In this document: positions 1-48,809 of the stretch, piece by piece
Position numbering within the stretch: position 1 is the first letter of the stretch
Layout of the letters: every line of letters starts with the position of its first letter
From: Heminiphilus faecis
Lineage (GTDB): Bacteria > Bacteroidota > Bacteroidia > Bacteroidales > Muribaculaceae
Reading direction: 5' to 3'
Assembly (NCBI RefSeq): GCF_008728965.1
Contig: NZ_VSMC01000024.1
Coordinates: 1-48,809 of the forward strand
Length of the DNA: 48,809 bases
Made by a program: the position numbers and the translations under genes
Notes under the pieces: model-generated
Database searches by the model: none
What the model was told of the DNA's origin: nothing
The model's input: only the letters and a program-made list of their open reading frames with translations

Positions 1-70
1 TCCGAACAGAGAAGTTAAACCTCATCACGCCGATGGTACTGCGAAAGTGGGAGAGTAGGTAACCGCCCCC
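1..70 (+). rRNA. rrf: 5S ribosomal RNA, 3' part
   Basis: The first bases match the 3' half of bacterial 5S rRNA: the CCGAACA-GAAGTTAA segment, then the CCGATGGTACTGC and GGGAGAGTAGG blocks. The 5' half lies outside the window. The exact 3' end is estimated. It presumably closes an rRNA operon, because a strong terminator follows directly. Confidence 0.9.
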
Positions 71-73
71 TTC

Positions 74-106
74 AGGGTGCAAGCACAACGCTTGCACCCT
101 TTTTTT
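74..106 (+). terminator. Intrinsic terminator of the rRNA operon
   Basis: An 11-bp perfect stem (74-84 pairs with 90-100), with loop ACAAC, is followed by seven T residues. It lies immediately after the 5S rRNA. Confidence 0.93.
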
Positions 107-194
107 ATACCCCTACCTTTCACATCCATGTTTTCTGTATTGCAATAAGCTGCCTGTTATATCCGTTATATACATATTATAATAATTTATTCTG

Positions 195-1571
195 ATGCGG
201 AAGAAAATCATATTGTGCTTACAGGTATTTGTACTTTCTGTAATGCTGTTGTCATGTATTAATGATGATGTCACCGCCGATATGGCGGTGCAGCCCGAAT
301 TTTCTTGTGAAGTGTTGGATATGGGCACTGTGTTTACTGGTTTACCTTCGCCTGTGTATGCGTTTAAAGTATATAATCGTGATAAGGATGGTATTGTCAT
401 CGGTTCGATAGCCTTTCGCGACGAGTCTGTGACCGGTCGTTTCCTACTTAATGTGGATGGTGCGTCAGGTGAGGTTTTTGAAAATATTCTTATACGGGGA
501 AAAGATTCAATATATGTATTTGTCGAGGCTGTGTTGCCTCCTGTCGGAACACCGGAGCCTGTCCGCGTTTCCGTTCCGCTTGATTTTATGACCAATGGCG
601 TCAGGTCTACTGTTTTGCTTGAGGCGTCGGCTCAGGATGTGGTTCATGTCGAATCTGTGACCCTTGACGGTGTTACGGAGTGGGATGCCCGCTATCCGTA
701 TAATATATATGGTAATGTCACGGTGCCGGAAGGCTCTACGCTTAATATTGCACGCGGTGCCCGGCTCTATTTTCATGCCGGTGCAGGTTTGCATGTTTAT
801 GGGCATCTTGTTGTTGACGGAACATCCGATGCTCCTGTTGTGATGTGCGGTGACCGTTTCGGCTGCGTGGCTTCTTCTGCGGTGCCCTACGATGTTGTGC
901 CGGGGCAGTGGCGCGGTATTGAGCTGTCGGGTGCGTCAAGTGACGGTAATATGAATTATACGACGGTTGCCAATACGGAAAGAGGGATTGTTGCCGATGG
1001 TACATCACGGCTTCATCTGCTGAATTGTCGGTTGCGCAATTCGTCATCTTCGGTTTTGTCCGCTGTCGGTGCTGATGTCACTGCTGTCGGTTGCGAATTT
1101 TCCGGAGCACCTTCGGGAGTCGTTGTTCTTGACGGAGGCCATCATCTGTTCAATCATTGTACAATAGCCAATGATTATATATTTGCGCCGGTAGAAGAGG
1201 CCATGTTGATTTTGAAAGCGGAGCATACCGAGGTGTCTTGTGCCAATTCTATTGTATATGGTCTCGGAGCGTTGATGAGTCCCTTGGATATCTCTGGCCG
1301 TTCTGTCTTTTTTGAGCGTTGTCTGCTTAAAGCTAACGGCATTGATGATGCCGGTTTTTCGGAAATACTATGGGGCTTCGATCCTCGGTTTGACGTATCG
1401 CTTGAAGAATATCGTTTTGACTATCGGTTGACATCCGGTTCTCCGGCCATAGGTGCCGGTGACGCTTCACTGTCGCTGCCCGAAAGCTCGGTTGATTACT
1501 ATGGACTGCAGCGTGGTGCTGCTCCCGATCTCGGTGCGTATGTATACCGTGATACACCTCAAAGTAACTGA
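195..1571 (+). CDS. Exported lipoprotein with right-handed beta-helix domain
   Basis: This is a 458-residue protein with a lipoprotein signal peptide ending at Cys21 (LLSC). Residues about 30-140 look like a beta-sandwich. From about residue 155 there is a run of short beta-strand repeats rich in Gly, Asn and Val, typical of right-handed parallel beta-helix proteins; it ends with a DYRLTSGSPAIGAG-type motif seen in choice-of-anchor/beta-helix proteins of Bacteroidetes. It is probably anchored in the outer membrane. Beta-helix folds occur in polysaccharide lyases and adhesins, but no catalytic residues can be assigned, so enzyme activity is not claimed. The gene sits alone between the rRNA terminator and a promoter at 1576-1609. 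Confidence 0.75.
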   Translation: MRKKIILCLQVFVLSVMLLSCINDDVTADMAVQPEFSCEVLDMGTVFTGLPSPVYAFKVYNRDKDGIVIGSIAFRDESVTGRFLLNVDGASGEVFENILIRGKDSIYVFVEAVLPPVGTPEPVRVSVPLDFMTNGVRSTVLLEASAQDVVHVESVTLDGVTEWDARYPYNIYGNVTVPEGSTLNIARGARLYFHAGAGLHVYGHLVVDGTSDAPVVMCGDRFGCVASSAVPYDVVPGQWRGIELSGASSDGNMNYTTVANTERGIVADGTSRLHLLNCRLRNSSSSVLSAVGADVTAVGCEFSGAPSGVVVLDGGHHLFNHCTIANDYIFAPVEEAMLILKAEHTEVSCANSIVYGLGALMSPLDISGRSVFFERCLLKANGIDDAGFSEILWGFDPRFDVSLEEYRFDYRLTSGSPAIGAGDASLSLPESSVDYYGLQRGAAPDLGAYVYRDTPQSN

Positions 1572-1575
1572 AAAA

Positions 1576-1609
1576 TTGACTGAAATGTCAGTTTTATTTT
1601 ATACCTTTG
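1576..1609 (+). promoter_or_regulatory. Promoter of the DUF4199 gene
   Basis: A perfect Bacteroidetes -7 box, TACCTTTG, lies at 1602-1609, with TTG at 1576-1578 as a possible -33 element (gap 23, slightly long). The predicted start of transcription is about 1613, only a few bases before the ATG at 1617. Confidence 0.6.
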
Positions 1610-1616
1610 CAACCGT

Positions 1617-2165
1617 ATGAATGATGGAAAATCAACAGGACAGTCTCCTTATCGTCGGGGTGCTGATGCAGGCCTGATTTTGGGAGTATATCTTTGTGTC
1701 ATATTTTTTGCCACAGCCTACTCCATGACATATCCCATCCTAAGTCCGGTGTCATTGGTGCTTATTGCCGGTGTACCGGTATTTATCTACATGTCTTTGC
1801 GCCGATCTTATATAACAGATATGGGCAAGACTATTTTCTCATCATTGTGGATGGAGGGTATCGCTACGTTTTTTTTCGGCGGAGTGATATCGGCATTCGT
1901 ATCGGTGATTTATATGCGCTATGTCAATCCGGGATTTATTGATGCGCAGATTGATGCGATGATTTCGGTGTACAATCAGGCCGATTGGGAGCGTGGAAAA
2001 GAGTTGGCTGATGTAGTGTCGCGTGCGCGTGAAGCCCGTTTGATACCGCGTCCTATAGAATTTTCCATCAATATGTTGTGGCTCATTGTATTTTCCGGGT
2101 CCATTTTGTCGATGCTCATGTCCTTGCTTGTGCAGGCACGCGGTTATAATAAAAAACATAAATAA
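1617..2165 (+). CDS. DUF4199 family membrane protein
   Basis: This 182-residue integral membrane protein has predicted helices at roughly residues 18-38, 42-60, 76-100 and 146-168, with a soluble Asp/Glu/Arg-rich segment between the third and fourth. Length and topology fit the DUF4199 family of Bacteroidetes, whose function is unknown. The next gene is a GT2 glycosyltransferase starting nine bases after the stop; this order is common in the order and suggests a shared envelope role. The predicted transcript start is almost at the ATG, so the 5' leader is very short. Confidence 0.82.
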   Translation: MNDGKSTGQSPYRRGADAGLILGVYLCVIFFATAYSMTYPILSPVSLVLIAGVPVFIYMSLRRSYITDMGKTIFSSLWMEGIATFFFGGVISAFVSVIYMRYVNPGFIDAQIDAMISVYNQADWERGKELADVVSRAREARLIPRPIEFSINMLWLIVFSGSILSMLMSLLVQARGYNKKHK

Positions 2166-2174
2166 ATTTTGGCG

Positions 2175-3137
2175 ATGGATATTTCTGTAGTCGTTCCTTT
2201 ATATAATGAGGCGGAGTCTCTGCCCGAGCTTGAGGCATGGATTACCCGTGTCATGAATGAAAATAACTTCACGTATGAGATACTTTTCATTAATGACGGT
2301 TCTACCGATGATTCATGGGAAGTGATTAAGCGGCTCCGGCAGCAGAACCCTAACGTGAAGGGAGTAAGCTTTAGACGTAACTATGGGAAATCGCCGGCAC
2401 TGAACACCGGCTTTCAGAGAGCTCAGGGCGATGTTGTAATAACAATGGATGCGGATTTACAAGACAGTCCCGATGAAATTCCCGAGCTTTACCGCATGAT
2501 TACCCAAGACAGGTATGACCTTGTATCGGGATGGAAGCAAAAACGCTATGATCCGCTGTCTAAGACCATACCTACCAAGCTGTTTAACGCCACTGCACGC
2601 AAAGTGAGCGGTATACGCAATCTGCATGACTTCAATTGCGGCCTTAAAGCCTACCGCAATAAAGTAGTAAAACGCATAGAGGTTTACGGCGACATGCACC
2701 GATATGTCCCTTATCTCGCAAAAAATGCCGGATTCAACCGCATAGGAGAAAAGGTAGTGCATCATCAGGCCCGGAAGTACGGTACTACTAAATTTGGACT
2801 CGACCGCTTTGTAAACGGTTATCTTGATCTCGCAACACTTTGGTTTACCTCGCGCTTCGGGATTAAGCCGATGCACTTTTTCGGATTGCTCGGAAGCCTT
2901 ATGTTTTTCTTGGGTCTTATTGCCGTGGCTGTTGTAGGCTTCACAAAATTGTACGACATGCATCACGGCAACCACTATATTCTTGTTACGGATTCGCCTT
3001 ATTTTTACTTGGCGCTGACAGCAATGCTGTTGGGTGCGCAATTGTTTCTGACCGGTTTTATCGGAGAGTTGATCGTGCGCAATTCCGATCGTCGCAATGA
3101 ATATGAGATAGAAGAAGAAATAACGACACATTGTTAA
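2175..3137 (+). CDS. GT2 glycosyltransferase with C-terminal membrane anchor
   Basis: This 320-residue protein belongs to the GtrB/ArnC/DPM1-like branch of family 2 glycosyltransferases, which move a sugar from a nucleotide donor to polyprenyl phosphate at the inner face of the cytoplasmic membrane. The N-terminal GT-A domain has VVVPLYNE at residues 5-12, NDGSTDD near 40 and the metal-binding D92-x-D94 in MDADLQD. Two transmembrane helices follow at about 235-260 and 275-300. The ATG at 2175 is chosen over an upstream TTG two codons earlier. It is translated close behind the DUF4199 gene. The sugar and the final polymer cannot be read from the sequence. Confidence 0.9.
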   Translation: MDISVVVPLYNEAESLPELEAWITRVMNENNFTYEILFINDGSTDDSWEVIKRLRQQNPNVKGVSFRRNYGKSPALNTGFQRAQGDVVITMDADLQDSPDEIPELYRMITQDRYDLVSGWKQKRYDPLSKTIPTKLFNATARKVSGIRNLHDFNCGLKAYRNKVVKRIEVYGDMHRYVPYLAKNAGFNRIGEKVVHHQARKYGTTKFGLDRFVNGYLDLATLWFTSRFGIKPMHFFGLLGSLMFFLGLIAVAVVGFTKLYDMHHGNHYILVTDSPYFYLALTAMLLGAQLFLTGFIGELIVRNSDRRNEYEIEEEITTHC

Positions 3138-3152
3138 TAGATATAATTTGAA

Positions 3153-3683
3153 ATGAACGCTTATCCGCAATTTTACGACCTTGTTTCACGTCGTTACTCA
3201 TGCCGTAATTACAGCGACCGCAAAGTGCCTGAAGATTTGCTTGTCGCCATACTTGATATAGTACGTCTTGCTCCTTCTGCCTGCAACAAGCAGCCGTGGC
3301 GTTTTCTTGTCATAGATGACGCCGCGCAGAGCGAGGTCCTGCGAAAGAGTTATTCGCGGGAGTGGTTTGACAATGCGCCGGTCTATATTGTGGCTCTCGG
3401 CACGCATGATGAAGCTTGGCACCGCGGCTTTGACGGAAAGGACCACACTGATGTGGATGTGGCTATTGCCGTGGAGCATCTATGTCTTGCTGCTACCTCT
3501 GTGGGACTGGGAACCTGTTGGGTATGCAACTTTGACCTTGCGATAGTCAAAGATGGACTCCAGTTGCCTGACAATGTCGAGCCTATAGCCATAATCCCTA
3601 TAGGATATCCTGTCGACGGAGAAACTGTACCTGAAAAGAAGCGTAAGGCATTAGACGATATTGTGAAATGGGGAAAATTCTGA
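3153..3683 (+). CDS. Nitroreductase family FMN-dependent oxidoreductase
   Basis: This 176-residue protein has the nitroreductase fold. The N-terminal motif RRYSCRNYSDRKVP (about residues 13-26) binds FMN phosphate, SACNKQPWRF (about 42-51) is the usual SxxNxQPWxF loop, and a GLGTCWVCNF segment sits near residues 118-127. Enzymes of this size reduce quinones, flavins or nitro compounds with NAD(P)H; the real substrate is unknown. Its 3' end overlaps the next gene by 16 bases, so the two are probably translated together, though a functional link is not evident. Confidence 0.9.
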   Translation: MNAYPQFYDLVSRRYSCRNYSDRKVPEDLLVAILDIVRLAPSACNKQPWRFLVIDDAAQSEVLRKSYSREWFDNAPVYIVALGTHDEAWHRGFDGKDHTDVDVAIAVEHLCLAATSVGLGTCWVCNFDLAIVKDGLQLPDNVEPIAIIPIGYPVDGETVPEKKRKALDDIVKWGKF

Positions 3684-4279
3684 AACTGGTCTTACTCGCA
3701 TGTATGCTTGTCGTCTTACATACGTCATGCAACACATCGGGGTGTACTGAAAACAAGAGTTCCATACCGCTTGCGGGATTTTATTCCTACGAGACACTTG
3801 GCGCTATTACTGTAAACGAGATTTCTATCGGGGGGGTGGATGCTCCTGACGACTCGTTGCTGCTTGACAATGGTTCGGCTGGCAAAATGTATCTGCCTTT
3901 CCGATCTACAGCCGAGGAGACAAGTTACTTTATACGATATGAATCGGAGCAACTTGGTGGTGGCGCATTGTACGATATCATAACGTTCAATTACACTTCA
4001 ATCCCTTATTTTGCTTCGGAGGAGTGCGGCGCTATGTTTCGCTATAAGATCAATGAGATGTATTATACGAAGCATCTGATAGACTCCGTCGGCTTGGTTG
4101 ACAGTCTTATAACCAATGAGGATGTGGAGAAAATCCATATCTATTTCCGCACAGCCGACATTGAAAAACCCGATGCTCCTGACGACCCCGATAGTCCTGA
4201 TGTGCCCGGAGACAATCCCGATAATCCTGATGACAATCCCGGAGATAACCCCGGCCAAAACGAAACTCCTGACGAATGA
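3668..4279 (+). CDS. DUF6452 family lipoprotein with Pro/Asp-rich tail
   Basis: This 203-residue protein has a lipoprotein signal peptide with Cys at residue 21 (LHTSC). The body, starting NKSSIPLAGFYSY, fits the DUF6452 family, found in Bacteroidales next to DUF6048 proteins. Residues from about 168 on form a low-complexity tail of repeated Pro-Asp-Asn/Gly units (PDNPDDNPGDNPG). The start overlaps the nitroreductase gene and the stop overlaps the DUF6048 start by four bases (ATGA), so the pair is translationally coupled. Function is unknown; an envelope role with the adjacent beta-barrel-like protein is an inference. Confidence 0.82.
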   Translation: MGKILKLVLLACMLVVLHTSCNTSGCTENKSSIPLAGFYSYETLGAITVNEISIGGVDAPDDSLLLDNGSAGKMYLPFRSTAEETSYFIRYESEQLGGGALYDIITFNYTSIPYFASEECGAMFRYKINEMYYTKHLIDSVGLVDSLITNEDVEKIHIYFRTADIEKPDAPDDPDSPDVPGDNPDNPDDNPGDNPGQNETPDE

Positions 4280-5160
4280 ACCGATTCTGTATAATATTAT
4301 TGATCGGCGCTTTGGCCCTGTCAGCAGCGGCTCAACGACGCATTACTCCGGTGGACAATCCTGATAAAAAGCGTGGTGCTCCTGTTGTTCCGGAGGCAGT
4401 CGATACTGTGGCCGGTGGTCGTCCTGCAAGTGTTGTTGAAACTACCGATTTGGCCGGACATACCGTTCTTGTCGATACTATCTCGGGTGAGGAGTATCGT
4501 GACACTATTCTCACTACCGCTCCTAAACTCATCTATCCTCGATTCGATGCTGTTACTGTCGGAGTCAATGTGTGGGACCCTCTGATGCGTTGTTTCGGGC
4601 AAAAATACGGACTCATAGGCTTTTGGGGAGAGCTTAGTCTGCATAATTGGATAAAGCCTGCCGTTGAGATAGGTCTGGGGTCTGCCAACTATACTCCGGA
4701 TGATGGTAATTATACTTACAAGTCATCTATAGCGCCCTATTTCAAGATTGGACTTAACTATAATTTTCTATATAATTCCAATCCCGATTATTCTGTTTAT
4801 GCCGGGTTGCGTTACGGTGTCAGCAACTTCAGTTATGAGGTTACTGATGTGACTATGAACCAAGGCTATTGGGATGAAAACGTATCTTTCGACATTCCCT
4901 CCCAACGTGCTACAGTCGGCTATTTTGAGGCTATGGTAGGCATACGGGTCAAAGTTCTTGGCAATGTGTCGCTCGGATGGGAGCTAAAGGTGCACCGTAT
5001 AGCGCATGGAGGCAAGGGTGAATATGGAGAGCCGTGGTATGTGCCCGGCTACGGAGCCAAGTCTTCATTATTCAATGCTTCGTTTTCAGTCAGCTATACG
5101 CTGCCACTCGGCAGACGGCAGACTATGGTGCCACCCGGTGCCGATGCCGAAGAGGAATAA
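4276..5160 (+). CDS. DUF6048 family outer-membrane beta-barrel-like protein
   Basis: This 294-residue exported protein has a cleavable signal peptide (about residues 1-19, ending SAAAQ). After a linker of about 60 residues come alternating aromatic/Gly strands (GLIGFWGELSLHNW, PYFKIGLNYNF, YAGLRYGVSNFSYEV) and a final strand SFSVSYTLPL, the pattern of a small outer-membrane beta-barrel. It matches DUF6048, which occurs beside DUF6452 lipoproteins. The ATGA overlap with the upstream gene indicates a two-gene unit. Function is unknown. Confidence 0.8.
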   Translation: MNRFCIILLIGALALSAAAQRRITPVDNPDKKRGAPVVPEAVDTVAGGRPASVVETTDLAGHTVLVDTISGEEYRDTILTTAPKLIYPRFDAVTVGVNVWDPLMRCFGQKYGLIGFWGELSLHNWIKPAVEIGLGSANYTPDDGNYTYKSSIAPYFKIGLNYNFLYNSNPDYSVYAGLRYGVSNFSYEVTDVTMNQGYWDENVSFDIPSQRATVGYFEAMVGIRVKVLGNVSLGWELKVHRIAHGGKGEYGEPWYVPGYGAKSSLFNASFSVSYTLPLGRRQTMVPPGADAEEE

Positions 5161-5202
5161 TTTACAGCGACATCCGATTATCAGGCTGACATAACAATTA
5201 GG

Positions 5203-5253
5203 CCTGCCAAGTATACATGTCATCGGTCATTACCTGACATGTGCATTGGCAGG
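5203..5253. terminator. Long interrupted hairpin between convergent genes
   Basis: The outer arms CCTGCCAA/TTGGCAGG and the inner arms CATGTCA/TGACATG form one long hairpin with an internal loop and a 12-base apex. It lies between converging genes ending at 5160 and 5278. There is no clear T-tract on either side, so termination in both directions is a likely but unproven role. Confidence 0.5.
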
Positions 5254-5277
5254 ATGCAAAAATTTAGTGCGAAGACG

Positions 5278-5499
5278 TCATCTCTTTTTATTGAGATCGT
5301 CTTCGCGTTCTTTACGTAACCGCTCGCGTTTTTTCAAAAAGAAGTGCAAAAGCACTATGCACAGCAATGTCAAGCCTATTATGCTGAAATAATAGCCATA
5401 ATTGCCGGCAAAAAACTCACCGCGGCCGATGTAGCTCATAACACCAAGGTATACGAGGAGTATGAGCGGTACAAATGTAGATTTTTTCATAGGTACCAT
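5278..5499 (-). CDS. Small two-helix membrane protein
   Basis: This 73-residue protein has two predicted transmembrane helices (about residues 8-24 and 33-54) followed by a strongly charged Lys/Arg/Glu tail of about 18 residues. ATG codons at 5499 and 5490 are both possible starts. It lies 12 bases behind the exonuclease gene on the same strand, which argues that it is a real cotranscribed gene. I do not recognise a named family. Confidence 0.68.
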   Translation of the reverse strand: MVPMKKSTFVPLILLVYLGVMSYIGRGEFFAGNYGYYFSIIGLTLLCIVLLHFFLKKRERLRKEREDDLNKKR

Positions 5500-5511
5500 A
5501 GCGATTTTTCT

Positions 5512-6159
5512 TTAACGGTTGGTGTCATTGCTTTCGTCGACATGTTTTATATAAGGCGACCGGCAAGGATCAAAACGACCTGCCGTGAGGTGAGAGTAAA
5601 TTTTCAGACAAGCCCACGCGTCAATGGAGGCGTAGGTCTGCTGAGGGGTTGATAGTGTCGAGGCTTCCCAGTTGGAGAGCCGTTGACTTTTTGATATACG
5701 TTCGCCGAATATTATGCCATAAATTTTCTGCAGACTGCAGTCAAGGATATTAAACTCTTTGACAAGATCCTGCAGATCGACGAAGCCGGCTGGCTGAAAA
5801 TCATGCAACTTGTGCATGACATGAAAGTCGTCTTTCAGCGACAGCCCGACCTTTGTAATCCGGGGATTTTCGATAAGGTCGCGCAATTCATCGGGAAAGC
5901 CGAACTTGTTAATGCGGAAAAGGTAACAGCACTCTTCGGTGGCAAACTGCATCAGTGCCACCTGATTTGTGCGCCCTTTTCTGAACGACGGTTTTGTCTC
6001 GGTGTCGAATCCCACTACAGGGAAACGCCTGATTGTTTCAAGCGCACTCTTGGCCTGCTCAACCGTGTTTATCACTATGATATGTCCGGGATAAGTGACG
6101 GTCGGTAGAGCGGAGAGTTGCTCCTTTGTGATAGACAGTACTAATGTATTGACATTCAT
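5512..6159 (-). CDS. 3'-5' exonuclease domain protein (DEDDy family)
   Basis: This 215-residue protein is an RNase D/WRN-type exonuclease. The three motifs are visible: GFDTETKPSF (ExoI, D-x-E), GLSLKDDFHVM (ExoII) and TYASIDAWA (ExoIII, YxxxD). It has no helicase or HRDC domain, so it is a stand-alone nuclease that should remove nucleotides from DNA or RNA 3' ends using two metal ions. The ATG at 6159 is chosen because the upstream extension has no exonuclease character. The physiological target is unknown. Confidence 0.88.
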   Translation of the reverse strand: MNVNTLVLSITKEQLSALPTVTYPGHIIVINTVEQAKSALETIRRFPVVGFDTETKPSFRKGRTNQVALMQFATEECCYLFRINKFGFPDELRDLIENPRITKVGLSLKDDFHVMHKLHDFQPAGFVDLQDLVKEFNILDCSLQKIYGIIFGERISKSQRLSNWEASTLSTPQQTYASIDAWACLKIYSHLTAGRFDPCRSPYIKHVDESNDTNR

Positions 6160-6308
6160 AATAAAAATAAGTAGATTTCTCTTGAACGGCGTTAACGCTT
6201 GGCGTAAAGTTAGTAAATAATGGTGAAATAAATACACTTTTATGCCGGGAATCGGTGTATTTTTAACATTTAAACAGATTCATAGTGTTTTTCGGGGAAT
6301 GCAGTGTG

Positions 6309-6935
6309 TCAAATAGTTGTAAATTTAACACCAATAAAATTACGTTCGATATAACGCTTTATAAACGATGATGTGTCGGCTGCTATAATCTTGTCGTTGT
6401 CGAAAAATGTATTATATACAACCTCCAGCAATCGAATGCCACGCGACTTTATGGCTTCAAGAGACAGCAGGGTGTGGTTGATTGAGCCGAGTACTCCGTT
6501 GGTGACCAAAATGAGCGGCATTCGGCGAGTGGTCACGTAGTCTATTGTAAAAAAATCGTCTGTAATCGGAACCATAAGTCCTCCGGCTCCTTCGACAAGC
6601 ACAGTGTCATATCGCTCGCTCAGTTGTCGGGAACAGCGGTCGATAAGGTCGAGGTCTATGCTCTTGCCGTCCAGTTTTGCCGCGAGCTGGGCCGAGGCGG
6701 GATATGTGAAAATTACCGGCGCGGTCAGGCGGGCTGTATCCTCGGGCAATAATCCGGTTCCTGTTATCTCTCGATGTTTTAATATGTCTTCCGACATGTC
6801 TGTATTGCCGGTCTGAATAAACTTCTGTGTTATCACGGACTTGCCTTCTGCCATAAGGCGGCGGGCTATGATGCCGGTGGCGTATGTCTTGCCTGCATCG
6901 GTGTCTATGCCCGAAATAAATATTATATCACTCAT
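6309..6935 (-). CDS. bioD: Dethiobiotin synthetase
   Basis: This 208-residue ATP-dependent enzyme closes the ureido ring of dethiobiotin from 7,8-diaminopelargonate and CO2. The P-loop GIDTDAGKT spans residues 9-17, the KFIQTG segment follows near 38, and VEGAGGLMVPI near residue 114 is the second conserved family motif. The length is normal for the family. The start overlaps the end of the bioGC gene by eight bases, placing it third in a bioF-bioGC-bioD unit. Activity is cytoplasmic. Confidence 0.95.
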   Translation of the reverse strand: MSDIIFISGIDTDAGKTYATGIIARRLMAEGKSVITQKFIQTGNTDMSEDILKHREITGTGLLPEDTARLTAPVIFTYPASAQLAAKLDGKSIDLDLIDRCSRQLSERYDTVLVEGAGGLMVPITDDFFTIDYVTTRRMPLILVTNGVLGSINHTLLSLEAIKSRGIRLLEVVYNTFFDNDKIIAADTSSFIKRYIERNFIGVKFTTI

Positions 6936-8313
6936 TGCTGCGCTTTTTTATAATGATGTATATTGGTCGGTAGGTTAGCGGCGCTCCTGACGATGTGACC
7001 GGATATCCACGGGTGAAATCGGTGACCGTCATGGCGGTGTGGCGTAGTGCGTTGACTCCGGTGTTGCGCAGGTGTGACATTACATGCCGCGGTGAAGGGA
7101 AGTTGAGTTTCATCTCGCTCTCTTCAAGAGCTATCACATCGCAGTTTTCCGGTATCATGGCTCTAAGTTCGTCGGCAGAATAGTAACGTAACGGCAGGTG
7201 AGTGACTTCCGATACCTCCGCTATATTTTGCGGGCCGAAAGTGGAGAGGACGATGAGCCCTCTGGATTTTACGACACGAGCGGCATGATACAGAAACTTA
7301 GGCAGTGATTGAAACCATTGTATACATGAGGCCGACGTTATGACGTCAAATGTGTCATCCGGTACGTCGGCTATGAGTTTTTCTCCGTCGCAGGCAGTTA
7401 TATTTGTATTTGCCGGAATTCCCTTGACTGGCTGTGGAGCGAGATCCCATAGCGACAGGTCGGCAAGAGGCCATGATGTGGCATATAGGGCTGTCAGAAA
7501 GCCTGTGCCATAGCCGATCTCGAGTATCGATGATGGTGACTCGGTGGTGTGAGCCAGCCACAGAGTGTGAAGATGATGGGCTATCTCTCTCTGTACTGAC
7601 GCATTGTCGTCGTAGCGTGAGGCGCTTTTGCTGAATTTTTCACCTACAAGGCGCTTGTCTATTATCTCCTGCTCGATAAGGACCTGCCAGTCGGGCATAT
7701 GACCCGAGGCAATTGTGCGTATTCGGTTATGGCCGTCCCATTCCCGACGCAGGTTATCGGGGGGAAATATTCTGTCGTTTTCGGCGATTATGACGCGGTC
7801 CCATGTAGAATGGCCGTAGGCTGAAGCATCTGAACGGTAGAGTGTACTTATCGACAATAGCTCGTTGCGCAGATCTTCAATATCGCGTTGCGGCATGTGG
7901 CTTCTGAAGTTCTCGTAAGTTTCGCGGGAGTCACACATGCGACGGTAGAATTTTTCGAGATTTCTGCTGTCAAGCCTGTCAAGAGTGCCTTGGAATATAT
8001 CTTCAGGTATTCCCAGCAGGTCATCAATGGGGTGCAGCGAGCCGTTTACCGCTATCTTCAGTGTGGGTTTTATTTTGTATTGTTTTATGACAGATTGAGC
8101 CATGAAAACACCGAATGACCATGCGAATATATACAAGTCGTCATAGCGGGCAAGGGGTGTGGTGTCAAAATTGACAACGGAGTAGTCCCACACTGTCATT
8201 ATGTCACATCCTTCGATGCGCAGTTGTCGGAACGGATCGGCCGACATGCCCCATCCTGCAAATATGATTATAAGGCTATTGTTGTTCTCAAATGAAGTAA
8301 ACTCCTGTTTCAT
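6928..8313 (-). CDS. bioGC: BioG-BioC fusion: pimeloyl-ACP methyl ester esterase and malonyl-ACP methyltransferase
   Basis: This 461-residue two-domain protein combines the first and last steps of pimelate-moiety synthesis. Residues about 1-215 are BioG (DUF452), an alpha/beta-hydrolase with nucleophile Ser66 in AWSFG and likely Asp180 and His205. Residues about 223-458 are BioC, an SAM-dependent methyltransferase with the glycine-rich LEIGYGTGF motif at 264-272. BioC methylates malonyl-ACP so that fatty-acid enzymes can extend it, and BioG removes the methyl ester to stop extension. The gene overlaps both bioF (four bases) and bioD (eight bases). Such fusions are known in Bacteroides. Confidence 0.93.
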   Translation of the reverse strand: MKQEFTSFENNNSLIIIFAGWGMSADPFRQLRIEGCDIMTVWDYSVVNFDTTPLARYDDLYIFAWSFGVFMAQSVIKQYKIKPTLKIAVNGSLHPIDDLLGIPEDIFQGTLDRLDSRNLEKFYRRMCDSRETYENFRSHMPQRDIEDLRNELLSISTLYRSDASAYGHSTWDRVIIAENDRIFPPDNLRREWDGHNRIRTIASGHMPDWQVLIEQEIIDKRLVGEKFSKSASRYDDNASVQREIAHHLHTLWLAHTTESPSSILEIGYGTGFLTALYATSWPLADLSLWDLAPQPVKGIPANTNITACDGEKLIADVPDDTFDVITSASCIQWFQSLPKFLYHAARVVKSRGLIVLSTFGPQNIAEVSEVTHLPLRYYSADELRAMIPENCDVIALEESEMKLNFPSPRHVMSHLRNTGVNALRHTAMTVTDFTRGYPVTSSGAPLTYRPIYIIIKKRSNE

Positions 8314-9419
8314 AATGCCGACAATGCTTTTTTCAGTCCTGTTATGTCGCTGTCATTCATAGCTGCGCTTATGCTGAAACGCAGTCTTTCTGTACCTGCC
8401 GGTACGGTGGGAGTGCGTATAGGCAGGGCTTTGTATCCTGAGGACAGTAATTTTTCCGACAGTTTTACCGCTTTGACTGCGTCGCCTGTTATGAGCGGTG
8501 CTATATGGCTGTGCTGCTGAGTCGAGCCCAAGGCTTCGGCGAGCCGACAAGATAGTCGGTATACTTTTGCACGTTCAGCGTCCATTGATATTAATTTGTT
8601 TACAATGAAGCGAGTCCATGCCGAATTGAGCGGCGGCAGCGCCGTCGAGAAGATAAAGCTGCGCGACTTGTTGATAAGAAATGACTTTATAACTGGCGAA
8701 ACGGCTGTAAACGCTCCGCATGAGGCTGCCGCTTTGCCGAAAGTTCCCACTATGATGTCTACAGCTTCATAATATGGTGAGGCTTTTGCGAGTCCGAGTC
8801 CTTGTGGGCCGCATACACCGAATGCGTGTGCTTCGTCGACATACAATTGTACTGACGGATACTTCTGCTTTAAGGCGGCAAGAACGGCTATGTCGCAACT
8901 GTCACCGTCCATGCTGAATATGGATTCGGTTATGACAAGCAACCGTTCGTAGCGATCGATGTTCTGCTTTATTATGGACTCAAGATGGTTGTAGTCGTTG
9001 TGTCTGAAGCGAGTAAACGGTGCCCGTGACAGTATGATACCGTCGATTATACTTGCGTGACTTAGTTTGTCGGCTATGATGAATGTGCCTTGTCCTGCTA
9101 TTGCGGATATGATGCCGGTATTGGCGTGGTATCCGCTGTTGAACAACAATATGTCGCGACGATAGAGTTGCGACATCATCTCTTCAAGCCGGAAGTGTTC
9201 GTCCTGACGTGAGGCAAGAAGGCGTGAGGCCGATGAAGTCAGGGGGATGAGCCGGTTGTGTTCATCGGAAAAAAAATCGGAGCGTAGGTCTTCGCGTTCA
9301 CCGAGTCCCATATAGTCGTTGGTGGAAAAGTCGACATAGCCGGTTGATCCACCTTTGGGTATAGTCCTGAAATTTCCCTGTTTCTGAATATCCTTAAGTA
9401 TATCGCTGTAATAGGTCAT
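8310..9419 (-). CDS. bioF: 8-amino-7-oxononanoate synthase
   Basis: This 369-residue PLP enzyme of the alpha-oxoamine synthase family condenses pimeloyl-ACP/CoA with L-alanine to give 8-amino-7-oxononanoate. The PLP lysine is Lys229 in GTFGKAAAS; DEAHAFGVCG precedes it and an STNDYMGLG-like N-terminal motif is present. The ATG at 9419 is preferred over an upstream TTG because a consensus promoter places the transcript start near 9431. It is the first gene of the biotin unit; bioA and bioB are not in this window. Confidence 0.93.
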   Translation of the reverse strand: MTYYSDILKDIQKQGNFRTIPKGGSTGYVDFSTNDYMGLGEREDLRSDFFSDEHNRLIPLTSSASRLLASRQDEHFRLEEMMSQLYRRDILLFNSGYHANTGIISAIAGQGTFIIADKLSHASIIDGIILSRAPFTRFRHNDYNHLESIIKQNIDRYERLLVITESIFSMDGDSCDIAVLAALKQKYPSVQLYVDEAHAFGVCGPQGLGLAKASPYYEAVDIIVGTFGKAAASCGAFTAVSPVIKSFLINKSRSFIFSTALPPLNSAWTRFIVNKLISMDAERAKVYRLSCRLAEALGSTQQHSHIAPLITGDAVKAVKLSEKLLSSGYKALPIRTPTVPAGTERLRFSISAAMNDSDITGLKKALSAL

Positions 9420-9437
9420 TGTTATGCTACTTCTCTG

Positions 9438-9468
9438 CAAAATTACTGAAAATAGCTTTAATACGCAA
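9438..9468 (-). promoter_or_regulatory. Promoter of the biotin operon
   Basis: On the minus strand, TTG (9468-9466) lies 20 bases before the -7 box TAATTTTG (9445-9438). This is the standard Bacteroidetes spacing. The transcript should start near 9434-9431, about 12-15 bases before the bioF ATG. Confidence 0.7.
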
Positions 9469-9614
9469 TTTTACATTTAAAAGCGGCTTGATGCCATGTG
9501 ACGGGCTACATCATCAGAAGAACCGAGCTTAACATGAACGGTTAACCGGATTTTGCAGGTGGTCAGGTATGACTGTGCATGGTCTGTTTTACGGTAAGTA
9601 TACGGCGTTTGTGC

Positions 9615-9983
9615 TCATATGACAGCGACGGCAATGGAGGAGCCCATCTCTGTGTCGGCGAAGTCAATATCTTTGTCTATTTTCAGCATGACGGTCGGTA
9701 CGCCTTGTCTCAAGGTGTAGTATAGTTTTGAGCCGGCTTCGATGGTTACGGGAAATATGACTAATTTGGTATCAGTGATGGTGTAAGGTATCTCTTGCCC
9801 GTCGATGTCAGTAATTGTAAAGTCACCTGAAATAACATCACGGATATATTCTTCTGCTATTGAGGCATAGCATGAAGATATATTGTGATCCGATTTGTTG
9901 ACAACGATTATTTCATTATCGCGCGGGGTGCAGATGGATATGACTAATGCCATAAAGCATGTTATGGACAGGATTGTTTTCAA
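9615..9983 (-). CDS. Short exported protein resembling the N-terminus of DUF4861 proteins
   Basis: This 122-residue protein has an N-terminal signal sequence (about residues 1-19; Cys18 could be lipidated but the lipobox is poor). The segment from EIIVVNKSD through DGQEIPYTIT and VIFPVTIEAGSKLYYTL resembles the first beta-sandwich part of DUF4861 proteins, which are normally several hundred residues long. The rest is absent, and the 195 bases to bioF contain no continuation. It has its own consensus promoter. It is either a stand-alone domain or a decayed remnant; the family link is from memory of the pattern, not a search. Confidence 0.6.
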   Translation of the reverse strand: MKTILSITCFMALVISICTPRDNEIIVVNKSDHNISSCYASIAEEYIRDVISGDFTITDIDGQEIPYTITDTKLVIFPVTIEAGSKLYYTLRQGVPTVMLKIDKDIDFADTEMGSSIAVAVI

Positions 9984-10021
9984 GGTTGTCGTTTAATTGT
10001 TATGTGATGAATGATTTCGAA

Positions 10022-10052
10022 CAAAGGTAATTAAAATGTTGAATTTGTGCAA
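10022..10052 (-). promoter_or_regulatory. Promoter of the DUF4861-like gene
   Basis: On the minus strand, TTG (10052-10050) is followed after 20 bases by a perfect -7 box TACCTTTG (10029-10022). The transcript start is expected near 10018-10015, some 35 bases upstream of the ATG at 9983. Confidence 0.7.
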
Positions 10053-10156
10053 TTGAAATATAAAATAATATTGTGACACATATTTTATTAGTATAAATAC
10101 CGATAAAATAGTAACTTCGGTTATTGAATCAAAATACGAAGCTATATAACTGGAAT

Positions 10157-11077
10157 ATGACTATGTCAGGGACTAATAATGTGGACAATTCAATCGTATC
10201 TACGATAAAGCGGGTGACTTGGATCGGTTTCTGGGTCAATGCGGTACTGATGGTTCTGAAGATATTCTTTGGATGGTATGGCCATAGTGATGCACTTGTG
10301 GCCGACGGCGTACATTCGCTAAGTGACTTTGCCACTGATTTTATCGTGCTTGTATTTGTGGGACTGGCTTATAAACATGCTGACGACTCACATCCTTACG
10401 GTCACGGAAAATATGAGACGTTTGCCACTTTGCTTATAGCCGTGGCTCTTCTTATAGTGGCTGTCGGACTCGGTATAGGCGGAGTAAGGACCATTATGGC
10501 TTTTGTTGACGGAAGTGTGCTGCCGCGGCCTGATATATGGACTCTTGTCGTGGCTATAGTATCGATACTTGCCAAAGAGTATCTGTTCAGATACACAGTT
10601 AAAGCGGGTCGTCGTATAAACTCAAGTTCGCTTATAGCCAACGCGTGGCATCACAGGAGCGATGCCATATCGTCTATAGCCACTCTTGTAGGGGTGTCGG
10701 CATCATATTTTCTGGGTGAGCAGTGGCGTATTCTTGACCCGGTGGCATCGTTGCTGATAGCGGCGTTTATCGTTATTTCTGCCGTTCAGATAGGGCGGCC
10801 CGCTATAAACGAACTGCTTGAACAGTCGTTGCCCGAGGATGAGGTCATGCGAATAAGTGATATTATCAAGTCGGTGGGTGGGGTGAAAGGTCTGCATAAT
10901 CTGCGCACTCGTCGAAACGGACACACCGTCATGATAGACTGTCATGTAAAGGTAGACCCATATATAACCGTGACGGAGGGTCATGATATTGCTTCCGCGG
11001 CAGAGTCAGGACTACGCGACTTATACGGATATGATACAGTCATAACCATTCATATAGAGCCGTTTAAAGGTATATGA
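10157..11077 (+). CDS. Cation diffusion facilitator family transporter
   Basis: This 306-residue inner-membrane protein belongs to the CDF family, which exports divalent metals such as Zn2+, Fe2+ or Mn2+ by proton exchange. Metal-site signatures are visible: DGVHSLSDFATDF in the second helix and HHRSDAISS in the fifth. A cytoplasmic C-terminal ferredoxin-like domain (about residues 215-300) carries HNLRTRRNG and DCHVKVDP. There are six predicted transmembrane helices. The ATG at 10157 is preferred over an upstream TTG. Metal specificity cannot be read. It converges on the xylan locus across a shared terminator. Confidence 0.9.
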   Translation: MTMSGTNNVDNSIVSTIKRVTWIGFWVNAVLMVLKIFFGWYGHSDALVADGVHSLSDFATDFIVLVFVGLAYKHADDSHPYGHGKYETFATLLIAVALLIVAVGLGIGGVRTIMAFVDGSVLPRPDIWTLVVAIVSILAKEYLFRYTVKAGRRINSSSLIANAWHHRSDAISSIATLVGVSASYFLGEQWRILDPVASLLIAAFIVISAVQIGRPAINELLEQSLPEDEVMRISDIIKSVGGVKGLHNLRTRRNGHTVMIDCHVKVDPYITVTEGHDIASAAESGLRDLYGYDTVITIHIEPFKGI

Positions 11078-11083
11078 CATAAC

Positions 11084-11127
11084 AATAGACGCCGTCTCGC
11101 GATTATTTAATCCGGACGGCGTCTATT
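11084..11127. terminator. Bidirectional terminator between CDF gene and GH67 gene
   Basis: A 13-bp perfect stem (11084-11096 pairs with 11115-11127; arms AATAGACGCCGTC and its complement) closes an 18-base loop. It lies in the 67-base gap between convergent genes. The flanks are A/T-rich rather than a clean T-tract. Confidence 0.75.
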
Positions 11128-11144
11128 ATTAAGTTGGTCTCGAT

Positions 11145-13181
11145 TTATCGTTGTCTGTTAAGCAAGTCGGCGGTGGGGCATTCAAAATTGCTTATGCCGA
11201 GATTCACTTTTTTCAGGTCGTCGAGATTGTGGACAGGAGGAGTGATGTCATCGGGGAATGGGAGTCGTGATAGTTCTTGGAAGTACAGCAGACATCCGTC
11301 TTTCCACCATATGGCATCGCGTACCTGCGTCTTGAGACGTCGTTGTATGTCGTCAAACAATGCCGGGTCTACATAGGGTTGCACGTGCTCCCATCGGCGC
11401 TGGAAGTCCCTCGTTTCTACAACTCCACGCTCATAGTGGCGGCAGAGACTATCCCACAGCGTATCGCCGGACGGGAGCTGATACTCCCACGGCAGATGAT
11501 GAAACCAAAGGAGAAACTCTTCGGGACATAAAGCCGGATTATCAAGCCGTTTGGCCAGATTGTCAGGATACTGACCTATAGCGTTGCTGCCTTTTGAACT
11601 ACGGTCGAAGCCAATGCCGGCGCTGTCGGCCCGGTGATAATATGACGGCATCCAGTCGGGGCGTCCGCCCTCTATGGCACACCAAGGCTCGGGACCGTAG
11701 TGATGGCCGAACGCAAACAGATGATGCAGACCCATAGGCATCATGTAGTCTACAACAGCTTCACGGCTGCGCATCATTATGTCGATTACTTCAGCAGTTA
11801 TCTCTGCCGGGACGTTGCAACCGTTAAAGATGGTTTGTGAAAGCCATTCGTCGGCTATATCTTCGCCGGTTAGAGCGGGATTCCATGCGAGTCGTCCGAA
11901 TGCGTACCAGTTGGCCTGTGCAAACGGGTGGCCGGTCCAGTTGGTATCATCACCCACGTTGGCGACTCCGGCTACCGCTTTTATTGACTTAGGATTCACA
12001 TAGCTGAAGAATTCCTTCCACATAGGAGCGAGATATGCCAGATGATTGCTGTGGCCGAGATACTCCTGCGTGATCTGAAACTCTACCATGCAGTCGGTTG
12101 ACGGCATGGCGCCGAACAGCGGGCTGTAAGGCTCGCGGGGCTGGAAGTCGACAGGGCCGTTCTTTATCTGTACGATGACATTGTCATCAAACTGTCCGTC
12201 AAGCGGCTGAAATTCGATATAAGCCTGTTTTGCGCGGTCGGCGTCAGCCGGAGAGTATACAAATGCCCTCCACATGACGATGCCGCCATGGGGTTTTAAT
12301 GCTCGGGCCATCATATTGGCTCCCTGAGCATGTGAACGGTCGAAATCACAAGGTCCGGGCTGTCCTTCAGAGTTGGCTTTGACAAGAAATCCACCGAAAT
12401 CGGGTATAAGGCGGTATATCTCACTTGCCTTATCCTTCCACCATTTTATGACTTGCCGGTCAAGGGGATCGGCTGTCGGAAGGCTGTCAAGCTGCATGGG
12501 AGCCGCAAAGTTGGCCGACAGATATACCTTTATGCCATAAGGACGGAATATGTCGGCGATTGCTTTAACCTTGTGCAGATACCCAGCCGACAAGATGCTT
12601 GACGAGGCATTGACATTGTTAAGGACAACTCCGTTTATGCCTACAGCCGCATTGGCCCGGGCATATTCCTTATAACGTGGCGATATGGTAGCCGGCAGTT
12701 CATCCCACACCCATATGCTGCTACCGGAGTAGCCCCGTTCAATAGTCCTGTCAAGATTGTCCCAGTGATTAAGTATGCGCAGGTCGTAGGAGGGAACTTC
12801 TCTGATTTCGTTCGGCAGAGATTTGCCGGCTGTCTGCATGGCTAAGAGGCGGTATGCTCCATACAGCAGTCCCGGTGCGCTGTTTGCCGTTAGTGTCACC
12901 TTATCTTTTCCCGGTGTGATAATGAAGCCGTCACGTCCAAGGCTTTTGTCTTTTATGAGTTTCATCTCCACCGGTGCTCCGGTCCATGAACTACGTAATT
13001 CGGCTGTGGCAACGTTGATAGTAGCGGATGAGGACTTTGGAGCTTTTATAACAGCGGCATTATTCTCAACGGGTTGCGGCAGCCATAACCGTGAACCGTC
13101 ATAAACGGAAGCTTTCGCCGACATGCATGTAAGCATGAAGGCGAAAGCACCAATAATATAATGTATAACCAGTTTATTCAT
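11145..13181 (-). CDS. GH67 alpha-glucuronidase
   Basis: This 678-residue exported enzyme releases (4-O-methyl)glucuronic acid from the non-reducing end of xylo-oligosaccharides. The signal peptide is about residues 1-25, followed by the N-terminal beta-sandwich, the TIM-barrel and the C-terminal helical domain. Catalytic residues align with the known family: Glu272 in NSEGQPGP (acid), Asp345 in GPVDFQP and Glu373 in FQITQEYLGH (base pair). The ATG at 13181 is chosen; it overlaps the GH43 stop by eight bases. It is the last gene of the PUL and is probably periplasmic. Uronate removal lets GH10 and GH43 finish the chain. Confidence 0.95.
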   Translation of the reverse strand: MNKLVIHYIIGAFAFMLTCMSAKASVYDGSRLWLPQPVENNAAVIKAPKSSSATINVATAELRSSWTGAPVEMKLIKDKSLGRDGFIITPGKDKVTLTANSAPGLLYGAYRLLAMQTAGKSLPNEIREVPSYDLRILNHWDNLDRTIERGYSGSSIWVWDELPATISPRYKEYARANAAVGINGVVLNNVNASSSILSAGYLHKVKAIADIFRPYGIKVYLSANFAAPMQLDSLPTADPLDRQVIKWWKDKASEIYRLIPDFGGFLVKANSEGQPGPCDFDRSHAQGANMMARALKPHGGIVMWRAFVYSPADADRAKQAYIEFQPLDGQFDDNVIVQIKNGPVDFQPREPYSPLFGAMPSTDCMVEFQITQEYLGHSNHLAYLAPMWKEFFSYVNPKSIKAVAGVANVGDDTNWTGHPFAQANWYAFGRLAWNPALTGEDIADEWLSQTIFNGCNVPAEITAEVIDIMMRSREAVVDYMMPMGLHHLFAFGHHYGPEPWCAIEGGRPDWMPSYYHRADSAGIGFDRSSKGSNAIGQYPDNLAKRLDNPALCPEEFLLWFHHLPWEYQLPSGDTLWDSLCRHYERGVVETRDFQRRWEHVQPYVDPALFDDIQRRLKTQVRDAIWWKDGCLLYFQELSRLPFPDDITPPVHNLDDLKKVNLGISNFECPTADLLNRQR

Positions 13182-14157
13182 CACCAGTACCGCCGCCATC
13201 TATTGTTATTATATGACCGTCGGCGTCATACTCCAACGGAGTCACTTTGAGGCTGCGCAACCATGTCTTGCCGCCTGAGGGCACACAGTCATGATGGAAG
13301 ATATACCACTTGCCTTTGTGCTCTATTATGGCATGGTGTGTGGTCCATCCTACGACAGGCGTCATTATGCAGCCCTGATATGTGAATGGGCCATACGGGT
13401 TGTCGCCCACGGCATAGCACAAACGGTGGGTGTCGCCTGTAGAATAGGAGAAGTAGTACTTGCCGTTGTACTTGTGCATCCATGAAGCCTCGAAGAAGCG
13501 GCGCGTATTGTCGCCGGCTTTCAGCGGCTCGCCTGTCGCAGGATCAAGTATGACGATAGGACGAGGCTCTTCGGCAAACTGGAGCATGTCTTCGGTGAGC
13601 CGTACTATCCGAGATGGTATGGCCGGGTTTTCATCGGGTTCCAGATGTGGCTCTTCGAGAGCTTTGTTATCGCGGTAGCGCTGCAACTGTCCGCCCCAAA
13701 GTCCGCCGAAGTACATATAGTAGTCATCGCCTTCACGGAACACAGCCGGGTCTATAGAGTAGCTGCCGCGGATGGGATCGGGCTGCGGAATGAACGGACC
13801 TTCCGGTTTGTCGGCCACGGCCACTCCTATGTGAAACACGTCGTTTTTGTCCTTTAACGGGAAATACATATAGTACTTGCCGTCTTTTTCAGCCACATCG
13901 CAGTCCCAGAGCTGACGTCCGGCCCAAGGTATATCGGCTACATCAAGTACTTTGCCGTGGTCTATGACCTCGCCTTCCATGATGTCGTCGGTAGAGAAGA
14001 CATGGTAGTCTTTCATCTCGAAGTGGTCGCCGTTGTCGTTTTCACCGGCTCCGCTGTCCCAGTCATGAGAGGGATATATGTATACGCGTCCGTTAAATAC
14101 GTGTACTGCGGGATCGGCCATGTAGTCCTGCGGGACAAGATATCTTTCTTTTTTCAT
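13174..14157 (-). CDS. GH43 beta-xylosidase / arabinofuranosidase
   Basis: This 327-residue five-bladed beta-propeller enzyme has the three GH43 acidic residues: Asp15 in MADPAVH (base), Asp136 in YSIDPAVF (pKa modulator) and Glu223 in RFFEASW (acid). Length and motifs resemble GH43 subfamily 1. There is no signal peptide, unlike the neighbouring enzymes, so it probably works in the cytoplasm on xylobiose-size products brought in by the symporter encoded two genes upstream. Beta-xylosidase is the likelier activity; arabinofuranosidase cannot be excluded. It is eight bases overlapped with GH67 and 15 from GH10. Confidence 0.9.
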   Translation of the reverse strand: MKKERYLVPQDYMADPAVHVFNGRVYIYPSHDWDSGAGENDNGDHFEMKDYHVFSTDDIMEGEVIDHGKVLDVADIPWAGRQLWDCDVAEKDGKYYMYFPLKDKNDVFHIGVAVADKPEGPFIPQPDPIRGSYSIDPAVFREGDDYYMYFGGLWGGQLQRYRDNKALEEPHLEPDENPAIPSRIVRLTEDMLQFAEEPRPIVILDPATGEPLKAGDNTRRFFEASWMHKYNGKYYFSYSTGDTHRLCYAVGDNPYGPFTYQGCIMTPVVGWTTHHAIIEHKGKWYIFHHDCVPSGGKTWLRSLKVTPLEYDADGHIITIDGGGTGDE

Positions 14158-14172
14158 AGCTGTGGTCTGTTT

Positions 14173-15309
14173 TTATTTGTCGCCGCATTTAGCTTCGGCA
14201 GCGACAGTATTAATAAACGGTTTAACCTGATAATCGCGGTCAAAAAGCAGGGGATATTCCTTGCGTCCGCGTACGGGCCAGTCATTTTTCCATGAGTCAC
14301 CGTCGCTTACTCCCCATGCGGTCACACGGGTTATAACATCGGAATGCTTCATGAACAGACGCATGACATCGGCCATACGGTTATTCCACTTGGTGTCGAT
14401 ATCTTCAGGCAATCCGTCGGGGTATGGGTTGAGCTGCTTCTGGTAAGCGGTTGTATCGGATACGTTGGCTCCTTGGTTCACGGTTGGAAGGGCGCTCATG
14501 TCCCATTCTGTAATCATGACTTTGCAGCCGGTTCCGGCAAAAGCTTCCAGTGACTCTTCGAACTCGTTCAGATCGGGATAATCCATGCCCATGTGCGACT
14601 GCATGCCGATGGCGTCGATGCGGATACCGCGCTCTTTCATGCTATTGACCATCTTGACGACAGTGTTGCGGCGTCCCGGCACGTTCATGCCGTAGTCGTT
14701 GTAATAGAGTTCGGCGTCGGGATCGGCTTCGTGAGCATATTGGAATGCCAACGGTATGAATTCCTCTCCGAGTATACGGTAGAAACCGCTGTTACGGTAA
14801 CTTCCGTCCTCGACAATGGCCTCGTTTACGACATCCCATCCGTGTACGCGTCCTTTATAACGGCCCACGATGGTGTGTATATGATCGCGCAGACGTGATT
14901 TAAGCGTTTCGGCGTCAACGTCGTTGCCGTTTTCATCGACAAGAAACCACGGTGAGCATTGTGAATGCCACACAAGGCAGTGTCCGATGATAAACATGCC
15001 GTTGTCCTCGCCTAACTTGACAAATGCGTCGGCGTCATCCCAGTAGTATCTGTTCTCTTCAGGATGTATATTGGCGGATTTCATGGCATTTTCGGCCACG
15101 ATGGAGTTGAAGTGCTTCAAGGCTGTAGCCTGTCCCATAGAGTCGCGACCCGAAACCTGATGAACATTCAGCGCCGTGCCCATGAGGAAGCAGTCTTTGA
15201 AACTGTCTTTAAGTGTAGGTTCGGCCGCTGTTTTTTCGGCACACATGTAGAATGTTGATGACAGGGCCACTACGCCCGATAAAAGCATTAATTTTGTGAT
15301 TTTCTTCAT
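14173..15309 (-). CDS. GH10 endo-beta-1,4-xylanase, single domain
   Basis: This 378-residue exported enzyme has a signal sequence with a possible lipidated Cys23 (the lipobox FYMC is atypical). The (beta/alpha)8 barrel contains GHCLVWHSQ, the acid/base Glu163 in DVVNEAIV and the nucleophile Glu268 in MITEWDMS. There is no CBM. No acidic residues follow the Cys, unlike the surface lipoproteins of this locus, so a periplasmic role on imported xylo-oligosaccharides is likely. It follows the symporter gene by eight bases. Confidence 0.94.
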   Translation of the reverse strand: MKKITKLMLLSGVVALSSTFYMCAEKTAAEPTLKDSFKDCFLMGTALNVHQVSGRDSMGQATALKHFNSIVAENAMKSANIHPEENRYYWDDADAFVKLGEDNGMFIIGHCLVWHSQCSPWFLVDENGNDVDAETLKSRLRDHIHTIVGRYKGRVHGWDVVNEAIVEDGSYRNSGFYRILGEEFIPLAFQYAHEADPDAELYYNDYGMNVPGRRNTVVKMVNSMKERGIRIDAIGMQSHMGMDYPDLNEFEESLEAFAGTGCKVMITEWDMSALPTVNQGANVSDTTAYQKQLNPYPDGLPEDIDTKWNNRMADVMRLFMKHSDVITRVTAWGVSDGDSWKNDWPVRGRKEYPLLFDRDYQVKPFINTVAAEAKCGDK

Positions 15310-15317
15310 GATTTTAT

Positions 15318-16751
15318 TTAATTGTCTGATTTATGACGGTTTTCAATCTCTTTATTTATCGTGTCTATACGGTCGTCGTCAAGATCATATTTTGATATTA
15401 TAAATATGGCTACAACGAGCAGTATGGCAGGGATGACCGATACGAGCCAAAGTATACCTTGTTCGGCAAGCGGCGACTGTACGTTGTCGGATGCGTTGAA
15501 GTCGACAAACGCAAGCACGAGGCCGGGAACCACTCCGCCAAGAGCCATGCCAGCTTTATAGAAGATGCCGGTAAGGGCGTTGACGATGCCGGAGATGCGG
15601 CGTCCGTGGGTATATTCACCATAAGATATGACTTCAGGCACAAGCGCCCACATGTAGCCTGTAGCTACAATGACGCCGGTGGATTTTACGAACTGTGCCA
15701 CATACACCAGCCACATGTGTTCTTTGAGTGCGTCGACCATGGAGATGAGGTAAAGAAGGCCCATGCCCACTATAGCCGTGACAAGAAATATGTAGAACAT
15801 GCCTTTCTTGCCTACCATGCGCTTTATGGAAGGTATCATGGGCATGAAGATGAATGCGGGTATCGAGCCGAGGCCCATGAATATGGAAAGTTCTTCGGCT
15901 GTGCCGTGGAGATTGTAATTGATGTAATATGCTCCTGCCGAGTTGCCTATTGCCATCATGGCGAATGCCGTGATAAAGAAGAATGCGAGTATGCGCAGGG
16001 GCTTGTTGCGTACAAATTCAAGCCAAAGGTCAGATACTTTGACGTTTTCTGTCTCTTTCTTGTCCATGACCACGCGCTCTCTGCACTGCGAGAAGCAGAA
16101 GAATAGCAGGGCCAGACCTATTATGCCGTATATGGACATAGTGATGAACCATGCGGAGTCACTTGACGATAGGTCGGAGGTTTCCGAGGGGTCGAAAATC
16201 TTCAGGATGATAGGTATACCCATACCTACCGCGAGGCCGCCCACGTTGGCCATGAACATTCTCACTGAAGTAAGAATGGTTATTTCGTCTGTATCGCGTG
16301 TCAGTGACGCGTTGAGCGCTCCATAGGGCACATTGACAAGAGTGTAGCACATCGACAGCCCCACATAGGTTATATAGGCATACAGAAGCGAGCCTGAGAA
16401 GCCGTTCCAGAAGCACAGTAGGGCGAAGCCTGTAAGCGGTATGCCGCCGAGCACCAGATATGCGCGGTATTTGCCGAGTTTAGGGTCGTGCTTGTCGACG
16501 AAAGTGCCTACGAGCGGATCCCAGATGACGTCCACGATTCTTACGATGAGAAACATTATGGCCGCTACGCCGGGATCGAGACCATATACATTGGTATAGA
16601 AGAACAGCAGGTACATGCTGATCGTCTGGTAGATAAGATTCTGGGCGAGGTCACCCGACCCGAATCCGATGCGTTGCATCCAGCCAAGTTTGTAGAAGCC
16701 TTTGCTCTGTGCTTCGGTATTATTTACATTCATAGTCAGTTGTGATTCCAT
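15318..16751 (-). CDS. GPH-type sugar:cation symporter (major facilitator superfamily)
   Basis: This 477-residue inner-membrane protein with about 12 transmembrane helices has the features of glycoside-pentoside-hexuronide symporters: RIVDVIWDPLVGTFVDKH near residues 47-64 and NVPYGALNASLTRDTDE near 140-156. Proteins of this type carry xylosides and uronosides. In this locus it most likely imports short xylo-oligosaccharides or aldouronates from the periplasm for the cytoplasmic GH43. The gene lies between the esterase (19 bases) and GH10 (8 bases). ATG at 16751 is used; 16733 is also possible. Confidence 0.9.
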   Translation of the reverse strand: MESQLTMNVNNTEAQSKGFYKLGWMQRIGFGSGDLAQNLIYQTISMYLLFFYTNVYGLDPGVAAIMFLIVRIVDVIWDPLVGTFVDKHDPKLGKYRAYLVLGGIPLTGFALLCFWNGFSGSLLYAYITYVGLSMCYTLVNVPYGALNASLTRDTDEITILTSVRMFMANVGGLAVGMGIPIILKIFDPSETSDLSSSDSAWFITMSIYGIIGLALLFFCFSQCRERVVMDKKETENVKVSDLWLEFVRNKPLRILAFFFITAFAMMAIGNSAGAYYINYNLHGTAEELSIFMGLGSIPAFIFMPMIPSIKRMVGKKGMFYIFLVTAIVGMGLLYLISMVDALKEHMWLVYVAQFVKSTGVIVATGYMWALVPEVISYGEYTHGRRISGIVNALTGIFYKAGMALGGVVPGLVLAFVDFNASDNVQSPLAEQGILWLVSVIPAILLVVAIFIISKYDLDDDRIDTINKEIENRHKSDN

Positions 16752-16770
16752 GTCTATAAGGTGGATTATG

Positions 16771-18486
16771 TTATTTCTTTATTTCGTTATGTTTTATTAC
16801 GGCTTCGACTACACGGTGGCCTACGGTCTTCTTGTCAAGCGGATGTATGTCGTTCCACTCTCCGAGGTCACTGTTTGGCACAAGGTAGGCATTGTGGGTG
16901 GACTTGGCCGCTTCAGCCTGATTGCGGCGCATTTCAGCCCATGCCGCACGTCCGCCGCGGTCGTCTTTATGCAGGAAGTCGGCCAGCTCCACTATGTAGA
17001 ACGGCATGTCGCGGTCATTGAAATCGGCGCGCCACGAGTCCATCAAAGTCTTGAGCATGTATGTGTATGAATTGCGGGTGTCGACGTTGCTCTCTCCCTG
17101 ATACCATACCACTCCGTTTACCGGGTAGTTGATGATAGGATGTATCATGGCATTGTACAGTACTGCGGGTATATAGTTGAACGATACACCTCCCTGTACA
17201 GGGGGCACGACGGCACCGCGGTGATATTTCCATGCGCCTTCGAGATTTATCTCCTCGTCGCCGGCTATGAGCTTGTAGGGCTTTTCAGGCACGAAATTAG
17301 CTCTGCCTCCGTTGCTGAACAGGCGTATGGTTATCTGGTTGTCGCCCTCTTTAAGCAATCCTGCGGGTATGGGATATTTACGGGGCGGATACTGGTAGGA
17401 TACGGTTCCGACAAAAGTGCCGTTGACATATACCGAATCGGCGTCGACTATGCAGCCCAAGCGTAGCAGTCCCGGCTTGCCCGCCATCGAGGAGGGGAGC
17501 GATACGGTTTTGCGGAACCAGTGTGAGCCGTTGACCGGATTCAGGCCGTCGGTGGCCCATCCGTCGGCGGCTTTCCAGCCGCAATGTATGTCGTCGCCGG
17601 CTATAGTGCCGTCAGTGACAGAACCTGAGGGTATTTCAACCGTAGGCCAGTCGGAGTCATCAAAAGCGGGTTCATACCATTTTACCGCATCATGAAGGCC
17701 CGGGTCGGTGGCATATAGCAATGACTGACGGCGTGCCGAACTTTCGCCGGCGAGCTGGTTTATGCGGTTGCGGTAGGCGTCATCCTCATATATGCGTTTT
17801 TTATTTACAAGGCCGGGAAATTCGGCAAGACGCTCTTCCTTTATCCAAGATTCTATGGGGGTGCCTCCCCAGCTTGATCTGATTATGCCTACAGGTAGGC
17901 CTGTGCGTTCGTTAAGTTCTTTTGAGAAAAAGTAGGCAAGTGCTGAAAAAGCCATCAGTTGCTCATCGGTTGTAGGCTGCCATGTACAGTTTTTTACGTC
18001 ATCGAGCGGCTGGTGAAATTCGTATGCGTTGGGTACGTTGAAATGACGTATCTTGTCATTGCTGTATGAGGCTATCTCGTCGGCAAACATGTCAGTGACT
18101 CGTCCTACTGTCAGGTCTATGTTGGACTGACCGGAGAAGAGGTATACGTCGCCCGAGAGCACATTGTCGATAGTTATGTCATTGATTGTTATGGTGTAAG
18201 GCCCTCCGGCTTTTAGCTCGGAGTACTCGGCGCGCCATTGGCCGTCATCGCCGGCGGTGACCGATATGCCTTTGCGAGGTCCGACGGTTTTGTTGCGGCT
18301 GTCGGTGATTTTTACTGTCACAGTCTCTCCGGGGTCGGCTTTGCCCCACAGAACCACGGGATGTTCACGCTGCACCACCATGCCCGGCGACAGGATACGG
18401 GGCAAAGTCACTTTTGCGTCACATTCCATGGCTCCCATGTATAGCATGGCGAGGAGTGATGCGATATATTTTACACTATGTTTCAT
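16771..18486 (-). CDS. SGNH-family carbohydrate O-acetylesterase (sialate O-acetylesterase type)
   Basis: This 571-residue exported protein is annotated in many genomes as sialate O-acetylesterase. The nucleophile Ser121 lies in FSGQSNID, VWYQGESNVD is the oxyanion block, and Asp546-x-His548 lies in NDIHPLDK. A beta-sandwich jelly-roll of about 160 residues is inserted (about 270-420). The signal peptide precedes DAKVTLP. The xylan setting makes acetylxylan deacetylation the likely role; sialic acid is improbable. ATG at 18486 is chosen over an upstream extension. It is the first gene downstream of the internal promoter at 18531-18597. Confidence 0.87.
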   Translation of the reverse strand: MKHSVKYIASLLAMLYMGAMECDAKVTLPRILSPGMVVQREHPVVLWGKADPGETVTVKITDSRNKTVGPRKGISVTAGDDGQWRAEYSELKAGGPYTITINDITIDNVLSGDVYLFSGQSNIDLTVGRVTDMFADEIASYSNDKIRHFNVPNAYEFHQPLDDVKNCTWQPTTDEQLMAFSALAYFFSKELNERTGLPVGIIRSSWGGTPIESWIKEERLAEFPGLVNKKRIYEDDAYRNRINQLAGESSARRQSLLYATDPGLHDAVKWYEPAFDDSDWPTVEIPSGSVTDGTIAGDDIHCGWKAADGWATDGLNPVNGSHWFRKTVSLPSSMAGKPGLLRLGCIVDADSVYVNGTFVGTVSYQYPPRKYPIPAGLLKEGDNQITIRLFSNGGRANFVPEKPYKLIAGDEEINLEGAWKYHRGAVVPPVQGGVSFNYIPAVLYNAMIHPIINYPVNGVVWYQGESNVDTRNSYTYMLKTLMDSWRADFNDRDMPFYIVELADFLHKDDRGGRAAWAEMRRNQAEAAKSTHNAYLVPNSDLGEWNDIHPLDKKTVGHRVVEAVIKHNEIKK

Positions 18487-18530
18487 AATAGCGGTATTAT
18501 TAAGTCGGATTTCGGTTAAGTTGACATGAG

Positions 18531-18597
18531 CAAAATTACTCAATAGCCGAGGGCTGAAAGGTACAATTATGTATCACAAATCTACAACTGCGTAACA
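18531..18597 (-). promoter_or_regulatory. Internal PUL promoter with candidate operator
   Basis: On the minus strand a perfect -7 box TAATTTTG (18538-18531) has no recognisable -33 element. Upstream are TGTTAC (18597-18592) and TGATAC (18576-18571), a direct repeat with a 21-bp period. The proximal copy starts 38 bp before the -7 box, almost the same geometry as in the susC promoter. This suggests activator-dependent transcription of the esterase-symporter-GH10-GH43-GH67 segment by the locus regulator. Confidence 0.55.
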
Positions 18598-18603
18598 TCA
18601 TGC

Positions 18604-20298
18604 TTATTTGTAGTCATAAAGTGTCACATGAAGCACCTGAAAGTCATCGACGCCTATACGCACATGACGCCCCTGATGGGTTTCGTCGCCGCAATAGCGG
18701 CGCACGCGCGACAGAGTGCCGTCAGGGTTGACCGATACCTCGTCGACGGTGCCGAGACCTATTCGGGAGCTTCCGTTCCATCCGCTTGCGGCCTTGCGGT
18801 CGCTGCCGGTGTTGAGGAAGCCGTCTTCTCCGAGAGTCTGCGTTACCGTACTTTCGCCGGTGTTTTCAAACTTCAATACTATGCCGCTGCCGGCTACTAT
18901 GTACTCTCGTGGAGCGAGCCTTATGACTACTCCTCCGGTCGATGGCCAAGCGGAACCGTCGGTAGCCCTCGGGTCCCAAGGCAGAGTGAAGTAGTGGCTT
19001 GCGGTTATCTTTATATCGTCGCGTGCAATCACACGCTCGGTCGAGTCGTTGTCAAAATACAGGCCGTTCATGGAGCCTTGGCCCTGATGTCTCGCCAATA
19101 TGGGCATCAGTTCAAGCAGTTTGGCATAGCCCTTGACTGCAGGTGCATCGGGTGAGTCGCTGCCGTTCTCGATTGAGAACGGGCTGAAGCCTATGGCGTC
19201 ATGTTCGCCGATTACGTAAAACGCTTGGGCCGCGTTTCCGTCAAAACGGCGTATCTCCGGTATAAACAAAGGATTGTCGACGGTGTGGTATTGTGCTACC
19301 CAGTCGGTGAAACCCTTGTCGTAAAGGTCGGGCGAAAGCATGTCGACCGACGGAGCGGCGGCATGCCATATGTCTTTCAGATGGGCGAGAGGACCGGCCG
19401 AAGGATACTCGCCGGGTTTGCGCCCTCGGCTGTTCATGGCTGCATTGACATATAGAGGCCGGTCAATTACGGCACGCGCGCATTGAGCGAGCCGCTCCAC
19501 GTAAAGGGCATAGTTCCACGCCATGAAGTATTCGTCGCTGTATATGTCTTCGCCGAATACATCGTGCCAACTGCCCGAAGTCTTCATGCCGTTGTCGCGC
19601 CATCGCGCCGCCAACTGCGGATGAAGTGATGTCTTGTGTTTTTTGAGATGGTCGATAAGCGCCGTTGGAACACCCTTGTCATAAGCGGTCTGTGCCGCCG
19701 GAGAATAGTCTCTCGGGCTCTCGAGCATGCCTATTTCATTTTCTATCTGTATCATGAGCACTGTGCCGTCGGTGTCGCGGTTGGCTACATGCTTCAGCCA
19801 GCGTGTAAACGCGCGGCTGTCGGCTTTATACACATTCTCGGAAAATGCGCTCGCGATTTCAAGAGGTTTTCCTGCTGCGGTGCGGGCGCGGGGATATTTG
19901 CGGTAATCTTTCTTAAACCACTCCGGTGCATAGCAGCTCATGGAATTTTTCCATGCGCCGAACCAAAGAAATACTATTTTCAGATTATTTTTGCGCGCTT
20001 CATCAATCGCTGCGTCTACGAGTGAGAAGTCATATTGTAGCTCTGAGGGCTCTATCATGTCCCAATAAACCGGCACAAGCACCGTGTTGAGGTTCATGCG
20101 CTTCAGTTTGGGAAATATACGCTTTATATCGGCCTCCGATGAAGCCGAGCTATTGCCGAGTTCTCCTCCGATGATGATAAACGGTTTGCCGTCGACAGTG
20201 AGCTGAGTGGCAGCGCCATGTTTAACCAGCCGCACGTTGCCGGCATAAGCGGCAACTGAGAGACATAAGGCTATTGACATCAAAAATAATCTGTGCAT
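18604..20298 (-). CDS. GH35 family glycosidase with DUF5597 domain
   Basis: This 564-residue exported protein has a signal peptide ending near AYAG (residue 20). The TIM-barrel has the acid/base Glu188 in QIENEIG and the probable nucleophile Glu348 in FIPEIRR. The C-terminal part (about 390-564) matches the DUF5597 domain that accompanies this GH35 branch. GH35 enzymes are mostly beta-galactosidases; in a xylan locus it may remove galactose side groups or act on another exo-linkage. It lies just after a strong terminator and no consensus promoter is visible for it, so its expression may depend on read-through. Confidence 0.85.
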   Translation of the reverse strand: MHRLFLMSIALCLSVAAYAGNVRLVKHGAATQLTVDGKPFIIIGGELGNSSASSEADIKRIFPKLKRMNLNTVLVPVYWDMIEPSELQYDFSLVDAAIDEARKNNLKIVFLWFGAWKNSMSCYAPEWFKKDYRKYPRARTAAGKPLEIASAFSENVYKADSRAFTRWLKHVANRDTDGTVLMIQIENEIGMLESPRDYSPAAQTAYDKGVPTALIDHLKKHKTSLHPQLAARWRDNGMKTSGSWHDVFGEDIYSDEYFMAWNYALYVERLAQCARAVIDRPLYVNAAMNSRGRKPGEYPSAGPLAHLKDIWHAAAPSVDMLSPDLYDKGFTDWVAQYHTVDNPLFIPEIRRFDGNAAQAFYVIGEHDAIGFSPFSIENGSDSPDAPAVKGYAKLLELMPILARHQGQGSMNGLYFDNDSTERVIARDDIKITASHYFTLPWDPRATDGSAWPSTGGVVIRLAPREYIVAGSGIVLKFENTGESTVTQTLGEDGFLNTGSDRKAASGWNGSSRIGLGTVDEVSVNPDGTLSRVRRYCGDETHQGRHVRIGVDDFQVLHVTLYDYK

Positions 20299-20314
20299 AT
20301 GCGTGAGATTTTGT

Positions 20315-20354
20315 TAAAAAATACGAGGGGAGGGAAAATCGGTCCTCCCCTCGT
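20315..20354 (-). terminator. Intrinsic terminator inside the PUL, after the GH10-CBM gene
   Basis: On the minus strand an 11-bp GC-rich perfect stem (20354-20344 pairs with 20333-20323) with a 10-base loop is followed by ATTTTTT. It lies between the GH10-CBM stop (20382) and the GH35 start (20298). It should separate the susC-susD-SGBP-GH10 transcript from the downstream enzyme genes or reduce their level. Confidence 0.87.
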
Positions 20355-20381
20355 TATGTATGTAATGTAACGGGTTACGGT

Positions 20382-22757
20382 TTATTCGGCAGGTGTGCCT
20401 TCTTCACCTTCATGAAGGTCTTTCCACTCTTCACCTTTGAAGTCGGTCGATACATCGTATCCGGCTATCGCGTCGCATACGCCCTTATAGGCTATTTTGC
20501 GGTTGTAGTCGCCGTCAAACAGGTTGGGCGCGTCGCCGGGCAGCCAGTATTCGTGCTCTTTCTTGTTGTCCGAGAAGCCCCATATGGTTATGGACGACTG
20601 CTGGGCCTCGGGGATGTTCTCGAAGTAAGAGGTGAGAATCATCTGATATGTGGCGGCTTGTTCGCTTAGCTGAGCTTCCGAGGGGGTTATGGTCTTGCCC
20701 TCCTCCACGCCGAACGCCACGTCGAGCTCGGTGATGCGTATGAGCTTGCCGGTCTGGGCCAGTTTCTTGAACATGGCGTCAACCTGCTCTTTGCTGATTT
20801 TGTAGTTGACGTGCATCTGGGTGCCGATACCGTCGACTTGACCGCCGTTTTGGTCGATGTAGTTTACAAAGCCGATGAGAGCATCAAGTTTCGCCGGGCT
20901 TGTCTCGAGGTTGTATTCGTTGACAAACAGTTTGGCGTTGGGTGCATACTTGCGTGCGAATTCAAATGCCTTTACAGCGTAGTCCTTGCCGAGGTAGTAG
21001 CCCCAGTACCAGTGCTGGTTGCCTGCTTCTGAAGCCCAGTTGAGGGTGAGGCCGTCGGTCTCTGTCTCTACCGGCTCGGAGTCGGCCACGCCGTCATTGT
21101 TGTTGCTGCCGAACACGCCGTCGATACCGCGCCATCCGTTGCTGCCGTCGGCTATAGGCTCGTTGATTACATCCCATGCGTCAACACGGTCGCCTACATG
21201 CTCCATGATGGACTTGATCCACTGTTCCATAGCGTCGAGAAGTATGGTCTTCTTCTCTTCGGCGCTCTTCGGAATGTAGGTGATGCCGCCGGCGCGAGAT
21301 GCGTTCAGTATTGCAGGTGCGGGTTCGTCGGCAACTTCTGTTACAAGTACATTGTCGATATAGTAAGTGACTCCCGGCATATACCCGAAATCAAGATTGA
21401 ACTGCCACGTCGTAGTGCCTTCATTGAAGTCGCAACTGAACTTCTGCGGTATGACCTTTATGTAGGTCCACCCCGTCCCGGTCTCGAAGGCCTCGGTCCA
21501 GCCTGACTGATTTCCGGTCCAGTTCATCCACGGCCATTGGTTGGACATGTCGCCGGAGAATGAGAGACGGCCTTTTCCGGGAATATCGGATTTTACGTAG
21601 AACGAAATCTCCACATCGGCACCGGTCGTGTTGGGTATCTTCGGTGATATGACCTGAAGGTCCCATGCATTGCTGACAGCGTCGTTGGCAACCATTTTAA
21701 GCACGTTCTTGTTGCCTGAAGGAGCGTCGGCTAACTCTACGGTTTCTACACCACCGCTTGCATTGTTGATGGTCCAACCGGTTGTGCCATTGCTGAAATT
21801 ACCGTTTTCACATAGATTGGCGGGGCCTTCGTTTTTAATACCGAACTTGAAGTCATCGATATAGATATCAGCTTCCATTCCGCCGAATTGCAATCCTACA
21901 CGGGTCACGTCGGTCTTTTCATCTGACAAAATCACTTCGCCGGTAAACAATACCCAGTTTGAAGCAAGTTCACAGTTTGCGCCCCAGTCTTGGTTGCCGT
22001 TGGCTGTATTCTGATACATAAACTGTACTACCGCTCCGGGATTGTCTGTACGGGCCCAGAACTGGTAAGCGTATGTCTCGCCGGGTACGAGTGGGGTGTC
22101 AAGTGTCCAGAACAGTTGGTCATGCCAACTGTTTGTGCTAGTGTTGTCGACTGACAATTTAAGACATTGGTTGCTGTTGTAGCCGGGACTGACAAGACTC
22201 TTTGTATGGTGGCTCCAGCTGATCCATCCGTTCATGTTCTCCTCAAAGCCGGAGTTACCGATTACATTTACACATACATCATTTTGGTCAACAACTACCT
22301 TCATTTCGGGAGCGATGAGCGACTTGAGATAGGTCTGCGGCTGCTGGGTGTGCCAGAGCAGATTGTGGCCGTATAGCTTCATGCCGGCGGGCATTGCTGC
22401 CAGCACATTGTCTACTGTAGTGTAGTCGATGTTGCCGCTGGCGTTTACCATCACGCCCATCTTCATGGCGTTGCCGAGGGTGATGCCCGTGAAGTTGGCG
22501 TCGATCAGGGCTTTTGCGTCGGCATCGTCAAGATACATGTCGGCGCCTATACCGAGGGCAAGATTCAGATTTGGGTGATATTGGGCCACGTACTCCTTTA
22601 TAGGCTTGTAGAGTTTTAGTTTCTCGTTGTCGGTGAGGGGCAGCTCCGAGGCATCGACTGTGTTGTCTTTGTCCTGCCACTCCATTATCTGGTCATCGCA
22701 GCTTGCCATTATTGTGGCAAGCGCGATTGACGGAAGTATTATCTTGTTTAATTTCAT
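20382..22757 (-). CDS. Surface GH10 xylanase with tandem CBM4/22-type insertion
   Basis: This 791-residue lipoprotein (Cys20, followed by Asp-Asp, a surface-export-type signal) has a GH10 barrel interrupted by about 320 residues. The first part ends after GHNLLWHTQQP (about residue 137). Two carbohydrate-binding modules follow (about 160-315 and 320-480; each begins N-x-GFEE/NGNF and ends in a YIDDF/YIDNV strand). The barrel then resumes with acid/base Glu533 in DVINEPIA and nucleophile Glu677 in RITELDVAF. This architecture is known from Bacteroides/Prevotella xylan loci. It probably makes the first cuts in xylan at the cell surface. Confidence 0.94.
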   Translation of the reverse strand: MKLNKIILPSIALATIMASCDDQIMEWQDKDNTVDASELPLTDNEKLKLYKPIKEYVAQYHPNLNLALGIGADMYLDDADAKALIDANFTGITLGNAMKMGVMVNASGNIDYTTVDNVLAAMPAGMKLYGHNLLWHTQQPQTYLKSLIAPEMKVVVDQNDVCVNVIGNSGFEENMNGWISWSHHTKSLVSPGYNSNQCLKLSVDNTSTNSWHDQLFWTLDTPLVPGETYAYQFWARTDNPGAVVQFMYQNTANGNQDWGANCELASNWVLFTGEVILSDEKTDVTRVGLQFGGMEADIYIDDFKFGIKNEGPANLCENGNFSNGTTGWTINNASGGVETVELADAPSGNKNVLKMVANDAVSNAWDLQVISPKIPNTTGADVEISFYVKSDIPGKGRLSFSGDMSNQWPWMNWTGNQSGWTEAFETGTGWTYIKVIPQKFSCDFNEGTTTWQFNLDFGYMPGVTYYIDNVLVTEVADEPAPAILNASRAGGITYIPKSAEEKKTILLDAMEQWIKSIMEHVGDRVDAWDVINEPIADGSNGWRGIDGVFGSNNNDGVADSEPVETETDGLTLNWASEAGNQHWYWGYYLGKDYAVKAFEFARKYAPNAKLFVNEYNLETSPAKLDALIGFVNYIDQNGGQVDGIGTQMHVNYKISKEQVDAMFKKLAQTGKLIRITELDVAFGVEEGKTITPSEAQLSEQAATYQMILTSYFENIPEAQQSSITIWGFSDNKKEHEYWLPGDAPNLFDGDYNRKIAYKGVCDAIAGYDVSTDFKGEEWKDLHEGEEGTPAE

Positions 22758-22790
22758 AATTGTGTCGTTCTTGGGTTTTAACGGTTAATA

Positions 22791-24239
22791 TTATTCCTCC
22801 TCCTCATCTTCTGGATAGTCGGAAATAACGACGTTTTTGCAGGGTACTATACGCCAGTTGTCGACATAGATCTTGGTGTTGAACAAGTCTGACGGGAAGG
22901 CTACGTCGCCGAGCACGTAGTCGGTGTTGACGAAGCCCATGCCGAAGTTGGGGTAGGTTGCTGCAAGACGGTCGTCTATCACGGTCTGGAATGTTGGTGC
23001 CACGGCTTCTTTATCCTCAAGCAGGGCTTTGTATTTGCCGAACTCCGACAGGGGAATGGTGACTGTAGTCCAGCCTTCGGTAGTGAACGGCACGTTTTCG
23101 CCGTCTACTACCCATGGGGTAAAGAAAGCGGTCAGTTTGCCCGAACCGTATTCGTCGGAGTCGATGCCCTTGTACTGATAGTTGTTTACGAGGCATATCT
23201 GAATCTGGCCGGTGGAGCCCCACTTATTGGGTACGTAAATATCAAACTGGAATGCCACTTCGTCAAGCGGGGTATCGGCCGGAATGAGGGCGCTCATGCG
23301 TGCCCAGTTCTCGTATTCGAGATTGCCGTCGCCTACGGTCCAGCACTCTGTTACGCGGGGCTTGCCCGATACGATGCCGCCATCGGCGAGAAGACGGTCG
23401 GGTACTATCTGGCATACCTGTCCGTTGGTGCCGAGAGGATCTTGCACGAGATCGTTCTTCATGGTAGCGTTGCCGTCATCGTCGGTGCGGTCCTCGAAGC
23501 CTATCATTGAGCCGGCTTCTTTCCAACTCCAAGCGCCTTGCTGTCCTTCGGTGTCGAAGTCGAGGAGCATGCCGCGGCGCTCGTTGAAGTAGGCGGGTGT
23601 CTGCGATATGCCGTTGGCTCCTTCTGCGATGATGGCGCCTCCTGCAGTGAGTTCGGCGGGCATGGTGAAGGAGTACCATTCACCGTCCTCGTCAGAGTTG
23701 ATGCCTTCGGTGATCTCCACACCGCCGGGAAGGGTGATTCTGGTTATTTCCTGAAGGCCTGCGCCGAGTACCACGACCTGTTCGCCTGCCGCGGGGAGAG
23801 CATTCCGTATGCCCTTGATGCTGGGCGAGGCGGCGCGTATGGTGAAGTTGTGGACTGTCTCGGTGCCGTCCTTGACGAGACGAATGGTGTTGCGCACGTC
23901 ATCTTCGGCATCGGTGATGGGGGTCTTGCTGCTGAGTTGGATGAGCATGGAGTTGTCACTTACATAAGCGCGGTTGAAGTAGGTGTCGAAACCGTTGACA
24001 AACACTTTCTTCATGCCCATGAAACCGGAGCCCTCAAGACGTATGAGTTGTCCGAGGCGGGCAAACTCAACCTCTCGGTCGGGCACCGATGACTCGTAGT
24101 TTTCGAGATAGACCTTGTTAACCACGATAGGCTGGTCCTGATACTTTCCGTCGAAGTACTCGTCGTCATCGTTGCACGATACGAAGCCGGCCGACAGAAG
24201 CGCTACCACGGAGAGCCATATATATTTTAGATTTTTCAT
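22791..24239 (-). CDS. Surface glycan-binding protein (SGBP, IPT/TIG plus xylan-binding domain)
   Basis: This 482-residue lipoprotein has Cys22 followed by NDDDE, a typical surface-export signal of Bacteroidetes. Residues about 40-220 look like two IPT/TIG Ig-like domains (for example VNKVYLENYES and IKGIRNALPAAGEQVVVLGAGL). The C-terminal half (about 225-475) resembles the glycan-binding domain of SGBP-B proteins, with many aromatic residues. It should hold xylan at the surface next to SusD and the GH10 xylanase. The start at 24239 is chosen because it begins the signal peptide. It is 21 bases after susD. Confidence 0.87.
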   Translation of the reverse strand: MKNLKYIWLSVVALLSAGFVSCNDDDEYFDGKYQDQPIVVNKVYLENYESSVPDREVEFARLGQLIRLEGSGFMGMKKVFVNGFDTYFNRAYVSDNSMLIQLSSKTPITDAEDDVRNTIRLVKDGTETVHNFTIRAASPSIKGIRNALPAAGEQVVVLGAGLQEITRITLPGGVEITEGINSDEDGEWYSFTMPAELTAGGAIIAEGANGISQTPAYFNERRGMLLDFDTEGQQGAWSWKEAGSMIGFEDRTDDDGNATMKNDLVQDPLGTNGQVCQIVPDRLLADGGIVSGKPRVTECWTVGDGNLEYENWARMSALIPADTPLDEVAFQFDIYVPNKWGSTGQIQICLVNNYQYKGIDSDEYGSGKLTAFFTPWVVDGENVPFTTEGWTTVTIPLSEFGKYKALLEDKEAVAPTFQTVIDDRLAATYPNFGMGFVNTDYVLGDVAFPSDLFNTKIYVDNWRIVPCKNVVISDYPEDEEEE

Positions 24240-24260
24240 ATCTGTTGTCAATAAGTAAAA

Positions 24261-25949
24261 TTAGTTAAACAAATCGGCGGGGGTGACTTCGCGTTCGCCG
24301 AACTCGTAGGAGACAGGAGTCTCGCTCAGGCGCGGGTTACGGCCGAGGTCTACGTCGGAGAGCGGGAACTGAAGGCTTGCTATGGTAGCGGTGGACACGT
24401 CGGTGGCGTCGGAAGTCTTGGCGTATTTGCAGGGCTCGCTTTCGTCATATTCGTAGCCGGCGTGGCGGTCCTGATGGTTGAGGTAGTTGACCACTTCGGC
24501 CTGCTGATAGTAGGCGCGGCGGAGCAGGTCGTACCAGTATTGGCCTTCAAATGCGAGCTCTATACGGCGCTCGTAGTGGATGTCGTCGTAGTCGATCTTG
24601 TTTTTGGCAGGCATGCCGGCGCGGGTGCGTACTTGGTTGAAATACTCGAGGGCAACGGCGTCGGATGTCGATGCGGCGTTGCCGAGTATGGCTTCGGCAA
24701 GGTTTAGGTACACTTCCGCAAGGCGCATCATGTAGGTGTTGACGCCGCTGGACTGCTTGTAGCTCACGCCGTTGTCGTCAAATTTGCCGAGCACGTGCTT
24801 CTTCACATGGCAGCGTTTTTTGTAGGCATTGTCGTCCACTTCGGTCACTCCTACTGTGTAGCCGCCGTTTTTCTTGTTGAATTCGGGATAGAATTCGCCG
24901 TATGTGGTGACTGTGTAATGACGGCGGTCGGTTTCTGCCGGGTCGTAGGTGCGTATTATGTCATATGACGCATAGGTGGCGTTGCCCCATCCTGCGTCAT
25001 CGACCATCGATGACCAGCCGAAGAAAGCCGAAATAGGATTGTGGCATCCGTCGGCACCGCTTCCGTTAGGACCGGCTATCCATTGCAGCTGGAATACCGA
25101 CTCCCGATTGTTGTTCCATGTCTTTACATCAAACAGGTCACCGTAATTGTCCATAAGGCTGTAAGGCCCTTCCATACATTTGACGGCCGCTTTCTTGGCG
25201 AGGTCAAGGTAATATGTGTTGCGGGTTCCGCGGTTGAAGTCGGTGGCTATGTTGCTTCCGTCGTATGCGCCGTCGGTGGTAAGTCCGGCCATGGACAGGT
25301 AGATTCTCGACAGTAGGCCGTAAGCGCTGTAGCAGGTGACGCGTCCTTCATTGGCTTGCGACTTGGGCAGATTGGCGGCTGCATACTCAAGGTCGCGGAT
25401 GGCAAACTCTATGACGTCGGTTACGCGATGAGGAGGCACTACATAGTTGCCTACCATAGCCGAGGTGTTTTCGTAAAGTACGGCGCGGTTCCAGATGGAG
25501 CCGATGTACCAGTAGGCGATGCCGCGCATGAAGCGGGCTTCGGCTATGCCTTGCGACTTGGCGCCGGCGGTTACGGCCGGTCCGGAGAAGTCTTTTATGC
25601 GGTTTATGGTGTTGTTGGCCTGTGCTACTACGGAGTAGAACGACTTCCACGCGTCATGAAGACCGGGCGAACTTGCCTGTTCGGTAAGTTTGGTGTAAGG
25701 ATATATGTAGTCTGACCACGGTGCGTTGATGTTGTTGGAGCGGCCGTCGCCTACGGAGTAGTAGAACTTCTCGTTGAATCCCCACCATGCGTAGTTGTAG
25801 AGAGGATAGGTTGTGGCGCTTACCGCCTCGTCGCTGTCAAGGAATGTCTGGTCACTCGGTGACGATGTGCTCTGCGTGGTAAGGAAGTCATCGCATGAAG
25901 ACAAGGCGATACATCCGGCGGCCATTAATATTGCTATTTTTGTTTTCAT
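24261..25949 (-). CDS. susD: SusD/RagB family glycan-binding lipoprotein
   Basis: This 562-residue outer-membrane lipoprotein (Cys19, SSCDDFL) has the SusD fold: an N-terminal region beginning with STSSPSDQTFLDSDEAV, helical TPR-like repeats, and the conserved C-terminal RIELAFEGQYWYDLLRR and FPLSDVDLGRNPRL segments. It caps the SusC transporter and hands xylo-oligosaccharides to it. The gene is 18 bases after susC and is followed by the SGBP. The symbol is used in the sense of a homologue; the substrate is inferred from the neighbouring enzymes. Confidence 0.96.
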   Translation of the reverse strand: MKTKIAILMAAGCIALSSCDDFLTTQSTSSPSDQTFLDSDEAVSATTYPLYNYAWWGFNEKFYYSVGDGRSNNINAPWSDYIYPYTKLTEQASSPGLHDAWKSFYSVVAQANNTINRIKDFSGPAVTAGAKSQGIAEARFMRGIAYWYIGSIWNRAVLYENTSAMVGNYVVPPHRVTDVIEFAIRDLEYAAANLPKSQANEGRVTCYSAYGLLSRIYLSMAGLTTDGAYDGSNIATDFNRGTRNTYYLDLAKKAAVKCMEGPYSLMDNYGDLFDVKTWNNNRESVFQLQWIAGPNGSGADGCHNPISAFFGWSSMVDDAGWGNATYASYDIIRTYDPAETDRRHYTVTTYGEFYPEFNKKNGGYTVGVTEVDDNAYKKRCHVKKHVLGKFDDNGVSYKQSSGVNTYMMRLAEVYLNLAEAILGNAASTSDAVALEYFNQVRTRAGMPAKNKIDYDDIHYERRIELAFEGQYWYDLLRRAYYQQAEVVNYLNHQDRHAGYEYDESEPCKYAKTSDATDVSTATIASLQFPLSDVDLGRNPRLSETPVSYEFGEREVTPADLFN

Positions 25950-25967
25950 TAGTTTCGGATTTGGATA

Positions 25968-28900
25968 TTAGAATGATACGTTAAGACCGAAAGTGTAGAT
26001 GCGGGGCGAAGGATAACGACCGTAATCCACGCCGGTCATGAGGGCGTCGCCGTACATGGCACCCACTTCGGGGTCAAGACCTTTGTATTTGCTCCATGTG
26101 TGAACATTCTGGGCGCTGAAGTACACACGCACATTGTCGAGATAGAGTCGGCGTACTATATTGCGCGGTATGGTATAGCCGAGAGATATGTTCTGAAGCC
26201 GTATGTAGGACGCATCCTCCACCATAAGGTCGCTGAGGCGGTAGTTGCCGTTGGCGTCGCTGTTCTGCACTGCGGGCATGTCGGTGGATGCTGCGTTGGC
26301 GATGTAGATGTTGCGGTAGTCGGTGTCGGGAAGCGACGGGTCGATGACTGCAAACTTGGCAAAGTTGAGCGAAGAGCGTAGTATGTTGGAGTTCTGACGC
26401 GGATCTTCGATACGTATGCGGGTCATGTTGAGTGCCTTGTTGCCGTAGGAGCCCGAGAACATGATATTGAGGTCAAAACCTTTGTAGTTGAACGTGTTGC
26501 CGAAGCCCCAAGTGAATTTAGGCTCGGGATTGCCGATAAACGTGCGGTCTTTGTCATTGATGACTCCGTCTTTGTTGATGTCTTCGAAGATGTAGTCGCC
26601 GATCCATGTCTGATTGGGGTCGATGCCTTTGCCTTCGGGACGGGCTACTTCGCAGAGGTTGCCGTTGGCGTCATGATAGTAGAAATCTTCGGCTTTGTCG
26701 AAGCGTCCTATGACCTTGTATCCGTAGAACTGGCCGATAGGCTGGCCTACGACGGTCTTGGTGACTATATAAGGCGTTGAACCGATGCTGAAATCTTTTT
26801 CTACCGATGCCGATGCTGTGTCGAGTGACTTGACGCGGTTGCGGTTGAGCGAGAACACGAGGTTGGAGGTCCAAGTGAACTCACGGTTGGCTATGTTGGT
26901 GGTGTTAAGCGTAAGTTCTATACCTTTGTTTTCAATTGAACCTACGTTCATCCACGGGTTACTTGCGCCTCCGTAGCCTTCAGACCCGAGGAATGCCGGA
27001 AGCTGTACCTGCAGAAGCAGATTCTCGGTCTTTTTATAATACACGTCGGCTATGAACTCTATTCTGTTCTGGAGAAGGCCGAAGTCAAAGCCGATATTGT
27101 AGGATGACGTGGTTTCCCATGTGAGTTCGGGATTGGCGGTGTTGCCCGCGAGGACACCTACGCCCCACGGTGTTGTCTTGGACGACAACATGGACATATA
27201 GGCGTAATCGGCCACGTTCTGGTTACCGGTTTTACCCCAGCCGAGACGTAGTTTCAGTGAATTGATTTCGTCGATGCCTTTCATGAACTCTTCCTGTGAT
27301 ATGCGCCATGCCAGAGCCACTGCCGGGAACCAGCCCCATTTGTGGCCGTCGGCAAATTTTGACGAGCCGTCGCGGCGGATGGTGGCTGTCAGAAGATAAC
27401 GGTCGTCAAATGAGTAGAATGCGCGTCCGAAGAACGAGGCGATTGTATTGATGTTGCGTAAGCCGGTCGTGCTTGATTTGGATATGTCGCCAGCGCTCAG
27501 GTCGGGAGTGGTATTGGTGAGAAAGCCGGTGGCCTGACCCATTTGTGTCTCCCAATGGCTCTTTGACATTTCCTGACCTAACATGACGTTGATGTTATGT
27601 TTTTCTGCAAATGTGTTGTTGTAGGTGAGGATGTTGCGCCATGACCAGTACTTGGTATCGGTTTTGGTCCAGCGCGAAGTCCGGTGATCCTGAGTCTTTA
27701 TGCCGAACTGATAGTCTGGTTCGTAGAAATAGAACTTGTTGAAGTTGTAGTCGCCCGAGAGTTCGGTGCGCAGGGTCAGCCCTTTGTAAAGGGCGGCTTC
27801 AAGATATACGTTGAAGCGCAAGTTGACTTTCTTGTTGTTGTTGGTGATGAGCTCGGCAAGACCGAGAGGGTTTTCAGGCATCCATTGGTCTTCCGGACCG
27901 TCGTACGAGCCGTCGGGCGAGGTCACGGCTACCGTGGGCTGCTGAAGCAAAGCGCTCATGATGGTGTTGTTATCGGTGCCTACTGCTTGCTTAGACTCTG
28001 AAAATGAGAAATTTACTCCCCCCCTAAGCCACTCTTTTATCTGAGTGTCGACATTGGAGCGAAGCGAGTAGCGCTTGAAACTTGAACCTACCGCGATACC
28101 GTCCTGATCGAGGTAACCGCCGGAGAATGCCCATGTGGTACGCTCGTTTCCGCCTGATACCGATATGCTGTGGTTCATCATGAAGGCTTTGCGGAAAAGT
28201 TCGTCCTGCCAGTTGGTGCCTTTGCCGAGAAGGTCGGGGCGAACAAACGCACTGCTCGGAATCAGCAGGTTGCGCTCGATGGCGCGGTAGTTGTGATGTT
28301 CGGCATACTCCTGAAGGTTGAGCATGTCATACTGTTTGGGCATCTCCTGCCATCCGAGATAAGCGTCGTAGGTGACGGTGGCTTCGCCGGCTTTTCCACG
28401 CTTGGTTGTGATCATGATCACACCATTGCTCGCGCGCGAACCATATATAGCGGTCGCAGAGGCATCTTTCAGAATGTCCATCGATACAATGTCGGAGGGG
28501 TTGATCGACGAGAGCGGGTTGGACGACTCCGAGTCGGTGGCCGAGTCGATCACGACACCGTCGATCACGAAAATCGGCTGATTGGTGGCGTTAAGCGAGT
28601 TGATACCGCGTATACGGATTGAAGTCGAGGCTCCGGGTGTTCCGGAGTTGGCTTGTATCTGTACACCGGCGGCACGGCCCTGAAGCACTTGGTCGATACT
28701 TGTCGATATCGACTTCTTGACGGCGTCTTCTCCTACCGATACCACGGAGCCCGTGAGGTCGCTTCGTTTCATCTGGCCGTAACCTACCACGACCACTTCA
28801 TCAAGTACGGCCGCGTTTTCTTTCATGGTTACGTTGATGACGGTGCGTCCGTCTACGGCGATGTCCTGTGTGTTATAACCCACATAGGAGACTGTGATTG

Positions 28901-29120
28901 TACCTTTGGGAGCGATCGTAAGCGTGTACTTGCCGTCAATGTCGGTCGAAGTACCGTTGGACGTGCCTTTTTGCTGAACGGTGGCTCCGATCAGTGGCTC
29001 TCCCAATTCGTCGACTACTGTTCCCGAGACAGTGATGGTCTGGGAAAATGCCCATAGCGGTGACATAAGTCCTATTAATAATACCGCTATGAACCGCAGA
29101 TTAAAATCTGTGCATTTCAT
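25968..29120 (-). CDS. susC: SusC/RagA family TonB-linked outer-membrane transporter
   Basis: This 1050-residue protein starts with a signal peptide (to about residue 27, AFSQ), followed by a carboxypeptidase-regulatory-like domain (about 28-105; GTVVDELGEPLIGATV), the LDEVVVVGYG segment, the plug (about 115-235; VLQGRAAGVQI, SIRIRGINSL, DASATAIYGSRASNGV) and a 22-strand barrel ending in GLNVSF. It imports oligosaccharides made at the surface, powered by TonB. Its mRNA has a leader of about 160 bases. Only one SusC/SusD pair is present, where many Bacteroides xylan loci have two. Confidence 0.97.
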   Translation of the reverse strand: MKCTDFNLRFIAVLLIGLMSPLWAFSQTITVSGTVVDELGEPLIGATVQQKGTSNGTSTDIDGKYTLTIAPKGTITVSYVGYNTQDIAVDGRTVINVTMKENAAVLDEVVVVGYGQMKRSDLTGSVVSVGEDAVKKSISTSIDQVLQGRAAGVQIQANSGTPGASTSIRIRGINSLNATNQPIFVIDGVVIDSATDSESSNPLSSINPSDIVSMDILKDASATAIYGSRASNGVIMITTKRGKAGEATVTYDAYLGWQEMPKQYDMLNLQEYAEHHNYRAIERNLLIPSSAFVRPDLLGKGTNWQDELFRKAFMMNHSISVSGGNERTTWAFSGGYLDQDGIAVGSSFKRYSLRSNVDTQIKEWLRGGVNFSFSESKQAVGTDNNTIMSALLQQPTVAVTSPDGSYDGPEDQWMPENPLGLAELITNNNKKVNLRFNVYLEAALYKGLTLRTELSGDYNFNKFYFYEPDYQFGIKTQDHRTSRWTKTDTKYWSWRNILTYNNTFAEKHNINVMLGQEMSKSHWETQMGQATGFLTNTTPDLSAGDISKSSTTGLRNINTIASFFGRAFYSFDDRYLLTATIRRDGSSKFADGHKWGWFPAVALAWRISQEEFMKGIDEINSLKLRLGWGKTGNQNVADYAYMSMLSSKTTPWGVGVLAGNTANPELTWETTSSYNIGFDFGLLQNRIEFIADVYYKKTENLLLQVQLPAFLGSEGYGGASNPWMNVGSIENKGIELTLNTTNIANREFTWTSNLVFSLNRNRVKSLDTASASVEKDFSIGSTPYIVTKTVVGQPIGQFYGYKVIGRFDKAEDFYYHDANGNLCEVARPEGKGIDPNQTWIGDYIFEDINKDGVINDKDRTFIGNPEPKFTWGFGNTFNYKGFDLNIMFSGSYGNKALNMTRIRIEDPRQNSNILRSSLNFAKFAVIDPSLPDTDYRNIYIANAASTDMPAVQNSDANGNYRLSDLMVEDASYIRLQNISLGYTIPRNIVRRLYLDNVRVYFSAQNVHTWSKYKGLDPEVGAMYGDALMTGVDYGRYPSPRIYTFGLNVSF

Positions 29121-29285
29121 GAAAATAATGTTATTGGTTTTGGGATTAATTGTAAGTTCTTGATTGGTTTAAATTCTCGGTTGCCCGCATGAGTCATACG
29201 GGACTTAAACTTGTTGTTGTTTTATTGCATAAGCATGGGCAATTGGTTTAGGTTTGTGTATTGTTGTTAACGATTGATTACTGTG

Positions 29286-29351
29286 CAAATTTAAGGGTTC
29301 TTAAGATATTAGCTTGTGTTACGCGTAACAAAATTATTGGTTTTTGTAATA
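29286..29351 (-). promoter_or_regulatory. susC promoter with candidate operator
   Basis: On the minus strand a perfect -7 box TAAATTTG (29293-29286) lacks a good -33 element. Upstream are TATTAC (29351-29346) and TGTTAC (29330-29325), a direct repeat with a 21-bp period. The proximal copy begins 37 bp before the -7 box and is the left half of a 14-bp palindrome. An AraC-type dimer could bind here and recruit RNA polymerase. Confidence 0.6.
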
Positions 29352-29420
29352 CAATCTTAGTGTATGTACCATATATTATCACGATTGTAACAAATATGCT
29401 GTAAAACATAAAAGGACACT

Positions 29421-29450
29421 TTTCTTGGTGTATCAATTTGCTTATTTTTG
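29421..29450 (+). promoter_or_regulatory. Promoter of the hybrid sensor gene
   Basis: A -7 box TATTTTTG lies at 29443-29450. The -33 region (TTTT near 29420-29423) is weak. The transcript start is expected near 29454-29457, about 20 bases before the ATG at 29478. Confidence 0.55.
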
Positions 29451-29477
29451 CGTAAAATATGTAATACGACATATATC

Positions 29478-32400
29478 ATGAAATTTAAACACGTTCTTAT
29501 TGCAGTCTGCTTGACTTTTACCGCTGTTGTTTCGCCTGCACAACGTACAAAGCTGTATACTTCCAACGGTTTTTTGTCGAGTTGTCTTATCAACGATGTA
29601 TATCAGGACTGTAAAGGATATATATGGATAGCTACGGAGTATGGCCTGAACCGTTTCGACGGTACCCGTTTTACCACATTCAAGCACCTGCCCGGCAATG
29701 CTCTGTCGCTTCGTGACAATTATGTCCGTTCTATTCAGGAGGACACGCAAGGACGGTTGCTTGTAGGATGTATCACAGGGTTGATGGAGTTTGACCGTGC
29801 TACTGAAGAGTTCCATGATATACCGCTTATATATGATGACAGGCCTGTGCTGGCTCATGTGTCGGTCATTGCCCGGCTGTCAAATGGAGAGATATGGATA
29901 GGTACGGCCGGTTACGGAGTATTTCTTTATGACCCGTCGTCCGACACTGCCCGTAGCATGCATCATCTTTCACGTGCGGCGGGTAGTCTTCTTATAAGTG
30001 ACATATATGAAGATGTCACTCATGCCATATGGATAGCTACCGAGGACAATGGTGTGTGCCGTTACTATCCTGCCGGCGACCGTTCGCGGTCCTATAATCT
30101 TGAATGCTCTACGGTAGGCAATAAGGTGTCGGCCGTGATGGGGTCGTCTGACGGCGACGTATATGTCAGTTCGCTTGATGCGGGAGTTAGCCGGTTATGT
30201 TACGGAGCCGAAAATTTCAAGCCGGTTGCATATGCCGGCGGTGTACTTTCCGTAAAGACCCTTGCGGCTTATGGCGGCGCTCTTTATGCCGGTACCGAAG
30301 GTCACGGAGCCAAACTTGTGGCAGGTGATGTGCTGCTTGATGTATCCTCGAGTTCGCCGCTTGTCGAGTTTAACCGGTCCAAAGTGCACCGCATGCTTGA
30401 AGACCGCGACGGCAATCTTTGGATAGGCATGTTTCAGAAGGGTATTGCTCTGGTGCCTAAACTGCGGCATACGTTCGGCTATTACGGTAGGGCCGTACAT
30501 GAAAATCCCATAGGTGACGGCTGTGTCATGGCTGTGTATGTCGACAGCGCTCATAATCTGTGGGTAAGCTGTGACAACGACGGAGTGTATTGCCTTGATC
30601 AGGGAGGTCGGCGGATTGCATATTATCCAACACCAACTACGGTCATGTGTATTCTTGAGGATTCCCGGTCACGGATGTGGATCGGATCGTTTAATTCCGG
30701 CCTTTATAGGGTTGGCCCCAATGGCTCTCTTGATGAAGTGAGCCGATTTGCCGAAAAGAAGATATGCAGCATTGTAGAGGCCGGTGAAGGGGAACTTTAT
30801 CTCGGCACATTCGGCAGCGGACTTATCCGTTATGATCCTGATGACGATACTTCGAGTGAATTGTCATTCAAAGTCATGAAAAAGGAGGAGACTTCAATCG
30901 GAAACGACTGGATAAACTGTATGCTGTATATGCCCTCGGGGCATTTGTGGATAGCCCATTATCAGGGCCTCAGTTGTTATGACACACGGTCGGGGCGTTA
31001 TATGAGGTTTGGCGACAGTGAGAATCTTGTTGACGGAGTCATAGCTTATTCGTTGATGGAGGACCATAAGGGCAATATATGGTGTGGCACTTCCGGCGGC
31101 ATATATGTCTACGATGTCCTCTCGGATGAAGTGGTACACTACTCTTCAGAAGACGGTCTGCCCAACGACGTGGTATGCGGCTTGTGTGAGGATGACAGTC
31201 ATAATGTGTGGGCCAGCACTTACCATGGCATATCAAAGTTCATAGTCGGTGAACGGCGTTTTGTGAATTTTGACGCCGGCGACGGTCTGCAGGGCAACGA
31301 GTTTACGCATGGAGCTTACTGCAATGACGGGAAAGGAATAGTATATTTCGGAGGCACCGATGGCGTGACTTCCTTTCATCCGCTTGACATAAATGACAGT
31401 CAACGTGTTTATACTCCGGTTATAACCGGTTTTGACATTTTTTCAACTCCTGTCACCACATCTACTTTATCGGGAGGGCGCAAGGTTATAGACGCAGGGT
31501 TGTCTGAGGCCCGAAATGTGACACTGGCTCACTATGACAATACATTCAGCATAGCTTTTTCCACCTTTTCTTACGACAATCCCGACAAGCTTGTATATGA
31601 ATATCGTGTCAGGGAACTTGGTAAAGGCTGGCTGACTACGTCGCCGGGGCAGAGCCGGGTCACGTTCAATAATATGGCACCCGGCAACTATCGCTTTCAG
31701 GTGCGTGTGGCCGGCAATACGTCGCCTGATACATTGCGCGAGCTTAATATTAATGTGTTGCCGCCGTGGTACCGGTCATGGTGGGCTATATTGATATATG
31801 TGTGCGTGCTGGTGTTTGTCATAGTATGTGTACTGCATTTTTTACGGGATAAGGCCGCCGAGCATCGCCGGCAGCTTGAACGCCGGCAGTCCGAGCAGTT
31901 GCTTGAGGCCAAGTTGCAGTTCTTTACCAATATATCGCATGAGATACGTACGCCCATGACGCTTATTATAAGTCCGTTGGAGAAGCTGATAGCAAATTGT
32001 ACCGATGGCGGTCTGCGTGAAACGTATATGATGATATTTCGCAATGCCCAGCGCATACTACGTCTTGTCAACCAACTTATGGACATGCGCAAAATTGAAA
32101 AAGGGCAGATGCGGCTACACTTCTCCGAGACCGACTTGGTGCCTTATGTAGAGGAGGCCATGCGCTCGTTTGAGTATATGGCTTATGAAAATGATGTGAC
32201 GTTTACCTTTCATCACTCTGCGCCGAGCCTGCCGGCATGGATTGATGTGAACAATTTTGACAAGATACTGATCAATATACTGTCCAACGCATTCAAGTAT
32301 ACACCACGGGGAGGTCACATCGATATAACGCTTACAGAAGTAGAGGATTCGGGAGCTTTGCCGCCGCTTGACCGTTATGTGGAAATCGCGGTGTCGGATA

Positions 32401-33482
32401 GCGGCATAGGCATAGATCCCGATAAGATAGAGCATATATTTGATAGGTTCTACCGTATAGAAAACGAGATTACCGGAGCTGTGGCCGGGGCCGGTATAGG
32501 CCTGCATCTGTGTCGTACGCTGGTCACTCTCCATCATGGCACCATATCGGCGCGCAATCATGTCGGCGCCACAGGATGTGAATTTATTATACGGCTTCCG
32601 GCAGGTGCCGATCATCTTACTGCGGAGGAGCTTCAGGCTGCTACGGCACGTATGGCTCCCGGATATGAGGTGCCTGTGACCCCGCTTTCCGATAAAAATG
32701 GGTCGAAAACACGGTCCGATATAACTGTGGCTATCGTGGAAGATGATGTGGACGTCAGGGAATATCTGCGACACGAATTGTCGGAAAAATATAATGTGGT
32801 CACGTTTTCCAACGGTAATGAGGCTCTTGAAAATATTATCGCCGATGCCCCCGACATTGTCATAAGTGACGTGATGATGCCCGGTCTTGACGGCTTGTCA
32901 CTCTGTCGTAAAATGAAGCAGAACCCCAACATCAACCACATACCGGTCATACTTCTATCGGCAAAGGTAGAAAATGAAGACCGTATGACCGGACTTCAGG
33001 CCGGTGCCGATTCATATATGTCAAAGCCGGTAAGCATGGAGGTGCTTATGAGCACGATATCGGGTATGATCGCCAACCGTAAGCTATTGCGCGCCAAGTT
33101 CAGCGGAGCGCAGGATCAGGAAGATTCGGTAAGGAAAATAACTATGAAGTCGCAGGACGAGGTGCTTCTCAACCGTATTATGGCTGTGATAAATGACAAC
33201 TTGTCATCGCCGGACCTTAGTGTGGAGCGGCTTGCCGAGGAAGTGGGACTCAGCCGAGTGCATCTGCACCGTAAACTGAAGGAACTTACCAATATGCCGG
33301 CTCGCGATTTTATTAAGAATCTGCGGCTTAAGCAGGCGGCGCGTCTGCTTAGGGAACAGAAACTGAGTGTTGCCGAAGTTGCTTATGCAACGGGCTTTTC
33401 CAATCCGTCACATTTTACGGTCGCGTTCAAAGAGATGTTCGGCATGCCGCCGACACGCTATGCCGGCTTACGAAAGTCATGA
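29478..33482 (+). CDS. Hybrid two-component system sensor/regulator (HTCS) of the xylan locus
   Basis: This 1334-residue protein joins sensor and response regulator in one chain. After the signal sequence come Reg_prop beta-propeller repeats (about residues 30-670; many G-x-I-W-I/V-G/A units), a YYY-type beta-sandwich (about 680-765), one transmembrane helix (about 769-791), a histidine kinase with His821 in NISHEIRTP, the ATPase N- and G-boxes (NAFKYTP, GAGIGLHL), a receiver with Asp1131 in SDVMMPG, and an AraC DNA-binding domain (about 1235-1330). Such proteins sense a specific oligosaccharide in the periplasm and activate the adjacent PUL. All key residues are intact. ATG at 29478 is chosen. 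Confidence 0.96.
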   Translation: MKFKHVLIAVCLTFTAVVSPAQRTKLYTSNGFLSSCLINDVYQDCKGYIWIATEYGLNRFDGTRFTTFKHLPGNALSLRDNYVRSIQEDTQGRLLVGCITGLMEFDRATEEFHDIPLIYDDRPVLAHVSVIARLSNGEIWIGTAGYGVFLYDPSSDTARSMHHLSRAAGSLLISDIYEDVTHAIWIATEDNGVCRYYPAGDRSRSYNLECSTVGNKVSAVMGSSDGDVYVSSLDAGVSRLCYGAENFKPVAYAGGVLSVKTLAAYGGALYAGTEGHGAKLVAGDVLLDVSSSSPLVEFNRSKVHRMLEDRDGNLWIGMFQKGIALVPKLRHTFGYYGRAVHENPIGDGCVMAVYVDSAHNLWVSCDNDGVYCLDQGGRRIAYYPTPTTVMCILEDSRSRMWIGSFNSGLYRVGPNGSLDEVSRFAEKKICSIVEAGEGELYLGTFGSGLIRYDPDDDTSSELSFKVMKKEETSIGNDWINCMLYMPSGHLWIAHYQGLSCYDTRSGRYMRFGDSENLVDGVIAYSLMEDHKGNIWCGTSGGIYVYDVLSDEVVHYSSEDGLPNDVVCGLCEDDSHNVWASTYHGISKFIVGERRFVNFDAGDGLQGNEFTHGAYCNDGKGIVYFGGTDGVTSFHPLDINDSQRVYTPVITGFDIFSTPVTTSTLSGGRKVIDAGLSEARNVTLAHYDNTFSIAFSTFSYDNPDKLVYEYRVRELGKGWLTTSPGQSRVTFNNMAPGNYRFQVRVAGNTSPDTLRELNINVLPPWYRSWWAILIYVCVLVFVIVCVLHFLRDKAAEHRRQLERRQSEQLLEAKLQFFTNISHEIRTPMTLIISPLEKLIANCTDGGLRETYMMIFRNAQRILRLVNQLMDMRKIEKGQMRLHFSETDLVPYVEEAMRSFEYMAYENDVTFTFHHSAPSLPAWIDVNNFDKILINILSNAFKYTPRGGHIDITLTEVEDSGALPPLDRYVEIAVSDSGIGIDPDKIEHIFDRFYRIENEITGAVAGAGIGLHLCRTLVTLHHGTISARNHVGATGCEFIIRLPAGADHLTAEELQAATARMAPGYEVPVTPLSDKNGSKTRSDITVAIVEDDVDVREYLRHELSEKYNVVTFSNGNEALENIIADAPDIVISDVMMPGLDGLSLCRKMKQNPNINHIPVILLSAKVENEDRMTGLQAGADSYMSKPVSMEVLMSTISGMIANRKLLRAKFSGAQDQEDSVRKITMKSQDEVLLNRIMAVINDNLSSPDLSVERLAEEVGLSRVHLHRKLKELTNMPARDFIKNLRLKQAARLLREQKLSVAEVAYATGFSNPSHFTVAFKEMFGMPPTRYAGLRKS

Positions 33483-33530
33483 TGTGACGTCACTTTATGA
33501 ACGCGGATCGGGAAACCTCTGACAATTATT

Positions 33531-33562
33531 TTTTGTTTTATGAAAATAAAAGCCTATTTTTG
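33531..33562 (+). promoter_or_regulatory. Promoter of the DUF4492-cydAB operon
   Basis: TTTTG (33531-33535) is followed after 19 bases by the -7 box TATTTTTG (33555-33562). The transcript start near 33566-33569 gives a leader of only about 8-11 bases. Confidence 0.7.
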
Positions 33563-33576
33563 TTAAAAACAATTAG

Positions 33577-33846
33577 ATGGACCACAACCAAACTTCCCGA
33601 CGCGGCAATCTGCTGATGCGTGTTATCCGTTTCTATCGCGACGGCTTCCGGTCTATGACCGTCGGTCGCTATCTGTGGGCCATGATTATAATAAAGCTAT
33701 TTATACTTTTTTTTATATTCAAGCTCTTTTTCTTCCCCGATCTGTTACGGCGTGATTATGATAACGATGTCGACAGAGCGCGGGCGGTGCGACACTCGAT
33801 GACTGATTACAACCGAAATCAAGAAAATACAATACTAACACCTTAA
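33577..33846 (+). CDS. DUF4492 family small membrane protein
   Basis: This 89-residue protein has one hydrophobic helix (about residues 34-54) between a basic N-terminus (RFYRDGFRSMTVGR) and a charged C-terminus. DUF4492 proteins are found directly before cydA in Bacteroidetes, as here (six bases to the cydA ATG). A role as a small accessory subunit or assembly factor of the bd oxidase is an inference from this constant neighbourhood. Confidence 0.9.
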   Translation: MDHNQTSRRGNLLMRVIRFYRDGFRSMTVGRYLWAMIIIKLFILFFIFKLFFFPDLLRRDYDNDVDRARAVRHSMTDYNRNQENTILTP

Positions 33847-33852
33847 TTAATT

Positions 33853-35424
33853 ATGGATGACTTAATTACCGTAGTCGACTGGTCGAGATGGCAGTTTGCG
33901 CTGACGGCCATGTATCATTGGCTCTTTGTTCCGCTCACCATAGGATTGGCCCTTATTGTGGCTATCATGGAGAGTGTGTATGTAAAAAACAAGTCGGTCA
34001 AGTGGCTTGCCATGACCAAGTTCTGGATGCTGCTGTTCGGTATTAATTTTGCCATAGGTGTGGCCACGGGCATTATACTCGAATTTGAATTCGGCACCAA
34101 TTGGTCAAACTATAGCTGGTTCGTCGGCGATATATTCGGCGCTCCGCTTGCCATAGAAGGTATCGTGGCTTTCTTCATGGAGTCTACTTTCATAGCCGTG
34201 ATGTTTTTCGGATGGAAAAAAGTCAGTCCGAAGTTTCATCTTGCGGCCACATGGCTTACCGCAGCCGGTACAGCACTGTCGGCTTTGTGGATTCTTGTAG
34301 CCAACTCTTGGATGCAGCAACCCGTAGGCATGGAGTTTGACCCCGCACAGATGCGAAATGTCATGGACGACTTCTGGGCATTGGTTTTTTCTGAAACAGC
34401 CATAGCCAAGTTTAATCACACAGTGGCGAGCACTTGGGTTGTGGCCGGAGTGTTTGTTATCGGTGTAAGCTGCTGGTTTCTGCTCAAACGGCGCAATGTG
34501 GATATGGCCATGTCTTCAATCAAGGTCGCCGGTTGGGTAGGCGGAGCCGGCATACTTATAACTCTTGCCACAGGCGACATCTCGGCTGTAAGTGTAGCCA
34601 AACACCAGCCAATGAAGCTCGCTGCCATGGAGGGCCTTTACGATGGTAAGTGCGGTCAGGAACTTGTCGCTTTCGGTATACTTAATCCCGACAAGACAAT
34701 TGACAATGATGTCGACCCTTATCTGTTTCATGTCAGCATACCTTACGGATTGTCGTTTCTTGCAACTCATGATCCGCACGCTTTTGTTCCCGGCATCAAT
34801 GATCTGATTTCCGGAATAAGGCTTACAGAAAACGGCGATACCGTGGATGCGGTCAGCTATGCCGACCGCATAAAAGCCGGACGTGAGGCCCATGAAGCGC
34901 TCCGCACCTATGATGCGGCTATGGCGGCCGGCGATAAGAGTGCCATGGACGTTGCCGCCGGCGACATCAAAGCGAATTACAAGTATTTCGGCTACGGGTA
35001 TCTTGACAGTCCGGAAGAGGCAGTGCCGCCCGTGGCGCTTACATTCTACGCATTCAGGGTCATGGTTATGGCCGGCGGTTATCTGCTCCTGTTCTTCGCC
35101 ATAGCTCTTTTTGCCGTTTATTACCGTCCCAAGTGGTTGCAAAACCGGGTGGTCAACTGGATAGGCATACTGTCGATTGCCGTTGTCTGGGTGTGCTCTC
35201 AGAGCGGCTGGATTACCGCTGAAGTCGGTCGTCAGCCGTGGGTCATACAAGATATCATGCCTACCAAGGCTGCTATAAGCGCCATCTCCTCGTCATCGGT
35301 AATCGTGACATTCTTCATGTTCGCCGCTGTATTTACCATACTTCTTGTCGCGGAGATCAGCATTATGGTCACGCAGATCAACAAACATTCCAAGGAAGAT
35401 ATTACTACAATCTCAAATGAATAA
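33853..35424 (+). CDS. cydA: Cytochrome bd quinol oxidase subunit I
   Basis: This 523-residue inner-membrane protein carries the three haems and oxidises quinol while reducing O2 to water. His22 in MYHWLFVPLT corresponds to the conserved haem ligand near the N-terminus. The GREAHEALRTY region belongs to the periplasmic loop, and the C-terminal helices follow. In anaerobic Bacteroidales this enzyme allows nanomolar oxygen use and oxygen scavenging. It is third-base close to cydB (five bases between stop and ATG) and downstream of DUF4492. Confidence 0.96.
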   Translation: MDDLITVVDWSRWQFALTAMYHWLFVPLTIGLALIVAIMESVYVKNKSVKWLAMTKFWMLLFGINFAIGVATGIILEFEFGTNWSNYSWFVGDIFGAPLAIEGIVAFFMESTFIAVMFFGWKKVSPKFHLAATWLTAAGTALSALWILVANSWMQQPVGMEFDPAQMRNVMDDFWALVFSETAIAKFNHTVASTWVVAGVFVIGVSCWFLLKRRNVDMAMSSIKVAGWVGGAGILITLATGDISAVSVAKHQPMKLAAMEGLYDGKCGQELVAFGILNPDKTIDNDVDPYLFHVSIPYGLSFLATHDPHAFVPGINDLISGIRLTENGDTVDAVSYADRIKAGREAHEALRTYDAAMAAGDKSAMDVAAGDIKANYKYFGYGYLDSPEEAVPPVALTFYAFRVMVMAGGYLLLFFAIALFAVYYRPKWLQNRVVNWIGILSIAVVWVCSQSGWITAEVGRQPWVIQDIMPTKAAISAISSSSVIVTFFMFAAVFTILLVAEISIMVTQINKHSKEDITTISNE

Positions 35425-35429
35425 CTATC

Positions 35430-36569
35430 ATGGCACTTGAACATTTACAGATATATTGGTGGCTGCTCATATCGGTGTTGGGCGCTCTTCTCGTGTTTTT
35501 GCTGTTTGTGCAGGGGGGGCAGTCCATGCTTCCTTGCACACGCAACACCGTCGACCGCAATCTGATGATAAACTCCATCGGACGCAAATGGGAACTTACT
35601 TTTACGACGCTTGTGGTATTTGGCGGTGCGTTTTTCGCTTCGTTTCCGTTGTTTTACAGCACGAGTTTCGGCGGTGCTTACTGGTTGTGGATGCTGATAC
35701 TGTTCACATTCGTAGGTCAGGCTGTCAGTTTCCAGTATCGTCGCAAAGCCGGAAATATCTATGGTACCGGTTTTTATGACTGGCTGCTCTTGTTAAACGG
35801 TTGTCTTGGCTGCTTTCTGCTCGGAGTGGCGGTGTCGATGTTTTTCTTCGGGGCTGAATTTTCGGTGACTATGGGTAATATTCTCGATCCCGGGGCTCCT
35901 GTTATTTCGCGTTGGGCACCCTCCCACGGATTTGAAGCCATATTTTATTGGAAAAACTGGATACTCGGTTTCGCCGTGCTATTTCTTGCGCGTACGCAGG
36001 GAGCTCTTTATTTCATGAACAATATCGGTGGCGATGATCGCTTCTTTGACCTTAACAAGCGCCGAGTGCTTGTCAACGGTGCGGTATTTGTGGTTTTCTT
36101 TGTGGCGTTTGTCGTAATGCTTTGGCTGGCCGACGGATATACAACTACAGGTCTACACGGCTTTGAAGTGACTCCTCACAAATATTTTCTGAACTATGTG
36201 CAGATGTGGTGGTGCCTTGTGCTATTCCTTATCGGAGTGGCGATGGTGCTTTATGCCGTCGTCAAATCGTCGTTTGCCAAACATTACACCAAAGGCATAT
36301 GGTGGTCAGGTACAGGTACGGTGCTTGTGGTGCTGACTCTGTTCTGGGTAGCCGGCTACAACAGCACTCCTTACTATCCCTCGCTCACTGACCCCTCGAG
36401 TTCGCTTACCATTCAGAACAGCTCTTCGACTTACTTCACGCTGACTGTCATGAGTTTTGTGTCGATACTTGTGCCGGTGGTCGTGGCATATATAGCTTAT
36501 GTCTGGTATAAGATGGACCGCAGCCAGCTGACTCCCGGTGAGATGGAAAGCGATGACCACTCTTATTAA
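35430..36569 (+). CDS. cydB: Cytochrome bd quinol oxidase subunit II
   Basis: This 379-residue inner-membrane protein with about nine hydrophobic helices pairs with CydA. It begins LEHLQIYWWLLISVLGALLVFLLF, followed by the QGGQSML loop and the NSIGRKWELT motif typical of CydB. It is translated just after cydA. It stabilises haem sites and completes the oxidase core. Length is normal. Confidence 0.95.
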   Translation: MALEHLQIYWWLLISVLGALLVFLLFVQGGQSMLPCTRNTVDRNLMINSIGRKWELTFTTLVVFGGAFFASFPLFYSTSFGGAYWLWMLILFTFVGQAVSFQYRRKAGNIYGTGFYDWLLLLNGCLGCFLLGVAVSMFFFGAEFSVTMGNILDPGAPVISRWAPSHGFEAIFYWKNWILGFAVLFLARTQGALYFMNNIGGDDRFFDLNKRRVLVNGAVFVVFFVAFVVMLWLADGYTTTGLHGFEVTPHKYFLNYVQMWWCLVLFLIGVAMVLYAVVKSSFAKHYTKGIWWSGTGTVLVVLTLFWVAGYNSTPYYPSLTDPSSSLTIQNSSSTYFTLTVMSFVSILVPVVVAYIAYVWYKMDRSQLTPGEMESDDHSY

Positions 36570-36578
36570 AGACAATAA

Positions 36579-37181
36579 ATGACTATGGGCGATACTTTTT
36601 ATACACTCGAGTCAGCGTCGGAAGGATGTTATAAAGAGAAGATGAGCAAGTTCCTCGCTTTTGCCGTGCCTGTGTCAGGTGCGGCGGAGGCTAAGGAGGT
36701 TGTCGCATCATATCAGAAAAAGTATCATGACGCACGACATGTGTGCTGGGCCTATATGACGGGGGCATCTCGTACCGACTTTCAGTGTAACGACAACGGC
36801 GAGCCCTCCGGTACAGCCGGCAAGCCTATTCTCGGTCAGATAAATTCATTTAATCTAACAAATGTAGTGATTGTTGTCGTGCGGTATTTCGGTGGCATAA
36901 AACTTGGCACTGGCGGTCTTATCGTAGCATATCGCGAGGCGGCAAGGGAGGCTATATCGGCAGGGCGTATAATAGAGTGCCATGAGCAGCGCGAGATAAC
37001 ATTTACATTTCCCTACATGGTCATGAACGACGTGATGCGTGCGGTGAAAGATCCGGAAATAAAGATTCTAAACCAGATATTTGACAATTCTTGTGAGATG
37101 TCTGTAACGATACGCGCCGACTATGCTGATGCATTGTCGGCGCGATTATCCGATATATCGGGAGTCAGTTTGCTTTCTTGA
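36579..37181 (+). CDS. yigZ: YigZ/IMPACT family protein
   Basis: This 200-residue protein has the UPF0029 (IMPACT) N-terminal domain with the signature VVRYFGGIKLGTGGLIVAYREAA (about residues 104-126), preceded by DDNGEPSGTAGKP-like NDNGEPSGTAGKPIL. A short C-terminal DUF1949-like domain follows (about 137-200). Biochemical function in bacteria is not settled; links to translation control come from the eukaryotic relative. It begins nine bases after cydB and may be cotranscribed. It converges with queA. Confidence 0.92.
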   Translation: MTMGDTFYTLESASEGCYKEKMSKFLAFAVPVSGAAEAKEVVASYQKKYHDARHVCWAYMTGASRTDFQCNDNGEPSGTAGKPILGQINSFNLTNVVIVVVRYFGGIKLGTGGLIVAYREAAREAISAGRIIECHEQREITFTFPYMVMNDVMRAVKDPEIKILNQIFDNSCEMSVTIRADYADALSARLSDISGVSLLS

Positions 37182-37193
37182 GACTTGGTGCTG

Positions 37194-38243
37194 TCAGAGG
37201 ATGAGCATGGCGTCGCCGTAGGCTCCGAAGCGGTACTTCTCTTTGACTGCCTCTTCGTAAGCGTGCATGACAAGGTCATATCCGCCAAATGCGGCCACCA
37301 TCATGAGCATGGTCGAATAAGGCATATGAAATCCGCTTACCATAGCGGATGCCACAGTGAAATCGTAAGGCGGGAAGATGAATTTGTTGGTCCATCCGGT
37401 AAATGTCTTCATATGGCCGCCCATGCTTACGGCGCTCTCTATGCCGCGCAGCACTGAAGTGCCTATCGCGCATACCTGTTTGCCGTTGTCCTTGGCGTTG
37501 TTTACAAGGTCGACAAGTTGCGGAGTCACCTCCATCTCTTCCGAGTCCATACGGTGTTTCGTAAGGTCCTCCACGTCAATTTCGCGGTAGTTTCCGAGTC
37601 CGGAGTGAACTGTGAGGAAGCCTGCTTCCACGCCTTTAATCTCAAGTCGTTTCATGAGTTCCCGACTGAAGTGGAGTCCGGCAGAAGGAGCTACCACCGC
37701 ACCTTCGTTGCTGGCGAATATACACTGATAGCGCTCTGCATCCTCAGGCTCTGGAGCGCGTTTTATATATGGGGGCAGGGGAGTCTGGCCCAGTTTGTAC
37801 AGCGCATCCTTGAATTCTTCATGACTTCCGTCATAAAGGAAGCGCAGTGTACGTCCTCGCGAGGTGGTGTTGTCGATGACTTCGGCTACCATCGACTCGT
37901 CATCGCCAAAGTATAGCTTGTTGCCTATTCTTATCTTGCGTGCCGGTTCTACAAGTACATCCCACAATTTGTTTTCCTCGTTCAGTTCACGCAGCAGAAA
38001 TACTTCGATTCTCGCTCCGGTCTTCTCCTTGTTGCCATAAAGCAATGCCGGAAATACTTTTGTGTCGTTGAATACAAATACGTCGCCGTCACCGAAAAAG
38101 TTGATTATATCTTTGAAGCGGAGGTGTTCTATCTCTCCGGTATCACGGTGGATGACCATCATGCGCGCTTCATCGCGAACTTCACAGGGATGAGAGGCTA
38201 TCAGGTCTTCAGGGAGCTTGAATTTGAATTGAGAAAGTTTCAT
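37194..38243 (-). CDS. queA: S-adenosylmethionine:tRNA ribosyltransferase-isomerase
   Basis: This 349-residue cytoplasmic enzyme transfers and isomerises the ribose of SAM to 7-aminomethyl-7-deazaguanine in tRNA, giving epoxyqueuosine at the wobble position. Family motifs include [13 protein letters not shown] near residue 57, [15 protein letters not shown]-like [16 protein letters not shown] near 178 and [12 protein letters not shown] near 215. It is the last gene of the ftsX-DUF3098-uppP-truB-queA cluster. Confidence 0.96.
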
Positions 38244-38261
38244 ATATAAGAATCTTGATAT

Positions 38262-38978
38262 TTATACGTTTTCTTTGTCTTCGGGCATTTCGACAGGGCC
38301 CTCCTTTATAAGCGCCACTGCGCTGTCCACACTCATGCAGTTGTCGACAGTGACGTCACCTACTCTTGTACGGCGTAAATCCGTAAGATGTCCTCCTGAA
38401 CCGAGAGCCTCGCCTATGTCGCGGGCAAGCGCACGTATGTAAGTGCCTTTGCTGCATACTACTTTTATCGTTATGCTCTCGGGCGAGAATTCAAGCAGCT
38501 CTATCGAGTCGATGACAAGAAGTTTGGGCCTTATTGTCACTTCATCGCCGCGGCGTGCGCGTTTATAGGCGCGTTCACCATTGACTTTACATGCTGAAAA
38601 AGCCGGCGGTATCTGTGAGATAGCTCCTGTGAAGCGCTTCAGCGTATCGTCCACCAGTTCTCTGGTTATATGCTCTGTGGGGTAGGTGGCATCGACTTCT
38701 GTCTCAAGGTCAAACGACGGGGTTGTGGCACCGAGGGCTATCTTGGCGACATATTCCTTGGTATGGGCCTGAAGCTCGTCGATGAGTTTGGTGGCTTTGC
38801 CGGTGCACACCATCATCACCCCGGTTGCGAGAGGGTCGAGAGTGCCTGCGTGTCCGACTTTCAGCTTTTTGATTCTCAGTCGGCGCAACAGTGCGCCTCG
38901 TATGCGCTTTACCGCGTCAAAAGAGGTCCAGCCGTATGGCTTATCGATATATAATATCTCTCCGTCTAAAAAATTCAT
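38262..38978 (-). CDS. truB: tRNA pseudouridine-55 synthase
   Basis: This 238-residue enzyme converts U55 of the T-loop of tRNAs to pseudouridine. The catalytic Asp48 is in HAGTLDPLATGV. The later motifs FTGAISQIPPAFSA and SKGTYIRALARDIG are present. The ATG at 38978 gives the normal N-terminus (GEILYIDKPYGWTSFD); an in-frame upstream extension into uppP is rejected. There are eight bases between the uppP stop and this start. Confidence 0.95.
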   Translation of the reverse strand: MNFLDGEILYIDKPYGWTSFDAVKRIRGALLRRLRIKKLKVGHAGTLDPLATGVMMVCTGKATKLIDELQAHTKEYVAKIALGATTPSFDLETEVDATYPTEHITRELVDDTLKRFTGAISQIPPAFSACKVNGERAYKRARRGDEVTIRPKLLVIDSIELLEFSPESITIKVVCSKGTYIRALARDIGEALGSGGHLTDLRRTRVGDVTVDNCMSVDSAVALIKEGPVEMPEDKENV

Positions 38979-38986
38979 ATTTATGT

Positions 38987-39817
38987 TTACCAGATTAGAC
39001 AGAGCACTCCGGCTATGACACAATATACTGCAAACCACACGAGTTTGCCTTTCTTTACAATATCCAGCATCCATTTGCATGCCAAGCAGCCTACGATAAA
39101 CGAGGCGAGAAAGCCTACGGCTATAGGAAGCATTCCCGCAGATGCAGTGGTCGCTGCGGTATCTTGAACCAAAATCATGTCTTTAAGATCAAGTAGCCCT
39201 TTGCCGAGAATAGGTATAATCACCATGAGGAAAGAGAATTGTGCCACACGTTCGCGGTTGTCGCCAAGCAATATGCCGGTAGCTATTGTACTGCCGGAGC
39301 GTGAAAGTCCGGGAAGTACGGCTACAGCTTGTGCGCACCCTATTATGAAAGCGTCAAGCCATGATATGTCGCGGCCTTGTGATCTGCCGGGGTGCATTAT
39401 AGCCTGTCGTGTACGTGTAAAATACGCGAAGCACAGAAGCGCCGCAGTCACTATCAGGCATACGCCGACCACGGTAAGATTGCCTTTGAAGAATTCTTCC
39501 ACATCTTTCTGGAAAAAAACTCCCACTATGCCTACCGGTATACACGAAATCAATATTTTGCATACCATAGTGAAATTCTTGTCGCGCCTGACAGTGAAAA
39601 AAGAAACCATCAAAGGATAAAACTCTCGCCATAGAATTACGATTGTACTTAATACAGTAGCCACATGGAGCATGATGCTGAATTCGAGCGAGGCATCAGG
39701 ATCAAGATGCACATTCAGTATCTGTTTGAATATTTCAAGGTGTCCGCTACTGCTTATCGGCAGGTATTCAGACAGACCTTGTATAATACCTAAAATGAGG
39801 GCGTCAAGCCAATCCAT
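38987..39817 (-). CDS. uppP: Undecaprenyl-diphosphatase
   Basis: This 276-residue inner-membrane enzyme (BacA family) dephosphorylates undecaprenyl diphosphate to recycle the lipid carrier for peptidoglycan and other polymers. The motifs GLSEYLPISSSGHLEI near residues 14-29 and LPGLSRSGSTIATG near 167-180 form the active site. It lies third in the ftsX-to-queA unit. Confidence 0.96.
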   Translation of the reverse strand: MDWLDALILGIIQGLSEYLPISSSGHLEIFKQILNVHLDPDASLEFSIMLHVATVLSTIVILWREFYPLMVSFFTVRRDKNFTMVCKILISCIPVGIVGVFFQKDVEEFFKGNLTVVGVCLIVTAALLCFAYFTRTRQAIMHPGRSQGRDISWLDAFIIGCAQAVAVLPGLSRSGSTIATGILLGDNRERVAQFSFLMVIIPILGKGLLDLKDMILVQDTAATTASAGMLPIAVGFLASFIVGCLACKWMLDIVKKGKLVWFAVYCVIAGVLCLIW

Positions 39818-39852
39818 CGTAAAAAGTAGATAAAATTAATAATGTAAACGGG

Positions 39853-40140
39853 TTATGCCTTGTTTTTGTTTTTTGGACGGAATACAATGGCTATACCCAT
39901 GAATATGAAGCCGAGAAATGCCATAGTCGGGCCTACGACTATGCGGCGGGTCGAGAATATGTCGGGGTTAAACGCCTCCGTTGTGGTGCTGCCGCCGAGC
40001 ATAAGCAGAAATCCTGCGAGAATTATCAGCCCGGAGACAGCCATCATGATGAAATTGATTTTTGTCAGGGGGAAATTACTCCTCGGCTCTTTGTCTATGC
40101 CGTCGTCCTGAACCGGAGTGATGTTGTTTTGCTTTGCCAT
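39853..40140 (-). CDS. DUF3098 family small membrane protein
   Basis: This 95-residue protein has two predicted transmembrane helices (about 32-53 and 72-90) separated by a short loop with RRIVVGP. It matches DUF3098, found in Bacteroidetes between ftsX and uppP. The ATG at 40140 is chosen over an upstream extension. A role connected with division or envelope synthesis is suggested only by the conserved neighbours. Confidence 0.88.
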   Translation of the reverse strand: MAKQNNITPVQDDGIDKEPRSNFPLTKINFIMMAVSGLIILAGFLLMLGGSTTTEAFNPDIFSTRRIVVGPTMAFLGFIFMGIAIVFRPKNKNKA

Positions 40141-40156
40141 ATTATAAATTCGGTTT

Positions 40157-41047
40157 TTATTTAAACATGTCATCGTAAGATGAACGCAGATACTTGTTTG
40201 TCGCGAAAACGGCCGCAGTGAAGCATATGAGCATGCCCAACACTATCACGCCGGCAAATACGCATAGCGCGGCCGGCCATGTGACAGCTTCACGGATAGT
40301 CTTGTCAAGAGTGTGGAAGTATGCCAGAGCTCCGGCAAGTATGGTGCCGGCCACAAAACCGGCTACGAGTCCGCTGACGAGGTTGCCGGTCAGAAACGGT
40401 CTGCGTATAAAGGCGCCCGTAGCTCCTACGAGTTTCATTGTGTGGATGGTGAAACGCCGTGAGTATACCGACAGTCTGATGGTGTTGTTTATGAGTGCGA
40501 ACGATATGAACAGCAGCACCGCCGCTATGACAGTCAGTATGATTGTTATTGATTTTATATTGGCGTTTACCGCATCGACCATCTCGGTGTGGATGTTTAT
40601 GTCGGATATGTAAGGAAGCGAGGCGATGGGGGCTACTACGGCTCCTATCGAGTCTACATCGGCGTAGCCGGCTTTTACCTTGACCTCCAGTTCCGGACTG
40701 AACGGGTTTACACCCAGTACCTGCATAAGGTCCTCTCCGGTATCCTCTTTCCATTTGTTCATGGCGTCGGCCGCGGAGAAATACCGCATACTTGACACGT
40801 AGGGCGCTGTCGTGATGCGTTGTTTGAGGTAGTTTATCTGATTGTCGGTGGCCGTATCCGAAAACACGATGCTGAAGCCCATGTTTTCTTTTATCTCTGA
40901 AGTTATTGAGTGGGCCGCTATGCCGAGCAGCGATATTATGCCCAGCAACATTAGCACGAGTGCCACACTTATTGTTGCGGTTATCTGGGCTGAGAATGTC
41001 GATATTCCTTTACGATGCTTCTTTTCCATACTTTTGGATAAGGCCAT
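40157..41047 (-). CDS. ftsX: Cell division protein FtsX
   Basis: This 296-residue permease-like protein has the FtsX layout: a first transmembrane helix (about residues 25-48), a periplasmic domain (about 50-160, with YFSAADAMNKWKEDTGEDL and NPFSPELEVKV), then three C-terminal helices. With the FtsE ATPase, encoded elsewhere, it links septal peptidoglycan hydrolysis to the divisome. ATG at 41047 is chosen; the longer frame starts at TTG inside the promoter. It is the first gene of a five-gene unit. Confidence 0.92.
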   Translation of the reverse strand: MALSKSMEKKHRKGISTFSAQITATISVALVLMLLGIISLLGIAAHSITSEIKENMGFSIVFSDTATDNQINYLKQRITTAPYVSSMRYFSAADAMNKWKEDTGEDLMQVLGVNPFSPELEVKVKAGYADVDSIGAVVAPIASLPYISDINIHTEMVDAVNANIKSITIILTVIAAVLLFISFALINNTIRLSVYSRRFTIHTMKLVGATGAFIRRPFLTGNLVSGLVAGFVAGTILAGALAYFHTLDKTIREAVTWPAALCVFAGVIVLGMLICFTAAVFATNKYLRSSYDDMFK

Positions 41048-41065
41048 AACAGACCTAATAAGGTG

Positions 41066-41096
41066 CAAATTTACAACATAAAAGCCCCGTTGTCAA
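41066..41096 (-). promoter_or_regulatory. Promoter of the ftsX operon
   Basis: On the minus strand TTG (41096-41094) is followed after 20 bases by the -7 box TAAATTTG (41073-41066). The transcript start should be near 41062, about 15 bases before the ftsX ATG. Confidence 0.75.
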
Positions 41097-41107
41097 GAGT
41101 TTGACAC

Positions 41108-41145
41108 AAAAAAATAGCGTCAGACATCGACGTCTGACGCTATTT
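41108..41145 (-). terminator. Intrinsic terminator of the CoA-transferase gene
   Basis: A 14-bp perfect stem (41145-41132 pairs with 41125-41112; arms AAATAGCGTCAGAC and complement), loop of six, is followed on the minus strand by a T-run (A residues at 41108-41114). It lies 18 bases past the CoA-transferase stop and upstream of ftsX. Confidence 0.93.
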
Positions 41146-41162
41146 GTAAGTGAATTAGTCGA

Positions 41163-42659
41163 TTATGCAAATTTAGACCAGTCGGTTTTGCGCATGTCGC
41201 CTTCGGCGGCAAATGTCGAATGGAAGCCGAGTGCGGCATTGAGGGAGTGGGGTGTATGGCCTCCTGCCTGTGACAATTTAAGATAGTCGCGTAGCAGTGG
41301 CTTGTACTCGGGATTTACGCAGTTTTCGATGATAGTCTCGGCACGCTGTACGGGTGACTTGCCGCGCAGGTCGGCTATGCCTTGGTCGGTTATAAGCACG
41401 TCCACTGAGTGTTCGCTGTGGTCAAGATGCGATACCATGGGCACGATGGTTGAGATAAGTCCTCCCTTGGCGGTAGACGGGCAGCTGAATATGGATATGT
41501 AGGCGTTGCGGGTGAAGTCACCGGAGCCGCCGATGCCGTTCATCATCTTTGTGCCTACCACATGGGTCGAGTTGATGTTGCCGAATATGTCGGCTTCGAG
41601 AGCGGTATTCATCGTGATTACGCCTAATCGACGTACTATTTCGGGGCTGTTTGATATTTCGCCGGGACGCATGAGTATTTTGTCGCGGAAGAAGTCGATG
41701 TTATTGAAGACTTCGGTCATCTTGGCGTCGGAGAACGTCATTGAGCAGGTGGAGGCGAAGCGGCATTTGCCTTTCTCCATCAAGTCGACCACAGCATCCT
41801 GAATGACTTCGGTATACATGTCAAATGCGGGTACTTCCTTTGACTCGCCGAGGCCGAAAAGCACGGCGTTGGCTATGTTGCCCACACCGCTCTGCAGCGG
41901 CAGAAACGAAGCCGGAATGGCTCCGCGGCGCAATTCTCCGATAAGGAAGTCGCATACATTGGCGCCGATCTGTTTTGTCACGTCATCAAGCGGCGAGAAG
42001 CCATGTACGCCGTCGGTTATGTTGGTCTTGACGATGCCTACTATCTTGGCCGGATCTACTTTCAGCAGGGTGGACCCGATGCGGTCGTTGGGCTTGTAGA
42101 TGGGTATCTCGCGGCGGTAAGGCGGGTCAAGGGGCATGTATATGTCGTGAAGACCCTCTACGGAGGTGGGGATGGCTTCGTTGAGCTCGATGATGATTTT
42201 CTTGGCCATTTTGGCTACGGTGGGAGCCATGCCTACTCCGGTGCCGAGAAGGATTTCGCCGTTGTCGCTTACATGGGCTGCTTCTATGATGGCTACATCT
42301 ATGTCACCGAACGTGCCGTAGCGGAGTTTCTGCGCGAGTTCCGACAGGTGCAGGTCAAAATAGTTGGCGTCATGCGAGTTTATGCGCTTGCGCAGATCGG
42401 CCGAACTCTGATAGGGAGTGCGCTTGTCGATGGCATTGGCGCGTGCGAGAGCTCCGTCCACATGGTCGTTGGTCGATGCACCGGTGAAAATGTTGACTTT
42501 GAAAGGACGCCCTTCGGCATGTTCTTTTTCGGCCTTTTTAGCCAAGGCTTCAGTGACTACTTTGGGTGTACCGGCGGCTGTAAAGCCCGACAGACCTAAG
42601 TTGTCGCCGTTGTTGATGACTTCTGCAGCTTCTTGAGCTGTAAGGATGGGGAAAGCCAT
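41163..42659 (-). CDS. Acetyl-CoA hydrolase/CoA-transferase family (succinyl-CoA:acetate CoA-transferase type)
   Basis: This 498-residue enzyme has the two-domain CoA-transferase fold. Visible blocks are NLGLSGFTAAGTPKVV near the N-terminus, GEILLGTGVGMAPTVAK, and the C-terminal GIGGSGDFTRNAYISIFSCPS and VDVLITDQGIADLRGKSP. Length and sequence fit the class I group that includes succinyl-CoA:acetate CoA-transferase, which exchanges CoA between succinate or propionate and acetate in Bacteroidales fermentation. The exact acid pair is an inference. ATG at 42659 is chosen; upstream codons are not conserved in style and overlap the promoter. It is monocistronic with its own promoter and terminator. 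Confidence 0.92.
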   Translation of the reverse strand: MAFPILTAQEAAEVINNGDNLGLSGFTAAGTPKVVTEALAKKAEKEHAEGRPFKVNIFTGASTNDHVDGALARANAIDKRTPYQSSADLRKRINSHDANYFDLHLSELAQKLRYGTFGDIDVAIIEAAHVSDNGEILLGTGVGMAPTVAKMAKKIIIELNEAIPTSVEGLHDIYMPLDPPYRREIPIYKPNDRIGSTLLKVDPAKIVGIVKTNITDGVHGFSPLDDVTKQIGANVCDFLIGELRRGAIPASFLPLQSGVGNIANAVLFGLGESKEVPAFDMYTEVIQDAVVDLMEKGKCRFASTCSMTFSDAKMTEVFNNIDFFRDKILMRPGEISNSPEIVRRLGVITMNTALEADIFGNINSTHVVGTKMMNGIGGSGDFTRNAYISIFSCPSTAKGGLISTIVPMVSHLDHSEHSVDVLITDQGIADLRGKSPVQRAETIIENCVNPEYKPLLRDYLKLSQAGGHTPHSLNAALGFHSTFAAEGDMRKTDWSKFA

Positions 42660-42716
42660 AATCAGATAATAATTGTTTTTATGTTTATTATAAGGTATAA
42701 AATGCTTAATTTTGCG

Positions 42717-42747
42717 CAAAAATAAATAAAACTATTCGACAATCAAA
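42717..42747 (-). promoter_or_regulatory. Promoter of the CoA-transferase gene
   Basis: On the minus strand TTTTG (42747-42743 region, TTG at 42746-42744) is followed after 19 bases by the -7 box TATTTTTG (42724-42717). The transcript start is near 42713-42710, about 50 bases before the ATG. Confidence 0.72.
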
Positions 42748-42800
42748 ATTTTAATAAGTCCTTTGTAAGGTACTTCGGACTATAACGACGATAATATATA

Positions 42801-44159
42801 ATGAATAAAGACAATATAGACAACGCTGGCTCGGGTGTGAAAAAACTGTTTATAGAGACCTACGGATGCCAGATGAACGTGGCCGACAGCGAGGTGGTGG
42901 CGGCAGTGATGGCTACCGTCGGATATGAGATGACTGATGATCTGGAGAGCGCCGATGCGGTGCTGCTCAATACATGCTCTATACGCGATAACGCCGAGCA
43001 GAAAATATACTCCCGCCTGCAATACATGGCTTCGCTCAAGCGACGCCACCGCGGGCTTTTCATCGTAGGTGTCATCGGGTGTATGGCCGAGAGGGTGAAG
43101 GAGGGGCTGATAGCCGACTATGGTGTAGATCTTGTGGCCGGTCCTGATGCATACATGGACCTGCCGGCACTGTTTGCCGCAGTTGAGGCCGGAGAGAAGG
43201 CCATTAACGTCGACCTGTCGACGACCGAGACGTATCGCGATATCATACCCATGAAGATTACCGGCAACCGGGTGTCGGGATTTGTCAGCATAATGCGCGG
43301 ATGCAATAACTTCTGCTCGTACTGTATAGTGCCATACACACGGGGACGCGAGCGCAGCCGCGAGGCCGAAAGCATACTTCGCGAGGTGCTTGACCTGCGC
43401 GACCGAGGCTTTAAGGAGGTGACGCTTCTCGGACAGAACGTGAATTCATACAGCTATAGACGTGCCGACGGCCGGTTGATAGACTTTGCCGCTCTTCTCG
43501 CTCTTGTGGCCGAAGCCGTGCCCGAGATGAGAATACGGTTCACCACCAGCCATCCCAAGGATATGAGCGATGATATAATAGAAGCTATGGCCTCGCATGA
43601 CAATATATGCAATCATGTGCATCTGCCTGTGCAGTCTGGGTCCGATACTGTGCTCAAGGCCATGAACCGCAAGTATACGCGTGACTGGTATCTCGGACGT
43701 ATTGAGGCCATACGCCGCGCTATACCCGATTGTGGCATCTCTTCCGACCTGTTTACCGGATTTCACGGTGAGACGGAGGAGGATTTTCTTATGACCCTTG
43801 ATCTTATGAAGAAAGTGGGGTTTGACTCTTCGTTTATGTTCAAGTATTCGGAGCGACCGGGCACACTTGCTTCGCGCACTATGCCCGATGACGTGCCTGA
43901 AGAAGTGAAGATTGAACGGCTTAACCGCATGATTGCCTTGCAGAACGAACTATCGGCCGAGTCCAACCGCCGCGATGAGGGAAAGACTTTTGAAGTGCTC
44001 GTCGAGGGTGTGTCGAAGCGGTCAAAGGAGCAGATGGTAGGACGTACTCCGCAGAACAAGACATGTGTGTTTCCGCGTGGCGATGCGCGGGTGGGCGACA
44101 AAGTGCTTGTAAAAGTGGTCAGCTCTTCGTCGGCGACTTTGATATGCGAGAGAGTCTGA
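42801..44159 (+). CDS. miaB: tRNA-2-methylthio-N6-dimethylallyladenosine synthase
   Basis: This 452-residue radical-SAM methylthiotransferase modifies A37 of tRNAs that read UNN codons. The N-terminal cluster-binding cysteines are in ETYGCQMN (Cys23), NTCSIRD and IGCMAERV; the radical-SAM cysteines are in MRGCNNFCSYC. A C-terminal TRAM domain (about 385-450) has EVLVEGVSKRSKEQMVGRT. The length is standard. It converges with the Crp/Fnr gene. Confidence 0.96.
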   Translation: MNKDNIDNAGSGVKKLFIETYGCQMNVADSEVVAAVMATVGYEMTDDLESADAVLLNTCSIRDNAEQKIYSRLQYMASLKRRHRGLFIVGVIGCMAERVKEGLIADYGVDLVAGPDAYMDLPALFAAVEAGEKAINVDLSTTETYRDIIPMKITGNRVSGFVSIMRGCNNFCSYCIVPYTRGRERSREAESILREVLDLRDRGFKEVTLLGQNVNSYSYRRADGRLIDFAALLALVAEAVPEMRIRFTTSHPKDMSDDIIEAMASHDNICNHVHLPVQSGSDTVLKAMNRKYTRDWYLGRIEAIRRAIPDCGISSDLFTGFHGETEEDFLMTLDLMKKVGFDSSFMFKYSERPGTLASRTMPDDVPEEVKIERLNRMIALQNELSAESNRRDEGKTFEVLVEGVSKRSKEQMVGRTPQNKTCVFPRGDARVGDKVLVKVVSSSSATLICERV

Positions 44160-44165
44160 TGATGC

Positions 44166-44852
44166 TTATTCGGCTGATGTGTTGAGAATCTCAAGCAGCG
44201 ACTGTCGGGAGTTTATGCGTATCTCGTTGGTGTCGTACTCGATTATGCCGCGTTCTTTGAGGCTGTCAAGTGTGGATATGAATGAGGTGCGTTGTACTCC
44301 GAACAGCGAGTATAGGTCGCGCTGACGGCATGTGAGTGATATGTCGGTACCTCCCGGCTGTGTCAGCGATATTATCCAGAATGCTATACGCTCTTCGAGG
44401 CTTCCGGTTGTTATGGCGAGTATGCCGTCGACCGCTTTCTGGGCATTTCTTGATAATATGTTGAGGAAATTGAAGAGGAATATCTCGTCGGAATTAAGAA
44501 TTTTGGTATAGTCCGTTTTGGATATCTGCAGTATGCTTACCGGTTCGAGAGCTACGGCTGTGCATGGATAAAACGGGGCGCGTCCGAACAGAAACTCAGG
44601 AGCGAGTACGTTGGGCGCTTCAAGTGTCTGTGATACTTTGAAGCGACTGTTGGAGTTGGCTATGGTCACCCTCAGTTTGCCTGATATTATGAAGATTATA
44701 TGTGTACACGGATCTCCTGCCGTAACTACGGTTTCACCTTCCAGATATTTAAGGAAGTGAAATTTGGTCATGCCTACAACTTCCGATATCTTGTATCGGC
44801 TAACGCCTTTGAAAAGAGGCAGTCCCATGAGAATTTCGTACATACTGTTCAT
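44166..44852 (-). CDS. Crp/Fnr family transcription regulator
   Basis: This 228-residue protein has an N-terminal cyclic-nucleotide-binding-like domain (about 10-130; GETVVTAGDPCTHIIFIISGKLRV) and a C-terminal winged helix-turn-helix (about 160-220; TCRQRDLYSLFGVQRTSFISTLDSLKERGII). No cysteine set for an Fnr iron-sulfur cluster is present. The ligand is unknown. It lies 53 bases after the BASS transporter gene on the same strand and may be cotranscribed. Confidence 0.92.
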   Translation of the reverse strand: MNSMYEILMGLPLFKGVSRYKISEVVGMTKFHFLKYLEGETVVTAGDPCTHIIFIISGKLRVTIANSNSRFKVSQTLEAPNVLAPEFLFGRAPFYPCTAVALEPVSILQISKTDYTKILNSDEIFLFNFLNILSRNAQKAVDGILAITTGSLEERIAFWIISLTQPGGTDISLTCRQRDLYSLFGVQRTSFISTLDSLKERGIIEYDTNEIRINSRQSLLEILNTSAE

Positions 44853-44905
44853 AATCGTACTATTTTATGTTATTAACGTCAGTTAGCTGTAAATGTTCTG
44901 ATTTT

Positions 44906-45814
44906 TTAACTTTTTGAAGACTGTTTGGCTTTATGGAACAATTGCAGCGAGTTGATTGTATTCTGCCATGCGACGTAGGCTGCCGGCCCTACGGAGGCTA
45001 TCGGGTTAAGGAATGTCAGCGCCATCCATATGGCGAGGACGGTGTTTTTTTGTCCGAGTCCTTGCGCTCCCGATATTTTTTCGCCATAACGAGCTCCGAT
45101 CTTTCGCCCGATAAAGAATTGTCCGCAGCAAGTGATTAGCGATAGAAAAGCGATAAGAAGCATCTCGGGTATTTTCTCGTAGGGCTCGTCCATTATAAAA
45201 CTGACGGCATTGCCGACAACTATAATAAGAGCGCATGCCCATATGTAAAATGACAGTGACTGCCGCCGAGCTATGGCATCATGCACTCGTGGTGTGAATA
45301 TTTCAAGCAGAATAGCTATGGCCAGCGGTGCCAATATCAATGGCAATACTTTGGCGCTTATGGCAAGTACGGAGTCGATAAAACGGATGTCGGTCCCCGG
45401 AGATATGAATGAGAATAGTATCGGGGCAAGCAATGCCACCGCTATGTTGCTTATGAGCGAATAGACCGCAATGGCTGTTATTGAGCCTCCGAGCATTCCG
45501 GTTACTACCGGAGCGGCCGTAGCAGTAGGGCAGAATATACAAATGAACGCTCCTTGAGCAAGATCCAGACCGAATGGCTTTATGGCCATGAATACCGCCA
45601 GCGAGCCTGCTATCTGCACGGCCAGCAACATCCATATGTAACGTGGTATTTTGAATCTGTCGGGCGATATGCGGCAATACGTTATAAGAAGCATGACAAA
45701 TATTAGGTAAGGCGATAAGAACGCTACCTTGCCTATATAATCATGGAATAGTACGCCGATAATCATGGCGAACGGCAATATCCACGGCTTTATTAGCTGT
45801 CGTATATTGTTCAT
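44906..45814 (-). CDS. Bile acid:sodium symporter (BASS) family transporter
   Basis: This 302-residue inner-membrane protein has about nine or ten hydrophobic helices. The family core features are visible in PTATAAPVVTGMLGGSITAIAVYSLISN (about 96-123) and GAQGLGQKNTVLAIWMALTFLNPIASVGPAAY near residues 250-281. BASS-type proteins carry organic anions with sodium; members in gut bacteria may transport bile acids, keto acids or other compounds, so substrate is open. Its predicted -7 box lies so close to the ATG that the mRNA could be leaderless. Confidence 0.87.
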   Translation of the reverse strand: MNNIRQLIKPWILPFAMIIGVLFHDYIGKVAFLSPYLIFVMLLITYCRISPDRFKIPRYIWMLLAVQIAGSLAVFMAIKPFGLDLAQGAFICIFCPTATAAPVVTGMLGGSITAIAVYSLISNIAVALLAPILFSFISPGTDIRFIDSVLAISAKVLPLILAPLAIAILLEIFTPRVHDAIARRQSLSFYIWACALIIVVGNAVSFIMDEPYEKIPEMLLIAFLSLITCCGQFFIGRKIGARYGEKISGAQGLGQKNTVLAIWMALTFLNPIASVGPAAYVAWQNTINSLQLFHKAKQSSKS

Positions 45815-45818
45815 GACG

Positions 45819-45826
45819 CAAAGTTA
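45819..45826 (-). promoter_or_regulatory. -7 box of the BASS transporter gene
   Basis: The minus strand reads TAACTTTG (45826-45819), a perfect -7 box ending five bases before the ATG at 45814. No clear -33 element is seen at the usual distance. Confidence 0.5.
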
Positions 45827-46080
45827 ATGTTTTTTATTAAAATTAATGAATTTTTGTGTTGGAATGATTTCTAATGTGTACCTTTGTGTATGAAAATGCG
45901 CTAATGAATGGAGCGCGTGTGTGAAATGGACGGAATATGAATGCGTTACACTGTAACCATATTTATATGAGTGATTATGAGTTTGATTGATATCTTGTAT
46001 TTTTATGGGCGCTTTTGTTGATTATCAGATAGATATATTTATATTCGGTTCTAAAAATATTTGATGGTTGACATGCTCTA

Positions 46081-46112
46081 TTGGTAGCACGGAATATTAT
46101 TTATTAAATTTG
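46081..46112 (+). promoter_or_regulatory. Promoter of a candidate small RNA
   Basis: TTG (46081-46083) is followed after 21 bases by a perfect -7 box TAAATTTG (46105-46112). The transcript would begin near 46116-46119, over 230 bases before the next gene and upstream of a separate promoter for that gene. Confidence 0.65.
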
Positions 46113-46116
46113 CATA

Positions 46117-46281
46117 GATGAAAGAAACTAACCGCGTTTTTTAGATGACGCGGTATTGAAGATATAAATGTGACGAATGTAAATAGTGCATAATAGTAAA
46201 TGTGTTTTATGTTAGGTTTGGAAGCCTTTAATGTAAAGGCAACAATATAGGCCGCTTCGTGAGAAACGGCCTATATTGTTG
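46117..46281 (+). ncRNA. Candidate small RNA with an eight-codon ORF
   Basis: From the predicted start near 46117 to the hairpin ending at 46280 there is a transcript of about 165 bases. It contains the arms ACCGCG/CGCGGT (about 46131-46155), a hairpin GCCTTTA-ATG-TAAAGGC (46224-46240) and a 14-bp stem at 46241-46280. A tiny frame, ATG AAA GAA ACT AAC CGC GTT TTT TAG, starts at 46118. No known RNA family is recognised. Confidence 0.4.
46241..46280. terminator. Strong hairpin upstream of the DUF6377 promoter
   Basis: A 14-bp perfect stem (46241-46254 pairs with 46267-46280; arms AACAATATAGGCCG and complement) closes a 12-base loop. A clean T-run is lacking. It is probably a terminator that insulates the DUF6377 promoter. 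Confidence 0.65.
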
Positions 46282-46308
46282 TATAATGAATATAATTTTG
46301 TATTTTTG
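46279..46308 (+). promoter_or_regulatory. Promoter of the DUF6377 regulator gene
   Basis: TTG (46279-46281) is followed after 19 bases by the -7 box TATTTTTG (46301-46308). The transcript start near 46312-46315 gives a leader of about 36 bases. The -33 element overlaps the end of the preceding hairpin. Confidence 0.7.
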
Positions 46309-46350
46309 TAGTCAGAATCCGTTGATTTAACAAATTACCTTAAGCCCATC

Positions 46351-47934
46351 ATGTATAAAACCTTGCTGGCCTGTTTTTTTTACGTGTGTTTGTCTCCTGT
46401 ATTTGTGTATGGGATTGACGGTTTGTCATCTTATACGTTTGATGACGCATTTTCCGAACTCGATGAGGCTCTGGCGCAAAGGCGTGATTTGTTGAAATTA
46501 AAAGACATTAGAATTGACTCTCTGAAGGCGGAGCTTGAAAATGCTGAAAATTATAAGGCGGAAATATCTGCAATTGAAAGCCTGATAGATGAATATGCAC
46601 ATTATGATGTGGATTCTTTGAAACGATATTTCAGTAAGGCCATAGCTCTGTCATCGTTTTATGGCGATTCTGTAGCTGCACGCCGTTTTTGGCTTGCTGA
46701 AATTGAGCATATGCCTGTCAGGGGAGAGATAAGGGAGGCATTTATGCGAATCGACAGTGTCAGGGTCAATGATCTTGAAGAAGAAGATAAGATATTGTTT
46801 TTCGAGGCGGCAAGATGGGCTTCATTGTATACGACTTCAATTTATTCTCCTCACAAATTGCATCGCGGATATTTCAGTAAATATGGTGAATATAATGATT
46901 CGTTGATGGCGAGAACCGATGTTTCTTCGCCGCGGTACCGTTTACTGGCCGGATCGCATTATCTTGCTAAAGGACAGGTATCGCTTGCTATTGCTGCGTT
47001 GAATGATTATATCGAGAATAATAAAGAGTATAATGAAGATTACGCCAATGCGCTGTCCATGTTGGCTCTGTCTTATTTCGAGCGTTCGCGCAAGGATTTG
47101 TGGATGTATTACATTATACTTGCGGCTGCTGTCGACGCGCGCATCGGAGTGCTTGACAATGACTGCCTTAGGCAGGTGTGTGGTGCGTTATATCAGATGG
47201 GTGATCTTGATCGGGCTTATGAGTATATGTCGGTCGCTCAGGACGATGTGGACAGGTGTAAGGCCTATATAAGAAGTGTCAATGTCGCTCCGGTATATCC
47301 GCGTTTGATGGCCGATTATCGCGACATGCAGCGGCGAAGAGAGATGTTGCTGTATTTTCTTATAGGAAGTCTTGTTGTTATAGCTGCTCTTTCGGCTATT
47401 ATTATATATATCAGGTACAATGACGTAAAGCGTTTGAAGCGGTTAAAGACAGAGTTGGTTAATGCCAATCTTGTTAAGGATTCACATTTGGGCCGTATAC
47501 TTTCGCTGTGTTCGATATACATGGAGAAGCTTGATGATTACAACAAATTGGTTAGCCGTAAGATTGCTGCCGGTCAGATTGACGACTTGTATAAATTGGT
47601 TAAGACCGGAAAGTTTCTTGATGACCAGAGTAAGATGTTCTATGAGATTTTCGATAACTCGTTTGTGCATATGTTTCCTACGTTTATCGACGAGGTAAAT
47701 GCTCTGTTAGGGCCTGATAAAGGTTTTGAACAACTTTCCGAGCCGGTAAAATTGACTCCGGAATTGCGTATACTGGCTTTTATGAGGCTTGGCCTTGACG
47801 ACAGTGCTCAGATAGCGCGTTTTCTCGGTCTGTCATTGAATACGGTGTATACCTATCGCAATCGAATGAAAAGCAGGGCAAAAAATCGGGCAACTTTTGA
47901 AAACGATATCATAAATATCGGTACGTATAATTGA
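46351..47934 (+). CDS. Membrane-bound regulator with TPR-like repeats and HTH (DUF6377 family)
   Basis: This 527-residue protein has a signal sequence (about residues 1-22), an exported helical domain with TPR-like repeats (about 30-310; for example ALSMLALSYFERS and LRQVCGALYQMGDLDRAYEYM), one transmembrane helix (about 331-353), a coiled-coil segment (RLKRLKTELVNANL) and a C-terminal LuxR-like helix-turn-helix (about 470-515; LTPELRILAFMRLGLDDSAQIARFL, SLNTVYTYRNRMKSR). DUF6377 is assigned to the C-terminal part. It would sense something in the periplasm and act on DNA while in the membrane. Target genes are not evident; it stands alone with gene-free flanks. Confidence 0.85.
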   Translation: MYKTLLACFFYVCLSPVFVYGIDGLSSYTFDDAFSELDEALAQRRDLLKLKDIRIDSLKAELENAENYKAEISAIESLIDEYAHYDVDSLKRYFSKAIALSSFYGDSVAARRFWLAEIEHMPVRGEIREAFMRIDSVRVNDLEEEDKILFFEAARWASLYTTSIYSPHKLHRGYFSKYGEYNDSLMARTDVSSPRYRLLAGSHYLAKGQVSLAIAALNDYIENNKEYNEDYANALSMLALSYFERSRKDLWMYYIILAAAVDARIGVLDNDCLRQVCGALYQMGDLDRAYEYMSVAQDDVDRCKAYIRSVNVAPVYPRLMADYRDMQRRREMLLYFLIGSLVVIAALSAIIIYIRYNDVKRLKRLKTELVNANLVKDSHLGRILSLCSIYMEKLDDYNKLVSRKIAAGQIDDLYKLVKTGKFLDDQSKMFYEIFDNSFVHMFPTFIDEVNALLGPDKGFEQLSEPVKLTPELRILAFMRLGLDDSAQIARFLGLSLNTVYTYRNRMKSRAKNRATFENDIINIGTYN

Positions 47935-48049
47935 ACCCGGTTCTGTCTTTTTTATATTCGGAGTATAATGATGTCGTTGTAACTCATTGCGTAATAGGCT
48001 TGTTCTACATGTTGAGACTGCAACTGTGTTATATCTGATATTTATCCTC

Positions 48050-48080
48050 TTGACGCAGACTTATAGTCTTTTTATCTTTG
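48050..48080 (+). promoter_or_regulatory. Promoter of a candidate small RNA
   Basis: TTG (48050-48052) is followed after 20 bases by the perfect -7 box TATCTTTG (48073-48080). The transcript start is expected near 48084. Confidence 0.72.
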
Positions 48081-48083
48081 TAT

Positions 48084-48247
48084 TGAAATTCATGTTGAAG
48101 TGTAGCTACTATTTAGTATATACATGTAATGATTAGCTTGAGTCAATTAGGTATAATAGGTAATTTGTTTTAGGTAGTTAGTAAAGTAGAATGCCTGAAC
48201 TTGTGTCAGGTAATGAAACAAGGAGCTCCGCGAGGAACTCCTTTTTC
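48084..48247 (+). ncRNA. Candidate small RNA of about 164 bases
   Basis: A consensus promoter is placed just upstream, and a strong intrinsic terminator closes the transcript. Inside are a hairpin CCTGA/TCAGG (48194-48210) and one tiny frame of 14 codons starting at 48092. No long ORF and no known family are recognised. It could also be a leader controlled by premature termination, but no gene follows closely. Confidence 0.5.
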
Positions 48248-48249
48248 AT
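48215..48249 (+). terminator. Intrinsic terminator of the small-RNA candidate
   Basis: The arms AAGGAGCTCC (48220-48229) and GGAACTCCTT (48234-48243) pair with one mismatch around a GCGA tetraloop, followed by T residues to 48246. TGAAA before and TTTCA after extend the stem past a bulged C. Confidence 0.88.
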
Positions 48250-48809
48250 TTGTAATTTTATGGCTGTTCAGGTGCAGCTTCGGTGCAATGGACGAGCGGC
48301 AAAATACGGTTGATTCGTTAAAGATGGGTCTTGTCGGTATGCCGCTTATTTCCTGCACATATGGCAGTCTTTTGACGGAGTGCGCTTTTCGGGGTTGCCT
48401 CGGCCTGTTTTTGTAGAGTGATTGTCTGGAATGCTATAATAGGATTAAAATGGCTTGTGCAATCCATAAAAAGACTTATATTAATCTGCTGACGACTGTT
48501 GTTTATGTGCCTGATAAATAATGTGATATAATTTTGTTGCATAACAATTATTTTATATCGTATTTTAATTCATATGTTGCTGACTGAAAACTCAAGTATC
48601 TTTGCAATGTGTAAAATAATTATTCAGTCTAAAACAGATATTTATAGAATTAAGGGTTAGTATTTTTAGTTTTAGGATAGTTGGGCTCAAGCCGAAATAC
48701 CGGTGCATATGTTAAAATGCATCGAGGATAATGTTAAAAATTCAGGCGTATAGTTTGACAAGTCGGAAGATAAAGAAATCTCGGTCGCGAACGCCTCTCA
48801 TTTGAGAAC

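Follow-up and report, generated by a model that had tools for sequence, protein, structure and literature searches.

In the usual picture, each PUL is served by one insulated HTCS of its own. HTCS operators have been predicted in Bacteroides thetaiotaomicron by comparative genomics and, in the main-text description, have two conserved sites each, arranged as direct repeats on one strand with a mean spacing of 21 bp (Ravcheev et al., 2013, PMC3878776). In the same species, EMSA showed that proteins consisting of the receiver and HTH of an HTCS bind promoters driving susCD homologs in a phosphorylation-dependent manner (mBio 2024, PMC11253607). In Bacteroides xylanisolvens XB1A (PUL 43 / rPUL 70), a knockout revealed that a separate GH10/GH67/GH2/transporter set depends for its expression on the HTCS of a xylan PUL, the mechanism being left as either direct or indirect (Despres et al., 2016, PMC4855328).

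The stretch analysed here is a 48,809-nucleotide contig of Heminiphilus faecis (the window), in which a gene for an HTCS with an AraC-type HTH adjoins a xylan PUL. Pfam finds a Reg_prop propeller, Y_Y_Y, HisKA, HATPase_c, a receiver and the HTH all in one chain, as in other HTCSs. The features that matter are as follows.

29478..33482, plus strand: HTCS with Reg_prop repeats, Y_Y_Y, HisKA, HATPase_c, receiver and AraC-type HTH, the likely regulator (Pfam)
29387..29392, minus strand: half-site 1 of the susC array, TGTTAC (sequence, array scan)
29366..29371, minus strand: half-site 2 of the susC array, TGGTAC, 21 bp past site 1 (array scan)
29346..29351, minus strand: half-site 3 of the susC array, TATTAC, 20 bp past site 2, the distal copy of the original prediction (sequence, array scan)
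29325..29330, minus strand: half-site 4 of the susC array, TGTTAC, 21 bp past site 3, the proximal copy of the original prediction (sequence, array scan)
29286..29293, minus strand: -7 box of the susC promoter, TAAATTTG, 37 bp from the start of half-site 4 (sequence)
25968..29120, minus strand: susC (SusC/RagA), first gene after the four-site array (Pfam, NCBIfam)
20382..25949, minus strand: susD, surface glycan-binding protein and CBM4-containing GH10 xylanase (Pfam)
18592..18597, minus strand: distal half-site of the esterase promoter, TGTTAC (sequence)
18571..18576, minus strand: proximal half-site of the esterase promoter, TGATAC (sequence)
18531..18538, minus strand: -7 box of the esterase promoter, TAATTTTG, 38 bp from the start of the proximal half-site (sequence)
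16771..18486, minus strand: SASA-type carbohydrate esterase, first gene after the two-site promoter (Pfam)
11145..16751, minus strand: back-end genes for an MFS symporter, GH10, GH43 and GH67 (Pfam)

The susD, surface glycan-binding protein and GH10 xylanase genes probably make up the remainder of the susC operon, within presumed limits. As originally predicted, a pair of hexamers lies on the minus strand before both susC and the esterase gene, with 21 bp between the copies of each pair, the two distances to the -7 box given above, and a longer identity, TGTTACGC, occurring once in each promoter. The window thus shows, ahead of a susC-type operon, two same-strand sites spaced by about 21 bp. 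Both pairs are real, but the description of the susC one was incomplete, two further half-sites being found upstream, so that four same-strand half-sites start at 29392, 29371, 29351 and 29330 with spacings of 21-20-21, against two at the esterase promoter. The half-site consensus is TGT(T/A)AC, or TGT(T/A)AC(A/G) in its extended form.

Promoters of the Bacteroidales primary sigma factor have a -7 box, TANNTTTG, and a -33 element, TTTG. Both window promoters have the former and lack the latter, no TTTG starting 18-27 bp before either -7 box, which bears out the claim that a good -33 element is missing; TTTG falls within this zone in 3/24 array promoters. A sequence close to the element, TTTC at 18559-18556, is present in the esterase promoter.

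This layout shares with the operators of Ravcheev et al. (2013, PMC3878776) direct repeats that lie beside AraC-type HTCSs and susC/susD genes. It differs from those pairs in having four sites, at susC and at 14 other promoters, and from their main-text description in a distance of 36-38 bp to the -7 box, in the use of TGT(T/A)AC in a xylan clade and in the presence of one operator at separate loci. HTCS direct repeats of about 21 bp are hence already known as a kind (Ravcheev et al., 2013), and what is new is the four-site geometry and an operator common to separate xylan PULs.

Taken together, the repeats are very probably the activating operator of the divergently transcribed HTCS, a prediction made from sequence. 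In the proposed mechanism, periplasmic xylan oligosaccharides would be sensed and lead to phosphorylation of the HTCS, whose AraC-type domains would then bind same-strand half-sites two helical turns apart. The four half-sites at susC would offer room for two adjacent dimers, while the esterase promoter has two half-sites. Since the proximal site starts 36-38 bp before the -7 box, a bound regulator would cover or touch the position of the -33 element, and it might recruit polymerase to promoters that are without one.

That the repeats arose by chance in AT-rich intergenic DNA would be consistent with the behaviour of the bare pair, TRTTAC-N15-TGWTAC, which by itself means little because it has 4 matches in the 3.05-Mb genome of the organism versus 5 for a reversed-pattern control. 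Similarly, adding the box to the two-site pattern brings no genome-wide enrichment across 148 relatives (22 matches versus 17 for the reversed control). Of these 22 matches, 16 have, no more than 1.5 kb away, a gene whose product is similar to a protein of the two xylan PULs discussed here, a figure available for the real matches only and to which the own genome contributes 3. However, the pair with a -7 box at 36-38 bp occurs twice in the window and in 0 of 200 dinucleotide shuffles of it. In the own genome, matches that keep the 21-bp spacing, start 37 or 38 bp from the box and contain no more than one mismatch number two in the window and two on another contig, C34; at two mismatches the real patterns give 3 and 4 against 3 and 1 for the controls, which counts against the operator reading. 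The composite of half-site pair and -7 box was found in 1/66 paralogous SusC loci (L078-L146 minus L097, L098 and L102). When 359 permuted hexamers were run on 61 HTCS loci (54 retrieved by HTCS similarity and 7 included by hand, of which 4 were known beforehand to carry arrays), an average of 0.29 loci had an array, five permutations that overlap the real motif scoring 10-15 loci and the remainder at most 3. An array of the true motif lies within 1.5 kb in 16/61 of these loci, or 12/54 without the hand-added ones. Chance is also opposed by the four-site register being kept in relatives, which at susC already counts against it, and as an explanation it is extremely unlikely.

The conservation of the operator across orthologous PULs, set as a check by the original prediction, was borne out at susC, where, of the 7 genes (the window's among them) whose divergent HTCS is at least 40% identical, 6 carry 3-4 good half-sites in the same register, the seventh, L097, having a degenerate array. 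The nearest HTCS-linked relative, G008, likewise has a four-site 21-20-21 layout, 38 bp from the box, and its columns are identical to those of the window at 25/30 half-site and box positions versus 53/97 in the spacers (Fisher p=0.0035, G008's array having been found first). In 24 loci of the window and other Bacteroidales, mostly picked because sites were present, 15 promoters have a complete four-site array with at most one mismatch per half-site; their spacings are 21-21-21 (7), 21-20-21 (6), 21-21-22 (1) and 21-20-22 (1), and their distances to the box 37 (10), 38 (3) and 36 bp (2). Two loci count against the operator reading: in L072 an array is present and the 10 kb upstream contain no HTCS orthologue, and in L151, whose divergent HTCS is 37% identical, repeat pairs occur and no box is in register.

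In a tree of DNA-binding domains, the 17 HTCSs with an array, the window's among them, all sit on a single branch that holds 38 of the 60 proteins, a clustering as tight as this arising in 0/500 label shuffles. The other 21 HTCSs on this branch have no array within 1.5 kb, which was counted against the operator reading. In the window HTCS the receiver contact motif, judged by eye from the sequence, is NHIP rather than the S/CHIP of 25/32 B. thetaiotaomicron HTCSs (PMC11253607); S/CHIP is not a membership criterion, because that paper's own HTCSs include deviants, and the binding it reports is that of other HTCSs (BT4124, BT4663) with S/CHIP. The association of the array with one HTCS clade also argues against the repeats being bound by some other regulator that xylan genes share, for instance a Crp-like catabolite protein. 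A Crp-like palindromic motif is described upstream of sugar operons in Bacteroides, but as an inverted repeat around TATGTT (PMC3878776), whereas the window repeats are same-strand and two turns apart. The sole perfect inverted repeat noticed, a 14-bp palindrome TGTTACGCGTAACA at 29330-29317 that overlaps the proximal susC site, was a candidate for the true operator and was rejected, its right arm being lost in G008. Such a regulator is very unlikely.

Conservation is more uneven at the esterase gene and the back-end genes. On the esterase side, 4/6 same-genus genomes with an esterase (window included) carry the sites, but the nearest relative, G008, has none, with no array at the operon that matches the window's esterase operon, and in G010 the 1.5 kb around the esterase contain no array. 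Four-site arrays precede the back-end operon in G006, G011 and G012. A blind test was run on 20 of 41 listed GH67 matches, taken roughly in score order, in regions of another family, that of G393 (one region ended at 10.9 kb, at a contig end), with the susC-side sites already known in G393 and G492 excluded. It gave the strict composite in 1/20 regions and a chain of at least 3 half-sites in 4/20, so that back-end operons are not generally preceded by an array, and sites there are weakly conserved beyond the genus.

The two remaining good sites of the own genome belong to a second arabinoxylan PUL, on the separate contig C34, in which susC, GH127 and GH5 are each preceded by such a promoter, three in all. 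The HTCS of that PUL has, in its first HTH, the identical string GLSRVHLHRKLKELTN found in the window HTCS, while several positions of the second HTH differ. Since its PUL has the same sites, the regulator originally assigned, the HTCS at 29478-33482, is supported by conservation but may be shared with the C34 HTCS, and the two PULs are probably one coupled regulon, cross-talk being deduced from these sequences. That the array is alone or mainly the operator of the C34 HTCS, the window HTCS acting elsewhere, draws on the same string and promoters, and on G006, G011 and G012, where the best match to the window HTCS is 38-39% identical. It is unlikely, because susC arrays adjoin a window-type HTCS in G008, L067, L069, L070 and L073, C34-type HTCS loci (L011, L013, L014, L155, L158) have no array within 1.5 kb, and the two HTCSs differ in their second HTH.

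More tentatively, a four-half-site operator (two side-by-side HTCS dimers, 21-20-21 or 21-21-21) may be general in one xylan-sensing Bacteroidales HTCS clade, with two paralogous HTCSs that read it uniting orphan back-end operons and xylan PULs at separate loci in one regulon, contrary to the usual picture of insulated systems, a reading kept to a possibility because the distance between the window, a whole contig, and C34 is not given by the assembly and the second HTH differs. If true, a fixed four-site layout across separate xylan loci would be a readable code for co-activated PULs, and a shared operator would make the question of direct or indirect cross-regulation (Despres et al., 2016) testable at the DNA level, the XB1A xylan loci being in a different organism and known by cross-regulation without a reported operator motif in the part of that source consulted (PMC4855328).

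Four-site chains appeared solely at 20-22 bp in a unit-length scan, and a half-site logo was built from 97 half-sites of 29 scored arrays, a few of which are chance or opposite-strand readings; both are illustrative, the loci having mostly been chosen for their sites. A motif-free four-site scan of 45 non-array HTCS loci hinted weakly at other half-sites at L018 and L024, with a small excess over control spacings, and ranked high the degenerate arrays of L097, L208 and L224.

The window very probably holds a conserved HTCS operator of a known kind, predicted from its sites, and this operator is bigger than first described. The original prediction, which took a repeat pair at the susC promoter and another at the esterase promoter as candidate target of the HTCS, was right about the positions of both pairs and their 21-bp spacing, and perfect TANNTTTG boxes are indeed found 37 bp (susC) and 38 bp (esterase) away. 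The esterase promoter has two half-sites (same-strand TGT(T/A)AC hexamers). At susC, the pair is only the proximal half of a four-site array, two extra half-sites lying upstream in unchanged register. Judging by its enzymes, the locus would be a xylan PUL; the best named match of its SusC is from Duncaniella muris (80%), which makes a member of the Muribaculaceae the probable source.

Features of the window PUL and its susC promoter
Minus strand: SusC, SusD, SGBP, CBM4-containing GH10, GH35/42-like protein with DUF5597, SASA esterase, MFS symporter, GH10, GH43, GH67
29478-33482, divergent to susC: HTCS
Minus strand, susC array: TGTTAC (29392), 21 bp, TGGTAC (29371), 20 bp, TATTAC (29351), 21 bp, TGTTAC (29330), then 37 bp to TAAATTTG

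A perfect 14-bp palindrome, TGTTACGCGTAACA (29330-29317), overlaps the proximal susC half-site; it was rejected as a candidate, G008, the nearest HTCS-linked relative, not having kept it.

The motifs predicted for 16 of 36 HTCSs in B. thetaiotaomicron are two-site direct repeats, on average 21 bp apart (Ravcheev et al. 2013, PMC3878776), whereas the window susC promoter has four sites with similar steps of about 21 bp. This four-site layout was not met in the literature searched (supplements and much subscription literature fell outside its scope), where no account of a four-site HTCS array or of a xylan HTCS operator was found; the available parts of a review (PMC10766802) and of a Vibrio xylan paper (PMC12125979) contribute nothing decisive. 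Among 24 loci, most of them picked because sites were present, fifteen promoters have all four half-sites at no more than one mismatch each, with spacings of 21-21-21 (7), 21-20-21 (6), 21-21-22 (1) or 21-20-22 (1) and the box at 37 bp (10), 38 bp (3) or 36 bp (2). A logo of 97 half-sites from 29 scored arrays has A or G at +6 in 87, a position that played no part in half-site selection, and A at +14 in 63. The Bacteroides promoter consensus is -33/-7. A TTTG starting 18-27 bp before the box was found in 3 of the 24 array promoters (the only ones scored), a scarcity in line with an activator replacing the -33 element, as in the general picture of class II AraC-type activation.

How easily could such sites arise by chance? 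The bare pair pattern is not rare: it has 4 matches in the 3.05-Mb genome, and its reversed form has 5. When a TANNTTTG box is also required, 36-38 bp on from the first base of the second half-site, exactly two such composites are found in the window and none in dinucleotide shuffles of it (0/200). In its own genome, at exactly 21-bp half-site spacing and up to one mismatch, three matches have the box at 37 bp, two of them on another contig, C34, and the third in the window (reversed control, 0), and the esterase promoter is the single match at 38 bp; with up to two mismatches, 3 and 4 matches stand against 3 and 1 for controls. Over 148 relatives the counts are 22 against 17, and pair plus box at one mismatch, used alone, is therefore a weak detector genome-wide. 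In the genus to which G393, a genome of another family, belongs, 25 genomes have 13 matches against 3 for the control; ten of the 13 adjoin genes resembling those of the two xylan PULs (window and C34), seven of these with four-site arrays.

Conservation in orthologous PULs was borne out at susC. Seven susC genes have a divergent HTCS at least 40% identical (window, G008, L067, L069, L070, L073 and L097), and six, window included, have three or four half-sites in register. Window, G008 and L073 carry four, at about -99, -78, -58 and -37 relative to the box; L067, L069 and L070 keep the three distal ones in register and have lost the fourth; L097 has only a degenerate array. Beside the latter, HTCS matches (6110-9577) are divided between two reading frames, which could reflect an assembly error or a regulator and operator decaying together. 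In L151, where the divergent HTCS shares 37% identity, repeat pairs are present and a box in register is absent. Six orthologs lack an orthologous divergent HTCS over at least 6 kb of upstream sequence; array and box are absent in five (L071, L074, L075, L076 and L102), L074 and L075 having a TGTTAC pair at 21 bp with no box in register. The sixth, L072, has both despite lacking this HTCS and is a counterexample to strict array-HTCS linkage. L077 and L159 have no array in upstream stretches too short to include the regulator; the stretches of L068 and L098 do not include the susC upstream region. Among 66 paralogous SusC loci (L078-L146 minus L097, L098 and L102), one (L146) has a composite. 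Between window and G008, 25/30 half-site and box columns are identical vs 53/97 spacer columns (p=0.0035), a comparison that was not blind, the G008 array having been found beforehand. L076 (Duncaniella muris), L071, L074, L075 and L102 are orthologous SusC/SusD/GH10 loci with no window-type HTCS within 6-10 kb upstream of susC, and may have lost their regulator or had another take its place.

As to the regulator, 16 of 61 HTCS loci (54 from similarity searches plus 7 hand-added, duplicates removed, some flanks short or missing) have a composite or three-site chain within 1.5 kb, or 12 of 54 without the hand-added ones. On the same 61 loci, 359 permuted hexamers gave a mean of 0.29; the highest values, 10-15, come from five hexamers overlapping the real motif, and all others give at most 3. 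The DNA-binding domains of array-bearing HTCSs are nearer the window's (16 vs 43, p=2e-5), and on a tree of these domains all 17, window counted, fall on one branch of 38 out of 60 (support 91/84, not among the starred branches). The array label takes 8 changes vs 15 for shuffles, a value as low occurring in 0/500. Since 21 HTCSs on this branch have no array within 1.5 kb, membership is not sufficient. HTCS proteins bind DNA in EMSA in a phosphorylation-dependent manner (mBio 2024, PMC11253607); binding of the HTCS to the array, like cross-talk between PULs, is a prediction. The receiver domain of the window HTCS (29478-33482) has NHIP in place of S/CHIP, a motif reported in 25/32 B. thetaiotaomicron HTCSs, whose contact is said to keep the DNA-binding domain off (PMC11253607); basal control may thus differ. 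In the flanks of L018 and L024, other half-sites may form four-unit arrays with 21-bp steps ahead of -7 boxes, a weak signal that the use of four sites may extend to other HTCS clades.

At the second, back-end operon conservation held in part: a site is present in 4/6 esterase-bearing genomes of the same genus, window counted, and no array is found in the matching region of G008 or within 1.5 kb of the G010 esterase. In G006, the esterase gene is preceded by three TGTTAC copies and a final TGTAAC (21-21-21, box at 37); in G012 and G011, a four-site array and box precede the GH35-like gene. An array follows the CBM4-GH10 gene in L072 and L073 (four sites) and in L067 (three good sites). In GH67 regions of another family, the strict composite occurs in 1/20 and a chain of at least three half-sites in 4/20. 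Between the CBM4-GH10 and GH35/42-like genes of the window (20353-20316, minus strand), a perfect 10-bp stem, CGAGGGGAGG / CCTCCCCTCG, and the run of T behind it resemble an intrinsic terminator; because this precedes the GH35-like gene, expression of that gene may rely on read-through.

There are also signs of a putative regulon common to two xylan PULs, which lie on separate contigs (C28, of which the window is the whole, and C34) of one genome. The C34 HTCS has a DNA-binding domain 57% identical to the window's, with the same string, GLSRVHLHRKLKELTN, in the first HTH and a different second HTH. Four sites (21-21-21, box 37) precede the susC of the C34 PUL and two its GH127 gene.

Features of the second PUL
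C34, about 105-145 kb: GH95, two GH43-CBM6, putative esterase, GH97, GH127, SASA esterase, GH10, SusC, further GH43, GH5, HTCS
L005 11970-12071, minus strand: GH5-gene array, TGTTAC, TGTAAC, TGTGTC, TGTTAC in 21-bp steps, box 38, three of the four sites good

Expression of a separate GH10/GH67/GH2/transporter set fell strongly when the HTCS of PUL 43 was knocked out, an effect that is direct or indirect (Despres et al. 2016, PMC4855328). On a 3.3-Mb contig of G012, arrays are found 8-36 kb from its HTCS, beside GH43- and GH97-like genes, and a further one precedes the back-end operon about 0.6 Mb off; the predicted operator sharing there is thus between unlinked loci.
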